Below are positions 1-64,000 of a stretch of DNA of 64,000 nt, one piece after another. The notes under the pieces are model-generated. The model was given only the letters and a program-made list of their open reading frames with translations, was not told where the DNA came from and searched no databases. The stretch covers positions 124,001-188,000 of the forward strand of contig NZ_BJTV01000001.1 in NCBI RefSeq assembly GCF_007176755.1, in the 5' to 3' direction. A program made the position numbers and the translations under genes. Position 1 is the stretch's first letter. Every line of letters starts with the position of its first letter. This stretch comes from Streptomyces sp. 1-11. Lineage in GTDB: Bacteria; Actinomycetota; Actinomycetes; Streptomycetales; Streptomycetaceae.

Positions 1-1290
1 TCCTTGGCGGCACGCTCCACGACGTCGATCAGGGCAGTGAACCGCTTCGCGGCCTCGTCGAGCGCCTTCGTGCGGTCGGCGATGCCGGAGACGGCGTGCC
101 GGGAGTCCCCAGCCGCCTGCTCGGTGTGTTCGGCCATGGCCTTGAGGCCGTCGATGAGCTGGCTGTGCAGGTCTCCGACTACTTCGACGCTGGTGGTGAA
201 AGAGCGCTGCGTGGCGGCCAGCAGCGTAATGGAGTCCTCGACGCGCTGAGCCGCGTCCGTGAGCGCGGTACGGACTTCGTCACCGTTGCCGGAGACAGTG
301 GCCTCCAGCCTGTCTGTGGTGCGGGAGAGGAGGTTCCGAAGATCGTTTGTGGCGGTGATCAGGCTGTCGCGGCTACGATCGAGGGCCTCGCGGTGGCCGT
401 TGACGGCATGCCGGAGCTCGTCGCCGACCTGCGTGAGCGGCTGGTCCAAGTCGCGTACGGCCGAACGGATCGCGGTGCCGCTGTCCCGGACGGTGTCAGC
501 CATCCGCGCCACCGCCGTCTCGAGGGGGCGAACCGAATCGTCGGCTTCCGCGAGGCGTTCTTCCGCCTTTTCCAACGCCTCACGGACCACCTCGGCGGCA
601 GTGACGAGATGCTTCTGTGCGGCGAGCGCCTTGGAGTGCATGCGCTGGATCTTCCCGCCGGCCTTGTTGAGTTCCTCCGCGAACCTTCCCGGCGAAGCAA
701 AGCGGTGCGCGTTGAGGATCAGCTGGGCTTCGGTCAGTACGGGCACCAGGCGGGCCATCGCGGCACGGGTCTCCTGCTCCGCCCTCTGCTCTGCCCGGTC
801 CACGGCGGCACGACGATTGCCGTGGAGCAGCGTTAGCGCGAGTAGGGCAAGGAGAGCGACGCTGCCGACCTCGGCGACGTGGCCGAACTCGAACCAACCG
901 CTGAGGTGCCCCTCGAAGCCGGTCTGCCACAGCTGGAGGAAGGGGCGCCTGGCCGCCTTTGGGTCCGCGGTCGTGAGATCGCCATAGGCGCTGGTCGCCA
1001 TCGCGAGACCGGACCAGGTAAAGATGAGCGGCATGAAGACGAGTGCGCCGAGGACCCAGTCCAGCACGTCGACGGTCTTCGATACCAGAGCGGCCCGACG
1101 GCTAGTCGCCGGCGTCACGTCGCAGACCATGCTCTCGGGGCGGGCGAAGTTGGCCATCAGGTCGAGGTCGGCCCAGGCGTCCAGCGCGTCGAGTTCGCGA
1201 GAGTCCATCGCACGGGCGAGCGCGCGTAGTTCCTCAGCTCGTGGGGCAAGCGCAGGATCCTGGGCCTGGTCCTCAAGGTGACGGGCGGTC
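1..1290 (-). CDS. Membrane-anchored coiled-coil protein, C-terminus outside window
   Basis: This frame stays open from a GTG near 1290 to the left edge, so the 3' end is missing; about 430 residues are visible. It starts with a charged cytoplasmic segment of about 80 residues. A first membrane helix lies around residues 82-105 (VLDWVLGALVFMPLIFTWSG) and a second around 148-168 (VALLALLALTLL). After that comes a long heptad-rich, Ala/Glu/Asp/Arg-rich region with many short helical repeats. The layout of two membrane helices and a long cytoplasmic coiled coil recalls chemoreceptor-like or ZorA-like anchors, but I see no MotA/TolQ core and do not assign it there. Codon use is looser than in the rest of the window (CTA, ACT, TAT and CTT codons appear), which fits its place at the end of an integrated element. 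The start is uncertain because only a weak ribosome site is visible. Confidence 0.72.
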
Positions 1291-1690
1291 ACCGATCTGT
1301 CGTGCAAAACCCCCACAGGGCTCCCCTATCCTGCCCATGGCTGTCGCCAGGTCGTGTGACGGATCGATGCACTGGCGGCACCGGCGAGTTTGATCGGAGC
1401 GCGCATGGCCCCCAAGCCGCATGGGCGTCGATCGGATGGATCTTCACATCCTCCACAAGAGACGGTCGAGAGCAGCGCAGGGTTGTAGTGAAAGCGTGAT
1501 GATCTGTGAATCCGGTCGCATCTGGTGCGACACGCAGTTGAGGGGGCGTGAGGCGGATGAGCGGGGACGGACGTAAGCGAGGGGTCGTCCAACTGAAGTC
1601 GACGAAGGGGCGTCCCCCCCGGGGGGATCATCGAACCAGAGCCGGAGCCGGTGCCGGAATCGCGGCGGGGAGCCGCAGCAGACATCGAGG
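1291..1690. other. Gene-poor stretch of the integrated element
   Basis: I find no convincing gene here. The short open frames on both strands have no recognisable protein and no ribosome-binding site. A run of seven C followed by six G at 1614-1626 makes a perfect C6/G6 palindrome. Confidence 0.5.
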
Positions 1691-1925
1691 GTGAACGGGA
1701 GTCCGGTCGAGCTGAGCGATTGGTCGCCGCAGGCCCGGATCGCGGGGGACGGACAGCTGCAGGTCAACTCCAACTGGTCGGCCGCAGCCAAGGCGGACCT
1801 CGACCTCAGGTGCATGGTACGTACGCGGGACGGTCGAGGTGGCGCGATCCAGCCGCTGGGTGCCAACTTCGGCTCCTTCGATCACTGGCCCTACCTGGAG
1901 CTCGATCAGGACGACCGCACCGGTC
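1691..1925 (+). pseudogene. Truncated TerA-like tellurium-resistance/stress protein fragment
   Basis: The frame from GTG 1691 encodes a stretch resembling the core of TerA/TerD-family proteins: LQVNSNWSAAAKADLDLRC, then a DGRGGAIQPLG segment, FGSFDHWPYLELDQDDRTG, and then nothing recognisable. In family members this is the calcium-binding beta-sandwich, with Asp-rich ADLDL and LDGDDRTG motifs. Here similarity stops at about 1925, only about 100 bases before a tRNA 3' fragment, and there is no good start or ribosome site upstream. I read it as a gene remnant at the element boundary. The frame stays open to 2071, but its last 50 residues look unrelated to the family. Confidence 0.6.
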
Positions 1926-2015
1926 GGTCGAGGCACCGCGCGGACCATTCGTGGACTGGGTCTTATCGCTCGTCATGTAACGAGCCTCTGACCAGGAGAA
2001 ATGCCTGGCACACCA

Positions 2016-2061
2016 AGGGCCTACGGAGCCGTGTGCGCAGGTTCGAATCCTGCCGGGGGCA
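2016..2061 (+). other. tRNA 3' half (Arg-type), probable attachment site
   Basis: The sequence contains a perfect T-arm: stem GCAGG (2037-2041), loop TTCGAAT, stem CCTGC (2049-2053). It is followed by acceptor strand CGGGGGC, discriminator A at 2061 and CC. Upstream is an anticodon-like loop CTACGGA (2021-2027, anticodon ACG) with a stem carrying one mismatch. The matching 5' acceptor strand GCCCCCG and a D-arm are absent from the preceding bases, so this is not a complete tRNA gene. Site-specific integration into tRNA 3' ends leaves such a duplicated half. The native terminator follows directly, so the element should lie to the left, with the intact tRNA beyond the window. The amino-acid identity is inferred from the loop and is uncertain. 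Confidence 0.7.
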
Positions 2062-2079
2062 CCCACCATGAGGTGCCCA

Positions 2080-2119
2080 AAGACCCTGTCACCAGCGGAA
2101 CCGCTGAGGCCGGGGTCTT
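2080..2119 (+). terminator. Terminator after the tRNA 3' fragment
   Basis: A nested hairpin: outer stem AAGACCC (2080-2086) with GGGTCTT (2113-2119), inner stem CAGCGG (2093-2098) with CCGCTG (2101-2106) around an AA loop. It follows the tRNA-like 3' end by about 20 bases, as expected for the original tRNA terminator left on the chromosomal side of an integration. Confidence 0.65.
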
Positions 2120-2566
2120 CGCGTATGTGCAGGCGTGTGCCGATCGAAGCCGGCCTATTGCTGTGCCGCGTCTCCTCACAGATCAGGTTCGGAGCGCGGC
2201 GTGGGGGAAGCCCCGGGAGCCTACAACCAGTGCGGCGGCCGGGGAGTCCCGTTTCTTTCTCGAGTATGGAGGCACGGATGGGTGTGCGGGTCTGCGCCGG
2301 GTGGTGGTCGGGATGCGCGCGGCTTTTCCGTCCTTCCGGTTGGTACGGTGCCGGGGCTCGCCGGGCCAGCTCGTGGCTGGGCTGCTGCCGCTCGTACCGG
2401 AATCCTGGCCCGTGGCTCCCCCTGCGCGAAAGTCCGGTTGGCCGCAGTGGATTTCCTGGCGTTCACCGCCGTGGCCGGAGCCATGGGTTGGGAATCCGGT
2501 CGCGAGTACCGGGTGTTTGGGAAATCTCCGCGAACACGGCCTCAGGACCCAGGCGATGCGCACCGC
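2120..2566. other. Intergenic, no gene recognised
   Basis: Open frames occur in several registers, but none has a recognisable product or ribosome-binding site. This is probably ordinary chromosome between the tRNA site and the tail of the TerD fusion gene. Confidence 0.5.
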
Positions 2567-2593
2567 GAGGCCCCGGGCCGTGGCCGGGGCCTC
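2567..2593 (-). terminator. Hairpin terminator of the TerD-nuclease gene
   Basis: Inverted repeat GAGGCCCCGG / CCGGGGCCTC with a 7-base loop, about 50 bases beyond the stop at 2646. There is no clear T-tract, as is common in Streptomyces. Confidence 0.5.
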
Positions 2594-2645
2594 GTGGAGT
2601 CCGCTGGTGCAGGGCGTTGTTGGCTGGTTCGGCGGCGCTCTTCGC

Positions 2646-4697
2646 TCAGCCTGTCAGGATCGGTTCCCTGGGGGACGGGGCTCGGCGGGGTGTCGTTCGG
2701 TCCAGATGGACCAGTACTGAGTCGTGGAAACGGTGTACGGCGTCGTCGACGCTGCGGATGAAGCCGGTCTCCGCGTTGCCGCGGCCGCTTCCCATGCTCT
2801 TGAGCAAGGTCAGGCGGAAGCCCGTGATGCGGGTGCCGCTGTCCTTGGGGAGGAGGTCGGCGGGTTCGGGGCGAAGGCGTTCCAGGGTGCCGCGGGGGCC
2901 GCCGGTGTCGCCCTCGACCAGTGTTTCGATGTGGAGGTCCGCCGGTGCGTCCGCCAGGCGGCGCATGAGCCGCTTGGCCCAGGACAGGGGGTAGCCCTGG
3001 TCGGGCGCCGGCACCTCGACGGACGTGCGCAGCTTGCCTGTGCGCAGGTCCGCGCTGACCGCCAGGACGCCGGGCGTTCCCTCGATGCGCAGTTCGGCGT
3101 GGAGGGTGCCGTTCTGGCAGAGTTGATCGGCGAGTCGGCTGCGGCGTTCTCCCGGGTCCGCTCCCCGCTTGGCGCGCTGGACGGGCAGCACTTTCTGGCC
3201 CAGTTCGCCTCCCAGGCCGAGACACACCTGGCGGATCAGGCGCTCCCAGCTCTCGACGACCTCCAGGGCGCGCGCGTCTCCCTGGCACAGGGTCTCGTCG
3301 TCCACTCCGTTGCGCACCGGGACCCACGCCGGGCCCATGTTCTGGAAGCCGTGGCAGCCGGAGTTGTCGTGCTGCAGGTAGTGCAGCAGTTCCTGGAGGA
3401 GCCAGGCATGCGCCGCGTTGCCGACGCCCTCATGACGGATCAGCATCTGGGCCTGGTGGGTCACTTCGGCCCAGGACAGGTGCCAGAGCGCCACCTTGTG
3501 CTTGCGGCGCCGGTCGATCTTGACGTCGACCAGCGGGCTGCCCTCAAGCGCGACGTCGTTCGACAGCGTGATCACGGCTTCGTACCCGCGCCGGGCGGCG
3601 ATGTCCATGTACGCCTGCACCTGCTCGGCCCTCAGGGCGTTGCCGTTGGTCTTCGTCTCGACCAGGGCCGTCCACAGCTTGCCGGCCCGTTCGACGCGGA
3701 TCACCCCGTCGGGACGCCGCGGTGAGTCGCCGTGCGGCAGGGTGACCTCGGTGAAGGTCTCCATGCGGCCGGCCGGGGCCCCGAACGCCGCCGTCAGCCT
3801 CCTGCCGAACTCCGGCACCTGGGCCATCACCGACAGCAGTACCGAGGTGGCCCGCATCTCACGTTCCCGGTCGCTCTTCAGCGCCGACACCGGGAAGAGC
3901 CGGGCCTCCCGCCACGACTCGTTCTCCGCCAGGCTCTTCCTGGCCACCTTGGGCAGGGTGACCTTCTTCTTGGCGGTACGCGGCCGAGCGGCCGGCTTCC
4001 GTGGCTGGTCGGCGTCCTCGGACCGGCGAGGAGCGGGGACGGCCTCCGCCATGCGTTGGGCACTAGGGTCGGCGGCCGGGACCGGACCGGGCGCTGTCGT
4101 GTCCTCCTGGTCGTCGGTCGCCGCGTCTTCCTGTGCTTCCACGGCTGCGGCGTCGTCCTCGACGTCGACGCCGAAGTCCGCCGCCAGACCGGCGAGACCG
4201 GTGTCGTAGCCCTGTCCGACAGCGCGGAACTTCCATTCCTCTCCGCGCCGGTACAGCTCTCCGAAGATGATCGCGCTCATCGAGTCGACGTCGTCTATGG
4301 GAAAGCGGAGGAGCTCGTCACCGGCTCCGTCGGCCAAGGACAGTCGTACGTCCTCGAGTTCGCCGAAGCGCGCTCCGTTGTACCGGCTCGCGGCCACGAC
4401 CAGGCGGTCCACTTCGCCCGGAACCGCCGTCAGGTCGAAGCTGATCCGGTCCTCGTTCCCGTCCGCCGTCGGTGTCTTGCCGAGGAGTTGCACGCTCCCG
4501 TCCGCGGCGACCGGGTTGTTGTAGAAGTAGAAGTCGGTGTCACTGCGGACCTTGCCGTTCACGTCCAGCAACAGGACGGAGACATCCGCGTCGCCCTCGC
4601 CGGTCGGGCTCCCCCAGCCCAGACTGACGAGCACGGATCCGGCGTCCTCACTCAGGGATGCCAGGGCCACGTTCGAGCCCTTGGTCATTTCATGCAT
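2646..4697 (-). CDS. TerD-domain protein fused to a PD-(D/E)XK-like nuclease domain
   Basis: A 683-residue protein. Residues 1-180 form a TerD-family domain, opening with MTKGSNVALASL and containing VSLGWGSPTGEGDADVS and a DTDFYFYNNP segment. TerD proteins are calcium-binding stress proteins linked to tellurite, phage and membrane stress. Residues 185-245 are an acidic and then basic (TAKKK) linker. The C-terminal half looks like a restriction-endonuclease fold: RPDGVIRV (Asp 330) then ALVETKT (Glu 347, Lys 349), followed by QVQAYMDIAARRGYEAVITLSN, which matches the PD-(D/E)XK arrangement. I chose ATG 4697 because GGGGGG lies just upstream and TerD proteins begin this way; a longer frame to 4784 exists. 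It stands alone, between two terminators and close to the tRNA site. The nuclease assignment rests on motifs only. Confidence 0.8.
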   Translation of the reverse strand: MHEMTKGSNVALASLSEDAGSVLVSLGWGSPTGEGDADVSVLLLDVNGKVRSDTDFYFYNNPVAADGSVQLLGKTPTADGNEDRISFDLTAVPGEVDRLVVAASRYNGARFGELEDVRLSLADGAGDELLRFPIDDVDSMSAIIFGELYRRGEEWKFRAVGQGYDTGLAGLAADFGVDVEDDAAAVEAQEDAATDDQEDTTAPGPVPAADPSAQRMAEAVPAPRRSEDADQPRKPAARPRTAKKKVTLPKVARKSLAENESWREARLFPVSALKSDREREMRATSVLLSVMAQVPEFGRRLTAAFGAPAGRMETFTEVTLPHGDSPRRPDGVIRVERAGKLWTALVETKTNGNALRAEQVQAYMDIAARRGYEAVITLSNDVALEGSPLVDVKIDRRRKHKVALWHLSWAEVTHQAQMLIRHEGVGNAAHAWLLQELLHYLQHDNSGCHGFQNMGPAWVPVRNGVDDETLCQGDARALEVVESWERLIRQVCLGLGGELGQKVLPVQRAKRGADPGERRSRLADQLCQNGTLHAELRIEGTPGVLAVSADLRTGKLRTSVEVPAPDQGYPLSWAKRLMRRLADAPADLHIETLVEGDTGGPRGTLERLRPEPADLLPKDSGTRITGFRLTLLKSMGSGRGNAETGFIRSVDDAVHRFHDSVLVHLDRTTPRRAPSPREPILTG

Positions 4698-4859
4698 GCT
4701 GCCCCCCAACCGGCGCGAGTCGGGCGCGGAGGTGGCTGGGCCCAACCGCCCGACGCGCGACGCAACGTGACGCGTCGCACACATGTAACTGTAGTCCCCA
4801 CGGAGTCAGCGATCGGGCATGTTCCTCATCTCGGACGTCCGCACTCCGCAGAGCGGTGC

Positions 4860-4893
4860 AAAGGCCCCGCACCGGTAAGAGTGCGGGGCCTTT
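4860..4893 (-). terminator. Strong rho-independent terminator
   Basis: Perfect 12-base stem AAGGCCCCGCAC / GTGCGGGGCCTT with an 8-base loop, extended by an A-T pair. It lies about 100 bases past the stop of the small secreted protein gene and upstream of the TerD fusion gene, so it separates the two minus-strand units. Confidence 0.8.
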
Positions 4894-4996
4894 GGTCTCC
4901 ACCTTGAGATGAAACTCTCTGCCACAGATCGGTGGAGCGGGCGTGGGCCTCGGTGGGCCGGTGCCCGGGTCTATTCGGGTGTGCCGGGAGGCGGGC

Positions 4997-5245
4997 TCAC
5001 CAACCGCCGCAGTCGGAGCCGACGTCGGTCCACTGGCCGCCGGGGCTGCCCTCGCCGTTGACCAGGTTGCCGAGCACGCCGTTGCCGACGCCCACGTTGC
5101 CGAGGATGTCGATGTTCATGTCGTGGGACTTGCAGCCGCCGCCGTGGCCTCCTCCCATGGGCTGGGCGGTCGCCGGTACGGTGCCCATGAATCCGACGCC
5201 GCCGATGATCGCGGCCACGGCGACGGCCGTGCGGAGCTTGCGCAT
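4997..5245 (-). CDS. Small secreted Gly-rich cysteine protein
   Basis: An 82-residue protein with a Sec signal peptide: MRKLRTAVAVAAIIGGVGF and a likely cut after PATAQP. The mature part is about 53 residues, Gly-rich (MGGGHGGGC), followed by DMNIDILGNVGVGNGVLGNL and ending VGSDCGGW. Two cysteines in the mature part could form a disulfide. The repeated GNVGVGNGVLGN pattern loosely resembles short hydrophobic chaplin segments, but the chaplin consensus is not there, so I leave it as a secreted protein of unknown role. ATG 5245 has an excellent ribosome site (GGAGGAGG); the frame extends to 5293 without one. Confidence 0.75.
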   Translation of the reverse strand: MRKLRTAVAVAAIIGGVGFMGTVPATAQPMGGGHGGGCKSHDMNIDILGNVGVGNGVLGNLVNGEGSPGGQWTDVGSDCGGW

Positions 5246-5382
5246 GCGTCCTCCTCCTTCGAAATCACAAGAGCGCACCGTCGGAAGATCCACTCGGCGC
5301 TCATCTCGAAGCTAGATCGACTTCTCGCGCGGCGCTCATCGGGGAAGCCATCCGGGGGGGGGGCGGGACCCTTTGGGCTCCG

Positions 5383-5575
5383 GTGACCGGACCGGTTACC
5401 CAGAGCCGGTCACCGATCCGGTCACGGGCGCGGTCGCCGGCCCGTGTCCGGTCACGGACACCGGCCCGGGTCCGGTCACGGGCACGGTCACCGGCCCGGG
5501 TCGAGGGCACGGTCACCGGCACGGGTCACCAGCGCGCGTCACCGGCCCGGTCACCAGCACCCGTCACCGGCCCTG
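5383..5575. repeat. Degenerate GGTCACCGG-type short repeats
   Basis: About 190 bases made of irregular copies of CGGTCACCGGCCC and CGGTCACGGGC, with many overlapping inverted repeats since GGTCACC-type units are self-complementary. It lies between two minus-strand genes and runs into the last codons of the downstream one. No gene is supported here. Confidence 0.6.
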
Positions 5576-6643
5576 GAGGGAGTCCTCGTCGTCGTTGGTG
5601 GCGTACGGGTGGACGGGGCTCTCGGCGTCGTAGGGGGTGAACCAGTTCTCCACTCCGGGCGGGGCGTCGTCCAGGGGATCGCGGGCCGGGTCCTCTTCGA
5701 GGGTCTCGGTGAACGTCTCGAAGGCTGTGGTGACCTCGTCGGTGAGGAGGTCGTAGAGGTCGGCCGTGACCTCGGCCTGGGTGAGCAGGACCCGCAGCAG
5801 CAGCTCCTCGGCCACGCAGTGGGGGCCGGTGAAGCGGGGCTGGGTGAGGCGGGCGGTCAGGGTGACCGCCGTGACGGTGAGGCGGCGGGCGAAGAGGACG
5901 GTGTACTCGTCGGCGTACTGCTGGGGCAGGTCGTCCAGGAGCATGAAGGTGGCGTCGCTCTCGGCCACCGTGGGCCCGTCCTCCTCCAGACCGGCCAGGT
6001 CCGTGAAGAGTTCGTCCACCAGGAGGTCGATCGCGAAGACGAGCGCGCCCGCGGCGATCTCGGCGGCCTCGCGGGGCACGGTGGGCTCGGCCTCGGCCTC
6101 GTCCTCGTCCTCGCGGTAGCCGAAGGTGTCGAGCGGGAAGGCCCTCAGGGCCGGGGCCAGGGTGCGGAGTCTGGTGCGCATGGCCTCGACCTCGGCCCGG
6201 TCGAGGCGGCCGTGCGCCGGCGCGGGTTCGGCGGCCGCGTGGCGGCGGGCGCGTTCCGCCGGGTCGGCGGGCGGGGCGTCGGGGCCGTCGGCCGCGTCGA
6301 GGCTCTCCTGCAGGAGCGCGGAGTTCAGTTCCACGGCGCAGCGGGTGATCTGCCAGTCGGCGAGCGGTTCGGTGCGTTCGAGCAGTTCGGCCACGACCTC
6401 GCGCGCGGCGTCCTCCGCGAACTCCAGCGCCGGTGCGTCCACGAAGAGTTTGAGCAGGGCACCTCCGGGATGGGCGGCTATCACGTCGTCCATCAGCTCG
6501 ATCTCCATGCCGTCCGGTCCCTCGACCGCTTCGAGCGAGTCGAAGCCCTTCCGCAGCAGGAAGATGACGCCCTCCCGCTGCAGGGGGTCGAGTTCCGGAG
6601 CGCCCTTGGCAGGGGCCATGGTCACGGTCACCACGTAAGTCAC
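5564..6643 (-). CDS. Conserved hypothetical protein downstream of ku
   Basis: A 359-residue acidic protein. From GTG 6643 it starts with VTYVVTVTMAPAKGAPELDPLQREG. It is rich in Glu, Asp and Leu, largely helical by composition, with no membrane segment or signal peptide. It ends with an acidic tail (DDEDSLQGR) that reaches into the preceding short-repeat region. I do not recognise a catalytic motif. The open frame continues upstream through the ku region in another register, but ATG/GTG choice and composition put the start near 6643, 120 bases after ku on the same strand. ATG 6619 is an alternative start. Co-orientation with ku hints at a shared transcript, but function is unknown. Confidence 0.68.
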   Translation of the reverse strand: MTYVVTVTMAPAKGAPELDPLQREGVIFLLRKGFDSLEAVEGPDGMEIELMDDVIAAHPGGALLKLFVDAPALEFAEDAAREVVAELLERTEPLADWQITRCAVELNSALLQESLDAADGPDAPPADPAERARRHAAAEPAPAHGRLDRAEVEAMRTRLRTLAPALRAFPLDTFGYREDEDEAEAEPTVPREAAEIAAGALVFAIDLLVDELFTDLAGLEEDGPTVAESDATFMLLDDLPQQYADEYTVLFARRLTVTAVTLTARLTQPRFTGPHCVAEELLLRVLLTQAEVTADLYDLLTDEVTTAFETFTETLEEDPARDPLDDAPPGVENWFTPYDAESPVHPYATNDDEDSLQGR

Positions 6644-6762
6644 GCCCACATCGTGCCCGAGTCGTCCCACCTCAGGGGAGGGAATACCGGTCCATCCCCT
6701 GAGGCGGGCCACGGCCTCGGTCTGCTCCCGCCTTCCGCCCGTCCCGTCCTCGGGCCGAGCGC

Positions 6763-7905
6763 TCATGCCGAGCGCTTGCGCGACGCCGTCTTCTTCGCCG
6801 GGGTCTTCTTCGCCGTCTGCTTGGCCGAAGTCGCCGAAGTCGCCGCCTTGGACGAAGGGGGCGACTTCGCCGACTTGGCCGCGGATCCGGCAGTGGAGCC
6901 GGCGGTCGACTTCGCGGTGGACCTGGAGGTCGTCCGGGACTGCGTGGCCTTCTTCGCGCTGCGCGTGGTCTTGGCCGTGGACTTCCTGGAGTCGGCGGTC
7001 TTCTTGGCGGGTGCCTTCTTCGACGTCGTGGCCGTCGACTTCTTGCCGCCGGTCTCCTTCGGGGCGGAGCGGCGCCGGGTGAGCGGTCTGACCTCGGCGT
7101 CCCCGGTCTCCTCCGGCGCCGGTCGCTCGCCGCGCGACTCGCGGGCGGCGCGGACGCTGTTCTCCAGGGCCGCCATCAGGTCGAGCACCTTGCCGCCCTC
7201 GGCGGGCTCCGGGGCCTCGGGCAGGGTCTCGCCGGCCGCCTTCGCCGCGATGACCTCCTCCAGCGCCTCGCGGTACTCGTCGTGCAGGTCCTCCAGGTCG
7301 ACCTCGCCGAGGGTGTCCATCAGGGCGTCGGCGAGGTCGAGTTCCTTGTCCCGGACGGTGACGTCGCCGTCCGGGGCGACGCCTTCCGGGGCGCGGACCT
7401 CGTCCGGCCAGAGCAGTCCGTGCATGGCGATGGCGTCGCCCACCACCCGCAGCATCCCCAGGCGCTCCCGGCCGCGCAGGGCGTACTTGGCGACGGCGAC
7501 CTTGTCGCTGCGCTTGAGGGCCTCGCGCAGCAGGGTGTACGGCTTGGCGGCGGGGGCCCCGCCGGCGGCGAGGTAGTAGGCCGAGCTCATCTGGAGCGGG
7601 TCGATCCGGTCGGCGGGCACGAAGGCGACGATCTCGATCGTCCGGGCGGTCGGGATCGGGAGGTGGGACAGGTCCTCGTCGGAGATCGGGATGATCGTCC
7701 CGTCGGCGTCCTCGTAGGCCTTGCCGATCTCCGCCTGGCTGACCTCGTGGTCGTCCAGCTCGCACACCTTGCGGTAGCGGATGCGGCCGCTGTCCTCGGT
7801 GTGGATCTGGCGGAAGGAGATCGAGTGGCTCTCGGTGGCGTTCACCAGTTTGACGGGGATGCTGACGAGTCCGAAGGAGATGGCGCCGTTCCAGATGGAT
7901 CGCAC
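6763..7905 (-). CDS. ku: Ku protein of non-homologous end joining
   Basis: A 380-residue prokaryotic Ku. It begins MRSIWNGAISFGLVSIPVKL, the near-invariant start of bacterial Ku, and keeps the beta-barrel core with RYRKVCELDDHEV and ALKRSDKVAVAKYALRGRERL. Ku homodimers ring broken DNA ends and recruit LigD. The last 100 or so residues form a Lys/Ser/Thr/Ala-rich tail (KKTPAKKTASRKRSA at the end) like those of other actinomycete Ku proteins, where the basic tail helps DNA binding. It is divergent from the ligD polymerase gene, 86 bases away, so both can be expressed from one intergenic region. Confidence 0.95.
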   Translation of the reverse strand: MRSIWNGAISFGLVSIPVKLVNATESHSISFRQIHTEDSGRIRYRKVCELDDHEVSQAEIGKAYEDADGTIIPISDEDLSHLPIPTARTIEIVAFVPADRIDPLQMSSAYYLAAGGAPAAKPYTLLREALKRSDKVAVAKYALRGRERLGMLRVVGDAIAMHGLLWPDEVRAPEGVAPDGDVTVRDKELDLADALMDTLGEVDLEDLHDEYREALEEVIAAKAAGETLPEAPEPAEGGKVLDLMAALENSVRAARESRGERPAPEETGDAEVRPLTRRRSAPKETGGKKSTATTSKKAPAKKTADSRKSTAKTTRSAKKATQSRTTSRSTAKSTAGSTAGSAAKSAKSPPSSKAATSATSAKQTAKKTPAKKTASRKRSA

Positions 7906-7991
7906 GTGCCGGGGCCTCCGTTCCGATCGGTGTCACATGCACCGCATGGCGATATGCGGGTGTTTGACTGATTCTCTGGGATTGTCATCTT

Positions 7992-8873
7992 ATGACTCCA
8001 ATCACAGAGGTGGAGGGCCGGAGGGTCGCGCTCAGCAACCTGGACAAGGTGCTGTATCCGGAGACCGGCTTCACCAAGGGGGAGCTGCTGCACTACTACG
8101 CGACCGTCGCCGACGTGATGCTGCCGCACCTGCGGGACCGGGCGGTGTCGCTGCTGCGCTATCCGGACGGGCCGGACGGGCAGGTCTTCTTCACCAAGAA
8201 CGTCCCGCCGGGTACGCCCGACTGGGTCATGACCGCCGAGGTGCCCCGGTCGGAGGGGCCGGCCCGGATGGTGGTGGTGCGGGACCTGCCGAGTCTGGTG
8301 TGGGCGGCGAACCTGGTGGCCGAGTTCCATACGCACCAGTGGCTGGTGCAGTCGCCCGACGAGGCCGACCGGCTGGTCTTCGACCTCGACCCCGGGGCGC
8401 CGGCGACCATCGTCCAGTGCTGCGAGGTCGCGCTGTGGCTGCGGGAGCGGCTGGCGGCGGACGGGATCGAGGCGTACGCGAAGACGGCCGGGTCGAAGGG
8501 GCTGCATCTGCTGGCGGCGGTGCGGGGCAGTTCGCCGGAGCGGACGAGCGAGTACGCGAAGGCGCTGGCGGTGGAGGCGGAGAAGGCCATGCCGCGGCTG
8601 GTCGTGCACCGCATGACGAAGAGTCTGCGGCCGGGGAAGGTGTTCGTGGACTGGAGCCAGAACGCTGGGCGGAAGACGACGGCGGCGCCTTATACGGTGC
8701 GGGCGCGGGTTGCTCCGCTGGTTTCCGCGCCGGTGACGTGGGGGGAGGTGGAGGGGTGTCGGGGGGTGGAGGAGTTGGAGTTTTCGGCGGGGGATGTTCT
8801 GGGGCGGGTGCGGGAGGTGGGGGATCTGATGCGGGGGCTGGTGGAGGGGCGGGGGGTCGGGCGGTTGCCGTAG
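7992..8873 (+). CDS. ligD: LigD-type NHEJ polymerase/primase
   Basis: A 293-residue stand-alone polymerase domain of the LigD family (archaeo-eukaryotic primase fold). It contains LDKVLYPETGFTKGELLHYY, FFTKNVPPGTPDW and the catalytic FDLDPG (Asp 131, Asp 133), followed by YAKTAGSKGLHLLA and VFVDWSQNAGRKTTAAPYTVRA, all typical of the family. No ligase or phosphoesterase domain is attached, so the ligase activity must come from another gene. It fills gaps and adds nucleotides at breaks held by Ku. The final 40 residues are Gly/Val/Arg-rich and merge into a G-rich repeat tract, where codon use becomes poor. Confidence 0.93.
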   Translation: MTPITEVEGRRVALSNLDKVLYPETGFTKGELLHYYATVADVMLPHLRDRAVSLLRYPDGPDGQVFFTKNVPPGTPDWVMTAEVPRSEGPARMVVVRDLPSLVWAANLVAEFHTHQWLVQSPDEADRLVFDLDPGAPATIVQCCEVALWLRERLAADGIEAYAKTAGSKGLHLLAAVRGSSPERTSEYAKALAVEAEKAMPRLVVHRMTKSLRPGKVFVDWSQNAGRKTTAAPYTVRARVAPLVSAPVTWGEVEGCRGVEELEFSAGDVLGRVREVGDLMRGLVEGRGVGRLP

Positions 8874-9307
8874 GGGTGGCGCCCGTAGGGGTGGTGCCGG
8901 GGCAGGGGTGCCGTAGGGGTGGTGCCTGGGCTGGGGGGCGGGTGGTTGCCGTGGGGGTGGTGTAGGGGCTGGTGTGCGGGGGTGTGGGTGGCTCGGGGTT
9001 TGGTTCGCCCCCTCCGCCCCTTCCCGTCCCTGGGAGGGGACTCCGTCCCCTGTGACCCCTGCTGGGGGCTGCCGCCCCCAGGCCCCCGCTTCGGCCCTGG
9101 ACGGGCCTCGTCCTCAAACGCCGGACGGGCTGATAGTGCCGGACCCCGCCTTCAGGGCACCGGACGGGCTGACAGCCGGACCCCGCCTCCGTAGCACCGG
9201 AGACGGGCTGACAGTGCCGGCCCCGCCCTCATGGCGCCGGACGGGCTGGTAGTGCGGACCCCGCTTTCAAGGTGCCGGGCTGGCAGTGGCAGTTCCGGAG
9301 CCCCCCT
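8874..9307. repeat. Intergenic repeat tract (two repeat families)
   Basis: 8874-8970 is G-rich with repeated GTAGGGGTGGTGCC units. 9000-9290 contains a block of a type common in Streptomyces genomes, with a hairpin (CTGGGGGC/GCCCCCAG near 9061-9080) and the phrase CTCAAACGCCGGACGGGCTG. Four degenerate copies of a roughly 45-base unit then follow, CCGGACGGGCTGACAGTGCC with GGACCCCGCC. It separates convergent genes and no coding sequence is supported. Confidence 0.7.
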
Positions 9308-10147
9308 CTACAACCGCGCCCACGTCCCCCTGTCGCGGGCCATCGCGTGGAGGGCCTCGGCGTCTGTCGGCTTCAGTACGGCGCCCAGGTGGGCCAGGGT
9401 GGGGAGGTCCGTGGTGGGGAGGATGCGGATGCCGCGGGGCGGGGTGGGGGTGCGTATGTCGGTGGGGTCCAGGAGGGCTAGGAGGGGGTGGACCTCGGCG
9501 GTCAGGGCGTAGGAGGCGCGGTCGGCGTCGGCGCGGAGGCGGCGGAGGACGGGCTCGGGGTCGTGGCGGCCCAGGGTGACCATCGGGTCGGCGACCAGGA
9601 CCCGCTGCCTGCGGGCGTACAGGGCGTGTACGGCGTAGAGCCCGCCGGGGCCGATGAGCAGGTGGTGGATGCGGTCGCCGCCGGGGAGCGGGAGGGAGTG
9701 CAGGACGTGCCAGCCGGCCCCCTCCAGGCGGTCGAGGGCCTCGCCGGTGGCCTGTTCGGCGGCCAGGGCGCGGCGGCGTGGGTCGGGGCGGAGGCGGTGG
9801 GCGGGGCCGGGGTCACGGTCGAGGGCGACCAGCAGGGCCTCGCCGGGGCGGTTGGGGGCGAGGTCGTCGTCGGGGTGGAGGGCGAGCCGGGCCAGTTCGG
9901 CCGGGGTGGGCACCGGGGGCGGGCCCACGGCCACCGGGGCGGTCAGGAACGGCTTGAGGGCGTCGAGCACGTCCGCCTCGCGGTCGGTGGCGATCAGGTT
10001 CACCCGGCCGGTGTCACGGTCGTACCAGGCGACGTTCATTCCGTCGGGGCCGCAGACGTAGAGGCGCTCGTGGCCCTGTTGCCGGGCCGGCACCACCCGC
10101 AGTCCGTTCATGCCGCCTTCGCCGCCCATGCCGCTCGTGCCGCCCAT
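9308..10147 (-). CDS. NERD-like nuclease-related protein
   Basis: A 279-residue protein. The C-terminal part carries GWHVLHSLPLPGGDRIHHLL followed by IGPGGLYAVHAL, resembling the NERD (nuclease-related) domain, in which a conserved Asp/Glu-rich site follows the DHLVIGP strand. In this copy the acidic residues and the usual Lys are not obvious, so activity is doubtful. The N-terminal part has GPDGMNVAWYDRDTGRVNLI, a short beta-rich module, then a Pro-rich linker. ATG 10147 is followed by a Met at 10111 that matches how I remember relatives starting, so 10111 may be the true start. It is divergent from the lipoprotein-kinase pair. Confidence 0.62.
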   Translation of the reverse strand: MGGTSGMGGEGGMNGLRVVPARQQGHERLYVCGPDGMNVAWYDRDTGRVNLIATDREADVLDALKPFLTAPVAVGPPPVPTPAELARLALHPDDDLAPNRPGEALLVALDRDPGPAHRLRPDPRRRALAAEQATGEALDRLEGAGWHVLHSLPLPGGDRIHHLLIGPGGLYAVHALYARRQRVLVADPMVTLGRHDPEPVLRRLRADADRASYALTAEVHPLLALLDPTDIRTPTPPRGIRILPTTDLPTLAHLGAVLKPTDAEALHAMARDRGTWARL

Positions 10148-10364
10148 GCGCGCATCACCCCCTGACCATGGGAACAGGCGGGCGCGGCCACGGCAAGAAG
10201 ACGGTCGGACTCGGCGGACGGGTCCCGGTCCGAGGGGGCGGGAAGGCGCAAAAAGGACTTTCCTACGAGTTACGCATTAGGGTGTACCGGCCCCGGGCGT
10301 CCCCCTCGCCCTCGCCGTCCGCCGAACCGCCAGAGACTTCAGAAGCCCGAGGAGCAGGAGCCCC

Positions 10365-11120
10365 GTGTCAGTCCGTAGGCCAGCCCGTCACACCGCACGT
10401 GCCGCTGCCGTCGCCGCCCTGCTGTCGGTGGCCGCGGCCGGCTGCGGGGACCGGGGCGGGCTGGAGGCCGCCGGGGCGACGCCGACCGCGGTGAGCCCGG
10501 CACGGCTCTGGCCGGATCTGCGTCCGGCGTCCAGCCCCGCTTACCCGTACTCGGTGGCGACCCGGGAGATCGTCAAGGGCGTCCCGGTGCCCGGTGACGA
10601 CATCCGCAAGGTCGATCCGGTGGACGTCGTCCGGGCGGAGATCGCCGCGCACCCGGACGACTACGGGTCCAAGGGGGCCTACCACGCGACGGTGGACCGG
10701 GTGCGGGAGTGCGAGCCGGGCGGGGTGCCGGCGCGGTGTCCGCTGCTCAAGGCGTACTACCGGGATCTGACCGGGGACGGCCGGGACGAGATGACGCTCG
10801 GTTTCCGTCTCTACCCGACCAACCAGACCGCGGTGCGGGTCTACACGGTGGAGAAGCACCGGCTGGTGCAGGTGCTGAGCGACAACGACGCGATCATCGG
10901 GGTGGAGCTGGCCGGCCGGGCCCTGATCGAGCGCTCTCCGGCCGGGACCGCCGGGTACGAGTACCGGACCACCTGGGTCTGGGATCCGGACCGGCGGGCC
11001 ATGGTGTTCTCCAGGGACGAGTTCCTGCGCACCGGCAGGGTTCCGCACGGACGCAAGCCGTCCCGGTCGCCCGCCCCGTCAGCGCCGGCGTCCGCCGGCC
11101 CCTCCGCGAGCGGTGGCTGA
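10365..11120 (+). CDS. Secreted lipoprotein partner of a sensor kinase
   Basis: A 251-residue lipoprotein from GTG 10365. The signal peptide ends with a lipobox VAAAGCG, so Cys is the anchor. The mature domain has DPVDVVRAEIAAHPDDYGS, TVDRVRECEPGGVPARCPLL and a Gly/Asp-rich turn LTGDGRDEMTLGF, followed by a Ser/Pro-rich tail. Its TGA overlaps the ATG of the next gene, a histidine kinase, so the two are translationally coupled. A lipoprotein coupled to a kinase recalls CseA next to CseBC, where the lipoprotein tunes kinase signalling, but the sequence is not obviously CseA. I see no other clue to its ligand. Confidence 0.75.
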   Translation: MSVRRPARHTARAAAVAALLSVAAAGCGDRGGLEAAGATPTAVSPARLWPDLRPASSPAYPYSVATREIVKGVPVPGDDIRKVDPVDVVRAEIAAHPDDYGSKGAYHATVDRVRECEPGGVPARCPLLKAYYRDLTGDGRDEMTLGFRLYPTNQTAVRVYTVEKHRLVQVLSDNDAIIGVELAGRALIERSPAGTAGYEYRTTWVWDPDRRAMVFSRDEFLRTGRVPHGRKPSRSPAPSAPASAGPSASGG

Positions 11121-12361
11121 TGAGGCTCGCGCTGCCCCGGTGGGCCGGGGCGCTGGCGGTGAAGGCGGCGGCGTTCATCACGGTGATGAGCTGTGCGCTG
11201 GCGGCGCTGCTCGGGGTGCTGGTGCATGTGTCGGTCACCAACCAGACCGTCGGCCGGGCCCGTGACCTGGCGCTGTCCCGGCTGGACGACGCCACGGCGG
11301 CGTACGAGGCCGGGGACGCGCTGCTGCCGGGCGCCGGGCTGGATCCGGAGGGGCTGCCCGGGCGGCTGCGGACGCTGGCGGTGGCCGGGAAGCGCGGCAC
11401 GATGGTCTCCTCGCACCAGGGGCGGCCCACGATGTGGGCGGCGGGTCCGGCCGACGGCCACCGGGCGCTCGCGGTGGAGGTCGACTACTCGCAGCAGGCC
11501 CGCACGATCGCGGGTCTCGACCAGTCCATCCTGTGGTCGTCCGCGCTGGCGATCGGGGCGACGGTGCTGGTCGGCGCGTTCGCGGTGACCCGGGTGACGC
11601 GGCGGCTGCACGGCACCGCGCGGGTGGCCCGGCGGATCACCGCGGGCGACCTGGACGCCCGGGTGAACGACCCGCGGGCCCAGGATCCGACGCGGCCGCA
11701 GGACGAGGTGGCCGCGGTGGCCGCCGCGCTGGACTCTATGGCGTCCTCGCTGCAGGGCAAGCTGCTGAGCGAGCAACGGTTCACCGCGGACGTGGCGCAC
11801 GAGTTGCGCACCCCGCTGACCGGGCTGCACGCGGCCGCCGAGCTGTTGCCGCCGGGCCGGCCGACCGAGCTGGTCCGGGACCGGGTGGCGGCGCTGCGCA
11901 CGCTCACCGAGGACCTGCTGGAGATCTCCCGCCTCGACAGCCGGCGCGAGCGCCTTGAGCTGGACTTCGAGGAACTGGGCGCGCTGGCCGGGCGGGTGGT
12001 CCGGGCGTCGGGGACGGACACCGAGGTGCGGGTCGTGCGGGACGCGCGGGTGGAGACGGACCGGCGGCGGCTGGAGCGGGTGCTGGGCAACCTGGTGGCG
12101 AACGCCCACAAGCACGGGCGGGCGCCGGTGGTGCTGACGGTGGACGGTCCGGTGGTGACGGTGCGGGACCACGGGGACGGCTATCCGCGGTACCTGGTGG
12201 CGCACGGCCCGCAGCGCTTCCGCACCGAGGGCGGCGCCAAGGGCCACGGGCTGGGCCTGACCATCGCGGCCGGGCAGGCGGAGGTGCTGGGCGCCCGGCT
12301 GACGTTCTCCAACGCCGTGGACGGCGGCGCGGTGGCGACACTGACACTGCCGGAGGCGTGA
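11120..12361 (+). CDS. Sensor histidine kinase without adjacent regulator
   Basis: A 413-residue kinase: one membrane helix near residues 15-40, an extracytoplasmic loop of about 100 residues, a second helix near 138-160, then HAMP. The phosphoacceptor box is FTADVAHELRTPLTGL, the N-box LVANAHKHG, the G1 box VRDHGDGYP and the final box GHGLGLTIA. The usual IDN of the N-box is degenerate (VANAHKHG). Its start ATG (11120) overlaps the lipoprotein stop as TGATG. No response regulator lies next to it, so its partner is elsewhere or it works through another system. The 3' end is followed by a 30-base direct repeat. Confidence 0.88.
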   Translation: MRLALPRWAGALAVKAAAFITVMSCALAALLGVLVHVSVTNQTVGRARDLALSRLDDATAAYEAGDALLPGAGLDPEGLPGRLRTLAVAGKRGTMVSSHQGRPTMWAAGPADGHRALAVEVDYSQQARTIAGLDQSILWSSALAIGATVLVGAFAVTRVTRRLHGTARVARRITAGDLDARVNDPRAQDPTRPQDEVAAVAAALDSMASSLQGKLLSEQRFTADVAHELRTPLTGLHAAAELLPPGRPTELVRDRVAALRTLTEDLLEISRLDSRRERLELDFEELGALAGRVVRASGTDTEVRVVRDARVETDRRRLERVLGNLVANAHKHGRAPVVLTVDGPVVTVRDHGDGYPRYLVAHGPQRFRTEGGAKGHGLGLTIAAGQAEVLGARLTFSNAVDGGAVATLTLPEA

Positions 12362-12451
12362 GGCCGGGGAGGGCTCGGGGCCAAGGGTTCTGCGCGCGCT
12401 ACGGAACTGCGGGCCCGTGTCGGAGGCGTGAGGCCGGCGAGAACTCGGGGC
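12352..12451. repeat. Pair of 30-base imperfect direct repeats
   Basis: CGGAGGCGTGAGGCCGG followed by GAG and CTCGGGGCC occurs at 12354-12384 and again at 12421-12452, offset by 67-68 bases. The first copy includes the last codons of the kinase gene. The rest of the 330-base gap to 12690 is GC-rich with no gene. It looks like a local tandem duplication. Confidence 0.5.
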
Positions 12452-12689
12452 CCCCCGCGAGACGCGAGCCGCGGGCCCCATGCTGGGGTTCGCTGCCGGC
12501 CGCGGTCGCCAGGGCTGATGCGCTCGCCGGGACCGGGCCGGTCACCGAGGCCGGAACCGTCACCGAGCCCAGGACGCTCGCCGTGCCCGCGCGGCGCAGC
12601 CGCCGCTGCCACGTCCCCCACCCACCCGGGCGTTCCGCCGCTCGGGGAGCCTGCCCGGTCGGAGTGTCCTGTTTGGGTAAGTTCCGCAC

Positions 12690-14051
12690 ATGACCAAGGC
12701 CGGAACCGCAGTGGCCGAGCCCCGGGCGCCCGCGCACGGGGTGCGGCTGCCCCGGCGCCGTGGCGTCGAGCTCGCGCTGATCGTGCTGGCCGTCCTGCTG
12801 TCCGTGTACGGCTACTGCGCGGTCGGCCTGGCCAGGAGCGGCAGGGTGCCACCGGGGGCCGCCGGCTACGGTGCCGGTCTTGGGGTGCTCGCGCTGTTCG
12901 CGCACTTCGTGGTCCGCAAGCGGGCGCCGTACGCCGATCCCCTCCCGCTGCCCATCGGCGTGCTGCTCAACGGGCTCGGCCTGGTGCTGATCTACCGGCT
13001 GGACCTGGAGACACCGCACGACCGGGCGGCGCCGGCCCAACTGGTGTGGTCGACGCTCGGGGTGGGGCTGTTCATCCTGGTCGTGCTGATGCTGCGCGAC
13101 CACCGGGTGCTGCAGCGCTACTCCTACGTGTGTGTGGTCGCCGCGCTCGTCGCGCTGCTGCTGCCGATCCTGTTCCCCGCGGTGAACGGCGCGCGCATCT
13201 GGATCAGGATCGGCGGATTCTCCATCCAGCCGGGCGAGTTCGCGAAGGTGCTGCTCGCCGTGTTCTTCGCCGCCTATCTGGCCGCCAACCGCAACGCGCT
13301 CGCCTACACGGGCCGGCGGCTGTGGCGGATGCAGTTCCCGACCGGGCGGGTGCTCGGCCCGATCGTGGCGATCTGGCTGCTCAGCGTCGGCGTGCTGATC
13401 CTTGAGCGGGACCTCGGCACCTCGCTGCTCTTCTTCGGCCTGTTCGTCGTGCTGCTGTACGTCGCCACCGGCCGCACCGGCTGGATCGCGGTGGGGCTGC
13501 TGCTCGCCGTGCTCGGCGCGGTCGCCGTCGGCCGGCTCGAACCGCACGTGGGCGGCCGGATCGAGGACTGGCTGCACCCGTTCGCCACCATCGAGGCCGG
13601 GCAGGGCCCCAACCAGCTCTCGCAGTCCCTGTTCGCCTTCGCGGCGGGCGGGGTGCTCGGCACCGGTCTCGGGCTCGGGCACTCGGTGCTCATCGGCTTC
13701 GCCGTCAAGTCGGACTTCATCCTGGCGACGGCCGGGGAGGAGCTGGGCCTCGCGGGTCTCGCGGCGATCTTCCTGCTGTACGCCCTGCTCGTGGAGCGCG
13801 GCTACCGGGCCGGTCTCGCCCTGCGCGAGCCGTTCGGGCGGCTCCTCGCGGTCGGACTGGCCTCGCTCCTGGCACTGCAGGTGTTCGTGATCGCGGGCGG
13901 GGTCACCGGGCTGATCCCGCTGACCGGCATGGCGATGCCGTTCCTCGCCCAGGGCGGCTCCTCGGTCGTGACCAACTGGGCGATCGTGGCGCTGCTGATC
14001 CGGGTCAGCGACTCGGCCCGCAGCCAGTACGACGGGCGGGAGGCGGCATGA
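12690..14051 (+). CDS. RodA/FtsW/SpoVE-family peptidoglycan polymerase
   Basis: A 453-residue polytopic protein with about ten to twelve membrane helices. Recognisable SEDS family features are NGARIWIRIGGFSIQPGEFAK, LILERDLGTSLLFFG, LGTGLGLG and the C-terminal LTGMAMPFLAQGGSSVVTNW, which carries the conserved periplasmic loop and the final helix. SEDS proteins polymerise glycan strands together with a class B penicillin-binding protein, and one follows 200 bases downstream, so the pair likely acts in growth or sporulation wall synthesis. Which paralogue it is cannot be settled from sequence alone; FtsW, RodA and SpoVE share these motifs. Its ATGA stop overlaps the start of a short frame at 14048. 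Confidence 0.93.
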   Translation: MTKAGTAVAEPRAPAHGVRLPRRRGVELALIVLAVLLSVYGYCAVGLARSGRVPPGAAGYGAGLGVLALFAHFVVRKRAPYADPLPLPIGVLLNGLGLVLIYRLDLETPHDRAAPAQLVWSTLGVGLFILVVLMLRDHRVLQRYSYVCVVAALVALLLPILFPAVNGARIWIRIGGFSIQPGEFAKVLLAVFFAAYLAANRNALAYTGRRLWRMQFPTGRVLGPIVAIWLLSVGVLILERDLGTSLLFFGLFVVLLYVATGRTGWIAVGLLLAVLGAVAVGRLEPHVGGRIEDWLHPFATIEAGQGPNQLSQSLFAFAAGGVLGTGLGLGHSVLIGFAVKSDFILATAGEELGLAGLAAIFLLYALLVERGYRAGLALREPFGRLLAVGLASLLALQVFVIAGGVTGLIPLTGMAMPFLAQGGSSVVTNWAIVALLIRVSDSARSQYDGREAA

Positions 14052-14254
14052 GCTGCGGCATGAACGAGGGCCGGGCGGAGAGCCGTCCGGCCGGGCAGGG
14101 CGGGCGTGAAGCCGCAGCCGGACGCGGAGGGTGTGGCGCCACGGCCGGGCACGGCAGGCGCGGAGCCACAACCGAGCACGGCAGGCGTGAAGCCACGGCC
14201 GGACGCGCCGGTCGGCGCCCCCTTGCCGACCGCGAGGGGCGGGCTGCGGGGTGA
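14048..14254 (+). CDS. Possible 68-residue coupled ORF in a repeat tract
   Basis: A short frame whose ATG overlaps the SEDS stop (ATGA) and whose TGA overlaps a GTG in frame with the downstream penicillin-binding protein. The product is Arg/Gly/Ala/Glu-rich (SRPAGQGGREAAAGRGGCG). The DNA at 14100-14215 consists of imperfect repeats of GGCGTGAAGCCACGGCCGGAC. It may be a chance frame produced by repeat expansion that keeps translation running between the two real genes. No domain is seen. Confidence 0.3.
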   Translation: MSCGMNEGRAESRPAGQGGREAAAGRGGCGATAGHGRRGATTEHGRREATAGRAGRRPLADREGRAAG

Positions 14255-14277
14255 CCGGGTACGGCGGCGGGCGGCCC

Positions 14278-15729
14278 ATGACCAGGTACATCCGGCACTC
14301 CTCCGCGTTCTGCGCCCTGCTGCTGACGGCGCTGCTGGCCAACGCCGCCCGGGTGCAGGTGTTCCAGGCCGGCGTCTACGAGGGCAACCCGGCCAACCGC
14401 CGTGCCACGATCGCCCGTTATCAACAGCCGCGCGGCGACATCCTGGTCGGCGGTGAGCCGGTCACCGGTTCCACGGACACCGGGGAGCAGCTCCGCTACG
14501 AACGCACCTACCGGGACGGCCCGTTGTACGCCCCGATCACCGGGCACGCCTCCCAGCTCTACGGCACCACGTTCCTGGAGGACGCCGAGGACGGGGTCCT
14601 CTCCGGCGTCGATCTGGCGCCGCTGCCGCTGTGGACCGACGTGACGCGGGGCGCCACCTCGGGCGGCGACGTCCTCACCACCCTGGACCCGAAGGCGCAG
14701 CGGGCGGCGTTCGACGGGCTGCACGGCCGCAAGGGCGCGGTGGCCGCGATCGAGCCGGCGACGGGGCGGATCCTGGCGCTGGTGTCGACGCCGTCGTACG
14801 ACCCCGCGGAGCTGTCCGGGAACAGCGAGGCGGCGGTGTCGGCGTGGGCCCGGCTCAACCACGACCCGGAGAAGCCGATGCTCAACCGGGCGGTGCGGCA
14901 GACGTATCCGCCGGGGTCGACGTTCAAGGTGGTCACCGCGGCGGCGGCGCTGGACGCGGGCGTGGTGCGGGACCTGGACGCGCTCACCCGCTCCCCCGAC
15001 CCCTACCGGCTGCCCGGCACCAGGACCCGGCTGACCAACGAGGCCGACGGCTGCAGGGACGCCTCACTGCGGGAGGCGTTCAAGTGGTCCTGCAACACGG
15101 TGTTCGCCAAGCTGGGCGTGGACGTCGGGGTGACGGGCATGTCGGGCACGGCAGGGGCGTTCGGCTTCAACGACAGGCGGTTGCGGGTCCCCTTCGCCGT
15201 GTCCCCCAGCACTTTCGACACCCATGTGGACAAGGCGCAGCTCGCGCTGTCCTCGATCGGGCAGTACAACACCCGGGCGACTCCGCTGCAGATGGCGATG
15301 GTGGCGGCGGCCGTCGCCAACGGCGGCCGGCTGCGGACGCCGTACCTGGTGGAGGGGACGGCCCGCCGGGACGGTGAGGCGCTCTCCGGCGGCGGGATGC
15401 GGCCGGACCGGCAGGTGATGCGCCCGTCGACGGCCGCCCTGATGAGGGAGCTGATGACCGACGTGGTGCGGGACGGCACCGGCACCAACGCGGCCATTCC
15501 CGGCGCCGTGGTCGGCGGCAAGACCGGCACCGCGCAGCACGGCCTCGGCAACGCCGGTGTGCCGTACGCCTGGTTCATCTCGTGGGCGCAGGCGGACGGC
15601 GACCTGGAGCCGAAGGTCGCGGTGGCGGTGGTGGTCGAGAACGCCTCGGCGGACCGCGGCGAGATCAGCGGCGGCGGGGACGCGGCGCCGATCGCGAAGG
15701 ACGTGATGCGGGCGGTTCTGGGCCTGTGA
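14278..15729 (+). CDS. Class B penicillin-binding protein (PbpA-like)
   Basis: About 483 residues from ATG 14278. There is one N-terminal membrane anchor (SAFCALLLTALLANAARVQV) and a dimerisation-like region with the PRGDI motif typical of class B enzymes. The transpeptidase domain carries TYPPGSTFK (Ser 214, Lys 217), a KWSCN motif around residue 265, and VVGGKTGTAQH. It cross-links peptidoglycan with the upstream SEDS polymerase. A GTG at 14251 overlaps the preceding short frame and would add nine residues, but relatives as I recall them start at MTRYIRH. The C-terminus is ordinary with no PASTA domains, as in PbpA. A repeat of GATGCGGGCGGTTCTGGGCCTGTGA lies at the stop. Confidence 0.92.
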   Translation: MTRYIRHSSAFCALLLTALLANAARVQVFQAGVYEGNPANRRATIARYQQPRGDILVGGEPVTGSTDTGEQLRYERTYRDGPLYAPITGHASQLYGTTFLEDAEDGVLSGVDLAPLPLWTDVTRGATSGGDVLTTLDPKAQRAAFDGLHGRKGAVAAIEPATGRILALVSTPSYDPAELSGNSEAAVSAWARLNHDPEKPMLNRAVRQTYPPGSTFKVVTAAAALDAGVVRDLDALTRSPDPYRLPGTRTRLTNEADGCRDASLREAFKWSCNTVFAKLGVDVGVTGMSGTAGAFGFNDRRLRVPFAVSPSTFDTHVDKAQLALSSIGQYNTRATPLQMAMVAAAVANGGRLRTPYLVEGTARRDGEALSGGGMRPDRQVMRPSTAALMRELMTDVVRDGTGTNAAIPGAVVGGKTGTAQHGLGNAGVPYAWFISWAQADGDLEPKVAVAVVVENASADRGEISGGGDAAPIAKDVMRAVLGL

Positions 15730-15796
15730 TGCGGGCGGTTCTCGGCCTGTGAGACGGGGGTACCGGCCGCGGCGACGGTCGGCATAACGTCCGGTC

Positions 15797-16282
15797 ATGA
15801 CGGATTCGGGGCCCGTGCACCAGCTCGCCCAGGTGAACATCGCCCGGCTCAAGTACCCTCTGGGCTCGCCTCAGTTGAAGGACTTCGTCGACGGTCTCGA
15901 CCCGGTGAACGCGGTGGCGGACGCCGCGGACGGCTTCGTCTGGCGGCTGCAGGGCGACTCGGGCAACGCGACCGACATCGCCTTCATGGGCGACGCCTGG
16001 CTGATCGTCAACATGTCGGTGTGGCGGGACACCGACGCGCTCGGCGCGTTCATGTACCGGGGACTGCACCGGGAGTTGCTGGCCCGGCGCCGGGAGTGGT
16101 TCGAGCGTCCCGGGGACGCGGTGACGGCCCTGTGGTGGGTGCCGGAGGGGCACCGTCCCGATGTCGCCGAGGCGGAGGAGCGGCTGCTGCACCTGAGGGC
16201 GCACGGTCCGACGCCGTACGCCTTCACGCTGCGTGCCTCGTTCTCCGCCCCGGAGGGGACGGCGGTCAGCCGGCCGGCCTGA
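15797..16282 (+). CDS. DUF3291 domain protein
   Basis: A 161-residue soluble protein starting MTDSGPVHQLAQVNIARLKY, followed by FVDGLDPVNAVADAADGFVW, SVWRDTDALGAFMYRGLH and AVTALWWVPEGHRP. This is the pattern of DUF3291 proteins, a dimeric alpha/beta barrel fold related to antibiotic-biosynthesis monooxygenase domains. Function is unknown. Its last 17 bases overlap the tail of the opposite-strand membrane protein, so the two genes are convergent and share their stop region. No operon partner is evident. Confidence 0.78.
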   Translation: MTDSGPVHQLAQVNIARLKYPLGSPQLKDFVDGLDPVNAVADAADGFVWRLQGDSGNATDIAFMGDAWLIVNMSVWRDTDALGAFMYRGLHRELLARRREWFERPGDAVTALWWVPEGHRPDVAEAEERLLHLRAHGPTPYAFTLRASFSAPEGTAVSRPA

Positions 16283-17153
16283 TCATCTCGGCGCGGATCC
16301 GCAGGGCGTTGCGGGCGGCGGTCTCGAGGTCGATGCCGGCGGTGTCCTTGCGCCGCAGGTCGACCTCGCCCACCACGGCCGCGGTGTTGCCGTCCGCCCA
16401 GCTGCAGACCGGGTAGGTGATCGTCACCAGGGCCTGCTTCTGGGTGAGCACCTCGCAGGCGATGGTGGTGTCCGCGCCAGCCGGGGTGACGTCCCGCGGA
16501 GGCTCGGCGACCGTCACGCCGTCGGCCTCGCCGGCGCCCTTGAGCATGCCGCTGCGGACGTCCGCCTCGTTCTTGAACCTGCCGTACATACCGGAGACCA
16601 GCAGCATGCCCTTGGTGTCGTCGCCGCCCGGGCTGTAGCGGCCCACCACGGCGCTGATGTCCTTGGCGTCCCAGGCGCCGTCGGCCTCGTCCTCGACCTT
16701 CTGCCCCTCGGTGCCGGAGAGGTCCTCGGCGAGTTCGTACTTCTCGTCCAGCAGCTTCTGCGGCAGGGCCAGTTCGTGCTCGGCCTCGGGGAAGCCGCTC
16801 TCCAGCGCCGCTCCGAGCAGCACGAGTCCCGCGATGCCGGCGGCCACGACTCCGCCCACGATCCCGAGCACCAGACCGACCCGGCTCTTCCTGGGAGGCG
16901 GTCCCATCGGCGGCACGCCCCAGGCTGGATAGGGCTGCTGCTGCGGGTAGGGGGCGCCGTAGGGGCCGGGGGGCGGCGGAACCTGTGAGGGCTGCCCGTA
17001 CGGGCCGGGGGGCGGCGGGGCCTGCGGGGGCTGGCCGTACGGGCCCGGAGGCGGCGGGGGCTGCTGGCCGTAAGGGCCGGGAGGCTGCTGGCCGTAAGGG
17101 CCGGGAGGCTGCTGGCCGTACGGGTGCTGCGGGTGCTGGGGCGGCGGAGGCAT
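16266..17153 (-). CDS. Pro/Gly/Gln-rich single-pass membrane protein
   Basis: A 295-residue protein. Residues 1-90 are dense repeats of PPGPYGQQ and related PYGQP units, an intrinsically disordered cytoplasmic segment. One membrane helix follows (VGLVLGIVGGVVAAGIAGLVLLG), preceded by PPPRKSR, so the C-terminal 180 residues are outside. That domain has EHELALPQKLLDEKYELAEDL, GRYSPGGDDTKGMLLVSGMYG and two cysteines (TTIACEVL, TYPVCSW) that could pair. Similar proteins are common in Streptomyces as Pro-rich membrane proteins of unknown function. I chose ATG 17153, as the frame reaches 17177 without a ribosome site. It is convergent with DUF3291 and shares 17 bases with it. Confidence 0.75.
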   Translation of the reverse strand: MPPPPQHPQHPYGQQPPGPYGQQPPGPYGQQPPPPPGPYGQPPQAPPPPGPYGQPSQVPPPPGPYGAPYPQQQPYPAWGVPPMGPPPRKSRVGLVLGIVGGVVAAGIAGLVLLGAALESGFPEAEHELALPQKLLDEKYELAEDLSGTEGQKVEDEADGAWDAKDISAVVGRYSPGGDDTKGMLLVSGMYGRFKNEADVRSGMLKGAGEADGVTVAEPPRDVTPAGADTTIACEVLTQKQALVTITYPVCSWADGNTAAVVGEVDLRRKDTAGIDLETAARNALRIRAEMIRPAG

Positions 17154-17189
17154 GGACACGCCAGAACGGTACTGCACAGGGGGTGGGGC

Positions 17190-18299
17190 TCAGGCCTCGG
17201 CCGCCCCCGACTCGATCGCCTCCTCCACCTCGGCCACCCGCTCCCGTTCCTCGGCGGCGAAGCGCTCCGCGTCCAGCCGCTCGGCGATCTCCTCGTCCCG
17301 CGCCATGAGCAGGTCCAGGCCGGCGTCGCCCATCTCCAGGACGCCCATGTCGGCATAGGCCCGTCGCAGGCGCGGGCCCCACAGGCCGATGTCCTTCACA
17401 CAGGGCACGATGCGGCTGAACAGCAGCTTGCGGAAGAGCCTGAGGAACTCGCAGTCCTCGCTGATCCGTTCGGCCTCGGCGCGCGGGATGCCGAAGTTCT
17501 CCAGCACCTCGACGCCGCGCAGCCGGTCCCGCATCAGATAGCAGCCCTCGATGACGAACTCCTCGCGCTCGCGCAGTTCGGCGTCGGTGAGCTGCCGGTA
17601 GTAGTCGCGCAGCGCCATGCGGCCGAAGGCCACGTGCCGGGCCTCGTCCTGCATGACGTAGGCGAGGATCTGCTGGGGCAGCGGCTTGTCCGTGGTGTCA
17701 CGGATCATGCCGAAGGCGGCCAGCGCCAGTCCCTCGATCAGGACCTGCATACCGAGGTAGGGCATGTCCCAGCGGCTGTCGCGCAGGGTGTCGCCGAGCA
17801 GGGACCGGAGGTTGTCGTCGATCGGATAGAGCATCCCGATCTTCTCGTGCAGGAAGCGGCTGTAGATCTCGGCGTGCCGGGCCTCGTCCATGGTCTGGGT
17901 GGCCGAGTAGAACTTGGCGTCCAGGTCGGGCGCCGACTCCACGATCCGCGCCGCGCAGACCATCGCGCCCTGCTCCCCGTGCAGGAACTGGCTGAACTGC
18001 CAGGAGGCGTAGTGCCTGCTCAGCTCGCCCTTGTCCCGGTCGGTGAGCTTCGCCCAGTGCGGGGTGCCGTAGAGGGACATCGCCTCCTCGGGGGTGCCGA
18101 GCGGGTCGTACGGATCGACCTCCAGCTCCCAGTCGATGCGCCGCTGCCCGTCCCACTGCTTGTCCTTGCCCTTCTGGTAGAGGGCGAGCAGGCGGTCACG
18201 GCCCTCGTCGTACTCCCAGGTGAACCTGGCCGCGCCGCTCGCGGGCACCTGCCAGGGGGAGTCTCCCGGCCCGTCGGTGTACAGGTCGCGCGTCGGCAT
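17190..18299 (-). CDS. Ferritin-like diiron-domain protein
   Basis: A 369-residue, mostly helical protein. It has two carboxylate-histidine motifs of ferritin-like diiron proteins: ATQTMDEARHAEIYSRF and AYVMQDEARHVAFGRMAL, each an E/DxxRH-type helix, with further helices supplying Glu ligands (HGEQGAMVCAARI, LIEGLALAAFG). This is the arrangement in R2-like and fatty-acid-oxidising or N-oxygenase diiron proteins. The substrate is unknown. It is divergent from an AurF-family diiron oxygenase 120 bases away. I picked ATG 18299; a GTG at 18314 in the same frame is possible. Confidence 0.83.
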   Translation of the reverse strand: MPTRDLYTDGPGDSPWQVPASGAARFTWEYDEGRDRLLALYQKGKDKQWDGQRRIDWELEVDPYDPLGTPEEAMSLYGTPHWAKLTDRDKGELSRHYASWQFSQFLHGEQGAMVCAARIVESAPDLDAKFYSATQTMDEARHAEIYSRFLHEKIGMLYPIDDNLRSLLGDTLRDSRWDMPYLGMQVLIEGLALAAFGMIRDTTDKPLPQQILAYVMQDEARHVAFGRMALRDYYRQLTDAELREREEFVIEGCYLMRDRLRGVEVLENFGIPRAEAERISEDCEFLRLFRKLLFSRIVPCVKDIGLWGPRLRRAYADMGVLEMGDAGLDLLMARDEEIAERLDAERFAAEERERVAEVEEAIESGAAEA

Positions 18300-18420
18300 A
18301 CTTCGCAGGCTCACACGCGGGGGCCGGGTCAACAAGTCGTGCGCGAGGGATTGACGCGCTTGCTGACAGGCAGTCTTATAAGAAGCGGAACGTACCCCCG
18401 GGTAACGAGGTGAGGGAGCC
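18300..18420. promoter_or_regulatory. Divergent promoter region of the two diiron genes
   Basis: The 120-base gap must drive both diiron genes. It includes a perfect palindrome CTTATAAG at 18375-18382, in an otherwise GC-rich stretch. A TetR regulator lies downstream of the plus-strand gene and may bind here, but no operator was tested. GAGG at 18407-18410 and TGAGGGAGCC before the plus-strand ATG serve as its ribosome site. Confidence 0.35.
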
Positions 18421-19359
18421 ATGACGACCCTGACGGAAGCGGACGCGCTGGACGGACTGCGCGACGCGCTCGGCCTGCTCAAGGACCGCGAACAGGTGGC
18501 CGAACGACTGCTCGCCTCTTCCGCCAAGCACTCCTTCGACCCGGACAAGGAGCTGGACTGGGACGCGCCCTTCGAGGAGGGCAAGTGGTTCTGGCCGCCC
18601 GAGCTGGTCTCGCTGTACGACACGCCGCTGTGGAAGCGGATGGGCGAGGAGCAGCGGATCCTGCTCTCGCAGCACGAGGCCGCCGCGCTGGCCTCGCTCG
18701 GCATCTGGTTCGAGCTGATCCTCATGCAGCTCCTCGTCCGGCACATCTACGACAAGGCGGCGACGAGCGCGCACGTGCGGTACGCCCTCACCGAGATCGA
18801 GGACGAGTGCCGGCACTCGAAGATGTTCGCGCGGCTGATCTCGCACGGCGGGACGCCCTGGTACCCGGTGAGCCGGGCCCACCAGAACCTGGGCCGGCTG
18901 TTCAAGACGATCTCCACCACGCCCGGCTCCTTCACCGCCACGCTGCTCGGCGAGGAGGTGCTGGACTGGATGCAGCGCCTGACCTTCCCGGACGAGCGGG
19001 TGCAGCCGCTGATCCGCGGTGTCACGCGCATCCACGTGGTGGAGGAGGCCCGGCACGTGCGGTACGCGCGTGAGGAACTGCGGCGCCAGATGCTGACGGC
19101 GCCGAAGTGGTCGCAGGAGTTCACCCGGGTCACCTCCGGCGAGTTCGCGCGGGTGTTCTCGGTGGCGTTCGTCAACCCCGACGTCTACACCAACGTGGGC
19201 CTGGACAAGCGGGAGGCGATGGCGCAGGTGAAGGCCAGCGGGCACCGGCGGGAGGTCATGCAGACCGGCGCCAAGCGGCTCACGGACTTCCTGGACGACA
19301 TCGGCGTGCTGCGGGGCGCGGGCCGCCGGCTGTGGCAGTCCTCCGGGCTGCTGGCCTAG
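18421..19359 (+). CDS. AurF-family diiron oxygenase
   Basis: A 312-residue protein matching the AurF/p-aminobenzoate N-oxygenase family, with Glu and His ligands on four helices: LLSQHEAAALASLGIWFELIL, EIEDECRHSKMFARLI, LLGEEVLDWMQRL and VVEEARHVRYAREEL. Family members oxidise aryl amines to nitro or hydroxylamine groups using a diiron centre. The substrate in this locus is not predictable. It lies opposite another diiron protein and 120 bases before a TetR regulator, in the same direction. The ribosome site GTGAGGGAGCC is good. A strong hairpin ends the gene at 19377-19406. Confidence 0.88.
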   Translation: MTTLTEADALDGLRDALGLLKDREQVAERLLASSAKHSFDPDKELDWDAPFEEGKWFWPPELVSLYDTPLWKRMGEEQRILLSQHEAAALASLGIWFELILMQLLVRHIYDKAATSAHVRYALTEIEDECRHSKMFARLISHGGTPWYPVSRAHQNLGRLFKTISTTPGSFTATLLGEEVLDWMQRLTFPDERVQPLIRGVTRIHVVEEARHVRYAREELRRQMLTAPKWSQEFTRVTSGEFARVFSVAFVNPDVYTNVGLDKREAMAQVKASGHRREVMQTGAKRLTDFLDDIGVLRGAGRRLWQSSGLLA

Positions 19360-19376
19360 GGGGGACGGTCGCGGGG

Positions 19377-19406
19377 GCGCCCCGCGCCCGCTCGCGCGCG
19401 GGGCGC
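19377..19406 (+). terminator. Hairpin after the AurF-like gene
   Basis: Perfect 11-base stem GCGCCCCGCGC / GCGCGGGGCGC with an 8-base loop, 18 bases beyond the stop codon. Confidence 0.6.
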
Positions 19407-19479
19407 GGGCGGCGGGCGGGCGCGGCCGGGTGTGGCCGCGCCTGCGCGACTTCTTCACGGTCCGATTACGCTGCTTGGC

Positions 19480-20133
19480 ATGACCCCGCAGGCCGCCACC
19501 CCCGCCTACCGCCGGCTCAGCGTCGAGGAGCGGCGCAGTCAGCTCCTCGACGCCGCCCTCTCGCTCTTCGCCCACCGTGCGCCGGAGGACGTCTCGCTGG
19601 ACGACGTGGCCGAGGCGGCCGGGGTCTCCCGTCCCCTGGTGTACCGGTACTTCCCCGGCGGCAAGCAGCAGCTCTACGAGGCCGCGCTCAGGTCGGCCGG
19701 CGAAGAGCTCCAGCAGTGCTTCGACGAGCCCCGCAACGGCCCCCTGCTGCCCCGCCTGTCCCGCGCGCTCGACCGCTACCTGGCCTTCGTCGACCAGCAC
19801 GGCACCGGCTTCAGCGCGCTGCTGCAGGGCGGCAGCGTGGTGGAGACCTCCCGCACCACGGCCATCGTGGACGGCGTACGGCGGGCCGCGGCCGAGCACA
19901 TCTACAGCCACCTCGGCGTCAGCGCGCCGGGCCCGCGCCTGCGCATGACGGTCCGGACGTGGATCACGGCGGTGGAGGCCGCCTCGCTGATCTGGCTGGA
20001 CGAGGACAAGCAGCCGCCGGCCGGGGAGCTGCGCGACTGGCTGGTCGAGCAGTTCGTGGCTGTGCTCACGGTGACCGCGGGCCGGGACCCGCAGACGGCG
20101 GACCTGGTCGGCGCACTCGCCGAGGAAGGCTGA
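19480..20133 (+). CDS. TetR-family transcriptional regulator
   Basis: A 217-residue regulator. The N-terminal helix-turn-helix is typical: RRSQLLDAALSLFAHRAPED then VSLDDVAEAAGVSRPLVYRYF with PGGKQQLYEAAL. The rest is the helical ligand-binding and dimerisation domain. I start at ATG 19480; the frame opens upstream at 19432. It follows the AurF-like oxygenase with a terminator between, so it has its own promoter, but it is the natural candidate to control the diiron genes. The ligand is unknown. Confidence 0.88.
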   Translation: MTPQAATPAYRRLSVEERRSQLLDAALSLFAHRAPEDVSLDDVAEAAGVSRPLVYRYFPGGKQQLYEAALRSAGEELQQCFDEPRNGPLLPRLSRALDRYLAFVDQHGTGFSALLQGGSVVETSRTTAIVDGVRRAAAEHIYSHLGVSAPGPRLRMTVRTWITAVEAASLIWLDEDKQPPAGELRDWLVEQFVAVLTVTAGRDPQTADLVGALAEEG

Positions 20134-20143
20134 GGACGGTTCC

Positions 20144-20446
20144 GTGAAGAGCGAGGACACCCCGTTCGAGGGCGGACCCCTGGACGGGCGCGTGCTGCCG
20201 GTGCTGCTGGGCGTGACCGGCCACCCCCCGAAGACCTACCGCGTCCCGGTGCCGGACGCGGCCGGCGGCCCGCCCACCGTGCTGGTCTACCGGCGCGAGC
20301 CGAGGGGGCACAGCAAGCGGCTCGGTCTGGTGCGGGGCTGGAAGTACCGCTACGACCCGCAGGGCGCGCCCGAGGAGCGGCTCAGGTGGCCCTGGTCGAA
20401 GCCGGACGGAGCGCCCTCCCGCAAGCCGGACGACCCGGCCGGGTGA
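20144..20446 (+). CDS. Conserved small hypothetical protein
   Basis: A 100-residue protein from GTG 20144, ten bases after the TetR stop, so it is probably co-transcribed with it. It reads MKSEDTPFEGGPLDGRVLPV, then TYRVPVPDAAGG and VYRREPRGHSKRLGLVRGWK, and ends Pro/Arg-rich. It is small, basic at the C-terminus and without membrane segments or cysteines. The FEGGPLDGRVLPV pattern recurs in small Streptomyces proteins, but no function is known to me. Confidence 0.6.
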   Translation: MKSEDTPFEGGPLDGRVLPVLLGVTGHPPKTYRVPVPDAAGGPPTVLVYRREPRGHSKRLGLVRGWKYRYDPQGAPEERLRWPWSKPDGAPSRKPDDPAG

Positions 20447-20557
20447 GAACATTGGGCCGTCCGGCCCACAATCGGCACACAAGCCCATGAACACGTCTGA
20501 ATATCACCGTGCGGACGCGGACGGAGGGTCCGTCCGCTCCGTACCGGAGGTGATGAC

Positions 20558-21616
20558 GTGTCAGCAGTGCTCCTGCGCCTGGCCTGTACGGCCGCGGTGG
20601 CCGCCCAGGCCGCCCTCGCGCCCGCGCCGGCGGTGGCAGCCGCCCCCGTACCGCAGCCGCAGCAGTCGGTGGCCCAGCTGCTGACGGACCTTCAGCGGCT
20701 TTACCGGCAGACCGAGGAGGCCACCGAGTCCTACAACGCGACCGCGGAGCGGCTGAAGCGGCAGCGTGCCGAGGTGACCCGCCTCGACGGCGAACTGGCC
20801 CGCGCCCGGCTCGCGTTGCGGGGCAGTCAGGGCGACGCGGGGCGCCTGGCCCGGCAGCAGTACCAGAACAGCAGCGACCTCTCCCCCTACCTCCGTCTGC
20901 TGCTCGCCCGCGATCCGCAGCACGCGCTGGACGAGGGCCATGTCATCGGCCGGCTCACCCGCGAGCGCGCCGAGACCGTGGACCGGCTCACCGACGCCGA
21001 GCGGAAGCGGGACGCGCTGGCCAGGGCGGCCCGCAAGGCACTGGACGAGCAGCTCACCCTCACCGGGAAGCAGGGCAGGCAGCGCGCCGACGTCACGGCC
21101 AGACTCCGCGAGGTCGAGCGGCTCCTCGCCTCACTGACCCCCGAGCGGCTCGCCGCGGTGGAGCGCACCGGGGTCGACCAGGCACAGCTGCGGCTCGCCA
21201 CCTCCGGCGCCCTCGGCGACGACAGTCCGCCGACCGGCGAGGGCGACCGGGCCGTGCGCTACGCCCTGTCCCAGGTAGGCAAGCCGTACCAGTGGGGGGC
21301 GCAGGGCCCGACGTCGTACGACTGCTCGGGTCTCACCTCGCAGGCCTGGGACCACGCCGGCACCCCGATCCCGCGCACCAGCCAGGAGCAGTGGGCCCGG
21401 CTGCCGAAGGTCCCGCTGAACCGGCTGCGCCCCGGTGACCTGGTCGTCTACTTCCCCGGCGCGACGCACGTGGCGTTGTACGTCGGGGGCGGCCGGGTCG
21501 TGCAGGCGCCGAGACCGGGCCGGCGGATCGAGGTCTCCCCGCTAGCGTCCGCTCCGGTCCTCGGCGCCGTACGCCCGGACGGCCCCCCGCCGGATCAGGC
21601 GACCGAGGCCAGGTAG
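20558..21616 (+). CDS. Secreted NlpC/P60 peptidoglycan hydrolase
   Basis: A 352-residue secreted protein. GTG 20558 has a fine ribosome site (CCGGAGGTGATGAC) and is followed by a signal peptide ending AVAAAP. Residues 35-215 form a long coiled coil (QLLTDLQRLYRQTEEATESYN), as in RipA-type enzymes. The C-terminal NlpC/P60 domain has the catalytic Cys in SYDCSGLTSQAW and the His in ATHVALYVGG. It is expected to cut the gamma-D-Glu-diaminopimelate bond in wall peptides. The last codons (ATEAR, stop TAG) lie inside a 40-base sequence that recurs at 24318, which is also the end of the StyA-like gene; this gene therefore ends inside an insertion boundary. Confidence 0.9.
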   Translation: MSAVLLRLACTAAVAAQAALAPAPAVAAAPVPQPQQSVAQLLTDLQRLYRQTEEATESYNATAERLKRQRAEVTRLDGELARARLALRGSQGDAGRLARQQYQNSSDLSPYLRLLLARDPQHALDEGHVIGRLTRERAETVDRLTDAERKRDALARAARKALDEQLTLTGKQGRQRADVTARLREVERLLASLTPERLAAVERTGVDQAQLRLATSGALGDDSPPTGEGDRAVRYALSQVGKPYQWGAQGPTSYDCSGLTSQAWDHAGTPIPRTSQEQWARLPKVPLNRLRPGDLVVYFPGATHVALYVGGGRVVQAPRPGRRIEVSPLASAPVLGAVRPDGPPPDQATEAR

Positions 21617-21768
21617 GCGGACGTCTTCTCGGGGTCGGAGAGGCAGCCCACGGCCCTGCGGTCCCGGTCCATCGCGCGCTCCCCGGTCCTGGCGTTGGCC
21701 GGCTTCGGCGCGGGCGCGCTCGCCACGAACACCACAGCGGTCGACAGATCGGTCCTGAAAGACGGCAT
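21595..21768 (-). pseudogene. Truncated plasmid/AICE-type small ORF fused to a duplicated C-terminus
   Basis: A 57-residue frame. The first 40 residues (MPSFRTDLSTAVVFVASAPA, PKPANARTGERAMDRD) resemble the start of a conserved small protein found on Streptomyces plasmids and integrative elements, as I remember it. The last 13 residues (DPEKTSAYLASVA) are identical in sequence and frame to the C-terminus of the StyA-like protein at 24309 and lie within the 40 bp repeat. So an element gene appears truncated and read into the repeat. ATG 21768 fits MPSF; ATG 21783 is another option. The protein is unlikely to be functional in this form. Confidence 0.6.
21598..21637. repeat. Left copy of a perfect 40 bp direct repeat
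   Basis: These 40 bases are identical to 24318-24357, in the same orientation. The right copy is the 3' end of the StyA-like monooxygenase gene (minus strand; codons for DPEKTSAYLASVA). The left copy holds the same codons at the end of a truncated short frame and the stop of the NlpC gene. The two copies bound a 2.7 kb accessory module. This is the pattern of attachment-site duplication by integration into the 3' end of a gene. Confidence 0.75.
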
Positions 21769-21787
21769 GAGCACATCCCTCATTCAG

Positions 21788-21812
21788 GAGAGGCCGCCCG
21801 ATACGGCCTCTC
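21788..21812 (-). promoter_or_regulatory. Hairpin in the leader of the truncated element ORF
   Basis: Perfect 9-base stem GAGAGGCCG / CGGCCTCTC with a 7-base loop, just upstream of the short frame. The minus-strand copy includes the CTCTCCTGA next to its start, so it could be a leader structure or a terminator remnant. There is no gene between here and 22029. Confidence 0.35.
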
Positions 21813-22028
21813 AGGGCCCCGGAATGGCCAACACCGACGGCGACCGCCGGCCCAGGTGCCGGCGGATCGCGGACTCCCTGCGCGAGGCGACGCAGTCGGG
21901 CGGGATCGAGAACCGGGCGTTCGGGGTGGACCAAGTCAGCGTGTCCGAGGAGGGCCTCAGCTGAGCGTGTCCGCGGGCACACCCGTCATCCTCATTCGCC
22001 GCACCGCGTTCGCGGGCGAGGGCCGCCC

Positions 22029-22790
22029 CTAGTCGCCGGCGGCCAGCCGGTCGATCTCGGCCAGCACGCGGTCCGCATGCGGACGCACCCGCGCCCGCAG
22101 CGCGTCGCTCCAGCTCTCCTCGGAGTAGGGGCAGTGGAGATAGAGCTGCCTGGCGTGTTCGAGGACGGGCCGATGCTCGGGCGGGAGCCGGGCGAGGGCC
22201 CAGTCGGCAGCGGCATCCTTCGATTTGATCTGGCCCGTGGCGAGGGTGCTCCAGATGCGGGCGAAGGTCAGCAGGACGTTGCGGGTGTCGCTGTCCAGGC
22301 CGTCGAGCAGGCCCGGGACACCCGCCATGCTCGCCCGGATCAGGTCGGCTTGCGGGACCGGGTCAAGGACCTGGGCGGGGCGCGGGCCGGTGAGGGGGTG
22401 GTCGCCGAACAGCGCCATGGTGATGAGCAGGGCCAGGTCGGGCATCGGCTCCGGCTGAGGGACCGTGCCGGCCTCGTACTCGGCGCGCAGCCATTCGCCG
22501 TAGAGGAAGTCGCAGGTCGGCGGGTATTGCCACGGCCGGACCCTGGACTGGACGACCACGGTTAGCTCGACCGGGCGGGCCCTGTTCCGGGAGCCGGAGA
22601 TCTGCAGCAGTGCGCCGAGGAGCGCCCGTCGTTCCTGCGCGTCCATCGGCCGCCGGGAGACGACCAGCACGTCCACGTCGCTGGCCGGCCTGAGTCCACC
22701 GAGCACCCCGGAGCCGTGGAGGTAGGCGCCGATGGCCTTGCGGCCCAGCACGGCGTCTACCAGTCTCGCGATCTTTTCCACCTGATTCAC
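22029..22790 (-). CDS. AadA-type aminoglycoside nucleotidyltransferase
   Basis: A 253-residue protein with the nucleotidyltransferase core: IGAYLHGSGVLGGLRPASDV then DVLVVSRR, giving the GSG and DxD metal-binding residues. Later VELTVVVQSRVRPWQYPP and FLYGEWLRAEYEAG follow the pattern of AadA adenylyltransferases, which attach AMP to streptomycin or spectinomycin. The C-terminal helical region (SKDAAADWALARLPPEHRPV, YSEESW) also fits. Length matches the family. It lies inside the 2.7 kb module between the 40 bp repeats, and is the clearest cargo gene there. Substrate preference cannot be read from the sequence. Confidence 0.87.
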   Translation of the reverse strand: MNQVEKIARLVDAVLGRKAIGAYLHGSGVLGGLRPASDVDVLVVSRRPMDAQERRALLGALLQISGSRNRARPVELTVVVQSRVRPWQYPPTCDFLYGEWLRAEYEAGTVPQPEPMPDLALLITMALFGDHPLTGPRPAQVLDPVPQADLIRASMAGVPGLLDGLDSDTRNVLLTFARIWSTLATGQIKSKDAAADWALARLPPEHRPVLEHARQLYLHCPYSEESWSDALRARVRPHADRVLAEIDRLAAGD

Positions 22791-23119
22791 CGCAGCAGCG
22801 TCTCTTGTGATCCGGCGGACTGCACTGCGTTTCTCTCAAGCGGGCCGCAGGGGGACGTCAGGCGTGTCCCCCGCGGGCCCTTGGAGGCGGTAGCCGATGG
22901 GACACAAGGGGGAACAGCGGGGGTCGCAGGCCCTAACGGCAGGTCAGCGGAAGGCCGGCTCAGCGGCAACCCGCGTACGCGATCTTCCGAACTGGTGCTG
23001 CGGGGTGACGCCCGCTGCTGCCGCGTGGCTGTGAAAGCCTGTGCCTTGACTCCGCCGACCTCGGTTACTGTCTGGGGACCCGAGAGTCGGGCGCAGTGAC
23101 AGGGAGGCCGGCCGCCGTG
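22791..23119. other. Intergenic with a repeat unit and promoter-like sequence
   Basis: No gene seen. It contains the first copy of a block also found at 23570-23626 (see the repeat entry). TTGACT at 23046-23051 with TACTGT at 23066-23071 looks like a promoter for the plus-strand gene at 23120, though the spacing (14) is short. Confidence 0.4.
22978..23001. repeat. Imperfect 24-base repeat, second copy at 23603-23626
   Basis: CGCGATCTTCCGAACTGG-TGCTGC here matches CGCGATCTTCCCAACTGG-CGCTGC at 23603 with two mismatches. Both copies have AGGTCAGC and GGAACAGCGGGG-type sequences a short way upstream. At 23522-23541 the phrase CGGGGAACAG is followed by CGGGGAACGT. The module thus carries a duplicated regulatory-looking block, one on each side of the small plus-strand gene. 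Confidence 0.5.
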
Positions 23120-23422
23120 TCGATACGCGAGAACTTCGCCAAGCTCTTCAAGACCACGGCCAGGACTCCTGACGGCGACCCGTTCGCGGTAGAGCGCCCG
23201 TGCCGATGCTCGTCGCAGTGGCCCGGCTTGGAGACGACGGCGAACGGGTACATGCTCCCGGCTCAGCCCTCCAGCCACTACAGCGTTCTCACGAACCCCG
23301 AGGTCGGTCCGTTCGTCGCGCGCTGCCCCGGTTGTCACGCTCGCTATCCCCACCCTTGGGTGATCCCGCAGGGCGCGCCGATGCCTTTCGACTGGGCTCG
23401 TGAGACTCCGCCGAGCGCGTGA
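23120..23422 (+). CDS. Small cysteine-containing hypothetical protein
   Basis: About 100 residues from GTG 23120, preceded by GGGAGG; the frame extends to GTG 23096. It contains FAVERPCRCSSQW and VARCPGCHARYPHPWV. The spaced CxC and CxxC could bind zinc as in short Zn-ribbon proteins. I do not recognise the family. It lies between duplicated regulatory blocks within the 2.7 kb module, and is probably a cargo gene. Confidence 0.55.
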   Translation, partial: SIRENFAKLFKTTARTPDGDPFAVERPCRCSSQWPGLETTANGYMLPAQPSSHYSVLTNPEVGPFVARCPGCHARYPHPWVIPQGAPMPFDWARETPPSA

Positions 23423-23689
23423 GCGCCGAGCCGGCTCAGTAAGGACAGAATCTCACTCGCGGCCTGGGAGGCAGGGAGAAGGCCACGCCTGCCCCCTGGG
23501 TGCCCGACCGGGCGGCCACAGGCGGGGAACAGCGGGGAACGTCAGCGAGTCGCCCGGACATTCGCAGGTCAGCCTCTTGCCAGGTCAGCCCGGACCCGGT
23601 TGCGCGATCTTCCCAACTGGCGCTGCTGCGGGTCCGACCGCACCTAGCAGCTCAGCGGCCCCGGAGCCGCAGCTCGATCTGCCTCTGGC

Positions 23690-23992
23690 TCAGCTTTGCT
23701 CAGTCGGGTGACGAGCAGCATCGCGAGCCTCAGTGATGCGAGTCTGCACATCCATGACCACATCGTGGAGGCGTCCCGGCTGCACGAGTTCGTGCGCCAT
23801 CCACTCATCAAGGCGAGGACGCAGGTACCTGACGGCCCGAGGCCCATGACGCCGCAGGATTGAGCGGCTGATCGAGATCTCTTCCTGGATCTCCCGACGC
23901 AGTTCGTCAGTCCAGCCCTGCTCGCGGTCAGCACGTCCGAGCGGAGCTTCGAGGACGGCCACGGCCTTGCCGAGAAACTCTGACAGATCCAT
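23690..23992 (-). CDS. Small helical hypothetical protein
   Basis: A 100-residue protein starting MDLSEFLGKAVAVLEAPLGR, then ELRREIQEEISISRSILRRH and RLHDVVMDVQTRITEARDAA. It is mostly helical and charged, with no cysteines or membrane helices. A GGTGAGTC ribosome site precedes ATG 23992. It is in the accessory module and has no known function. Confidence 0.55.
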   Translation of the reverse strand: MDLSEFLGKAVAVLEAPLGRADREQGWTDELRREIQEEISISRSILRRHGPRAVRYLRPRLDEWMAHELVQPGRLHDVVMDVQTRITEARDAARHPTEQS

Positions 23993-24308
23993 GACTCACC
24001 GATCCGGAGCATCGCGAACCATAACCTTGGTGCGCCCCCGTTCCAGCTGCAGCGACGTCGCTGTACAGCAGTGCAGTACAGCGACCGCTGCGACCCCGGA
24101 CGACCGTTGTCCATCCCGGGCGACTGGTCGACCAGCTCCGTGGGCCTCAGCGACCTTGGTGCCCGTAGTTCGCATCGAGGGGCTGAACACCAGTAACCCC
24201 AGCGGCCCCGGAGAGGTATCCCCGGGGCCGTCTGTGGGCCGTGCGAGGGCGGCCGACGTCGCCCGACAGCGACAGACGACGACGGCCGGAGCCCAGGTCA
24301 GAGGCCCG
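23993..24308. other. Intergenic end of the accessory module
   Basis: No gene recognised. The plus-strand frames here are continuous with shadow frames of the StyA-like gene. It is somewhat lower in GC near 24010-24080 than the flanking genes. The right 40 bp repeat begins just beyond its right end at 24318. Confidence 0.4.
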
Positions 24309-25562
24309 TCAGGCGCCGGCGACCGAGGCCAGGTAGGCGGACGTCTTCTCGGGGTCGTAGAAGAAGTTCTCGAAGTCGGCCGGGTCGTTGAAGGCGTTGG
24401 CGAAGCGGTCGGCGACGGGCTGGAGCTGGCCGGCCGCGCCGATGAGGTTCAGGACGTGCTCCGGCGGCGGCGCCAGCATGGCGTTCGTCCACTTGGTGAC
24501 GTGCTGGGCGGTGGCCCAGTACCGGTCGAAGGTGGCGCGCATCCAGTCCTCGTCGAACGGCTTGTCACCGTGTTCGAGGATCGAGGCGAGGTACGCGGCG
24601 GCGCACTTGGACGCGGAGTTGGACCCCTGCCCGGTGATCGGGTCGTTGGCGACGACCACGTCGGCCACGCCGAGGACCAGGCCGCCCGAGGGCAGGCGGC
24701 CGACGGGGTTGCGCACGGTGGGGGCGTACCGGCCGGCCAGGGTGCCGCCCGCGTCCGTCAGCTCGGCCTTCGTCGCCCGTGCGTACTCCCAGGGCGTGAA
24801 CTTCTCCATGAGACGCAGGGTCAGGGCGAGGTGTTCGGCCGGGTCCTTGACGCCGTTGAAGACGTCGAGCGGGCCGCCGGGGACGCCCTCCCAGAACAGG
24901 ATGTCGGCGCGGCCGGAGGTGGTGAAGGTCGGCATGATGAACAGCTCGCCGACCCCGGGGACGAGGTTGCAGCGGACGGCGTCGAAGTCGGGGTGCTCCG
25001 GACGCGGGCCGAGCCCGTGCACGTAGGCCACCGCGAGGGCGCGCTGCGGCTCACTGTACGGGGAGCGCTCCGGGTCGCGGGCGAACATCGAGACCAGCTC
25101 GCCCTTGCCCGCGGCGACCAGGACCAGGTCGTAGGCGCGGGAGAAGTAGTCGAGGTCGCCGACGGCCGCGCCGTGGATGACGAGCTGGCCGCCGCGCTGG
25201 GCGAAGGTCTCCATCCAGCCGGCCATCTTCACCCGCTGGTCGACGGACTGCGCGTACCCGTCCAGCTTGCCCACCCAGTCGATCGCGCGCTGGGAGGGGC
25301 CCGGGTCGAAGGAGCCGGGGGCCGCGACCGAGACGCCGAGGCCCTCGATCCGCGGGGCCTGGGTCTCCCAGAAGTTCAGCTGGAGGTCGCGCTCGTGTCC
25401 CAGGGCGGTGTCGAACATGCACTGCGTCGACATGACCCGGCCGGAGCGGATCTCGTCCGCGGTCCGGTTCGACATCAGGGTGACCTCGTAGCCGTGCGAC
25501 TGCAGGCCGAGGGCGAGCTGGAGTCCGGACTGGCCGGCTCCGACGACGAGTATCTTCCGCAT
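24309..25562 (-). CDS. StyA-like FAD-dependent monooxygenase
   Basis: A 417-residue flavoprotein. The N-terminal FAD motif is KILVVGAGQSGLQLALGL; later GLVLGVADVVVANDPITGQG carries the second FAD motif (GD-like with PITGQGSN). It matches the styrene/indole monooxygenase StyA family, which needs a separate flavin reductase; none is adjacent. The gene follows cvnD by 24 bases on the same strand and so looks like the last gene of the conservon, in the place where cytochrome P450 genes sit in other conservons. Its final 13 codons form the right copy of a 40 bp direct repeat. The C-terminus (DPEKTSAYLASVAGA) is two residues longer than the left copy. Confidence 0.88.
   Translation of the reverse strand: MRKILVVGAGQSGLQLALGLQSHGYEVTLMSNRTADEIRSGRVMSTQCMFDTALGHERDLQLNFWETQAPRIEGLGVSVAAPGSFDPGPSQRAIDWVGKLDGYAQSVDQRVKMAGWMETFAQRGGQLVIHGAAVGDLDYFSRAYDLVLVAAGKGELVSMFARDPERSPYSEPQRALAVAYVHGLGPRPEHPDFDAVRCNLVPGVGELFIMPTFTTSGRADILFWEGVPGGPLDVFNGVKDPAEHLALTLRLMEKFTPWEYARATKAELTDAGGTLAGRYAPTVRNPVGRLPSGGLVLGVADVVVANDPITGQGSNSASKCAAAYLASILEHGDKPFDEDWMRATFDRYWATAQHVTKWTNAMLAPPPEHVLNLIGAAGQLQPVADRFANAFNDPADFENFFYDPEKTSAYLASVAGA
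24318..24357. repeat. Right copy of the 40 bp direct repeat
   Basis: Identical to 21598-21637. It lies inside the coding sequence of the StyA-like gene, beginning seven bases above its stop codon. Divergence starts at position 24358 (tag versus gag) and at 24317 on the other side. Confidence 0.75.
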
Positions 25563-25586
25563 GCGGGTGGTGCTCCTAGGTCGGGA

Positions 25587-26234
25587 CTACTCGGGGGTTT
25601 CGTCCAGCGCGTGGCCCACCAGGGCCAGAAGGGTCTCGATGGCCGAGATCCGGCGCCGCGCGTCCATGATCATGACAGGGATGTGCGCGGGTATGGTCAG
25701 CGCCTCGCGTACGTCCTCCGGTTCGAACAGCTCACTGTCGTCGAAGTGGTTGACCGCGACGACGTACGGCAGTCCGCAGCTCTCGAAGTAGTCCAGGGCG
25801 GGGAAGCAGTCCTTCAGGCGGCGGGTGTCGGCCAGCACGACGGCGCCTATCGCGCCGCGCACCAGGTCGTCCCACATGAACCAGAACCGCTGCTGGCCCG
25901 GTGTGCCGAACAGGTAGAGCACCAGGTCGTCGTCGAGCGTCAGGCGGCCGAAGTCCATGGCCACGGTGGTGGTCGACTTGCCCGGGGTGGCGGTGAGGTC
26001 GTCGGTGCCCTCGCTCGCCTCGGTCATCAGCGCCTCGGTCTGCAGCGGCGTGATCTCCGAGACGGCCGTGACCAGCGTGGTCTTGCCGACGCCGAAGCCG
26101 CCCGCCACCACTATCTTCGTGGCTATGGGGGCCTGCGTGCGGTCCTGCTGCCAGGCCTTCAGGTCCTCGTCGGGTTCGCTGAACCCGGCGACGAGGGGGG
26201 CGACGCCCGTGGCGTCAGAGACGGCGGAGTCCAC
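25587..26234 (-). CDS. cvnD: Conservon small GTPase-like protein CvnD
   Basis: A 215-residue P-loop protein. It has KIVVAGGFGVGKTTLVTAVS (Walker A), a switch-like region TTVAMDFGRLTLDDDLVLYL then FGTPGQQRFWFMWDDLVRG (Walker B with the PGQ switch), and VVAVNHFDDSELFE (the NxxD-type base motif). This is the CvnD Ras-like GTPase of actinobacterial conservons, which couples the CvnA sensor to downstream responses. Its GTG start overlaps the CvnC stop by 20 bases, which keeps the operon coupled. Confidence 0.93.
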   Translation of the reverse strand: MDSAVSDATGVAPLVAGFSEPDEDLKAWQQDRTQAPIATKIVVAGGFGVGKTTLVTAVSEITPLQTEALMTEASEGTDDLTATPGKSTTTVAMDFGRLTLDDDLVLYLFGTPGQQRFWFMWDDLVRGAIGAVVLADTRRLKDCFPALDYFESCGLPYVVAVNHFDDSELFEPEDVREALTIPAHIPVMIMDARRRISAIETLLALVGHALDETPE

Positions 26235-26625
26235 TCAGCACCCTTTCCAGCAGAGCGCGGTCCGGGCGGCCGGTGCCGTGACCGGTGCCGGTGCCGTACA
26301 CACGGATCTTTCCCTGGTCCGCGAGGTCGCTCAGCAGCACGCGGACCACACCGAGCGGCATCTTCAGCAGCGCGGCGATCTCGGCCACCGTGCGCATACG
26401 GCGGCACAGTTCGACGATGGCCCGCATCTCCGGCATGACCCGGGTGGTGAGGGAGCCGTTCGTCAGTTCCTTGCGCTCCTCGGGCGCCTCCAGCGCGGCC
26501 ACGAAGGTCTCGACGAGGAGGACGTGGCCGAAGCGGGTGCGGCCGCCGGTGAGCGAGTAGGGGCGCACGCGGGCGGGTTTGCGGCCGCCGCCGCGCACCG
26601 GGAGTTTGTTCGGTGTGCCGCTCAT
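26215..26625 (-). CDS. cvnC: Conservon DUF742 protein CvnC
   Basis: A 136-residue DUF742 protein. Key segments are ARVRPYSLTGGRTRFGHVLLVET, MRAIVELCRRMRTVAEIAA and LKMPLGVVRVLLSDLADQGK, which form a winged-helix-like fold. CvnC proteins accompany CvnB and CvnD in all conservons. The start ATG 26625 overlaps the stop of cvnB as ATGA. The N-terminus is basic (RGGGRKPARVR). Confidence 0.9.
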   Translation of the reverse strand: MSGTPNKLPVRGGGRKPARVRPYSLTGGRTRFGHVLLVETFVAALEAPEERKELTNGSLTTRVMPEMRAIVELCRRMRTVAEIAALLKMPLGVVRVLLSDLADQGKIRVYGTGTGHGTGRPDRALLERVLSGLRRL

Positions 26626-27119
26626 CGGGCGCTCCCCGTCGACTCGGCTTCCAGCGACTTGCGCAGCTCACTGCGGAGTTCGGGGGTCAGGACGTGGCCG
26701 GCCCGGCCGACGAAGAGCGCCATGTGGTACGCCACCACGCTCATGTCGCACTCCGCGGAGCCGTGCACGCCGAGCAGCGAGCCGTCGCTGATGGACATCA
26801 CGAACAGGCTGCCCTCGTCCATCGCCACCATCGTGTGCTTGACCCCGCCGAACTGCATCAGCTTGGCGGCGCCGACGGTGAGGCTGCCGATGCCCGAGAC
26901 GATGGTCGCGAGGTCGGCGGCGGAGCCCTTGGGCCCCTTCACCGGGCGGGACCGGCGGGTCTGCTCGGCGTGGCCGGGGTCGGACGACAGGAGCAGCAGG
27001 CCGTCCGAGGAGACCACGGCGACGGACTGGATGCCGGGGACCTCCTCGACCAGGTTGGTCAGCAGCCAGTGCAGGTTGCGTGCCTCACTGCTCAGTCCGA
27101 AGGTACTGGGCGCGGTCAA
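26622..27119 (-). CDS. cvnB: Conservon roadblock/LC7 protein CvnB
   Basis: A 165-residue roadblock/LC7-domain protein: LSSEARNLHWLLTNLVEEVPG, VAVVSSDGLLLLSS and MVAMDEGSLFVMSISDGSLL. Roadblock proteins act as GTPase-activating partners of the CvnD family. The start is an unusual TTG at 27119 that overlaps the cvnA stop as TTGA; the encoded N-terminus (MTAPSTFGLS) matches those of other CvnB proteins, so I accept it. The C-terminal tail is polar. Confidence 0.9.
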   Translation of the reverse strand: MTAPSTFGLSSEARNLHWLLTNLVEEVPGIQSVAVVSSDGLLLLSSDPGHAEQTRRSRPVKGPKGSAADLATIVSGIGSLTVGAAKLMQFGGVKHTMVAMDEGSLFVMSISDGSLLGVHGSAECDMSVVAYHMALFVGRAGHVLTPELRSELRKSLEAESTGSAR

Positions 27120-29899
27120 CTGCTTGCCTCCTCGACGGTGCCCCCCGTGGTCTCATCGGTACGTTCTGCGATCTCCGCCTCGACGTCCCGGTAGCCGGCC
27201 CGCGCTCCCTGGCGGAACCCGCCGAGCCTGCGGCGGAGGGCTTCGGCGTCGACGGACGTGCCGCGCCGGCGGGGCTGGTCGGCGGCGGGAGCGGTGATCC
27301 TGGGTGTGCGCTTGGGCAGGCCCTTGCTGGTGACCGCCTCGCCCTCAGTGGCGGCGGGTTCGGTCCCACCCGCGCCACGCGTGGTGGTGTCGTCGTCGGG
27401 TGCGGGCGGCCCGAGCGGGGCGTCCTCGCCGTCGGTGGCCGCCGGCTGGGTGGCGACCTCCGGGAGCAGCAGCTCCATCGTCGTCTCGGCGAAGGTCTCC
27501 GCGGGCTCCTTCGGCCTGGTCACGGCCTGCTCGGCGGTCCGCTCCTCCGCCTCCGCCCGCGTGTGCACCTCGGTGTCCTCGGCCGGACCGGCCTCCGCCT
27601 CGGCCCCGGCGTTCGCCGCCGCCTCGGCCTCCGCTTCCGCCTCGGCCTCCGCCTCGCGGGCCGCCTTCTCGGCGAGGGCGACCAGGGGGTCGGTGTCCTT
27701 GGTGCGGGCGTGCAGGACGTTGGAGTTGGCCTCGGCGTCGGCGCCGGGGAGGGAGAAGCTCTGGGTGTCCGAGAGGCCGGCCGGGCGCGGGGCCGCTGCC
27801 GCGGGGGCCTCGGCGAGCAGGGTCCGGGGCAGGACGACCACCGCCGCGATGCCGCCCTGCTTCTGCTCGCGCAGCTGCACGCGGATGCCGTGGCGGTGGG
27901 CGAGGCGGGCCACGACGTAGAGGCCGAGACCGAGGCCGTCCTCGCCCTCCTGGTCGTAGGGCGACTCGGGGTCGAACTCGGAGAGGCGGGTGTTGAGGCG
28001 GTCCAGGCGGTCGGTGGCCATGCCGATGCCCTCGTCCTGGACGGACAGCATGACCTCGCCGGACTCCAGCAGCCAGCCGGACACCTCGACGGACAGGTCC
28101 GGCGGGGAGAACGAGGCGGCGTTCTCCATGAGTTCGGCGAGCAGGTGGGAGAGGTCGTCGGCGACGAAGCCGACCACGTGGGCGTGCGGGGGGAGGGCGG
28201 CGATGCGGACGCGCTCGTAGCGTTCGATCTCGCTGACCGCCGCGCGGACCACGTCGACCAGCGGGACCGGGCCGTGGTGCGGCTGGACGTGTTCGGTGCC
28301 GGCCAGGACCAGGAGGTTCTCGCTGTGCCGGCGCATGACGGTGGCGAAGTGGTCCAGCTTGAAGAGGGTGGAGAGCCGCTCCGGGTCCTGTTCGCGTTCC
28401 TCCAGGCCCTCGATGACGGCCAGTTGCCGCTCGACCAGGCCGAGGGTGCGCAGGGCGAGGCTGACGAACGTGCCGCCGATGCTGGTGCGCAGCCGCTCGA
28501 TCTGGGCGGCGCTGGCGTCGAGTTCGGCGCGCAGTTCCTCGCGGGCGTCGGCCATCTTCTGCCGCTGTCCGACCAGGTGCTTGCGGTCCGTCTCCAGGGT
28601 GGCCACCCGCTCCTGCAGGGTGGCGGCGCGCGCGTGCAGGGCGTTGACCGAGCGGACGACCTGGGCGAACTCGTCGTTGCGGCCGGTGAAGGCGACCGGT
28701 TCCTGGCCGGCCGCGTCCTCCGCCTCGGCCAGCCGGGCCGAGCCGCGGCGCAGCACCGACAGCGGGCGGGTGAGGGTGCGGGCCATGGCGGTGGCCACGC
28801 CGACGGCGAGCAGCATGAGGGCGCCGAGGACGGCGACGCGGATCTCCAGCGCGGTGACGTCGTCGTCGCGGAGCCGTTCGAGGTCCTTGGTGCGGTGCTC
28901 GTAGAGGGCCGACTCGGCGCCGCGCATCAGGTCCACCCGGGCGGACAGGGCCGCGTCCAGCTTCCTGGCGCTGGTGGCGGGCTCGCTGCCGGTGAGGGTG
29001 GGCTGGTCGGTGAGGGCGGCGAGGTACTTGTCGGCGGAGTTGACCTCGGGACCGGTGACCGTGGAGTCGTACGCGGCGACGGACGGCTTGGGGGCGGTCT
29101 CCCGGAAGTCGGCGAGGGCCGCGTCGGCGCGCAGCCGGGCCTGCTGGGCGGCGGCGGTGAGGGCGTCGCGCTGCTTGCGCCCCTCCTCGGTGGGCTCGCT
29201 CGACGTGGCGGGCAGCCCGGTGACGGGGTCGATCACCGTCCGGGTGGTGGACGGGACGCCGAGTGCGGCCAGCAGCAGGCCGCGGGCGGCGGCGGACTGC
29301 TGGACGGCGGAGTCCAGTTCGGCGAGCGCGTGGCCGCCGGCGCCGGCCCGCGGCGGCATCCGGTCGGCCAGTTCGCCGGCGAGCCGGTGCAGTTCGGTGA
29401 TGGTGGCGGAGTACGCCTGGTGGGTCTGCAGCGCGTCGGACTTGCCGGTGAGGGCGGCGTGCCGGACGGCGGCGATCCGGTCGAGGTCGGCGCGCAGGCC
29501 GGCCGGGGTGTCCGGGTCGGCACGCAGGTCCTCGGCCTGGCGGTCGACGCGGGCGCTGCGCTGCTCGGTGGGCGCCTTGGACTTGGGGCGGCCCGCGGCT
29601 ATGTAGGCGGTGACCTCGTCGCGTTCGTCGGCGAGCGAGTGCGCCAGCGCGAGGGCGTCCTGGGTACGGGCGGACAGGGTCACCAGTTCCTGGGAGTCAC
29701 TGACGTCCTGGGAGGCGGTGAGCAGGGAGGGTGCTCCCGCTCCGGCGATGGCGGCGGCCACCACGGCCACGGCGACGATCAGCCGGGTGCGCACGTGACG
29801 GGGCCGGCCGGTGCCCACGGGGGTCTGCTCGACGTCCCCTTCGCCGGCCGTCCGCCTGCCTGTGCGCCGAGGCCACTTCTTCTGCACCGGTGCTCGCAT
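27116..29899 (-). CDS. cvnA: Conservon sensor kinase-like protein CvnA (NIT domain)
   Basis: A 927-residue membrane protein from ATG 29899. One membrane helix lies near residue 40 (LIVAVAVVAAAIAGAG) and a second near 385. Between them lies a 310-residue extracellular region typical of the nitrate/nitrite-sensing (NIT) type. Next come a HAMP, a coiled coil and a HATPase domain (LMENAASFSPPDLSVEVSG, GLGLYVVARLAHRHG). The histidine box is weak, as usual for CvnA. The C-terminal third is acidic and repetitive (EAEAEAEAEAEAAANAGAEA) and disordered. It heads the conservon; the product likely signals through CvnB-D. Confidence 0.9.
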   Translation of the reverse strand: MRAPVQKKWPRRTGRRTAGEGDVEQTPVGTGRPRHVRTRLIVAVAVVAAAIAGAGAPSLLTASQDVSDSQELVTLSARTQDALALAHSLADERDEVTAYIAAGRPKSKAPTEQRSARVDRQAEDLRADPDTPAGLRADLDRIAAVRHAALTGKSDALQTHQAYSATITELHRLAGELADRMPPRAGAGGHALAELDSAVQQSAAARGLLLAALGVPSTTRTVIDPVTGLPATSSEPTEEGRKQRDALTAAAQQARLRADAALADFRETAPKPSVAAYDSTVTGPEVNSADKYLAALTDQPTLTGSEPATSARKLDAALSARVDLMRGAESALYEHRTKDLERLRDDDVTALEIRVAVLGALMLLAVGVATAMARTLTRPLSVLRRGSARLAEAEDAAGQEPVAFTGRNDEFAQVVRSVNALHARAATLQERVATLETDRKHLVGQRQKMADAREELRAELDASAAQIERLRTSIGGTFVSLALRTLGLVERQLAVIEGLEEREQDPERLSTLFKLDHFATVMRRHSENLLVLAGTEHVQPHHGPVPLVDVVRAAVSEIERYERVRIAALPPHAHVVGFVADDLSHLLAELMENAASFSPPDLSVEVSGWLLESGEVMLSVQDEGIGMATDRLDRLNTRLSEFDPESPYDQEGEDGLGLGLYVVARLAHRHGIRVQLREQKQGGIAAVVVLPRTLLAEAPAAAAPRPAGLSDTQSFSLPGADAEANSNVLHARTKDTDPLVALAEKAAREAEAEAEAEAEAAANAGAEAEAGPAEDTEVHTRAEAEERTAEQAVTRPKEPAETFAETTMELLLPEVATQPAATDGEDAPLGPPAPDDDTTTRGAGGTEPAATEGEAVTSKGLPKRTPRITAPAADQPRRRGTSVDAEALRRRLGGFRQGARAGYRDVEAEIAERTDETTGGTVEEASS

Positions 29900-30271
29900 T
29901 CCTGAACTCGTCTGCTCAAGGGCCCGGGTGGCGCCCCGTCGTCTCGGGGCCAAGCGGTGCGTACACCCGGTTCATACGGTTTCCGACCCTCCCAGCGCCG
30001 GTGGGCAGTGGTCGCGCATCACCTGACCCGCCACTCGAAGGAGTGAACATCGGAGGGGAGTTGGCGGGCAAGTTCCGGTGGCCTGTGCGCCAGGCGGGCG
30101 CGGCGGGCCGGTTGGACGCGCGCGGCAGGCTTTGGCAATATTCGCCACCACGCGTTGCCGGAGTGCGTCATTTACCCCCAAAGCAGGCGCCTGACCTGCG
30201 GGGCCGTGCCAATTCGGCGATGGTTGCCAGCCTTTGGCGGAGGCTGTGAAGGGCTGGTGCAGACTGGCCGG
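29900..30271. other. Divergent promoter region between cvnA and the PP2C-like gene
   Basis: No gene seen in 370 bases. The stretch must hold the conservon promoter (minus strand) and that of the PP2C-like gene (plus strand). An AT-rich pocket near 30130-30150 (TTTGGCAATATTCGCC) is the most promoter-like sequence. No clear operator repeat was found. Confidence 0.45.
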
Positions 30272-31060
30272 ATGCGAACCGATCTCGTTTCGGAACCCGG
30301 CGACGCGAATCGCCCCAACGAGGACTTCGCGGGCGTCGCACTGCCCGCCTGCGGTCAGGGCGGTTGTGTGATCTTGCTCGACGGAGTGACGCCGCCGCGC
30401 GGCGCGACGGGCTGTACGCACTCCGTTCCCTGGTTCACGTCGCGGCTCGGCGGTGCGCTGACCGAACTGACCGTTTCCGGCCAGGAACTGACACTGCCGG
30501 AGATCCTGTCGCGGGCGATCGCCCGGACCGCCGGCGCCCACGCGGACGCCTGTGACCTTTCTCACCCGCGCACCCCGCAGGCAACCGTGGCGCTCGCCCG
30601 CTGGTCGGCCGACCTGGTGGAGTACCTGGTGCTGTCAGACTCGGCGCTGCTCCTGCAGGCCCCCGACGGCACGGTCACCCCGGTGCTGGACGACCGGCTG
30701 GCCCGGCTGCCCCGGTCGGCGCTGGCCTCCGCCGCGCTGGTGGACGCCGGCCTCCGCAACCGGGAGGGCGGTTTCTTCACGGCCGCGGCCGATCCCTCGG
30801 TCGCCGCCCGCGCGGTGACCGGCGTCCTCCCGCGCGACCGGGTCCGCGCGCTGGCGGCGCTGTCGGACGGCGCGACCCGGTGGACGGAGTGGTTCCGGGC
30901 GGGCGACTGGGCGGAGCTGTTCGCCCTCGTCGCCGGGGAGGGCGCCCGCTCGCTGGTGGACCGGGTGCGCGAGCTGGAGTCGGCGGACCGGGAGGAGCGG
31001 GCGTTCCTGGGGCGCGGCAAGACCCACGACGACGCGACGGTGGTGTACGCCGAGCTGTGA
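30272..31060 (+). CDS. PP2C-like phosphatase domain protein
   Basis: A 262-residue protein similar to PP2C-family phosphatases. Metal-ligand motifs are recognisable: SEPGDANRPNEDFAGVAL (NEDF), CVILLDGVTPPRGA (LDG), ALSDGATRWTE (SDG) and KTHDDATVVYAEL (DDATVV). It is a stand-alone domain with no sensor. I start at ATG 30272, as the frame extends upstream to 30155 without a ribosome site. In Streptomyces such proteins act on Ser/Thr-phosphorylated targets or as degenerate regulators. It converges with the MarR gene, with only 10 bases between stops. Confidence 0.82.
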   Translation: MRTDLVSEPGDANRPNEDFAGVALPACGQGGCVILLDGVTPPRGATGCTHSVPWFTSRLGGALTELTVSGQELTLPEILSRAIARTAGAHADACDLSHPRTPQATVALARWSADLVEYLVLSDSALLLQAPDGTVTPVLDDRLARLPRSALASAALVDAGLRNREGGFFTAAADPSVAARAVTGVLPRDRVRALAALSDGATRWTEWFRAGDWAELFALVAGEGARSLVDRVRELESADREERAFLGRGKTHDDATVVYAEL

Positions 31061-31070
31061 GCGCGGCCGT

Positions 31071-31562
31071 TCAGCGCTCCATGACGCCGTTCAGCTCGTG
31101 GAGCAGCCGGGCCAGTTCGGCCACCTCGCGGCGGTCCCAGTGGGCGAGCTGGCTGACGTAGCGGGCGCGGCGGGCCTCGCGGACCGTGCCGACGCGGCCG
31201 CGGCCCTCGTCGGTGAGGGTGACCAGCCAGGCGCGGCCGTCGGCCGGGTCGGGCTCGCGGGCGACCAGGCCGAGCTCCTCCAGGGCGCGGAGCTGGCGGG
31301 ACATGGTGGCCTTGCCGACGCCGATGTAGGCGGCGAGCTCGGTGGCGCGCTGGCCGCCGAGCTCGTCGAGGCGGATGAGCAGGCCGTAGGCGGCGGACTC
31401 CAGGTCGGGGTGCACCTCGCGTGCCATCTCGCCCTGGTTGGCCCGGGCCCGCCTGAGCAGCACGGTCAACTCGCGCTCCAGCGACAGGAATTCCTGGTCT
31501 GCACCACTGGGCGTCACCTGGCCGGTGACACGGCGTCCGTCGCCGTTCGCGTCCTCGTGCAC
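31071..31562 (-). CDS. MarR-family transcriptional regulator
   Basis: A 163-residue MarR protein: MAREVHPDLESAAYGLLIRL, ELAAYIGVGKATMSRQLRAL and LVAREPDPADGRAWLVTLTD, the canonical winged helix with the DxRxxxxxLT beta wing. I chose GTG 31562 (GTGCACGAGGAC) as start because AGGGG lies seven bases upstream; the frame opens at TTG 31607. It is convergent with the PP2C-like gene and divergent from a lysozyme gene. Targets unknown. Confidence 0.85.
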   Translation of the reverse strand: MHEDANGDGRRVTGQVTPSGADQEFLSLERELTVLLRRARANQGEMAREVHPDLESAAYGLLIRLDELGGQRATELAAYIGVGKATMSRQLRALEELGLVAREPDPADGRAWLVTLTDEGRGRVGTVREARRARYVSQLAHWDRREVAELARLLHELNGVMER

Positions 31563-31789
31563 GTCAGCACCCCTGATCGGTTTCGCCGTCCTGAAAGTTT
31601 TTGCCAACCGCCGCCATAGCCGCAGCTCTTCAAGTATTTCGCAGGCTTAGACCAACGGCAGCATCCGGATCCCCTTCCCAGGGCGTCATCTACGTGCGTA
31701 GCTTCTTGGACAGGCAAACGATGACATGCCCACGCCAGTGGTTCAGCGGTCACCCCACGTTCCCCCACCTCACTCCCCGGAGGCACGTC

Positions 31790-32614
31790 ATGCCCGTGCA
31801 CAGACCCGGTTCCCTCCGTCCGCGCCCGCTCGCCATCCTCGTCACGGCCCTGCTCGCGGTGCTCGGCCTCGCCCTTCCGCTCACCTCCGCCCAGGCGGCG
31901 ACCACCCCCAGCCGCGGTTCGGCGTCCATGGGTATGGGGGTGGTCGCCCACGACGGGCAGCACGGCACCCCCAGCACCGGTGACGCCACCCAGACCGAGG
32001 GCGTCGACGTCTCCGGCTACCAGGGCAACGTCGCCTGGTCCACGCTGTGGAACAGCGGCGTCCGCTGGGCCTACACCAAGGCCACGGAGGGCACGTACTA
32101 CACGAACCCGTACTTCGCCCAGCAGTACAACGGCTCGTACAACGTCGGCATGATCCGCGGCGCGTACCACTTCGCCACCCCGGACACCACCAGCGGCGCC
32201 ACTCAGGCCAACTACTTCGTCGACCACGGCGGCGGCTGGTCCCGGGACGGCAAGACCCTGCCCGGCGTGCTGGACATCGAGTGGAACCCGTACGGAGCCG
32301 CCTGCTACGGCAAGACCGCGTCCGGGATGGTCAGCTGGATCGCCGACTTCCTGAACACCTACAAGGCGCGCACCGGCCGGGACGCCGTCATCTACACGGC
32401 GACCAGCTGGTGGACCCAGTGCACCGGCAACTATGGCGGCTTCGCCGTGAACAACCCGCTGTGGATCGCCCGCTACGCCACGGACCCCGGCACCCTGCCG
32501 GCGGGCTGGGGGTACTACACGATGTGGCAGTACACCTCCTCGGGCCCGACGGTCGGCGACCACGACAAGTTCAACGGCGCGCTGGACCGGGTGCAGGCAC
32601 TGGCCAACGGCTGA
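31790..32614 (+). CDS. Secreted GH25 muramidase (lysozyme)
   Basis: A 274-residue secreted lysozyme. The signal peptide runs to about residue 36 (TSAQAATT). The GH25 domain shows EGVDVSGYQGNVAWSTLW, YTKATEGTYYTNPYFAQQY, then GVLDIEWNP (catalytic Asp and Glu) and AVIYTATSWW. It resembles cellosyl/mutanolysin-type enzymes of Streptomyces, which cut beta-1,4 MurNAc-GlcNAc bonds. ATG 31790 follows CCGGAGGCACGTC, a good ribosome site. No cell-wall binding domain is attached. A strong hairpin ends transcription at 32692-32719. Confidence 0.92.
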   Translation: MPVHRPGSLRPRPLAILVTALLAVLGLALPLTSAQAATTPSRGSASMGMGVVAHDGQHGTPSTGDATQTEGVDVSGYQGNVAWSTLWNSGVRWAYTKATEGTYYTNPYFAQQYNGSYNVGMIRGAYHFATPDTTSGATQANYFVDHGGGWSRDGKTLPGVLDIEWNPYGAACYGKTASGMVSWIADFLNTYKARTGRDAVIYTATSWWTQCTGNYGGFAVNNPLWIARYATDPGTLPAGWGYYTMWQYTSSGPTVGDHDKFNGALDRVQALANG

Positions 32615-32691
32615 TCCCGCCCGTCCGCTCCCCGGGTTCCCCGGCGCCGGCCGGCCCGTGGGGCGGCAGGGGCCGAGCACCCACCGGTGAA

Positions 32692-32719
32692 GGCCCGGGT
32701 CCCGCACGGGACCCGGGCC
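32692..32719 (+). terminator. Terminator of the lysozyme gene
   Basis: Perfect 12-base stem GGCCCGGGTCCC / GGGACCCGGGCC with a 4-base GCAC loop and then CTTTCT. It lies in the convergent region before lon. Confidence 0.8.
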
Positions 32720-32741
32720 CTTTCTCATCCGGGGGCGTCCG

Positions 32742-35162
<2,421 letters not shown>

Positions 35163-35183
35163 GATCTCCCCTTAGGCAGTCAA

Positions 35184-35204
35184 CTTGAGCTATGCCGACT
35201 CAAT
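35184..35204 (-). promoter_or_regulatory. HAIR element for HspR control of lon
   Basis: Inverted repeat CTTGAGC, seven-base spacer, ACTCAAT. The published Streptomyces HspR site is CTTGAGT-N7-ACTCAAG, so 12 of 14 defined bases match. It lies 21-42 bases upstream of the lon start. This explains stress induction of lon. Confidence 0.8.
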
Positions 35205-35300
35205 GTCCGGGGGCCCGCGGTTGTTCCCGGCATCCCGTTCGCTGTGAGCGATCACCGAAAACGCGGTGCCCGGGCGGCCGGTTCGGAGCAGGATGGCCGC

Positions 35301-35978
35301 ATGACTGCCCGGTACGACTCCCCCGTGGTCCTGGACCGCCGCGAAGGCCCGTACGGCGAGGTGGTGCTGCGCCGGCACGGCGCGCTGCTGCAGATCATCG
35401 CCAACGGCTGCTTCCTGATGGACACCTCCGACGGCCGCTCGGAGCGGCTGCTGGTGGACGCCGCGTACGACGCGCTGGACGGGCGCCCGGCGCCGGAGGT
35501 GCTGATCGGCGGGCTGGGCGTGGGCTTCTCGCTCGCGCACGCCGCGGCCGGCGGGCGGTGGGGAGGGATCACGGTCGTCGAGCGCGAGCCCGCCGTCGTG
35601 GACTGGCACCGCGCCGGGCCGCTGGCGGAGATCTCCGCGAAGGCGCTCGCCGATCCGCGCACCCGGATCGTCGAGGCGGATCTCGTCGCTTATCTCGAAG
35701 AGACGTCGGACACGTTCGACGCGCTGTGCCTCGACATCGACAACGGGCCGGGCTGGACCGTCACCGAGAGCAACGACGGCCTCTACTCGCCGGCCGGACT
35801 CGCCTCGTGCGCAAGGGTGTTGAGGCCTGGCGGGGTGTTCGCAGTATGGTCGGCCGAGCCCTCTCCGGAATTTGAAGGAACCTTGCGGAATGCCGGGTTC
35901 CGTCAGGTGCGTACCGAAGAGGTCCCCGTTGCCCGGGGCGTTCCGGACGCCGTGCACCTCGCCGTCCGCCCTGGATAG
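35301..35978 (+). CDS. Spermidine synthase-fold methyltransferase
   Basis: A 225-residue Rossmann-fold protein: YGEVVLRRHGALLQIIANGCFL, VLIGGLGVGFSLAHAAAGG (SAM-binding glycines), ITVVEREPAVVDWHR (acidic end of strand 2) and FDALCLDIDNGPGWTVTESN. This is the spermidine-synthase-like superfamily. The usual aminopropyltransferase residues are not clear, so the product may be a related methyltransferase of unknown substrate. It is divergent from lon and separated from the next two-component genes by 109 bases. Confidence 0.8.
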   Translation: MTARYDSPVVLDRREGPYGEVVLRRHGALLQIIANGCFLMDTSDGRSERLLVDAAYDALDGRPAPEVLIGGLGVGFSLAHAAAGGRWGGITVVEREPAVVDWHRAGPLAEISAKALADPRTRIVEADLVAYLEETSDTFDALCLDIDNGPGWTVTESNDGLYSPAGLASCARVLRPGGVFAVWSAEPSPEFEGTLRNAGFRQVRTEEVPVARGVPDAVHLAVRPG

Positions 35979-36087
35979 CGACGGCGCGGCCGGTCCCCGT
36001 AATGTGCTGCCCTGGCGCGGATCATTCAAGCGTCAATCGCAGTCATGGGATCACCCCACTGATTCCGGAAAGCAACAGGGGCGGGCG

Positions 36088-36828
36088 ATGGAGCAGACAC
36101 ACACCTCCCAGACCGGCGCGGCCACGACCACGCCCGGCGCGCAGCGCCGGGTCCTGGTGGTCGAGGACGATCCCACGATCGTCGACGCCATCGCGGCCCG
36201 GCTGCGCGCGGAGGGATTCCTCGTGCAGACCGCGGCCGACGGGCCGGCCGCGGTGGACACGGCCGAGGCCTGGCAGCCCGACCTGCTGATCCTCGACATC
36301 ATGCTGCCCGGCTTCGACGGCCTCGAGGTCTGCCGCCGCGTGCAGGCCCAGCGCCCGGTGCCGGTGCTGATGCTCACCGCGCGCGACGACGAGACCGACA
36401 TGCTGGTCGGGCTCGGGGTCGGCGCGGACGACTACATGACCAAGCCGTTCTCGATGCGGGAGCTGGCCGCGCGGGTGCACGTCCTGCTGCGCCGGGTGGA
36501 GCGGGCGGCCATCGCCGCCTCCACGCCCCGCTCGGGCATCCTGCGGCTCGGCGAGCTGGAGATCGACCACGCGCAGCGCCGGGTGCGGGTCAGGTCCGAG
36601 GACGTCCACCTCACGCCTACCGAGTTCGACCTGCTGGTGTGCCTGGCGAACACCCCGCGCGCGGTGCTCTCCCGGGAGCAGCTGCTGGCCGAGGTGTGGG
36701 ACTGGGCGGACGCCTCCGGCACCCGGACCGTGGACAGCCACATCAAGGCGCTGCGCCGGAAGATCGGCGCGGAGCGGATCCGCACGGTGCACGGTGTCGG
36801 GTACGCCCTGGAGACGCCGACGCCATGA
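36088..36828 (+). CDS. OmpR-family response regulator
   Basis: A 246-residue regulator. The receiver has VLVVEDDPTIVDAIA (acidic pair), LLILDIMLPGFDGL (phosphoacceptor Asp) and LMLTARDDETD, then MTKPF with the conserved Lys. The C-terminal winged helix follows, with LTPTEFDLLVCLANTP and RTVDSHIKALRRKIG. ATG 36088 starts the protein; the ATGA at the end overlaps the kinase gene, so the two form an operon. Target unknown. Confidence 0.93.
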   Translation: MEQTHTSQTGAATTTPGAQRRVLVVEDDPTIVDAIAARLRAEGFLVQTAADGPAAVDTAEAWQPDLLILDIMLPGFDGLEVCRRVQAQRPVPVLMLTARDDETDMLVGLGVGADDYMTKPFSMRELAARVHVLLRRVERAAIAASTPRSGILRLGELEIDHAQRRVRVRSEDVHLTPTEFDLLVCLANTPRAVLSREQLLAEVWDWADASGTRTVDSHIKALRRKIGAERIRTVHGVGYALETPTP

Positions 36829-37946
36829 GCACAGGGCGGGAGGCCGCACGGAGGAGCCCCGGGAACCCGACGGAGGAACCCTGGGGCGGCGTACGCCCGT
36901 TCTCGATCAAGACCAAACTGGGCGCGCTGGTCGTCATCTCGGTGCTGATCACCACCGGTCTGTCCATGATCGCGGTGCACACCAAGACGGAGCTGCGCTT
37001 CATCACGGTCTTCTCGATGATCGCCACACTGCTGATCACGCAGTTCGTGGCCCACTCGCTCACCGCGCCCCTGGGCGAGATGAACACGGTCGCCCGTTCC
37101 ATCGCGCAGGGCGACTACACCCGCCGGGTGAGTGAGGGCCGCCGTGACGAGCTGGGCGACCTCGCCGAGACGATCAACGTCATGGCGGACGAGCTGGAGG
37201 CCCAGGACCGCCAGCGCAAGGAGCTGGTGGCGAACGTCTCGCACGAGCTGCGCACCCCGATCGCGGGCCTGCGCGCGGTGCTGGAGAACATCGTCGACGG
37301 GGTCACCGAGGCCGATCCGGAGACCATGCGGACGGCCCTGAAGCAGACCGACCGGCTGGGCCGGCTGGTGGAGACCCTGCTGGACCTGTCCCGGCTCGAC
37401 AACGGCGTCGTGCCGCTGAAACTGCGGCGCTTCGAGGTGTGGCCGTACCTGTCGGGCGTGCTGAAGGAGGCCAACATGGTCGCCTCCGCGCGCGCGGGCA
37501 TCGCCTCCGGGTCCGGCAGCCACACCCGCACGGACGTGCACCTGCACCTCGACGTCTCCCCGCCGGAGCTGACCGCGCACGCGGACCCCGAGCGCATCCA
37601 CCAGGTGGTCGCCAATCTGATCGACAACGCGGTCAAGCACAGCCCGCCGCACGGCCGGGTGACCGTGAAGGCGCGGCGCGGGCCGCAGCCGGACTCGCTG
37701 GAGCTGGAGGTCCTGGACGAGGGGCCGGGCATCCCGCGCTCGGAGTGGCACCGGGTGTTCGAGCGGTTCAACCGCGGCGCCGTGAGCCGGCCGCACGGGC
37801 CGGGCAGCGACGGCGGCACCGGCCTCGGGCTGGCCATCGCCCGGTGGGCCGTCGATCTCCACGGCGGCCGGATCGGTGTGGCCGAATCCGTACGGGGCTG
37901 CCGGATCATCGTCACTCTTCCGGGACTGACTTCCGTCCAGAGTTGA
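36825..37946 (+). CDS. Sensor histidine kinase of the OmpR pair
   Basis: A 373-residue kinase with two closely spaced membrane helices (about 30-50 and 60-80) and almost no external loop, so it probably senses within or near the membrane. It has HAMP, the phosphoacceptor box VANVSHELRTPIAGL, the N-box VVANLIDNAVKHSPP, LDEGPGIP and GGTGLGLAIARWAV. The start overlaps the regulator stop (ATGA). Autophosphorylation and transfer to the upstream regulator are expected. Confidence 0.93.
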   Translation: MSTGREAARRSPGNPTEEPWGGVRPFSIKTKLGALVVISVLITTGLSMIAVHTKTELRFITVFSMIATLLITQFVAHSLTAPLGEMNTVARSIAQGDYTRRVSEGRRDELGDLAETINVMADELEAQDRQRKELVANVSHELRTPIAGLRAVLENIVDGVTEADPETMRTALKQTDRLGRLVETLLDLSRLDNGVVPLKLRRFEVWPYLSGVLKEANMVASARAGIASGSGSHTRTDVHLHLDVSPPELTAHADPERIHQVVANLIDNAVKHSPPHGRVTVKARRGPQPDSLELEVLDEGPGIPRSEWHRVFERFNRGAVSRPHGPGSDGGTGLGLAIARWAVDLHGGRIGVAESVRGCRIIVTLPGLTSVQS

Positions 37947-38248
37947 CGTAGGGTCCGAACCGGAACACCAAGATCCACGAGCATCCGCGCAGCCGGACAC
38001 GTGTGATCAGGGGCAGGCCCAGGACACGCACGCCGACCGGCGGCGCCGGGTCCGGCTCGGCGATCCCGCACATCGACTCACGCACCCGGAACCACGCTTG
38101 TTTCCCGCCATTTCAAGCCCTGAAACAAGATTTTTGATGTGACTTACGCGACGATGAACGGGCCCGACCTGACCTTCGCGGTCTTGGAGGCGTAGCCTTT
38201 ATTCCCGCTGTCCATAACCTTGTGAAGCGGAAGAGGGCGGTTGCCGCC
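37947..38248 (+). promoter_or_regulatory. Leader and promoter region of sucA
   Basis: About 300 bases with no gene. TTTCA-AGCCC-TGAAA at 38111-38125 is a perfect 5-base inverted repeat. The stretch 38126-38140 (ACAAGATTTTTGATG) is markedly AT-rich for this genome. These are candidates for the promoter or an operator of the 2-oxoglutarate dehydrogenase gene. Confidence 0.4.
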
Positions 38249-41200
38249 GTGTCGCCACAGTCCCCCAGTAACTCGAGCATCTCGACCGACGACCAAGCCG
38301 GGAAGAACCCCGCTGCCGCGTTCGGTCCCAACGAGTGGCTCGTCGACGAGATCTATCAGCAGTACCTCCAGGACCCGAATTCGGTAGACCGTGCCTGGTG
38401 GGACTTCTTCGCCGACTACAAGCCGGGCGCGCCCGCCGCGTCGGCTCCGGCAGGTACTGCGGCCGCGGGGGCCGCAGGGACCACCACCCCGGCTCCCCCG
38501 GCCCAGCCCGCCGCTCCGGCTGCTCCCGCCGCTCCGGCCCAGGCCGCTCCGGCTGCTCCGGCGCCCGCGGCCGCCCCGAAGCCCGCCGCGGCCCCGGCCG
38601 CCGCTCCGGCACCCTCCGCTCCCGCCCCCGCGGCGAAGGCGGCGGCCCCCGCCCCGGCGAAGCCGGCGACGCCCGCACAGGCGCCGGCCCAGCCGAAGCC
38701 CAAGGCCGCCCCCGCCGCCGAGGCGCCCGAGGGTCCGGAGTACGTGACGCTGCGCGGTCCGTCCGCCGCCGTCGCGAAGAACATGAACGCCTCGCTGGAG
38801 CTGCCGACGGCCACCTCGGTCCGCGCGGTCCCGGTGAAGCTGCTGTTCGACAACCGGATCGTCATCAACAACCACCTGAAGCGCGCCCGGGGCGGGAAGA
38901 TCTCCTTCACGCACCTGATCGGCTTCGCGATGGTGCAGGCCATCAAGGCCATGCCGTCGATGAACCACTCGTTCGGCGAGAAGGACGGCAAGCCGACCCT
39001 CGTCAAGCCGCCGCACGTCAACCTGGGCCTGGCCATCGACCTGGTGAAGCCCAACGGCGACCGCCAGCTCGTCGTGGCCGCCATCAAGAAGGCCGAGACG
39101 CTGAACTTCTTCGAGTTCTGGCAGGCCTACGAGGACATCGTCCGCCGCGCCCGCGACGGCAAGCTGACGATGGACGACTTCACCGGCGTGACGGTCTCGC
39201 TGACCAACCCCGGCGGCCTCGGCACCGTCCACTCCGTGCCGCGCCTCATGCCCGGCCAGTCGGTGATCATGGGCGTCGGCTCCATGGACTACCCGGCCGA
39301 GTTCCAGGGCACCAGCCAGGACACGCTGAACAAGCTCGGCATCTCGAAGGTCATGACGCTCACGTCGACCTACGACCACCGGGTGATCCAGGGCGCCGCC
39401 TCCGGCGAGTTCCTGCGCCAGGTCGCGAACCTGCTGCTCGGCGAGAACGGCTTCTACGACGACATCTTCGAGGCGCTGCGCATCCCCTACGAGCCGGTCC
39501 GCTGGCTCAAGGACATCGACGCCTCGCACGACGACGACGTCACCAAGGCCGCCCGGGTCTTCGAGCTGATCCACTCCTACCGGGTCCGCGGCCACGTCAT
39601 GGCCGACACCGACCCGCTGGAGTACCAGCAGCGCAAGCACCCCGACCTGGACATCACCGAGCACGGCCTCACCCTGTGGGACCTGGAGCGCGAGTTCGCC
39701 GTCGGCGGCTTCGCCGGCAAGTCGATGATGAAGCTGCGCGACATCCTCGGCGTGCTGCGCGACTCGTACTGCCGCACCACCGGCATCGAGTTCATGCACA
39801 TCCAGGACCCCAAGCAGCGCAAGTGGATCCAGGACCGCGTCGAGCGCCCGCACTCCAAGCCGGAGCGCGAGGAGCAGCTGCGCATCCTGCGCCGCCTGAA
39901 CGCGGCGGAGGCCTTCGAGACCTTCCTGCAGACGAAGTACGTCGGCCAGAAGCGCTTCTCGCTGGAGGGCGGCGAGTCCGTCATCCCGCTGCTGGACGCG
40001 GTCATCGACTCGGCGGCCGAGTCCCGCCTGGACGAGGTCGTCATCGGCATGGCCCACCGCGGCCGGCTGAACGTCCTCGCCAACATCGTCGGCAAGTCGT
40101 ACGCGCAGATCTTCCGCGAGTTCGAGGGCAACCTCGACCCGAAGTCGATGCACGGCTCCGGCGACGTGAAGTACCACCTGGGCGCCCAGGGCACCTTCAC
40201 CGGCCTGGACGGCGAGCAGATCACGGTCTCGCTGGCCGCCAACCCGTCCCACCTGGAGACCGTCGACCCGGTCATCGAGGGCATCGCCCGCGCCAAGCAG
40301 GACATCATCAACAAGGGCGGCACGGACTTCACGGTCCTGCCGGTGGCGATCCACGGCGACGCGGCCTTCGCGGGCCAGGGCGTGGTGGCCGAGACCCTGA
40401 ACATGTCGCAGCTGCGCGGCTACCGCACCGGCGGCACGGTCCACATCGTCATCAACAACCAGGTCGGCTTCACCGCGGCCCCCGAGTCCTCGCGTTCCTC
40501 CATGTACGCGACGGACGTGGCCCGCATGATCGAGGCCCCGATCTTCCACGTGAACGGCGACGACCCGGAGGCCGTCGTGCGCGTCGCGCGGCTCGCCTTC
40601 GAGTTCCGCCAGGCGTTCAACAAGGACGTGGTGATCGACCTCATCTGCTACCGCCGCCGCGGTCACAACGAGTCGGACAACCCGGCCTTCACCCAGCCGC
40701 TGATGTACGACCTGATCGACAAGAAGCGCTCGGTGCGCAAGCTCTACACCGAGTCCCTGATCGGTCGTGGCGACATCACGCTGGAAGAGGCCGAGCAGGC
40801 CCTGCAGGACTACCAGGGCCAGCTGGAGAAGGTCTTCACGGAGGTCCGCGAGGCCACGTCCCAGCCGGCCTCCGGCCCGGTGCCGGACCCGCAGGCCGAC
40901 TTCCCGGTCGCCGTGAACACCGCGATCTCCACGGAGGTCGTGAAGCGGATCGCCGAGTCCCAGGTCAACATCCCGGACTCCTTCCACGTCCACCCGCGTC
41001 TGCTGCCGCAGCTGCAGCGCCGGGCGACGATGGTCGAGGACGGCACGATCGACTGGGGCATGGGCGAGACCCTCGCCGTCGGCTCCCTCCTGCTGGAGGG
41101 CACCCCGGTCCGCCTGTCCGGCCAGGACTCCCAGCGGGGCACCTTCGGCCAGCGTCACGCGGTCCTCATCGACCGCGAGACGGGCGAGGAGTTCACGCCG

Positions 41201-42097
41201 CTGATGTACCTCGCCGAGGAGCAGGCGCGGTACAACGTCTACAACTCCCTGCTCTCCGAGTACGCGGTCATGGGCTTCGAGTACGGCTACTCGCTGGCCC
41301 GTCCCGACGCGCTCGTCATGTGGGAGGCGCAGTTCGGCGACTTCGTCAACGGCGCGCAGACGGTGGTCGACGAGTACATCTCGGCGGCGGAGCAGAAGTG
41401 GGGCCAGACGTCCGGCGTCACCCTCCTCCTGCCCCACGGCTACGAGGGCCAGGGCCCGGACCACTCCTCGGCCCGTGTCGAGCGCTTCCTGCAGCTCTGC
41501 GCCCAGAACAACATGACGGTCGCCATGCCGACCCTCCCGTCGAACTACTTCCACCTCCTGCGGTGGCAGGTGCACAACCCGCACCACAAGCCGCTGGTCG
41601 TCTTCACCCCGAAGTCGATGCTGCGCCTCAAGGCCGCCGCGTCGAAGACGGAGGAGTTCACCTCGGGTCAGTTCCGCCCCGTCATCGGCGACGCCGGTGT
41701 GGACCCGTCCGCGGTCCGCAAGGTCGTCTTCGTGGCCGGCAAGCTGTACTACGACCTCGAGGCCGAGCGGGTCAAGCGCGGCGTCACGGACACGGCGATC
41801 ATCCGCATCGAGCGGCTGTACCCGCTGCCGGGCGCCGAGATCCAGGCGGAGGTCAACAAGTACCCGAACGCCGAGAAGTACCTGTGGGCGCAGGAGGAGC
41901 CGGCGAACCAGGGTGCCTGGCCGTTCATCGCGCTCAACCTGATCGACCACCTGGACCTGGCGGTCGGCGCTGACATCCCGGCCGGCGAGCGGCTGCGGCG
42001 CATCTCGCGTCCGCACGGCTCGTCCCCGGCGGTGGGCTCCGCGAAGCGGCACCAGGCCGAGCAGGAGCAGCTGGTGCGAGAGGTGTTCGAGGCGTAG
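38249..42097 (+). CDS. sucA: Multifunctional 2-oxoglutarate decarboxylase/dehydrogenase E1-E2 (KGD type)
   Basis: A 1282-residue TCA-cycle enzyme. The N-terminal 40-60 residues ([20 protein letters not shown]) match E1o; next comes a Pro/Ala-rich linker (residues 65-160); then an E2-type acyltransferase domain with [17 protein letters not shown]; then the thiamine-dependent E1 domain with [32 protein letters not shown] and [17 protein letters not shown]. This fused layout is typical of actinobacteria (KGD/OdhA). It carries out oxidative decarboxylation of 2-oxoglutarate and also carboligation. GTG 38249 is preceded by GAGGGCGG. GTG 38222 has no ribosome site. Confidence 0.96.
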
Positions 42098-42123
42098 GCC
42101 TCCGGCGGTTCAGCCGTCCGACC

Positions 42124-42163
42124 GGGCCCGGCTCCGAGTTCTTGTGGACTCGGGGCCGGGCCC
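42124..42163 (+). terminator. Terminator after sucA
   Basis: Long hairpin: GGGCCCGGC with CCGAGT pairs with ACTCGG and GCCGGGCCC, with an 8-base loop, about 25 bases after the stop codon. Confidence 0.8.
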
Positions 42164-42202
42164 TTCGCCTATGGGGTGGTGTGGCGGGGGGTCTGCGCGG
42201 CT

Positions 42203-42310
42203 GCGGGTGGGTGGGGGGGTGAGCGCGCCGTTCCCCGCGCCCCCTGGGGTGGTTACGCCTGTGTGTGGGTGCGGGTGGGTGGGGGTTGTTCGCGCCGTTC
42301 CCCGCGCCCC
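42203..42310. repeat. Two tandem copies of a Streptomyces-type G-rich repeat
   Basis: GCGGGTGGGTGGGGG followed by CGCGCCGTTCCCCGCGCCCC occurs at 42203-42244 and 42271-42310, offset by 68 bases. The G-runs could form quadruplexes and the second part a hairpin with the nearby GGGG. Similar sequences recur between genes in many Streptomyces genomes, as I recall. It lies between the sucA terminator and the convergent fxsT gene. Confidence 0.6.
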
Positions 42311-42340
42311 TTCGGGGGCGCTCCCGGCTGGGGACGCCGG

Positions 42341-45300
42341 TCAGCCCAGGTAGGGCTCGAAGTCCCAGTAGGGGCGGGTGCGTTGGCGGGCGGAGATGGT
42401 GTGGGGGTGCTGGGCGCCCAGGGTGCGGGTGAGGCCCAGCAGGCCGTCGTCCTCCAGCTTGCCGGCCTCCTCGTGCTCCCGGGCGGCCCGCAGGTCGGCG
42501 GCCAGCGCCACCTGGCAGGAGAGCGTGAGCGGGTGCTCGTGCCCCAGCGTGTGCCGGGCCCGGCGCAGGGTCTCCCGGCTCAGCTCCACCGCGTCGGTGA
42601 TCCGGTCGCCCAGGTTGCGGGCGCTGGCCGCGTTGAGGGCGCAGCCGAGGACCCAGGGGTGGTCGGCGCCGAGGGTGGCGGTGAGGCCCGCGAAGGACGC
42701 CTCGAACATGGACAGCGCCTCGGCGCGTTCACCCGCGGCCTGCATGACGAGTCCGGTGTTGGACAGCATGCCGGTGGCGACCGGGTGGGCCGGGCCGAGC
42801 AGCGCCCGGTAGCCGACCTCGGCCCGGTCGATCAGCTCCCGGGCCTGGGCGAGGTCGCCGTGCTCCCGCAGGTAGTTGCCGTAGTTGGTGGTGAAGGCCA
42901 GGGTCCGGTAGTGCTCACGGCCGTGCACCTGCGCCAGCTGCTCGAGGAGGTTCGCCATCTCTGGCCCGAGGTCCTGGGTGTGCCCGCCTTCCCTGCGGCG
43001 GCACATGACGAGCTGGCCGCGGGCCGAGAGGGTCTGCGGATGCCGCGCGCCGAGCACCTGCAGACTCAGCCGGACCACGGTCTCCTGACGGGCCAGCGCG
43101 TCCCGGTACCGGCCCAGCAGCCGCAGGTCGTGGGCGACGGCGCCGCCCGAGTTGAGGGTGCTGATGTGCCGGGCGCGCAGCACGTTGTCCCGTCTGGCGA
43201 GGGTGTCCAGGTCGAGTTCGTACGCCTCCTGGTAGCGGCCGAGCAGGCGCAGTCCGACACCGTGGTTGTGCCGGGCGATCAGGGCGGGGCCCTCGTCCGG
43301 GCCGAGCAGTCTGCCGTAGCCGTCGAGGACTTCGCTCTGCAGCTCGTACGCCTCGTCGTAGCGGCCCAGGTGGCGCAGGCTGGCGGCCATGGCGCCCTTG
43401 GTGGACAGCTCGGCCAGCTCGGAGCGCGGTTCGGCGGCGCCGAGACGCTGGTGGACGGCGCGGTCGAGCTCGTAGGCGTCGCGGAACCGGCCGCTGGCCC
43501 GCAGGATGTTGCTCTCCTGCGTGGTGAGGTCGAGCATCGGCTGGGCCAGCGGGTCCATGATCCTCGACCAGTTGTCGCGGATGCGCCGGGCCAGGTCGAG
43601 GCCGCCCTTGTACTCGCCGCTGCGGTAGCAGTAGCGCAGACAGTTCAGCACGGTCTCCTGGACGCGCGGCTGGGCGCTGCTGAGGGCGCCCGAGGGTTCC
43701 AGGTGGGGCAGCAGCTCGGCGTACCGGGGCCAGTTGCGGCTGTCCAGCGGGTTGCCGGGGTCGGCCTGGGCCAGCAGGGTGCGGACCGCCTGGCGGTGCA
43801 CGATCCGGCTGTCCTCGCTGGTCAGCTTGGTGACGATGTCGTGGACCAGCCGGTGCATGTGGACCGACTCCTGGTGCGGGCCCATCTCGACGCCGACCGG
43901 GCCGCGGGTCTCCCGGGTCAGCACCGAGTAGTTGACCAGGGTGTCCAGGGCCCGGGTCCAGGCGGTCAGGTCGCTGGACATCCAGCGCAGCTGCTCGGGC
44001 AGGTCGGCGTGCGGGTACGCGCGGATGAGGCCGAGCGGGATGCGTCCGGGGGCGAACGACGTGCACAGGCCCAGGATGTCGATGGTCTGCGGCTGGGCGC
44101 CGCGCAGCCGGTTGAGCAGTATCGACCAGGACGTCATCGACGACCGCGGGAAGCCCTCGCCGGTGGCGGGCTCGTCCACCGTGGACAGCCGGCGTTCACG
44201 CACCATGCGCAGGTACTCGGGCACCTCCATGCGTGACTCGCCGAGCCAGGAGGCGGCCTGCACCAGCGGCAGCGCCACGTCGCCGAACTCGGCGGCGACC
44301 TCGTCGGCCTCGGCGGCGCTGATGTGCGGCGCGCGGCGCAGCAGGTAGGCGGTGGACTCGGCGCGCAGGAAGGCCGGGATCTCGAGGATGTCGGTGTGCT
44401 CGCTCCAGCCGCGGTTGCGGGAGGTGACGAGGACGTGGCCCGCACCCTGCGGGAGCAGGGTGTCGATGCCGTCGGTGTCGTCCCAGCCGTCGAAGATCAG
44501 CAGCCAGCGGCCGTAGGGCTCACCGCGGCGCAGGGCCTCGCGGACGGCGCGGATGCGCTCGCCGGGCTCGCTGCCGACCCGCAGGTCGAGTTCCACGGCG
44601 AGTTCGCCGAGCCGGTCGCGCTGGATGTTGCGGTCGTCGGAGTTGACCCACCACACCACGTCGTAGTCGGTGCTGAAGCGGTGCGCGTACTCGGCGGCGA
44701 GCTGGGTCTTGCCGATGCCGGACATGCCGAGCAGCGTGCAGACGGCGGCGCCCCGGCCGGCGTCGGCCAGTTGCTGGTGGAGGCCGGTGAGCAGGTCGTC
44801 CCGGCCGGTGAAGCGCGGGTTGCGGCGCGGGACCTCGCCCCAGATCTCGCAGCGGTTCTCCGGGTAGCGGGCCCGGTGGGCGGTCGGCCGCGGGACCCGG
44901 CGGCGCTCCAGGCCCAGCCGGCGCAGCAGCCGCTCCTCGGCGGCCTCCTCGCTCAGCCCCCACAGGCTGGCGGGTTCGAGGACCGCGGTGGCCGGCAGCA
45001 GTGACCGGTTGGTGAGGTTGACGGCGGCGAACCGGTCGGCGTTGGCCGCGACGAAGCCGCGCAGCGCGTCGTTCCACTCCCCCGCCGGGCGCGGGCCGAG
45101 TTCGAAGAACCAGTCGTCGAGGACGAGCAGCACCGGGCCGGAGGCCAGCAGCAGGTCGGAGAGGGAGTCCTCCAGCGGGATCTCGCGCGGCGGGTCCCAG
45201 CGTTGCAGTGTGGCCTGATGCCCGTGGCTCTCCAGGCACTGGGCGATCCAGGCCGCCCAGGCGCGGTGGTAGCCGGGGAAGACCACCAGGATGCGTTCGG

Positions 45301-45343
45301 GTGCCAGGGCCCCGTCCCCGCCCGACCGCCGCAGATCCGCCAT
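42341..45343 (-). CDS. fxsT: FxSxx-COOH system TIR/NB-ARC/TPR protein
   Basis: A 1000-residue STAND protein. Residues 15-130 form a TIR-like domain (ERILVVFPGYHRAWAAWIAQ). The NB-ARC domain starts near residue 180 (NPRFTGRDDLLTGLHQ) with P-loop VCTLLGMSGIGKTQLA (206-213) and later VLVTSRNRGW. The C-terminal 500 residues are TPR repeats (GRYDEAYELQSEVLDGYGRL and about ten others), ending with WDFEPYLG, the usual C-terminus of this family. Such proteins act as regulated ATPase/NLR-like effectors or sensors, with the TPRs binding partner proteins. It is 75 bases downstream of the HExxH gene, on the same strand. No radical-SAM FxsB or FxsC is next to it. Confidence 0.88.
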   Translation of the reverse strand: MADLRRSGGDGALAPERILVVFPGYHRAWAAWIAQCLESHGHQATLQRWDPPREIPLEDSLSDLLLASGPVLLVLDDWFFELGPRPAGEWNDALRGFVAANADRFAAVNLTNRSLLPATAVLEPASLWGLSEEAAEERLLRRLGLERRRVPRPTAHRARYPENRCEIWGEVPRRNPRFTGRDDLLTGLHQQLADAGRGAAVCTLLGMSGIGKTQLAAEYAHRFSTDYDVVWWVNSDDRNIQRDRLGELAVELDLRVGSEPGERIRAVREALRRGEPYGRWLLIFDGWDDTDGIDTLLPQGAGHVLVTSRNRGWSEHTDILEIPAFLRAESTAYLLRRAPHISAAEADEVAAEFGDVALPLVQAASWLGESRMEVPEYLRMVRERRLSTVDEPATGEGFPRSSMTSWSILLNRLRGAQPQTIDILGLCTSFAPGRIPLGLIRAYPHADLPEQLRWMSSDLTAWTRALDTLVNYSVLTRETRGPVGVEMGPHQESVHMHRLVHDIVTKLTSEDSRIVHRQAVRTLLAQADPGNPLDSRNWPRYAELLPHLEPSGALSSAQPRVQETVLNCLRYCYRSGEYKGGLDLARRIRDNWSRIMDPLAQPMLDLTTQESNILRASGRFRDAYELDRAVHQRLGAAEPRSELAELSTKGAMAASLRHLGRYDEAYELQSEVLDGYGRLLGPDEGPALIARHNHGVGLRLLGRYQEAYELDLDTLARRDNVLRARHISTLNSGGAVAHDLRLLGRYRDALARQETVVRLSLQVLGARHPQTLSARGQLVMCRRREGGHTQDLGPEMANLLEQLAQVHGREHYRTLAFTTNYGNYLREHGDLAQARELIDRAEVGYRALLGPAHPVATGMLSNTGLVMQAAGERAEALSMFEASFAGLTATLGADHPWVLGCALNAASARNLGDRITDAVELSRETLRRARHTLGHEHPLTLSCQVALAADLRAAREHEEAGKLEDDGLLGLTRTLGAQHPHTISARQRTRPYWDFEPYLG

Positions 45344-45417
45344 CGCACGCTCCCTGTTCCCGCGACCGCACTCTCACGGCACACGCTAACGCACAGAAAT
45401 TACGCCCTCGCGGAGCG

Positions 45418-46707
45418 TCACAGCGCATTTTGGGCCGTCACGCCGAGACCGGCGTGGTGGCGCTCCATGCCCTGGACGAACTCCCTTCCCGCTGGGGTCA
45501 GTTCATCGGATTCCAGGAGGAGGGACAAGGCCTGCCCCACCTCCGCGCGGAGCACCTCGAACCGCTCGCCGGCCCGGCGCCGCCACGCCGGGGCGGCCGC
45601 GGCGCCGGTGCGCACCCTCCACCACAGGTCGGTCAGGGCCAGATGCGCGTAGGCGCCCTGCAGCACGGCCGGGGCCGGACGGAGGTCGGGGCGCCAGCCG
45701 ACCCGGTGCACCGCGCGACCGCCCGGCGCGCACAGCGGGACCACTTCGTCCAGGGCCGCCAGCTTGGTGTGGTGGGTCTCGTGCACCAGGGACTCGGCGA
45801 GTTCCCGCGCCGTGTCCGGCAGCTGGACCAGCGCGGCACCGGGCGCCGACCTGAGCGTGGCGCTCATCGGGGTGGCGCCCGGCCCGGCCGCGGCCAGCGG
45901 GACCACGGCGCGCAGCAGGGCACCGGTCTCGGCGGCGCGCGGCCCGTCGACCGCGGTCAGCAGTTCGCGGGCACGGCGCCAGGGAACGGCCCACGCCTCC
46001 CAGGGGGAGTCGGTGCGGCCGGCGGCCCGCAGCTGTCCCGGGACGGCGCCGGGCGGGGGCGCCCGGTACGGATCGAGGTCGTCGAGGCGGACGGTGCCGC
46101 CGGGCAGCGTGCGCAGCGCGCTCCAGCCGGTGCCGTCCCCGGCCCGCCGGACCTCGCCGGACCCGGGCCGCCCCGCGGGGTGCGGCAGGACCGTCCCGGT
46201 GTGCCCGTCGCCGTCGGCGACCCGCGTTCCGTCCGGTCCCGTCTCCAGCCGGGCCAGGCCCGAGGGGCAGCGCAGCACGCCGAGGCCGGGCAGCACCAGC
46301 AGGCCGGTGGGCACGGTCAGGGTTCCGGTCACCGGGTGGCCCGCGCGGACGGCCGCGGCGACGGCGACACCGCCCAGATGGGCCAGCCGCCGTTCGAACG
46401 CGGCTCCCGGCGGCGCGGCGAGCGCGGCGGCCAGCCAGGCGCCGGTCGTCGGGTAGTCGAGCACCTCGCGAACGGCGGCCGGGCCGGTCCGCTCCGCGGC
46501 CGCCAGCAGCGCCCAGGCCCGCTCGAACTCCCCGTGCGCGGCGGGCCCCAGGAGCCGGCGCTGCCGGTCGGTGCGCACCAGGAGGGACTTCAGGAGCAGC
46601 ATGCGACGCGCGTGGACCGCGGCACGCAGTGTCTGCGTACCCCGGGGGGTGGGGCGGGTTCCGGCGAGCGCCCCGAAGACCTCGGCGGGTATCGGCGCCG
46701 AGGTCAT
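45418..46707 (-). CDS. HExxH-motif peptide-modifying enzyme
   Basis: A 429-residue protein with the diagnostic motif SLVHETHHTKLAAL (residues 309-313, HETHH), followed by GWRPDLRPAPAVLQGAYAHL and LWWRVR. NCBI families name such proteins HExxH-motif peptide-modification enzymes or 2-oxoglutarate-dependent peptide beta-hydroxylases; the HExxH binds the metal. The N-terminal 200 residues hold only low-similarity helices. ATG 46707 overlaps the stop of the small upstream gene as ATGA, which makes the pairing of precursor and enzyme likely. The longer frame to 46815 is discarded. The substrate peptide is probably the 89-residue protein next door. Confidence 0.83.
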   Translation of the reverse strand: MTSAPIPAEVFGALAGTRPTPRGTQTLRAAVHARRMLLLKSLLVRTDRQRRLLGPAAHGEFERAWALLAAAERTGPAAVREVLDYPTTGAWLAAALAAPPGAAFERRLAHLGGVAVAAAVRAGHPVTGTLTVPTGLLVLPGLGVLRCPSGLARLETGPDGTRVADGDGHTGTVLPHPAGRPGSGEVRRAGDGTGWSALRTLPGGTVRLDDLDPYRAPPPGAVPGQLRAAGRTDSPWEAWAVPWRRARELLTAVDGPRAAETGALLRAVVPLAAAGPGATPMSATLRSAPGAALVQLPDTARELAESLVHETHHTKLAALDEVVPLCAPGGRAVHRVGWRPDLRPAPAVLQGAYAHLALTDLWWRVRTGAAAAPAWRRRAGERFEVLRAEVGQALSLLLESDELTPAGREFVQGMERHHAGLGVTAQNAL

Positions 46708-46973
46708 TCCCGCTCGTCCGGGAGCCGGCCGGGCTCGCCGAGTCCGGCTGAAAACGTACGTACGCGGGACGGCTGCACCTCGCCCTCGCTGTCGCTGAAC
46801 CAGACCTGCTGGCACTCGGTGGCATCCCGCAGGACACGGTCGACGGCCGCGGTCAGGGCCGGATCATCGAGAAACCGCAAGGTACGCAGGTCGACGCCGA
46901 TGAGGTCGGGCAGGCGCGCGGCATGCCCGGCGTCCCGGCCGGGGGCGGCCACCCCGCTCCACTGCTCCGCCAC
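46704..46973 (-). CDS. Probable FxsA-like peptide precursor (variant C-terminus)
   Basis: An 89-residue protein from GTG 46973, with GGGAGGAG as a good ribosome site. The middle, LPDLIGVDLRTLRFLDDPAL then TAAVDRVLRDA, matches the leader region of FxSxx-COOH precursors (LxDLRxxPLxxLxxLDDxxL, RVLxEA). Classical precursors end in Phe-x-Ser-x-x; this one continues as QQVWFSDSEGEVQPSRVRTF and SAGLGEPGRLPDERE and has no such terminus. The gene stop overlaps the HExxH enzyme start by ATGA, so it is the likely substrate. It could alternatively be a degenerate or decoy precursor. Confidence 0.7.
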   Translation of the reverse strand: MAEQWSGVAAPGRDAGHAARLPDLIGVDLRTLRFLDDPALTAAVDRVLRDATECQQVWFSDSEGEVQPSRVRTFSAGLGEPGRLPDERE

Positions 46974-47064
46974 GCTCGGCTCCTCCCTGCCCGCGAACGG
47001 CCCGCTCCGTCGTCATGGCTGCCCAGTTCTTCCCGACAGCCCGGAATCGGAAACCCTGACCAGA

Positions 47065-50000
47065 TCAACTCCGGTCAAGTTCTGACCAGTTCGCCCACTC
47101 TCCGGTCCACGGCCACCAGGGCGGGGCGATCCGCTCCCAGTCCTCGTCCGGCAGCTCCCGTGGCACTCGCGCCAGTCCCTCCCCCGCCGCCAGCTCCGCC
47201 CCGACCCGCCGGGTCAGCTCGACGTCCGCCCAGTCGACCTGGCGCAGCGCCCCGGCCAGCCGCTGCCACTGCTCCCCGGCCGCCCGGCAGGCCTCGCGCG
47301 CCGCGCCGGGCCTGCCCATCAGGGCCAGCACCACCGCGCTGCCGTGCCGCGCCCGGGCGGAGGTCGCCGAACCCGGGTCCTCCCCGTGCGCGGCCCGCGC
47401 CTCCCGTTCCGCGTTCTCGTACGCCTGCAGGGCGTCCACCAGCACCGGCGCCCCGGCCCGGTGCCAGCCCTCCAGCCGCACCCGCGCCAACTGCAGCCAG
47501 ACCTCGGCCCGTACGGCCGCGTCGGCCGCCGCGCGCACCGCCTGGCCGAGCAGATGCCGGCTCTCGTACAGGTCCGGCAGGAAGCCGAGGTGGCGGAAGC
47601 GCTGGGCGAGCGCGCCGCCGACCAGTCCCTGCAGCCGCCCGCGGTGCGCGGACCGGGCGGGCAGCGCCTGCAACGCCTCGCGCAGTACGTACTCGGCCCG
47701 GTCCACGATCCGCGCGCCGTCCAGCGCCGAGGCCCGCCGCAGCAGCGACTCGCCCCAGGAGGTGAGGATCCGGCCGCGCAGGGCGCCGTCGGCGGGGGCG
47801 AGCAGCGCTGCCCGCTCATAGGCCTCGTCGGCCTCGGGGGCCTCGCCCGCCGCGTCGTGGAAGGCGGCCAGCGCGGCCAGGCTGGGCAGCAGCAGACCGG
47901 GGTCGTCCCCGGCGGCGCCCCTGGCCCGCAGCAGCGCCCGCCGGGTCTCGGCGTCCCCGGCGCCGGCCTCCCGCAGCGCCCGTGCCAGGTCGAGCAGGGC
48001 GAGCCCGCGCACGGCGTCGGGGGCGTACTCCAGGTCCAGCGTGGCGCAGGCCTCGCGGAGCTCGCCGACGGCGGCGGCGGGGCGCCGCAGGTCCAGCAGG
48101 ATCCGGCCGCGCAGCAGCACTCGGGAGCGGTGGGCGGTGACGGCCCAGGGCACCCGGCCCGCGCCCGCCGGCACCCGGCGCGGTGCCGGGCCGGCGTCAC
48201 GATCCGCGTCACCGGCGGCGGACCTGGCGGGCTCGGCTGGCCCGGCGGGCTCGGTGGGCTCGGTGGGCCCGGCGGGCACTACGGGCTCTGCGGACCCGGC
48301 GGGTTCTGCGAATCGAGCGGGCTCGGCGGGTTCTGCGGACCCGGCGACCTCGGCGGGCTCGGCGGACACTACGGGCTCTGCGGACCCGGCGGGCTCCTGC
48401 GAGCCCGCGGACTGGGAGGACTCGGCGGCCACTGCGGGCCCTGCATGCTCTGCGGACCGGGCGGACCCGGCGGCCGGTTCCGTCCCACCGGCCGCCCCCT
48501 CGGCCGCCCCGCCAGCCGTCCCGTCGGCCGTCTCACCGGCCGTCCCGCCGCTGGCGTCCGGGCTCGACCCGGCGTCCTCCCGGGCGCCGTCCGGTCGCGC
48601 GGGGGTGTCCTGGTCGTCCTGGTGTCCGGTCCGGGACCAGTGCCGTGCCTGCTCGGTCAGGGACGGCCAGGGAGCGGTCTCGGGGTCCAGGACGTCCAGG
48701 GCGGCGGTGAGCTGGCCGTCCTCCGCCGTCAGGTGCCACAGCTCACGGCGGCAGGCGGCGAGTTCCAGGGCGGCCTCGGCGCGCTCGCGGCCGCCGGGTC
48801 CGGCCGCGGCGTGGGCCGCGGCGAGTTCGGCCACTGCCTCGCGCAGCAGTTCGGTCCGGCGTCCCGTCGTGCGCGCGGCCGCCGTGCCCGCCTCGGCGCG
48901 CAGGATACGGCCGAGGACGAGGTGGGGCCGTACGGCGGCACCGGTGTCCGGAGGCACCGCCGGGGCCTGGCCGGTCGCGGCGAGGGCCTGTTCCCGGGCG
49001 CGGCGCAGCACCTCCGGGTCGGCCAGGTGGCGCCACTGGTCCAGCAGGCGCTCGGCCTCGGTGAGCGGGTCGGGGGTGACGAGGTCCGGCAGGTAGAAGC
49101 GCAGGACGCGGGCCGGGATGCGGGCGAACAGTTCGGCCTCGACGCTGCCGCCGTCCTCCGGCGGGACGCCTTCCGGCGGGAGCCGGCCGGCGTCGGCGGA
49201 CGCGTCGTGGTCGGCGAGCCGGGCCGCGGCGAGGGCGGCGAAGTTGCGGGTGCCCCGGCCGAAGTGCCGCTCCACGTAGGCCGAGCAGTGCTTGAGGACC
49301 AGCCCTGCGGTGTCCTGGTCGAGGGAGGACAGCAGCAGGTTCTGGACCCGGCCCGAGTAGGCGAAGCAGGGCTGCTCCCCGGTGCCCGGGAGCTGCCTGA
49401 GCAGCCCGCCGAGCAGCACCTCGGCCAGCTCCATGGGCCCGGTGTCCGGCAGCATCGCCCGCTGGACCAGTTGCATCACGGGCAGGGTGAGCGGAGCCGC
49501 GGCCAGGTAGACCGCCAGCCGCACGGCACCGGGCGAGGCTCCGGCGCGGAAGGCCCGCAGCAACTCGTCGTCGCTGCGCGGCTCGTGGTGGACGTAGACC
49601 TCGCCGATCTCGCCGTCGGCCCGCAGGGCGTCGTCGCGCGCAACGTCGCCGTGCGGCGGGCCATCGCCGTGCCGGGCCGGGCCGGCGGGCGCCGGCGGTG
49701 CCGGGGCGGTGAGCGCCGCCCACGCCCGCTCGCTGACGGGACCGCTGCCGCCGAGCAGCCGGGCGAAGGCCTCGAACGCCTCCGGAGTGGGCTGCAGCAC
49801 CGGCACCGGCCGGGCGCCCGGCGCCGGTTGCTCCCAGGGCTCGTCGTCGGGCACGAAGGCCAGCCGCCCGGCCACCTCGGCGGGGCGCACCAGCAGGCCG
49901 GGCTCGGCGGGCAGCGCGGTGCGGCCCCAGAGCCGGGGCGGCAACGGCTGGACGACGGCCAGCGGGGCGGTGCGCGGCCACTGGTGCAGCAGCCGCTGCG

Positions 50001-50829
50001 CGCCGCCGTTCTGCCACAGCGGCCCCACGCAGTCGCTGATCACGAAGGTGATCCGGCGGCCGGTGGGGTCGTGCAGTTCGTCGGCCGGGCGCAGCCGGGT
50101 GTGTCGTCCCGGGCCGGCGGTGGTGCCGACGAGCAGGGCGCCGGAGTCGTCGGCGTACAGGTGGTGGACGCGGACGGAGGCGAACGCGCCGGACTGCTGG
50201 CAGGCCTGCCGCAGTTCCTCGACGAGCTGTCCCCAGACGGCCATGTTCGGCCCGGTGTCCATGAGCAACTGGACGTCGCAGCGCCGGCGGCGGCCGGGCC
50301 GGGTGACCGGGAGCAGAATGCCGCTGGCGGCGGCCCGCTCGGCGGTGGCCTCCTCGTCGATCCGCTCGTCCCGGGGCGGGGCGGCGGCGACCCGGTAACG
50401 GCCGAGGGCGCGCAGCGCCTTCTCCAGGCCGAGCAGTCCGGGCAGGGCGCCGGCGGCGGGCGCCCGGACGGGGAAGGCGGCGGGGGCGCCGGAGTCGCCG
50501 TGCGAGCGTGCCGGAAGGCCCGGGGTGAGCAGCGACACCGGGGCGGCGGGGGCGTCCGCTCGGGGCCGGGGCGTTTCGGCGGCCGGCGTCCTGGCACCGG
50601 CGTCCGCCCGGACATCGGCCTCGGCGTCGGCGTCGGCGGGCGCGGGGTCAGGTCCCGTGGCGGGTGGGTCCGCCGGGCCGGTGCCCGGCCGCTGTCCGGG
50701 CGCGTCGCGGGGCGCGGCGGCGCCGAGCCGGCGGGCCAGCCAGACCGCGTCGGCCACGTCCTCCGCGGTGAGGTCGAGCCCGCCCTGGCGCAGCTTGCCG
50801 ATCAGCTCGTCCAGGCGCATCCCGGGCAT
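47065..50829 (-). CDS. SAV_2336-type conflict-system protein with vWA-like domain
   Basis: A 1254-residue protein. The N-terminus RLDELIGKLRQGGLDLTAED then VADAVWLARRL is characteristic of SAV_2336-family proteins. Around residues 185-290 there is a vWA-like domain (VQLLMDTGPNMAVWGQLVEE, RITFVISDCVGPLW) with a degenerate metal site. A middle helical domain follows, then a low-complexity linker near residues 790-970 made of AGSAEPAEP-type repeats, then a TPR-rich C-terminal region of about 350 residues. In ternary conflict systems vWA, MoxR and VMAP proteins act together. ATG 50829 (MPGM) follows the MoxR stop by seven bases. The longer frame to 51063 overlaps MoxR and is rejected. Confidence 0.85.
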   Translation of the reverse strand: MPGMRLDELIGKLRQGGLDLTAEDVADAVWLARRLGAAAPRDAPGQRPGTGPADPPATGPDPAPADADAEADVRADAGARTPAAETPRPRADAPAAPVSLLTPGLPARSHGDSGAPAAFPVRAPAAGALPGLLGLEKALRALGRYRVAAAPPRDERIDEEATAERAAASGILLPVTRPGRRRRCDVQLLMDTGPNMAVWGQLVEELRQACQQSGAFASVRVHHLYADDSGALLVGTTAGPGRHTRLRPADELHDPTGRRITFVISDCVGPLWQNGGAQRLLHQWPRTAPLAVVQPLPPRLWGRTALPAEPGLLVRPAEVAGRLAFVPDDEPWEQPAPGARPVPVLQPTPEAFEAFARLLGGSGPVSERAWAALTAPAPPAPAGPARHGDGPPHGDVARDDALRADGEIGEVYVHHEPRSDDELLRAFRAGASPGAVRLAVYLAAAPLTLPVMQLVQRAMLPDTGPMELAEVLLGGLLRQLPGTGEQPCFAYSGRVQNLLLSSLDQDTAGLVLKHCSAYVERHFGRGTRNFAALAAARLADHDASADAGRLPPEGVPPEDGGSVEAELFARIPARVLRFYLPDLVTPDPLTEAERLLDQWRHLADPEVLRRAREQALAATGQAPAVPPDTGAAVRPHLVLGRILRAEAGTAAARTTGRRTELLREAVAELAAAHAAAGPGGRERAEAALELAACRRELWHLTAEDGQLTAALDVLDPETAPWPSLTEQARHWSRTGHQDDQDTPARPDGAREDAGSSPDASGGTAGETADGTAGGAAEGAAGGTEPAAGSARSAEHAGPAVAAESSQSAGSQEPAGSAEPVVSAEPAEVAGSAEPAEPARFAEPAGSAEPVVPAGPTEPTEPAGPAEPARSAAGDADRDAGPAPRRVPAGAGRVPWAVTAHRSRVLLRGRILLDLRRPAAAVGELREACATLDLEYAPDAVRGLALLDLARALREAGAGDAETRRALLRARGAAGDDPGLLLPSLAALAAFHDAAGEAPEADEAYERAALLAPADGALRGRILTSWGESLLRRASALDGARIVDRAEYVLREALQALPARSAHRGRLQGLVGGALAQRFRHLGFLPDLYESRHLLGQAVRAAADAAVRAEVWLQLARVRLEGWHRAGAPVLVDALQAYENAEREARAAHGEDPGSATSARARHGSAVVLALMGRPGAAREACRAAGEQWQRLAGALRQVDWADVELTRRVGAELAAGEGLARVPRELPDEDWERIAPPWWPWTGEWANWSELDRS

Positions 50830-50836
50830 CCGTCCC

Positions 50837-51850
50837 TCACCTCGTACGGTCGAGCGGCTGCATGAGCATCTCGGCGATCCGCTCCCGGGTGAGGCTCTGC
50901 GCACGCGGGTCGTGCCGGGTGAGGAAGAGGGCGTTGAGGAGCTGGTCGGCGGCGAGCACCTCGCCGGGTTCGCGCTCCAGGAACCTGCGGATGAGGTCCG
51001 CGCCGCCGGCGACACCGTCCGCGCCGAGGTGCGCCTCGACCATCGCGGTGAGCTGCTCCTCACCGGGCGGGTCGAGCTCGAGCTGGACGCAGCGCCGCAG
51101 CAGCGGGGCGGGGAAGTCGCGTTCGCCGTTGGAGGTCAGGACGATCACCGGGAAGGCGGTGCAGGCGATGCGCCCGCCGTGCACGGCCACCCGGTCGCCG
51201 TCGTGGGTGAGCACCTCGACGACGGGTTCACGGTCGGCCAGCCGCTCCAGCTCGGGGATGGAGAACTCGCCTTCCTCCAGGGTGTTGAGCAGGTCGTTGG
51301 GCAGGTCGAGGTCGCTCTTGTCGAGTTCGTCGATGAGCAGTACGCGGGGCTGTTCGGCGGGCAGCAGCGCGGTGCCGAGCGGGCCGAGCCGGACGTAGGA
51401 ACCGATGCCGGGCGCGGCCGTCTCGCCCTGGGCGCCGCGGGCCCGTTCGAGCTGGACGTCCTGCAGCCGGCCTATGGCGTCGTACCGGTAGAGGCCGTCC
51501 TGGAGGGTGGTGCGGCTGACGATGGGCCAGCGCAGCACCTTGCCGAGCCCGAGCTCATGGGCGATGGCGTACGCCAGGGTCGACTTGCCGGTGCCCGGGT
51601 TGCCGGTGACCAGCAGCGGCCGACGCAGGTACAGGGCCGCGTTGACCGCGTCCACCTCGGCCGGCCGGGGCGCGTAGCTCTCCACCAGACGGCGGCGGAC
51701 GCCGAGCCTGCGGGCGCTGCTGGGGTCCTCGGTGCCGGCCTCCGCATCCCCGCGGGAGGCCGTGAAGTCGCGCCAGGGCGGCGGGGGCGGCAACCGCCGC
51801 ATGCCGTCGTGCGGCTGACCCACTCCGCTGTAGATCCGCCAGTCGTTCAC
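50837..51850 (-). CDS. MoxR-type AAA+ ATPase of the ternary system
   Basis: A 337-residue AAA+ protein with Walker A LLVTGNPGTGKSTLAYAIAH (83-90), Walker B VLLIDELDKSDLDLPNDLL (170-179), sensor 1 VIVLTSNGERDFPAPLLRRC. The N-terminal 60 residues are Pro-rich. MoxR ATPases remodel partners that carry vWA domains; the next gene encodes a vWA-like protein, starting seven bases further on. This fits the MoxR-vWA-VMAP conflict systems described by Aravind and colleagues. It heads the second block after a 470-base gap. Confidence 0.9.
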   Translation of the reverse strand: MNDWRIYSGVGQPHDGMRRLPPPPPWRDFTASRGDAEAGTEDPSSARRLGVRRRLVESYAPRPAEVDAVNAALYLRRPLLVTGNPGTGKSTLAYAIAHELGLGKVLRWPIVSRTTLQDGLYRYDAIGRLQDVQLERARGAQGETAAPGIGSYVRLGPLGTALLPAEQPRVLLIDELDKSDLDLPNDLLNTLEEGEFSIPELERLADREPVVEVLTHDGDRVAVHGGRIACTAFPVIVLTSNGERDFPAPLLRRCVQLELDPPGEEQLTAMVEAHLGADGVAGGADLIRRFLEREPGEVLAADQLLNALFLTRHDPRAQSLTRERIAEMLMQPLDRTR

Positions 51851-52318
51851 CTTGGGCTCCTCCCAGATCCGGTGATCATGCAGCGGGCCCGGCCATTCGA
51901 CGTACGAGGCTACCTTCAGGCGGCCGTGTATGCCGAGATCCGGACGGCCCGGCGTTCACTTCCGGCCCCCGAACAGCCGTGCGCCAGAGGGACTTTGACA
52001 GTGCGTTCGGGAAAGCCGGACGGCTCGGTCGCGGGTTCGGCCGGCGGATCGACGCGCGACCGGCGGCCTGATCGGCTCCGGGGCGCCGCGGACCGGCTGC
52101 CAGGTCGGCTGCGGATCGGCGCCGGACGGCCGCCAGAGCGACTGCCGGACCGGCCGCCCCGTCGGCTGCGGATCGGCGCCGGACGGCCACCGGACCGGCC
52201 GCCTCGTCGGCTGCGGACCGGGACTCCGCTCGGCCGTGGGCCGGCCGGCGTGTCGGCGAGCCCACGAGTCGGCGAGTCGGCAAGTCGTTCCGCGGAGCAG
52301 CCTCCATGGCAGCACGGG
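51851..52318. repeat. Repeat-rich gap between the VMAP and MoxR genes
   Basis: 468 bases with no convincing gene. GTCGGCTGCGGATCGGCG followed by CCGGACGGCC occurs at 52104-52131 and 52161-52188, with a partial third copy at 52206. CGGACCGGCTGCC-like units fill the rest. Open frames here are low-complexity Arg/Ser/Pro products of the repeat. It probably holds the promoter for moxR in 51851-51960, which is less repetitive. Confidence 0.5.
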
Positions 52319-54889
52319 TCAGCCGTCGGGAGCGGCGAGCGGCGGCGGCCGCATCGTCCCGCCGGCGCGCGGAGGGCGGTCGGGCGGGTCGAACAGCACC
52401 GCCAGCTTTCCGTGCAGTCCCCGGGCCCGGGCCGACTCCGGGTCGTGGAGCCGGATACGCAGTTCACGCACCGGTTCGTGCAGTCCTTCGGCGTGCCGGG
52501 CGGCCCCCACCACATGAGCGGCCTGTTCGTAGAAGTCCTTGCACTCGTCGTGGTCGTGCCCGTCCCGGCGCCACAGCACCACCGGATGGCCGGCCATCAG
52601 CGCCTCCCTCATCGCCGCCTGCCCCTCCCCGCTCGCCACCGGTCCGCAGTAGACCGGGACACTGGCGTGGTCCAGCACCGACAGGGTGCTGTAGTACAGG
52701 TACGGACTCGCGGAGCGGGCCGCGGCCACGTGGCCGTCGGCCGGGGACCGGCCGTGCAGCGGCTCGTGCGTGAGCGGGCCGCCGGCCACGCCCCGCCAGC
52801 GCTTGCGCCACTCCGGGGCGGGCGGCCGCTCGTTGCGCCGCAGGTCCCGTATGACGACGGTCCGGCGCATGCCGAGCGGCATCGACCGTTCGTCCACGAA
52901 GTCGTCGTCGTCATCGTCGTCACCGCCATCACTGCCATCACCGCCGTCATCGCCTGCAGCGCGCTCGCCGTGCGAGCGGCCGAGGCCGTCGCGGTGGCCG
53001 CGGTCCCCGGCCCGGAAGGCGCCTGGCTGCTCGGGCAGGAGCTGCCACTCGTCCACCGGCAGGTCGAACAGCTTGCGGGGCAGGAAGACCTCGATCCCCG
53101 CCAGGTGCTCACCGTGGTCCCCGAGGTTCAGCGCGCGGTCCAGCGGGGCGCGCAGCACCGCCGCGAGCTCTTCGACGCGCGCTCCCCGGTCGTCGGCGGC
53201 GACCGGGGTGACGTCCAGTCCGTCGTGGATCAGCTCCACGCTCCAGGGGTGCAGCCCGCCGTACATGGACGCGCCGATCCTGACCAGGACGTCGGTACGG
53301 CCGGCGGTCACCGTCCCGGCGGCCACGGGCGGTGACTCGCGGACGACGAACCGGGGACCGGGAAGGGCGGAGGGTTCGGACGCGGCCCGGAGCCCGTACG
53401 CGACCGGAGGTGCGGACCCTGCTGGGGCGGTGAGCGCGGTCGGGGACGCGGCCGTGGTCCCGGATGCCGCCGAGGTCCCCGGTGCCGCCGAGGTCCCCGG
53501 TGCCGCCGAGGTCCCCGGTGCGGCCGCCGTTTCCGGCGTGGCCGAGGTCGCCGGTGCGGCCGCCGCGGTGCGCCGGGCGTCCGGCGCTTCGTCGGATGCT
53601 TCGTGAGGCGCTTCGTTCACTCCGTCCGGCGGCCCGTTCCCCGCGCCCACGACCCTAGCGTCCGCCGGGCGCCCGGCCGGTCCGCCGTCCGGCCCCCGGC
53701 CGTCGATCCCCTCCAGCAGTCCCCGGATCGCCCCGCCCACGGCCCAGTGCCGATGCCGTCCGGCCTGCGCGCCCAGCCATTCGGTGAACGCGCCGAGCCG
53801 GGCCGGGTCGGTCTCACCGGGGCGCTCCCGCACGGTCTTGCGCAGCACCACCGCCGCGTACAGCAGGACGGCGTCGAGATCGACGAGCGTGCCGCCGCCC
53901 TCCGAGTCCAGGGTGCGCAGTCCGTACAACAGGGCCGCGCCCTCGCGCCAGGTACGCACGTTGCGCGGCACCAGCGAGCGCAGCCGTTCGCCGCGCACCC
54001 GCTCCTTGACCTCCTCCACCAGGTGGACGATCTCTCCCGCTCCGGCGGGCGGCGGCAGCTCGGCGAGGTGGGCGTAGAGCCGGGCGCGGAGTTCGGCGGT
54101 GATGCCGGACACGGGTGGTGCGAGCGCGGACAGGCCTGCCTGGAGCGTGGTCCAGTTCGCGTACGGCGACGGGTCGTCGAGGAGGCTCAGATGGTGCCGG
54201 TCATGGGCGCGCAGCACCTCGCGCAGGACCCCGGCGGTGTCGCGCCGGTCGAGCAGCTCGTGCAGCGCGGTGACCGGGACGGCGACGCCCTCCTCGCGGC
54301 GGCGGCCCTTGATGACCCCGACGACCGAGCCCTGCCGCAGGTCGAGCACGGGCCCGCCGGACAGTCCGCCGATCGGCAGACTGCCGCCGAGCAGCAGCGC
54401 GCGGGCGTCGGAACCCGCGAGTTCGCCGGTACCGTGCCGGACACCCAGCTCGCCCGTCTGCAGGGACCAGCCGTACAGCCCCAGCGGGGCGCGGGCCCCG
54501 GGCTCCCGGTCGCCCAGCCAGAGGCACCGCACGTCCTCCGCGTCCTCGACCCGGACCAGCGCGAGGTCGGGGAACGGCCAGGGGTCACGGAGCGAGTCCG
54601 GGTCCTCGGGCCGCGGCGCGAGCAGTACGGCCGTCCCGGTGCCCGAGCGCTCCCCCCAGGCGTCGGCGGCGGGCTCGTCGGTGCGTTCCTGCCAGGTCAC
54701 GCGTAAGACGTTCTCCCCTCGGCACACCGCGGCTCCCCCCTTCCCCACGACATGGGCGCAGGTCAACAACCAGCCCGGGGCCACGAAGAACCCCGAGCCC
54801 CAGTACGGGTCACGGTCCGTTGCATACCCGTCACCCGCTGCGCCGATGCGCGCCAGGGAGGGGCGCACCATCTCGTCGAAGGCGCTCAT
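52319..54889 (-). CDS. Trypsin-like protease fused to VMAP C-terminal domain
   Basis: An 856-residue protein. Residues 1-210 are a trypsin-like protease with the full triad: His 46 (LLTCAHVVGK), Asp 108 (FPDLALVRVED), Ser 177 (IGGLSGGPVLDLRQG). There is no signal peptide, so it acts in the cytoplasm. Residues 240-390 are helical (a VMAP middle or effector-associated region), then a Ser/Ala/Pro/Thr linker with 18-base DNA repeats. The VMAP-C domain follows (LHPWSVELIHDGLDVTPVAA, EVFLPRKLFDLPVDEWQLLP), interrupted by GDDDDDDDF. Such vWA-MoxR-associated proteins act as conflict effectors or adaptors. Start ATG 54889 overlaps the upstream TCO1 gene stop. Confidence 0.9.
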   Translation of the reverse strand: MSAFDEMVRPSLARIGAAGDGYATDRDPYWGSGFFVAPGWLLTCAHVVGKGGAAVCRGENVLRVTWQERTDEPAADAWGERSGTGTAVLLAPRPEDPDSLRDPWPFPDLALVRVEDAEDVRCLWLGDREPGARAPLGLYGWSLQTGELGVRHGTGELAGSDARALLLGGSLPIGGLSGGPVLDLRQGSVVGVIKGRRREEGVAVPVTALHELLDRRDTAGVLREVLRAHDRHHLSLLDDPSPYANWTTLQAGLSALAPPVSGITAELRARLYAHLAELPPPAGAGEIVHLVEEVKERVRGERLRSLVPRNVRTWREGAALLYGLRTLDSEGGGTLVDLDAVLLYAAVVLRKTVRERPGETDPARLGAFTEWLGAQAGRHRHWAVGGAIRGLLEGIDGRGPDGGPAGRPADARVVGAGNGPPDGVNEAPHEASDEAPDARRTAAAAPATSATPETAAAPGTSAAPGTSAAPGTSAASGTTAASPTALTAPAGSAPPVAYGLRAASEPSALPGPRFVVRESPPVAAGTVTAGRTDVLVRIGASMYGGLHPWSVELIHDGLDVTPVAADDRGARVEELAAVLRAPLDRALNLGDHGEHLAGIEVFLPRKLFDLPVDEWQLLPEQPGAFRAGDRGHRDGLGRSHGERAAGDDGGDGSDGGDDDDDDDFVDERSMPLGMRRTVVIRDLRRNERPPAPEWRKRWRGVAGGPLTHEPLHGRSPADGHVAAARSASPYLYYSTLSVLDHASVPVYCGPVASGEGQAAMREALMAGHPVVLWRRDGHDHDECKDFYEQAAHVVGAARHAEGLHEPVRELRIRLHDPESARARGLHGKLAVLFDPPDRPPRAGGTMRPPPLAAPDG
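53467..53520. repeat. Three 18-base tandem repeats within the VMAP gene
   Basis: GCCGAGGTCCCCGGTGCC-type units repeat three times exactly or nearly so, giving GTSAAP GTSAAP GTSAAP in the protein linker. Length variation by slippage is likely, without loss of frame. Confidence 0.6.
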
Positions 54890-55296
54890 GCGGGGCCGGG
54901 GGCCGGCGAGCGCTGCGGTACGACGCCGCCGCCGGGCGCCGCGGGGTCCGTGCCGTCCGCGGCCGCTGCCGGTTCGGTCCAGGTCAGGGACACCGTCAGG
55001 GACGACTTCCCACCGCCCTGCGCGATGGCGCTCACGATCCGGCCGGACTGCGCCGTCAGTTCGATCCCGAAGCTGACCGAGACCTCGACCGCCGCGGGTG
55101 TGTCCAGACCGGCGCGCAAGGAGCGCACGACGCCACCCACCGTGTCGGCCAGCCCGCCCGCCATGTCGACGACGCGGTCACCGAGCCCCGTGTCCCAGTA
55201 ACCGCTCTCGTCGAGCGCCCCCTCGTCCCCCGCACCGAGCCTGGCCCAGACGACCGTTCCGTCGTCGAGCCGTACGCGTTGCACTCCTCCACCCAT
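54886..55296 (-). CDS. CU044_2847-type protein (trypsin-co-occurring domain 1)
   Basis: A 136-residue protein: VQRVRLDDGTVVWARLGAGD, LADTVGGVVRSLRAGLDTPA, AAVEVSVSFGIELTAQSGRI and SSLTVSLTW. This is the trypsin-co-occurring domain 1 (CU044_2847) pattern; VSFGIELTAQSG is diagnostic. These small beta-rich proteins always pair with trypsin-VMAP or similar conflict genes, perhaps as adaptors or inhibitors. ATG 55296 is favoured; the longer frame to 55371 has no ribosome site. The stop overlaps the trypsin-VMAP start as ATGA. It is the first gene of the cluster. Confidence 0.8.
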   Translation of the reverse strand: MGGGVQRVRLDDGTVVWARLGAGDEGALDESGYWDTGLGDRVVDMAGGLADTVGGVVRSLRAGLDTPAAVEVSVSFGIELTAQSGRIVSAIAQGGGKSSLTVSLTWTEPAAAADGTDPAAPGGGVVPQRSPAPGPA

Positions 55297-55429
55297 GACG
55301 CCCCCGTTCACCGAATGGGAGAAGAAGGCTAACTCCGGCGACAGGAGAGGGGGAGGGGCTGTGGACGACACGCGTCGTCACGGATCGCTCGTCACCCTCG
55401 CCGCCACCGTCCTGCTCGCCTTGCTCGTC

Positions 55430-55609
55430 CTACTCGTCGTCCTCGTCGTCGAGGCGGGCGAGCCAGGTGGCGAGCCGCTCGACAGGCACCTCGAAGTCCG
55501 GGTTGAGATCGACGAACGTGCGCAGCTGCTCGGCGAGCCACTCGAAGGTGACCTCTTCCTCGCCGCGCCGCTTCTCCAGCTCCTCGATCCCGCGGTCGGT
55601 GAAGTACAT
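55430..55609 (-). CDS. DUF6104-family small acidic protein
   Basis: A 59-residue protein: MYFTDRGIEELEKRRGEEEV then TFEWLAEQLRTFVDLN and ERLATWLARLDDEDDE. The pattern is conserved in Streptomyces as DUF6104. It is highly acidic and helical, with a tail of Asp/Glu. ATG 55609 has GGAGAGG as ribosome site; ATG 55627 and GTG 55633 upstream are less likely. Function unknown. It is transcribed toward the conflict cluster, but is separate. Confidence 0.78.
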   Translation of the reverse strand: MYFTDRGIEELEKRRGEEEVTFEWLAEQLRTFVDLNPDFEVPVERLATWLARLDDEDDE

Positions 55610-55764
55610 GAACTGCCTCTCCTGCATTTCCACCCAGCCCCTGTGGGTCCTCCTACAGCCTAAGCACTCCCCACCCGCCCCCGGACACGCCGAGCCACCC
55701 GCCCTCGGACGCCCCGAGCCCAGCGCCCCCGTCGGCACGAACAGGCGCCTTGACTTTCCCCATC

Positions 55765-55804
55765 CACGATATATCGTGTTTCTCAGAAGACGCGATATGG
55801 CGTG
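55765..55804 (+). promoter_or_regulatory. Two palindromic PadR-type operators
   Basis: A perfect 14-base palindrome CACGATATATCGTG at 55765-55778 and an imperfect copy CGCGATATGGCGTG at 55791-55804, offset by 26 bases. TTGACT at 55750-55755 is a -35-like hexamer ahead of them. The next two genes are DUF4097 and padR; PadR proteins commonly repress their own operon through such ATAT-centred sites. Confidence 0.7.
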
Positions 55805-55828
55805 TCCGTGTCCGGCCAAGGAGGCCCC

Positions 55829-56710
55829 ATGTCCGAGTGGTCCATCGCCGAACCCCAGAAGCTGACCTTCGACACCCCGGTACGCGACCTGCACGTCCGC
55901 ATCGTCAACGGAACGGTGAACGTCGTCGGCACGGACGAGGGTTCCGCCCGCCTGGAAGTCACGGACATCGAGGGCCCACCCCTGATCGTCACCAACCAGG
56001 GCGGCACCCTCACGGTCGCCTACGACGACCTGCCGTGGAAGGGTTTCCTCAAGTGGCTGGACCGCAAGGGCTGGCGCCGCAGCGCGGTCGTCTCCCTCGC
56101 CGTCCCCGCCGACACCCGCGTGGAGGTGGGCGTGGTCGGCGCCGGCGCGGTCGTCTCCGGCATAAACGGCCCCTCGGTGATCAAGGGCGTCACCGGCGAC
56201 ACCACTCTGGTCGGCCTCTCCGGCCCGGTCCGCGCCGACACCGTGTCCGGCAACCTGGAGGCCCAGGCCGTCACGGGCGACCTTCGGTTCAACTCCGTCT
56301 CGGGCGATCTGACCGTGGTCGAGGGCTCGGGCCCCTCCGTGCGCGCCGACTCGGTCAGCGGCTCCATGATCATCGACCTGGACCCGGACGGCCCCACCGA
56401 CATCGGCCTGACCAGCGTCTCCGGCGAGATCGCGATCCGCCTGCCGCACCCGGCGGACGCCGAGGTCGAGGCCAACACCGCGAGCGGCACCATCTCCAAC
56501 GCCTTCGACGGACTGCGCGTGCACGGCCAGTGGGGCGCACACAAGATCACCGGCCGGCTCGGCGCGGGCAACGGCAAGCTCAGGGCCACGACGGTGTCCG
56601 GCTCCATCGCCCTGCTGCGCCGCCCGCCGGGCGAGGACGAGCCCCACACCCCCCGCGAGACCGGCGCCGGCTCCCCCGCCGACGGCACGACCGACAAGAA
56701 GGTGCTCTGA
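55829..56710 (+). CDS. DUF4097-family beta-repeat protein
   Basis: A 293-residue protein. It starts MSEWSIAEPQKLTFDTPVRD after AAGGAGGCCCC, a strong ribosome site. The body is a repeating right-handed beta structure (LEVTDIEG, VSGNLEAQAVTGDLRFNSVS, VRADSVSGSMIIDLDPDGP), typical of DUF4097 adhesin-like domains. There is no signal peptide or membrane helix, so it is probably cytoplasmic. It shares its operon with padR, one base apart. Its role is probably in envelope-stress response, as in other bacteria, but that is inference. Confidence 0.85.
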   Translation: MSEWSIAEPQKLTFDTPVRDLHVRIVNGTVNVVGTDEGSARLEVTDIEGPPLIVTNQGGTLTVAYDDLPWKGFLKWLDRKGWRRSAVVSLAVPADTRVEVGVVGAGAVVSGINGPSVIKGVTGDTTLVGLSGPVRADTVSGNLEAQAVTGDLRFNSVSGDLTVVEGSGPSVRADSVSGSMIIDLDPDGPTDIGLTSVSGEIAIRLPHPADAEVEANTASGTISNAFDGLRVHGQWGAHKITGRLGAGNGKLRATTVSGSIALLRRPPGEDEPHTPRETGAGSPADGTTDKKVL

Positions 56711-56711
56711 C

Positions 56712-57785
56712 ATGCCCCCCGTCTTCGCCCACGGCCGCCTGCGCCTGTACCTGCTCAAGCTGCTCGACGAGGCACCGCGCCACGGCTACGAGGTGATCCG
56801 GCTCCTGGAGGAGCGCTTCCAGGGCCTGTACGCCCCTTCGGCGGGCACGGTCTACCCGCGGCTGGCCAAGCTGGAGGGCGAGGGCCTGGTCACGCACACC
56901 ACTGAGGGCGGCCGCAAGGTCTACGCCATCACGGACGCCGGCCGCGCCGAACTCGCCGACCGGAGCGGCGAGCTGGCCGATCTGGAGCTGGAGATCCGCG
57001 AGTCGGTGGCGGAGCTGGCCGCCGAGATAAAGGCCGACGTGCGCGGTGCGGCCGGCGACCTGCGGCGCGAGATGCGCGCCGCCGCCTCCGAGGCCCGCCG
57101 GGGCTCCGGGAAGGGCGGCGGTGAGCCGGGGCCCTCCGGGGAGGGCGGTGACCTCGGTGACAAGGAGGCCTGGCGGGCCGCCAAGGAGGAGATGCGCCGG
57201 GTCAAGCAGGAGTGGAAGGAGCAGGCCCGCCGCGCCAAGGACGAGAGCCGCCGGGCGCGCGAGGAGGCCCAGCGGGCCCGCCACCAGGCCCAGGAGGCCC
57301 AGACACGGGCGCGTGCCCAGGCGCAGGAGGAGATGCAGCGCATCGCCCGCCGGGTCCAGGACCGTGTGCAGGACCACTTCGCCCGCGGCGACTGGCCGAC
57401 CGGCGTGCGCGACGGCCTGACCGAACTCGCCAAGGAGTTCGGTGAGTTCGGGAAGGAGTACGGCAAGGAGTTCGGCCGGGACCACGGCTTCGGCCGCCCC
57501 GCGGAGCAGGCGGGCACCGGCCCGCGCAAGTCGGCTCCGGCGGCACCGGAGTACTCCATGACCCCGGAGGACTTCCCGGCCGAGTACGAGCCGTCCTGGT
57601 CGCACGAGCCCCCCAGCGGCGACCCGGCCCGCGACCTGGACCGCCTGCTGGACCGCTTCCGGGACGACATCCGCGACGCGGCCCGCGACCACGGCGTCAC
57701 CGCCGACCAGCTCCACGACGCCCGCCGGCACCTGTCGGCGGCGGCGGCGAACATCGGCGCGATACTGCGCCGCCCGAGGGTCTGA
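56712..57785 (+). CDS. PadR-family regulator with long coiled-coil tail
   Basis: A 357-residue regulator. The first 90 residues are a PadR winged helix: FAHGRLRLYLLKLLDEAPRH, GYEVIRLLEERFQGLYAPSA, GTVYPRLAKLEGEGLVTHTT. After this a very long charged coiled coil (residues 100-230; EEAQRARHQAQEAQTRARAQ) and another helical region near 310-350 follow. Typical PadR proteins are 110-200 residues, so this is a long form. It starts two bases after the DUF4097 stop. It likely binds the ATAT palindromes upstream. Confidence 0.88.
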   Translation: MPPVFAHGRLRLYLLKLLDEAPRHGYEVIRLLEERFQGLYAPSAGTVYPRLAKLEGEGLVTHTTEGGRKVYAITDAGRAELADRSGELADLELEIRESVAELAAEIKADVRGAAGDLRREMRAAASEARRGSGKGGGEPGPSGEGGDLGDKEAWRAAKEEMRRVKQEWKEQARRAKDESRRAREEAQRARHQAQEAQTRARAQAQEEMQRIARRVQDRVQDHFARGDWPTGVRDGLTELAKEFGEFGKEYGKEFGRDHGFGRPAEQAGTGPRKSAPAAPEYSMTPEDFPAEYEPSWSHEPPSGDPARDLDRLLDRFRDDIRDAARDHGVTADQLHDARRHLSAAAANIGAILRRPRV

Positions 57786-57872
57786 CCCTCCGGGGGCCGG
57801 TCCGCCGGTGGCGTCGCCCGCTGGCGGACCAGGGCCGGCCGCTTCCCCGGGCCACACCACCGACGGGCGGGA

Positions 57873-58838
57873 TCACTCGTTCGTCAGGACGATCTTCCCG
57901 AACTGCTCGCCGGACGCCAGCCGTTCGAAGCCTTCCCGGGCCCGGTCCAGCGGCAGGACCTCGTCGATGACGGGGCGTACGCCGGTGGCGGCGCAGAAGG
58001 ACAGCAGGTCCTCCAGCTCGTCCTTGGTGCCCATGGTGGAGCCGACGACCTTCAGTTCGAGGAAGAAGATCCGGGTGAGTTCGGCGTGCGAGGGGCGGTC
58101 ACCGCTGGTGGCGCCGGAGATGACGAGCGTGCCGCCGGGCCGCAGGGACTTCACCGAGTGGGACCAGGTCGCGGCGCCCACGGTCTCGATGACGGCGTCC
58201 ACGCGCTGCGGCAGCCGGGCTCCCGACTCCACCGCCTCGACCGCGCCGAGCTCCAGCGCCCGCTTGCGCTTGGCCTCGTCCCGGCTGGTCGCGAAGACCC
58301 GCAGCCCGGCCGCCTTGCCCAGCACGATCGCGGCCGTCGCGACGCCGCCGCCCGCGCCCTGCACGAGGACCGAGTCGCCGGGCCGCACCCCGGCGTTGGT
58401 GAACAGCATCCGGTAGGCCGTCAGCCAGGCGGTCGGCAGGCACGCGGCCTCCGCGAAGGACAGCTCCTTCGGCTTGGGCAGGATGTTCCAGGTCGGCACC
58501 GCCACCTGCTCGGCGAACGTGCCCTGGTAGCGCTCGGTCAGGATGGAGCGGGGCTCCGTGGGGCCCACCCCGTGGCCGCTCTGCCCGATGACGGAGTGCA
58601 GGACGACCTCGTTGCCGTCCTCGTCGATCCCGGCGGCGTCGCAGCCGAGGATCATCGGCAGCTTGTCCTCGGCGAGGCCCACACCGCGCAGGGACCAGAG
58701 GTCGTGGTGGTTGAGGGAGGCGGCGCGGACGTTCACGGTGCTCCAGCCGGGCCGGGCCCCGGGGGCCGGACGCTCCCCCAACTCGAGTCCGGTGAGCGGC
58801 TGGTCGCGGTCGATTCGGGCGGCGTAGGCAGCGAACAT
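57873..58838 (-). CDS. MDR-family NAD(P)-dependent oxidoreductase
   Basis: A 321-residue zinc-independent quinone oxidoreductase-type protein: LNHHDLWSLRGVG, MILGCDAAGIDEDGNEV, VRPGDSVLVQGAGGGVATAA (nucleotide-binding Gly) and GTLVISGATSGDRPSH. It lacks the structural zinc Cys cluster. It reduces enones or quinones using NADPH; substrate unknown. ATG 58838 starts the ordinary family N-terminus (MFAAYAARIDRDQPL); the frame extends to 59087 without support. It is separated from malic enzyme by a terminator. Confidence 0.85.
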   Translation of the reverse strand: MFAAYAARIDRDQPLTGLELGERPAPGARPGWSTVNVRAASLNHHDLWSLRGVGLAEDKLPMILGCDAAGIDEDGNEVVLHSVIGQSGHGVGPTEPRSILTERYQGTFAEQVAVPTWNILPKPKELSFAEAACLPTAWLTAYRMLFTNAGVRPGDSVLVQGAGGGVATAAIVLGKAAGLRVFATSRDEAKRKRALELGAVEAVESGARLPQRVDAVIETVGAATWSHSVKSLRPGGTLVISGATSGDRPSHAELTRIFFLELKVVGSTMGTKDELEDLLSFCAATGVRPVIDEVLPLDRAREGFERLASGEQFGKIVLTNE

Positions 58839-59092
58839 GGGCTCGACGATAGGTGCGTCGCGCGGCCCGCGGAACCGCGTGGGGCTGTGACACATGCCCT
58901 CTTGCGCAAGGGCACCCGACCGGCGCAGCCCCGTCCGCGCCGACCCCGGCGCCGTCCCCCGCACCGCTTCCCGAAGCGGCCGTCCGACGGCGGCTGCGGG
59001 CAGAAGGACGGGCTGCCGAACGGCCGGGGACCGAGGAGCGGGGACGGACGGCGCCCCGGGTGAGGACGCCACCGGCCGGCCGGGCAAAGGCG

Positions 59093-59121
59093 ATGGCCCC
59101 GCCCGGGACGGGCGGGGCCAT
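59093..59121 (-). terminator. Terminator of malic enzyme
   Basis: Perfect 12-base stem ATGGCCCCGCCC / GGGCGGGGCCAT with a 5-base loop, just below the malic enzyme stop at 59134. The rest of 58839-59133 has no gene. Confidence 0.7.
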
Positions 59122-59133
59122 GACCGTGCCGTG

Positions 59134-60354
59134 TCAGCGGCGCGCGACGCCCTCGGCGCGGGCGGCGGCCGCCACCGCGGCCGTCACCGCGGGAGCGACC
59201 CGCTCGTCGAACGGCGACGGGATGACGTAGTCGGCGGCGAGATCGTCGCCCACGACGGCGGCCAGCGCCTCCGCGGCGGCGATCTTCATGCCCTCGGTGA
59301 TCCGCGTGGCCCGCACCTGCAGCGCGCCCGCGAAGATGCCGGGGAAGGCCAGCACGTTGTTGATCTGGTTCGGGAAGTCCGAGCGCCCGGTCGCGACGAC
59401 CGCCGCGTACTTGTGCGCCACCTCCGGGTGGACCTCCGGGTTCGGGTTGGCCATCGCGAACACGAAGGCTCCCTCGGCCATGGAGGCGACCGCCGCCTCC
59501 GCGACCGTGCCGCCGGAGACGCCGATGAACACGTCCGCACCCGCCAGGGCGTCCTCCAGCGACCCGGTGATGCCGGCCTTGTTGGTGAAGGAGGCCAGCT
59601 CGCGCTTGACCGGCGTCAGGTCCTCCCGGCCGGCCGACACGACGCCCTTGCGGTCCGCCACGGCCACGTCCCCGATGCCGGCCTCGACCAGCATCTTGGC
59701 GATGGCGACACCGGCCGCGCCGGCGCCCGAGATGACGGCCCGGAGCTGCCCGATCTCGCGGCCGCTCAGCCGGGCCGCGTTGCGCAGCGCCGCGAGGGTC
59801 ACCACGGCGGTGCCGTGCTGGTCGTCGTGGAAGACCGGGATGTCGAGGCGCTCCTGCAGCCGGCGCTCGATCTCGAAGCACCGGGGCGCCGAGATGTCCT
59901 CCAGGTTCACTCCGCCGAAGGAGGGAGCGAGCCGGACCACGGTCTCGACGATGTCGTCGACGTCCGTGCAGTCGAGCGCGATGGGCACCGCGTCGACCCC
60001 GCCGAACTGCTTGAACAGGATCGCCTTGCCCTCCATGACGGGGAGGGAGGCCTGGGGACCGATGTCCCCGAGTCCGAGCACGGCCGTGCCGTCGGTCACG
60101 ACGGCGACCACCGAGGACTTCCACGTGTAGTCGTTGACCAGTTCCGGCTGCTCCGCGATCGCGGTGCACACGCGCGCGACGCCGGGCGTGTACGCGAGGG
60201 AAAGGTCGTCCTTGTCGCGGACCGGAACGGTGGCCTGCACGGCCATCTTGCCGCCGCGATGAAGCGCGAACGCCGGATCGAAGGAATCGAAGGGCTCGGC
60301 CCCGTCCTGATCCGTTGTGTTGTCGCTGCGAGGATTGACGATCTCCGCTGCCAC
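59134..60354 (-). CDS. NADP-dependent malic enzyme
   Basis: A 406-residue malic enzyme of the short prokaryotic type: [60 protein letters not shown] and [20 protein letters not shown] (Rossmann). It decarboxylates malate to pyruvate and links TCA intermediates with NADPH supply; no phosphotransacetylase domain is attached. GTG 60354 follows AAGGGGTAAGACAAA. Either NAD or NADP use is possible. Confidence 0.93.
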
Positions 60355-60921
60355 TTTGTCTTACCCCTTAGGTATGCATGGTTTGAGGGTCGACCACTCC
60401 TGGTGAGGGGTGGGCGGGCACCGCGCAGGCCCGGTTACTGATGCGTACGGACGACTGCGCGACGGGCGCGCCGCACACGCGCCCTGAGCCCCGGATGAGG
60501 GGTGTAAAGAACCTTCTTACCGGACGGACGGCGCTGACGACGAGTCCATTAGGTGCAAGGTCACATCTGGGAACCAGAAAGCCACACGGTGATGACACGC
60601 GGCTGACAGGACCGCCACACCCCTGGCAAGGGCCCTGCGGGATGGGAAAAGCCACGGTCTTTGCCGACCACATGGTGAGACGCGACGAAGTTTTTACGGC
60701 CGCCGGCCTGGATCCCCGCAGATGGTCCGGGGCGTGGGGCCGGGGAGGGCCGTCCTGGCGCAGTTGGGGGATCACCCGTTATCCGATTTTGACATTGCGA
60801 CTCCCCTGAATGGGCGAACCCCAATGGCAAGATGCCGTAAACCCACGAGGTCGCGACACCCGAAGTGTGTGTGTTTCCGTCGACCCATCGGCAGCTCTCT
60901 CCACCCGCCGGAGGAACCACC
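60355..60921. other. Long divergent regulatory region
   Basis: 567 bases with no credible gene; open frames lack ribosome sites and family matches. It must contain the malic enzyme promoter (minus) and that of the amino-acid transporter (plus). TTGACA at 60789-60794 is a good -35 hexamer for the transporter. TTTTTAC near 60690 is unusually AT-rich. Confidence 0.45.
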
Positions 60922-61881
60922 ATGACCGCAAGCTCCACCCGTCGTACGACCGCCGCGCACTCCCGGCTAGCTGCGGTCGGTGCGATCGCGGTCGCAGGCG
61001 CCCTGCTGCTCACCGGCTGCGGTGACCAGACCAAGGACAGCGGCAACGACTCCGGCAGCTCGTCCGCCGGCAGCGCCCCGCTGGCCGCCAAGCTGCCCAA
61101 GGACATCCGCAGCAGCGGCGTCGTGCGGGTCGGGTCGGACATCGCCTACGCCCCGGTCGAGTACAAGGACAACTCCGGCAACGTCGTCGGGCTCGACCCC
61201 GACCTGGCGGCGGCCCTGGGCAAGCAGCTCGGGGTGAAGTTCCAGTTCGAGAACGGCACCTTCGACGGCCTGCTCACCGGTCTGCGCTCGGACCGCTACG
61301 ACATCGCGATGTCGGCGATGACGGACAACAAGAACCGCCAGGAGGGCGTCGACCCCGACACCGGCAAGAAGGTCGGCGAGGGCGTCGACTTCGTCGACTA
61401 CCTGACCGCCGGCGTCTCCATCTACACCCGCAAGGGCGACACCAAGGGCATCACGACCTGGGACGACCTCTGTGGCAAGAAGCTCGCCGTCCAGCGCGGC
61501 ACCACGTCGGAGGACCTGGCCAAGGAGCAGGCCAAGAAGTGTCCGAGCGGCAAGAAGCTCGCCATCGAGGCCTTCGACGACAACCAGCAGGCCCAGACCC
61601 GGCTGCGCTCCGGCGGCGCGGACGCCGTGTCCGCCGACTTCCCGGTCGCCGCGTACGCGGTGAAGACCTCCGGCGGCGGCAAGGACTTCCAGGTCGTCGG
61701 CGAGCAGGTCGAGGCGGCGCCGTACGGCATCGCGGTGGCCAAGAAGGACACCCAGCTCCGGGACGCCCTCCAGGCCGCGATGGACGCCGTCATCAAGAGC
61801 GGCGAGTACGGCAAGATCCTCGAGAAGTGGGGCGCGGGGGACGGCGCCGTCAAGCAGTCCGTGATCAACGGCGGCAAGTGA
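60922..61881 (+). CDS. Glutamate-type ABC transporter substrate-binding lipoprotein
   Basis: A 319-residue lipoprotein with a signal ending GALLLTGCG (Cys anchor). The mature protein is a family 3 solute-binding protein: GVVRVGSDIAYAPVEYKDNS, VVGLDPDLAAALGKQLGVKF, ENGTFDGLLTGLRSDRYDIA and AVQRGTTSEDLAKEQAKKCP. It captures polar amino acids outside the cell for the permease and ATPase encoded next. ATG 60922 is preceded by GGAGGAACCACC. The ligand may be glutamate or glutamine, inferred from the family. Confidence 0.9.
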   Translation: MTASSTRRTTAAHSRLAAVGAIAVAGALLLTGCGDQTKDSGNDSGSSSAGSAPLAAKLPKDIRSSGVVRVGSDIAYAPVEYKDNSGNVVGLDPDLAAALGKQLGVKFQFENGTFDGLLTGLRSDRYDIAMSAMTDNKNRQEGVDPDTGKKVGEGVDFVDYLTAGVSIYTRKGDTKGITTWDDLCGKKLAVQRGTTSEDLAKEQAKKCPSGKKLAIEAFDDNQQAQTRLRSGGADAVSADFPVAAYAVKTSGGGKDFQVVGEQVEAAPYGIAVAKKDTQLRDALQAAMDAVIKSGEYGKILEKWGAGDGAVKQSVINGGK

Positions 61882-61918
61882 CCCGCGGACCCGCAGCGGC
61901 CACCGAGAGGCAACACCC

Positions 61919-62857
61919 GTGACTGACATCGACAAGCCGACGGCCGGGGAGCAGCGCACTCCCTCGGCCGGCCCGGACGCCATCAGGGCGATCCCGGTCC
62001 GGCACTACGGGCGGTACGTGACCGCCGTCATCGCCATCGCGATCCTCGTCGCGATCATCTACGCGTTCAGCCAGGGCCAGATCAACTGGCACGCGGTACC
62101 GGACTACTTCTTCGACGACCGGATCATGACCGGCGTCGGCAAGACCCTCCTGCTGACGGTCCTGTCGATGGTGATCGGCATCGTGGGCGGCATCGTCCTC
62201 GCCGTGATGCGGCTGTCGAAGAACCCGGTGACCTCGTCGATCGCCTGGTTCTACATCTGGTTCTTCCGCGGCACCCCGGTCCTGGTCCAGCTCTTCCTCT
62301 GGTTCAACCTCGGGCTGGTCTTCGAGTACATCAACCTGATGCCGTTCTACAAGGACTACTGGTCGAACTTCATGACGCCGCTGCTGACGGCGCTGCTCGG
62401 CCTGGGTCTGAACGAGGCGGCGTACATGGCGGAGATCTGCCGGGCCGGCCTGCTCGCGGTGGACGAGGGCCAGACCGAGGCGGCGCACGCCCTCGGCATG
62501 AGCCACAGCAAGACCCTGCGGCGGATCGTCATCCCGCAGGCGATGCGCGTGATCGTCCCGCCGACGGGCAACGAAGTGATCAACATGCTGAAGACGACCT
62601 CGCTCGTGGCGGCCGTCCAGTATCCCGAGCTGTTCCGCTTCGCCCAGGACATCGGCCAGAACTCCGGCGCCCCGGTGGAGATGTACTTCCTCGCCGCGGC
62701 CTGGTACCTGATCATGACCTCGGTGCTGAGCGTGGGCCAGTTCTACATCGAGCGCTACTACGCCCGCGGTTCCAGCCGCCAGCTGCCGGCGACACCATGG
62801 CAGAAGGTCAGGGCGAACATGCTCTCCCTGGGCCGGCCGAAGGGAGGCATGGCATGA
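61919..62857 (+). CDS. Polar amino acid ABC transporter permease
   Basis: A 312-residue permease from GTG 61919, with about six membrane helices ([37 protein letters not shown]). The coupling loop [20 protein letters not shown] then [15 protein letters not shown] is the conserved EAA motif of this family. Its stop overlaps the ATPase start (ATGA). Only one permease gene is present, so it probably forms a homodimer. Confidence 0.92.
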
Positions 62858-63657
62858 CCGACAAGCTGAGCAAGAGCGACGCCGTCCCCGCGGGCACGGC
62901 CCCGATGGTCAAGGCGGAGGGCGTTCACAAGTCCTTCGGCCACGTCGAGGTACTCAAGGGCATCGACCTGGAGGTCAAGCAGGGTGAGGTGTTCTGCCTC
63001 ATCGGCCCCTCCGGCTCCGGCAAGTCGACCTTCCTGAGGTGCATCAACCACCTAGAGAAGGTCAACGCGGGCCGTCTCTACGTGGACGGCGAGCTGGTCG
63101 GCTACCGCCAGAAGGGCGGGAAGCTGTACGAGCTCAAGGACAGCGAGGTCGCGCTCAAGCGCCGGGACATCGGCATGGTCTTCCAGCGCTTCAACCTGTT
63201 CCCGCACATGACGGCCGCCGAGAACGTCATCGAGGCGCCGGTCCAGGTCAAGGGCGTCGCCAAGGCCCAGGCCAAGGAGCGCGCGATGCAGCTCCTGGAG
63301 CGGGTGGGGCTCGCCGACAAGGCCGGGAACTACCCCTCGCAGCTCTCCGGCGGCCAGCAGCAGCGGGTGGCGATCGCCCGGGCCCTGGCCATGGACCCGA
63401 AGCTGATGCTGTTCGACGAGCCGACCTCGGCCCTCGACCCGGAGCTGGTCGGTGACGTCCTGGACGTCATGCGCGACCTCGCCGAGTCCGGCATGACGAT
63501 GGTCGTCGTCACCCACGAGATGGGCTTCGCCCGCGAGGTGGGCGACAGCCTGGTGTTCATGGACGGGGGCGTGGTGGTCGAATCCGGCCATCCCCGCGAC
63601 GTCCTGACCGATCCGCAGCACGAGCGGACCCAGTCGTTCCTGTCCAAGGTGCTCTGA
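62854..63657 (+). CDS. Amino acid ABC transporter ATPase
   Basis: A 267-residue ATPase: Walker [22 protein letters not shown]-loop [13 protein letters not shown], signature [20 protein letters not shown], Walker [14 protein letters not shown] and the switch His in VVTHEMGF. It has an insert with [20 protein letters not shown] after the Walker A region, common in this subgroup. It overlaps the permease stop, so the three genes are one operon. AGGGAGG is the ribosome site. Confidence 0.95.
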
Positions 63658-63679
63658 GCGCGCGCGGAACCTCACGGAG

Positions 63680-63712
63680 GAGGGGCGGTACGGACTTTCC
63701 GTACCGCCCCTC
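63680..63712 (+). terminator. Perfect terminator of the ABC operon
   Basis: Perfect 15-base inverted repeat GAGGGGCGGTACGGA / TCCGTACCGCCCCTC with a CTT loop, 22 bases after the ATPase stop. It also serves the convergent methyltransferase gene. Confidence 0.88.
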
Positions 63713-63732
63713 TCGCGTCGTCCGGCGCCGGC

Positions 63733-64000
63733 TCACTTCAGCGCGAGCAGCAGGGTGTCCGAGGGCGAGCACCACACCGGCCGCGCCTCCCCGAAGCCCT
63801 TCTCGCGCAGCACGCGCGCGTGCCAGGCCGGGGAGGGCGTGTCGCCGTCGGCGTGCTCGCCGTAGATCTCGAAGCGGCGGGCCGTCGGTCCGGCCAGGAC
63901 CGGGTCCTCGGCGGCCAGCCGCCACCACTCGGCCCAGTCCAGCGCGCCGTCCAGCCTGGCCTGATCCATGCGGGCGTGCCGCTGGGCGCGCTCGGCCGCG
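63733..64000 (-). CDS. SAM-dependent methyltransferase, C-terminal part
   Basis: A C-terminal fragment of about 88 residues; the gene runs off the right edge. The text ARMDQARLDGALDWAEWWRL and AWHARVLREKGFGEARPVWC then LLLALK looks like the end of a class I methyltransferase of the type with a DWAEWW segment. The frame is open to the edge, so the Met at 63969 is probably internal. The substrate cannot be judged from this fragment. Confidence 0.6.
   Translation of the reverse strand, partial: AAERAQRHARMDQARLDGALDWAEWWRLAAEDPVLAGPTARRFEIYGEHADGDTPSPAWHARVLREKGFGEARPVWCSPSDTLLLALK

What the first reader, a model, noticed from the sequence alone, without database searches (positions are those of the whole stretch)
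46704..46973. FxsA-like precursor without the FxSxx C-terminus and without radical-SAM FxsB
The central leader segment matches FxSxx-COOH precursors, but the last 30 residues (ending GRLPDERE) carry no Phe-x-Ser-x-x terminus. No radical-SAM or FxsC gene lies in the cluster; an HExxH peptide-modifying gene is fused by ATGA instead. This may be a precursor class modified only by the HExxH enzyme, perhaps by beta-hydroxylation of Asp, Ser or Phe in QQVWFSDSEGEVQ.
Basis: partly seen in the sequence, partly recalled or inferred. Interest (0 to 1): 0.75.

Follow-up and report, generated by a model that had tools for sequence, protein, structure and literature searches.

The report
FxSxx-type peptide module without radical SAM
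Many Streptomyces carry a predicted conflict (immune-like) operon whose small peptide has kept its address label but lacks both the usual peptide-crosslinking enzyme and the tail that goes with it, keeping one nearly invariant tryptophan and a single predicted iron oxygenase, which makes the peptide's modification simple to test.

Summary
Window 46973-46704 (minus) encodes an 89-aa FxsA-like precursor that matches only the leader part of TIGR04268 (21.4 bits, cut-off 28) and lacks F-x-S-x-x. It overlaps (ATGA) an intact HExxH gene. No FxsB-type radical SAM reaches its cut-off in this genome. The operon is VMAP, MoxR, SAV_2336 protein, precursor, HExxH enzyme, TIR-NB-ARC-TPR protein (FxsT): the layout Kaur et al. 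2020 give for FxSxx-type VMAP systems, minus the radical SAM.

It is not a one-off. 87 HExxH-only loci (window included) were compared, all from the window's genus or titled Streptomyces; the 31 put in an FxsT tree form one clade (SH-aLRT 100). The leader was found in 84; a Trp sits at one column in 82 of 84; none ends in FxSxx or [FY]x[SN]xx. Of 20 sister loci with both enzymes, 13 end in [FY]x[SN]xx; 5 of 5 with radical SAM only carry AY[YH]ED-like ends. Peptide tail and enzyme set thus change together, on few independent events. Tails evolve fast but under constraint (omega 0.61; leader 0.27). The HExxH model matches SjiH (Z 38.5) and ChlH (Z 28.3). Oxidation near the Trp is inferred, not shown. 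A new variant of a known kind.

The parts
52319..54889 (-). VMAP protein: trypsin-like peptidase domain plus VMAP-C domain, first gene of the operon
   Evidence: PF20028 VMAP-C 105.2 bits (cut-off 27) and PF13365 Trypsin_2 43.2 bits; a homologue in 74 of 86 other HExxH-only loci
50837..51850 (-). MoxR-type AAA+ ATPase
   Evidence: PF07728 AAA_5 36.4 bits; MadB_ATPase weak match, 54.4 bits against 475; 67-96% identical protein in those HExxH-only loci where it was found
47065..50829 (-). SAV_2336 N-terminal domain protein, taken as the vWA/TPR component in the scheme of Kaur et al.; start chosen at MPGMRLDE by homology with L048 and L049
   Evidence: NF041121 422.9 bits (cut-off 200); homologous start
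46704..46973 (-). FxsA-like precursor: leader (LPDLIGVDLRTLRFLDDPAL...), conserved Trp (QQVW), acidic/Ser-Gly stretch, VRTFSAG motif; no FxSxx
   Evidence: TIGR04268 21.4 bits, profile 1-31/44; comparison over 84 loci and alignment of 55 precursors
45418..46707 (-). alpha-KG-HExxH peptide oxygenase (429 aa), HETHH at residues 309-313, WRPDLRP at 338-344
   Evidence: TIGR04267 142.4 bits (cut-off 40); invariant columns; model versus SjiH Z 38.5 and ChlH Z 28.3
42341..45343 (-). FxsT: TIR - NB-ARC - TPR protein (AP-ATPase effector in Kaur et al.)
   Evidence: NF040586 763.6 bits (cut-off 300); TIR_2, NB-ARC, TPR_12

Best explanation
A VMAP-MoxR-vWA ternary conflict operon of the FxSxx layout whose peptide module has no radical-SAM enzyme, most likely by loss. 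The precursor keeps the FxsA leader, which most likely delivers it to the HExxH oxygenase. That enzyme, an Fe(II)/2-oxoglutarate oxygenase, most likely oxidises one or a few residues in the short segment that begins at the conserved Trp (Trp itself, or the Ser/Asp/Glu/Gly residues at +2 to +6), without a preformed cyclophane. The product is then used in the same role as FxSxx peptides, probably as a signal or co-effector for the TIR-NB-ARC-TPR protein. Shown here: gene content, leader homology, one HExxH-only clade, the Trp, enzyme family and fold, lack of FxsB over cut-off in this genome. Inferred: loss as the direction, enzymatic activity, site of modification, peptide function.
For: Operon content. 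Layout equals the FxSxx-type VMAP system in PMC7159879 (section 24) except for the radical SAM. The 31 HExxH-only rows of the FxsT tree are one clade, SH-aLRT 100, one change of state. Leader in 84 of 87 loci; Trp at one column in 82 of 84, one residue later in L094, absent in L147; 30 of 31 thinned representatives keep it; best Trp column in 500 shuffles at most 12 of 84. Leader omega 0.27 (0.22-0.33), tail 0.61 (0.49-0.75) over 29 pairs. HExxH, K315 and WRxDxRP invariant in 15 of 15 aligned clade enzymes; profile hits ChlH E=1.4e-14 and 22nu E=1.3e-39; Z 38.5 to SjiH, 28.3 to ChlH. FxsB over cut-off in 4 of 16 genomes of the clade, the window's not among them, so a trans-acting FxsB is not general. 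Precedent for HExxH action without a radical SAM: PosC/PflC hydroxylate Gln and cleave the backbone (PMC12636437, passages); PesO hydroxylates Pro (PMC13060819, passages).
Against: No chemistry. The Trp may be a recognition residue and not the target. Tails beyond the Trp differ strongly between subclades (4 to 60 residues), so a single product is unlikely. The Trp column of this clade is one residue nearer the leader than the Trp of LWGFxSxx in the alignment, so their homology is likely, not certain. Three related loci with HExxH (L064, L196, L197) have Asn or Ser where the Trp is expected. The loci were picked by similarity to the window's genes. Tree support was SH-aLRT only, from a short search.
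Confidence: 0.68

Rival explanations
1. The HExxH protein acts as a protease (or oxidative cleaver) that trims the precursor C-terminus and so frees the short Trp-ended or Trp-led peptide; hydroxylation is minor. Kaur et al. called this gene a zincin-like metallopeptidase that releases a C-terminal peptide.
For: PMC7159879 section 24 proposes peptide release; PosC/PflC cleave the backbone oxidatively at a C-terminal ARMD motif, and PflC is proteolytic without leader. In the clade the part after the Trp varies from 4 to 60 residues, as expected of a discarded tail.
Against: Family and fold are those of a solved alpha-KG oxygenase; no motif at the very C-terminus is shared by the precursors listed; the tail still shows omega below 1.
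Confidence: 0.18
2. The precursor gene is a relic: after loss of FxsB the peptide is no longer modified and the HExxH/precursor pair is decaying.
For: No FxSxx; tail omega 0.61 is much weaker constraint than the leader's; tail composition rich in Gly, Arg, Ala and Pro.
Against: 84 of 87 loci keep an open frame with leader and 83 of 84 the Trp; HExxH motif intact in the 16 clade enzymes printed; the clade is deep (FxsT 53-98% identical to the window's).
Confidence: 0.06
3. Another radical-SAM enzyme encoded elsewhere completes the peptide in trans, as in the FxSxx type.
For: 4 of 16 clade genomes hold an FxsB over cut-off at another place; the window's genome has a radical-SAM hit of 26 bits on another contig.
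Against: 12 of 16 clade genomes, the window's own included, have no FxsB over cut-off; the precursors carry no FxSxx or [FY]x[SN]xx terminus, 0 of 84.
Confidence: 0.04

Closest known systems
FxSxx-type peptide-processing module of VMAP ternary systems (Kaur et al. 2020, PMC7159879; NCBIfam TIGR04267/04268/04269, NF040586)
   Same: VMAP, MoxR, SAV_2336 protein, FxsA-type leader, stand-alone HExxH gene, separate TIR-NB-ARC-TPR protein downstream (sister loci)
   Different: No radical-SAM FxsB, no FxSxx terminus; Trp followed by a variable tail, mostly Ser/Gly/acidic at first
RxD and acidic peptide types of VMAP systems (PMC7159879)
   Same: HExxH enzyme with a small precursor and no radical SAM named for these types
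   Different: There the AP-ATPase is fused to the vWA protein; here it is a separate gene. The window precursor has no R-x-D and no run of four acidic residues. The genome's second system (L066) has a fused 1570-aa frame
ChlB/ChlH (PDB 8s5f) and SjiH (22ob)
   Same: HExxH fold and motif
   Different: ChlH acts on Asp and His after a cyclophane is installed (stated in PMC12636437, passages); here no cyclophane synthase of the FxsB kind is encoded. That SjiH too comes from a fused radical-SAM protein is suggested by its PDB molecule name and recalled
PosC/PflC and PesO, HExxH enzymes of other RiPP clusters (PMC12636437, PMC13060819)
   Same: HExxH oxygenase acting without a radical SAM
   Different: Other precursors (Gln run plus ARMD; Pro before R(V/T)DN) and MNIO enzymes in the pfl and pes clusters; no conflict-system genes mentioned in the passages read

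Membership tests
FxSxx-COOH precursor family (TIGR04268) | Whole-protein score over the curated cut-off | tested here: not met
   21.4 bits against 28
FxSxx-COOH precursor family (TIGR04268) | C-terminal F-x-S-x-x | tested here: not met
   Window ends GRLPDERE; 0 of 84 clade precursors match F.S..$ or [FY].[SN]..$. Yardstick: of 20 sister precursors with FxsB and HExxH, 5 match the strict and 13 the looser form
FxSxx-COOH precursor family (TIGR04268) | Leader segment | tested here: met
   Profile positions 1-31 of 44 matched; leader shared with FxSxx-ending precursors in the alignment
FxSxx-COOH precursor family (TIGR04268) | Radical-SAM FxsB in the cluster | tested here: not met
   None over cut-off in the genome
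alpha-KG-HExxH peptide beta-hydroxylase (TIGR04267) | Score over curated cut-off and HExxH motif | tested here: met
   142.4 bits against 40; HETHH at residues 309-313
alpha-KG-HExxH peptide beta-hydroxylase (TIGR04267) | Fold of the solved members | tested here: met
   Model pLDDT 79.8; SjiH Z 38.5, rmsd 2.9 over 392; ChlH Z 28.3, rmsd 3.0 over 308
alpha-KG-HExxH peptide beta-hydroxylase (TIGR04267) | Fe(II)/2-oxoglutarate-dependent peptide hydroxylation | not testable with these tools
   Needs enzyme assay
VMAP ternary conflict system | VMAP-C protein plus MoxR plus vWA component in one operon | tested here: inconclusive
   VMAP-C met (PF20028 105.2 bits) and a MoxR-like AAA ATPase present; the SAV_2336 protein is taken as the vWA component but Pfam gave no vWA hit
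RxD or acidic peptide type (Kaur et al.) | AP-ATPase fused to the vWA protein | tested here: not met
   FxsT is a separate 1000-aa gene, 42341-45343
RxD or acidic peptide type (Kaur et al.) | R-x-D motif or four contiguous acidic residues in the peptide | tested here: not met
   Neither occurs in the 89-aa sequence (read directly)
FxsT (NF040586) | Score over curated cut-off | tested here: met
   763.6 bits against 300

The most novel reading that the evidence does not exclude
A RiPP-like class of its own inside bacterial NLR-type conflict operons: the HExxH oxygenase alone oxidises, or cleaves the backbone at, a conserved Trp of a leader-guided peptide, and peptide tail and enzyme set (radical SAM plus HExxH, radical SAM only, HExxH only) are swapped as units while the TIR-NB-ARC-TPR receptor stays, so that the modified peptide would be a self-made ligand whose chemistry is retuned.
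Probability: 0.2. Interest if true: 0.78.

Novelty: new variant of a known kind. Interest (0 to 1): 0.48.

Why it matters
The HExxH enzymes whose work I could read about act on cyclophane peptides (ChlH) or in clusters with other modifying enzymes (pfl, pes). Here one short precursor and one stand-alone enzyme seem to be the whole modifying set, repeated in more than 80 Streptomyces genomes with natural variation of the tail. This makes the enzyme's own reaction, and the role of the conserved Trp, testable with two genes. It also gives a natural three-way comparison (both enzymes, radical SAM only, HExxH only) inside one family of predicted immune operons, which can show what the peptide must look like for its TIR-NB-ARC-TPR partner.

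Tried and rejected
Frameshift artefact: the +1 frame at the precursor end (seen as the upstream extension of the HExxH ORF) holds no FxSxx terminus, and the zero frame is open in 84 loci, so a sequencing slip is rejected.

Radical SAM in trans: rejected as general, see rivals.

FxsB rarer in genomes of this clade: 4 of 16 against 121 of 150 genomes of the family looks striking, but the family sample spans 17 genera; within the window's own genus I count 23 with FxsB of at least 38 (listed rows; 8 rows were not listed). The contrast is therefore weaker than the family figure suggests and I do not lean on it.

Known anti-phage system: PADLOC gave no relevant hit for the six operon proteins (only weak AAA matches to the MoxR protein and one weak RT-Protease_XI match to the VMAP protein).

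Pfam: no family for the precursor and HExxH protein nor for the SAV_2336 protein.

Phe as target: rejected as a conserved target.

FxsC: no hit in the genome, but the model rang in no control genome either, so absence is only weakly shown.

Literature: FxSxx was found in 4 papers, one relevant; the FxsA/FxsB search gave nothing relevant; family accessions gave PMC7726476 (listing only) and PMC12636437; SjiB/SjiH/ChlBH gave unrelated papers among the 8 listed of 32; a VMAP/vWA/MoxR search and a HExxH/leader/Streptomyces search showed no HExxH-only FxsA clade in their listings, nor did the first two searches. The source data of PMC7159879, which list the peptide types in full, could not be read, so this clade may already be in that table.

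A script with a wrong slice of the HExxH gene was redone; only the printed DNA is used. The listing of flanking frames was cut in output and redone in another form.

Full report
What is there. On the minus strand the window holds one compact operon: VMAP protein with trypsin-like and VMAP-C domains (54889-52319; PF20028 105.2 bits), MoxR-type ATPase (51850-50837), SAV_2336 N-terminal domain protein (50829-47065; NF041121 422.9 bits), the FxsA-like precursor (46973-46704), the HExxH enzyme (46707-45418; TIGR04267 142.4 bits) and FxsT, a TIR-NB-ARC-TPR protein (45343-42341; NF040586 763.6 bits). The precursor stop and HExxH start overlap as ATGA (DNA). The precursor matches TIGR04268 only over positions 1-31 of 44, at 21.4 bits against a cut-off of 28.

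No FxsB in the genome. A search of the whole genome with TIGR04269 gave one match of 26 bits against a cut-off of 370, on another contig. Of 16 genomes with the HExxH-only system (the window's included), 12 have no FxsB over cut-off. In the other four it lies in another locus; the stretches fetched around it (L207, L211, L212, L213) hold an FxsB only 44-47% identical to that of the sister systems (probe from L071). In a sample of the family, 121 of 150 genomes have FxsB over cut-off, but that sample spans 17 genera; in the window's genus it is 23 of at least 38 listed rows, so the contrast is modest.

A conserved clade. A scan of the genome collection (84,980 species by its description) with the HExxH alignment gave 459 relatives, of which the best 80 were kept, all titled Streptomyces. 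In none of these 80 did the FxsB probe hit within the stretch held; several stretches are cut by contig ends. A VMAP homologue was found in 74 of the 86 other than the window; of the 12 misses, 11 stretches are short (7-15 kb) and one (L138) is full length. The loci were chosen by HExxH or precursor similarity, so the set says nothing about how common the system is; in an even draw of 200 genomes of the family, 8 (the window's included) had a precursor of this type and 4 further hits were precursors of FxsB-type loci (one search read).

Precursor anatomy. The leader was found in 84 of 87; the three misses are L053, L155 and L156, whose contigs begin inside or shortly before the HExxH gene. A profile of the leader without the Trp places a Trp at one fixed column in 82 of 84; L094 has it one residue later, L147 has Phe instead. 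None of 84 ends in FxSxx or in the looser [FY]x[SN]xx; four have F-x-S somewhere in the tail (L059, L135, L141, L151). In 500 shuffles of the segments the best Trp column held at most 12 of 84; beyond the conserved one, Trp makes up 12 of 2062 tail residues. Related sequences inflate such counts, but 30 of 31 thinned representatives also keep it. Two places after the Trp stand Ser (33 of 82), Glu (19), Gly (10) or Thr (7); 71 of 82 have an acidic residue within six places. Tails run from 4 to 60 residues. An F-[SP]-[AV] motif occurs in 27 of 84 tails, the window's (VRTFSAG) among them. By the spacing estimate, 19 of the 83 other loci with a leader share the ATGA-type overlap, most of them near kin of the window.

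Selection. Over 29 pairs the ratio of replacement to silent change is 0.27 (0.22-0.33) for leader plus Trp and 0.61 (0.49-0.75) for the tail. The pairs were picked greedily by precursor identity between 0.60 and 0.97, aligned codons only, so gaps are not counted and the pairs are not strictly independent. The tail is thus neither random nor tightly fixed.

Sister systems. Among 20 related loci with FxsB and HExxH between the SAV_2336 gene and FxsT, 17 precursors carry Trp followed by [GAT]-[FY]; 10 end exactly in WGF[DN][SN]xx, 13 in [FY]x[SN]xx, and only 5 in strict FxSxx. L064, L196 and L197 have Asn or Ser in place of the Trp; L191, L204 and L206 run on past the motif. Five loci with FxsB but no HExxH hit in the stretch (L192, L194, L199, L200, L201) have AY[YH]ED or SYHED followed by 2-8 residues and no Trp there; a sixth, distant one (L203) gave no precursor. 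In the alignment the Trp of the HExxH-only clade falls one column before the Trp of LWGF, so their equivalence is likely but needs a one-residue gap. In an FxsT tree of 61 rows (31 HExxH-only, 23 with both including 3 outgroup rows, 4 FxsB-only, 3 with neither on that strand) the HExxH-only rows form one clade (SH-aLRT 100, one change), and so do the FxsB-only rows. The link between Trp and HExxH therefore rests on very few independent events. Since FxsB also occurs in outgroup rows, loss of FxsB in the window's lineage is the simplest reading; the deepest split inside the linked group had support of 85 only.

The enzyme. HExxH, K315 and the WRxDxRP stretch are invariant in 15 of 15 aligned clade enzymes. 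A sequence profile finds the solved ChlH (8s5f, E=1.4e-14) and 22nu (E=1.3e-39, same sequence as 22ob). The AlphaFold2 model (pLDDT 79.8) matches SjiH (22ob; Z 38.5, rmsd 2.9 over 392) and ChlH (8s5f; Z 28.3, rmsd 3.0 over 308), far above all other rows, the next being Z 10.0. ChlH is an alpha-ketoglutarate oxygenase by its PDB title and by PMC12636437 (passages); for SjiH the title gives only the name. This supports oxygenase over zinc protease, but no metal or activity was tested.

How it most likely works. The leader brings the peptide to the HExxH oxygenase; the enzyme oxidises the short segment starting at the Trp; the product serves the VMAP/FxsT machine as FxSxx peptides are thought to do. 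Kaur et al. 2020 (section 24 read in full) predicted that such peptides act as toxin or signal and treated the HExxH gene as a peptidase. Precedents for HExxH reactions without a radical SAM are beta-hydroxylation of Gln with oxidative backbone cleavage (PosC/PflC, PMC12636437, passages) and of Pro (PesO, PMC13060819, passages). Which residue is changed here is not known; my guess is one within the Trp to Trp+6 segment.

Relation to the known. It is not a member of the FxSxx-COOH precursor family (defining features tested and not met) nor of the RxD or acidic types (AP-ATPase not fused, motifs absent). Its enzyme is a member of TIGR04267 by score and fold. As a system it is a variant of the FxSxx-type VMAP peptide module. 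Precursors without a radical SAM were already implied for other types in PMC7159879, and I could not read that paper's source data; hence 'new variant of a known kind' and a middling interest score.

Noticed in passing
L066 (G000:C4:318000-336000), 3063-7775 + and 8016-9893 -: The same genome has a second HExxH system: an HExxH gene facing a 1570-aa frame in which the SAV_2336-like and AP-ATPase/TPR parts are fused, with a candidate precursor (ends PPTLGSSSSANC, L001 2937-3200 minus) and no FxsB hit; it fits the fused layout Kaur et al. give for RxD/acidic types.
   Followed up: partly
L192, L194, L199, L200, L201: Loci with FxsB and FxsT but no HExxH hit in the stretch; precursors carry AY[YH]ED or SYHED plus a few residues. 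A radical-SAM-only counterpart, one clade in the FxsT tree for the four rows included (L194 was not in the tree).
   Followed up: partly
L064, L196, L197: Loci with both enzymes whose precursors have Asn or Ser where the Trp of LWGF is expected (ILNAFDSGVV, VLSDYAERAS).
   Followed up: no
window 48200-48700: The SAV_2336 protein contains a long low-complexity Ala/Glu/Pro/Gly/Ser stretch; the matching part of the translations (L046, L048, L049) looks very different in sequence.
   Followed up: no
window 38222-42097 +: A 1291-aa frame that looks like the multifunctional 2-oxoglutarate dehydrogenase/decarboxylase E1 (named from memory of the sequence, no family search run) lies convergent to the operon end; probably coincidence for a 2-oxoglutarate-dependent module.
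   Followed up: no
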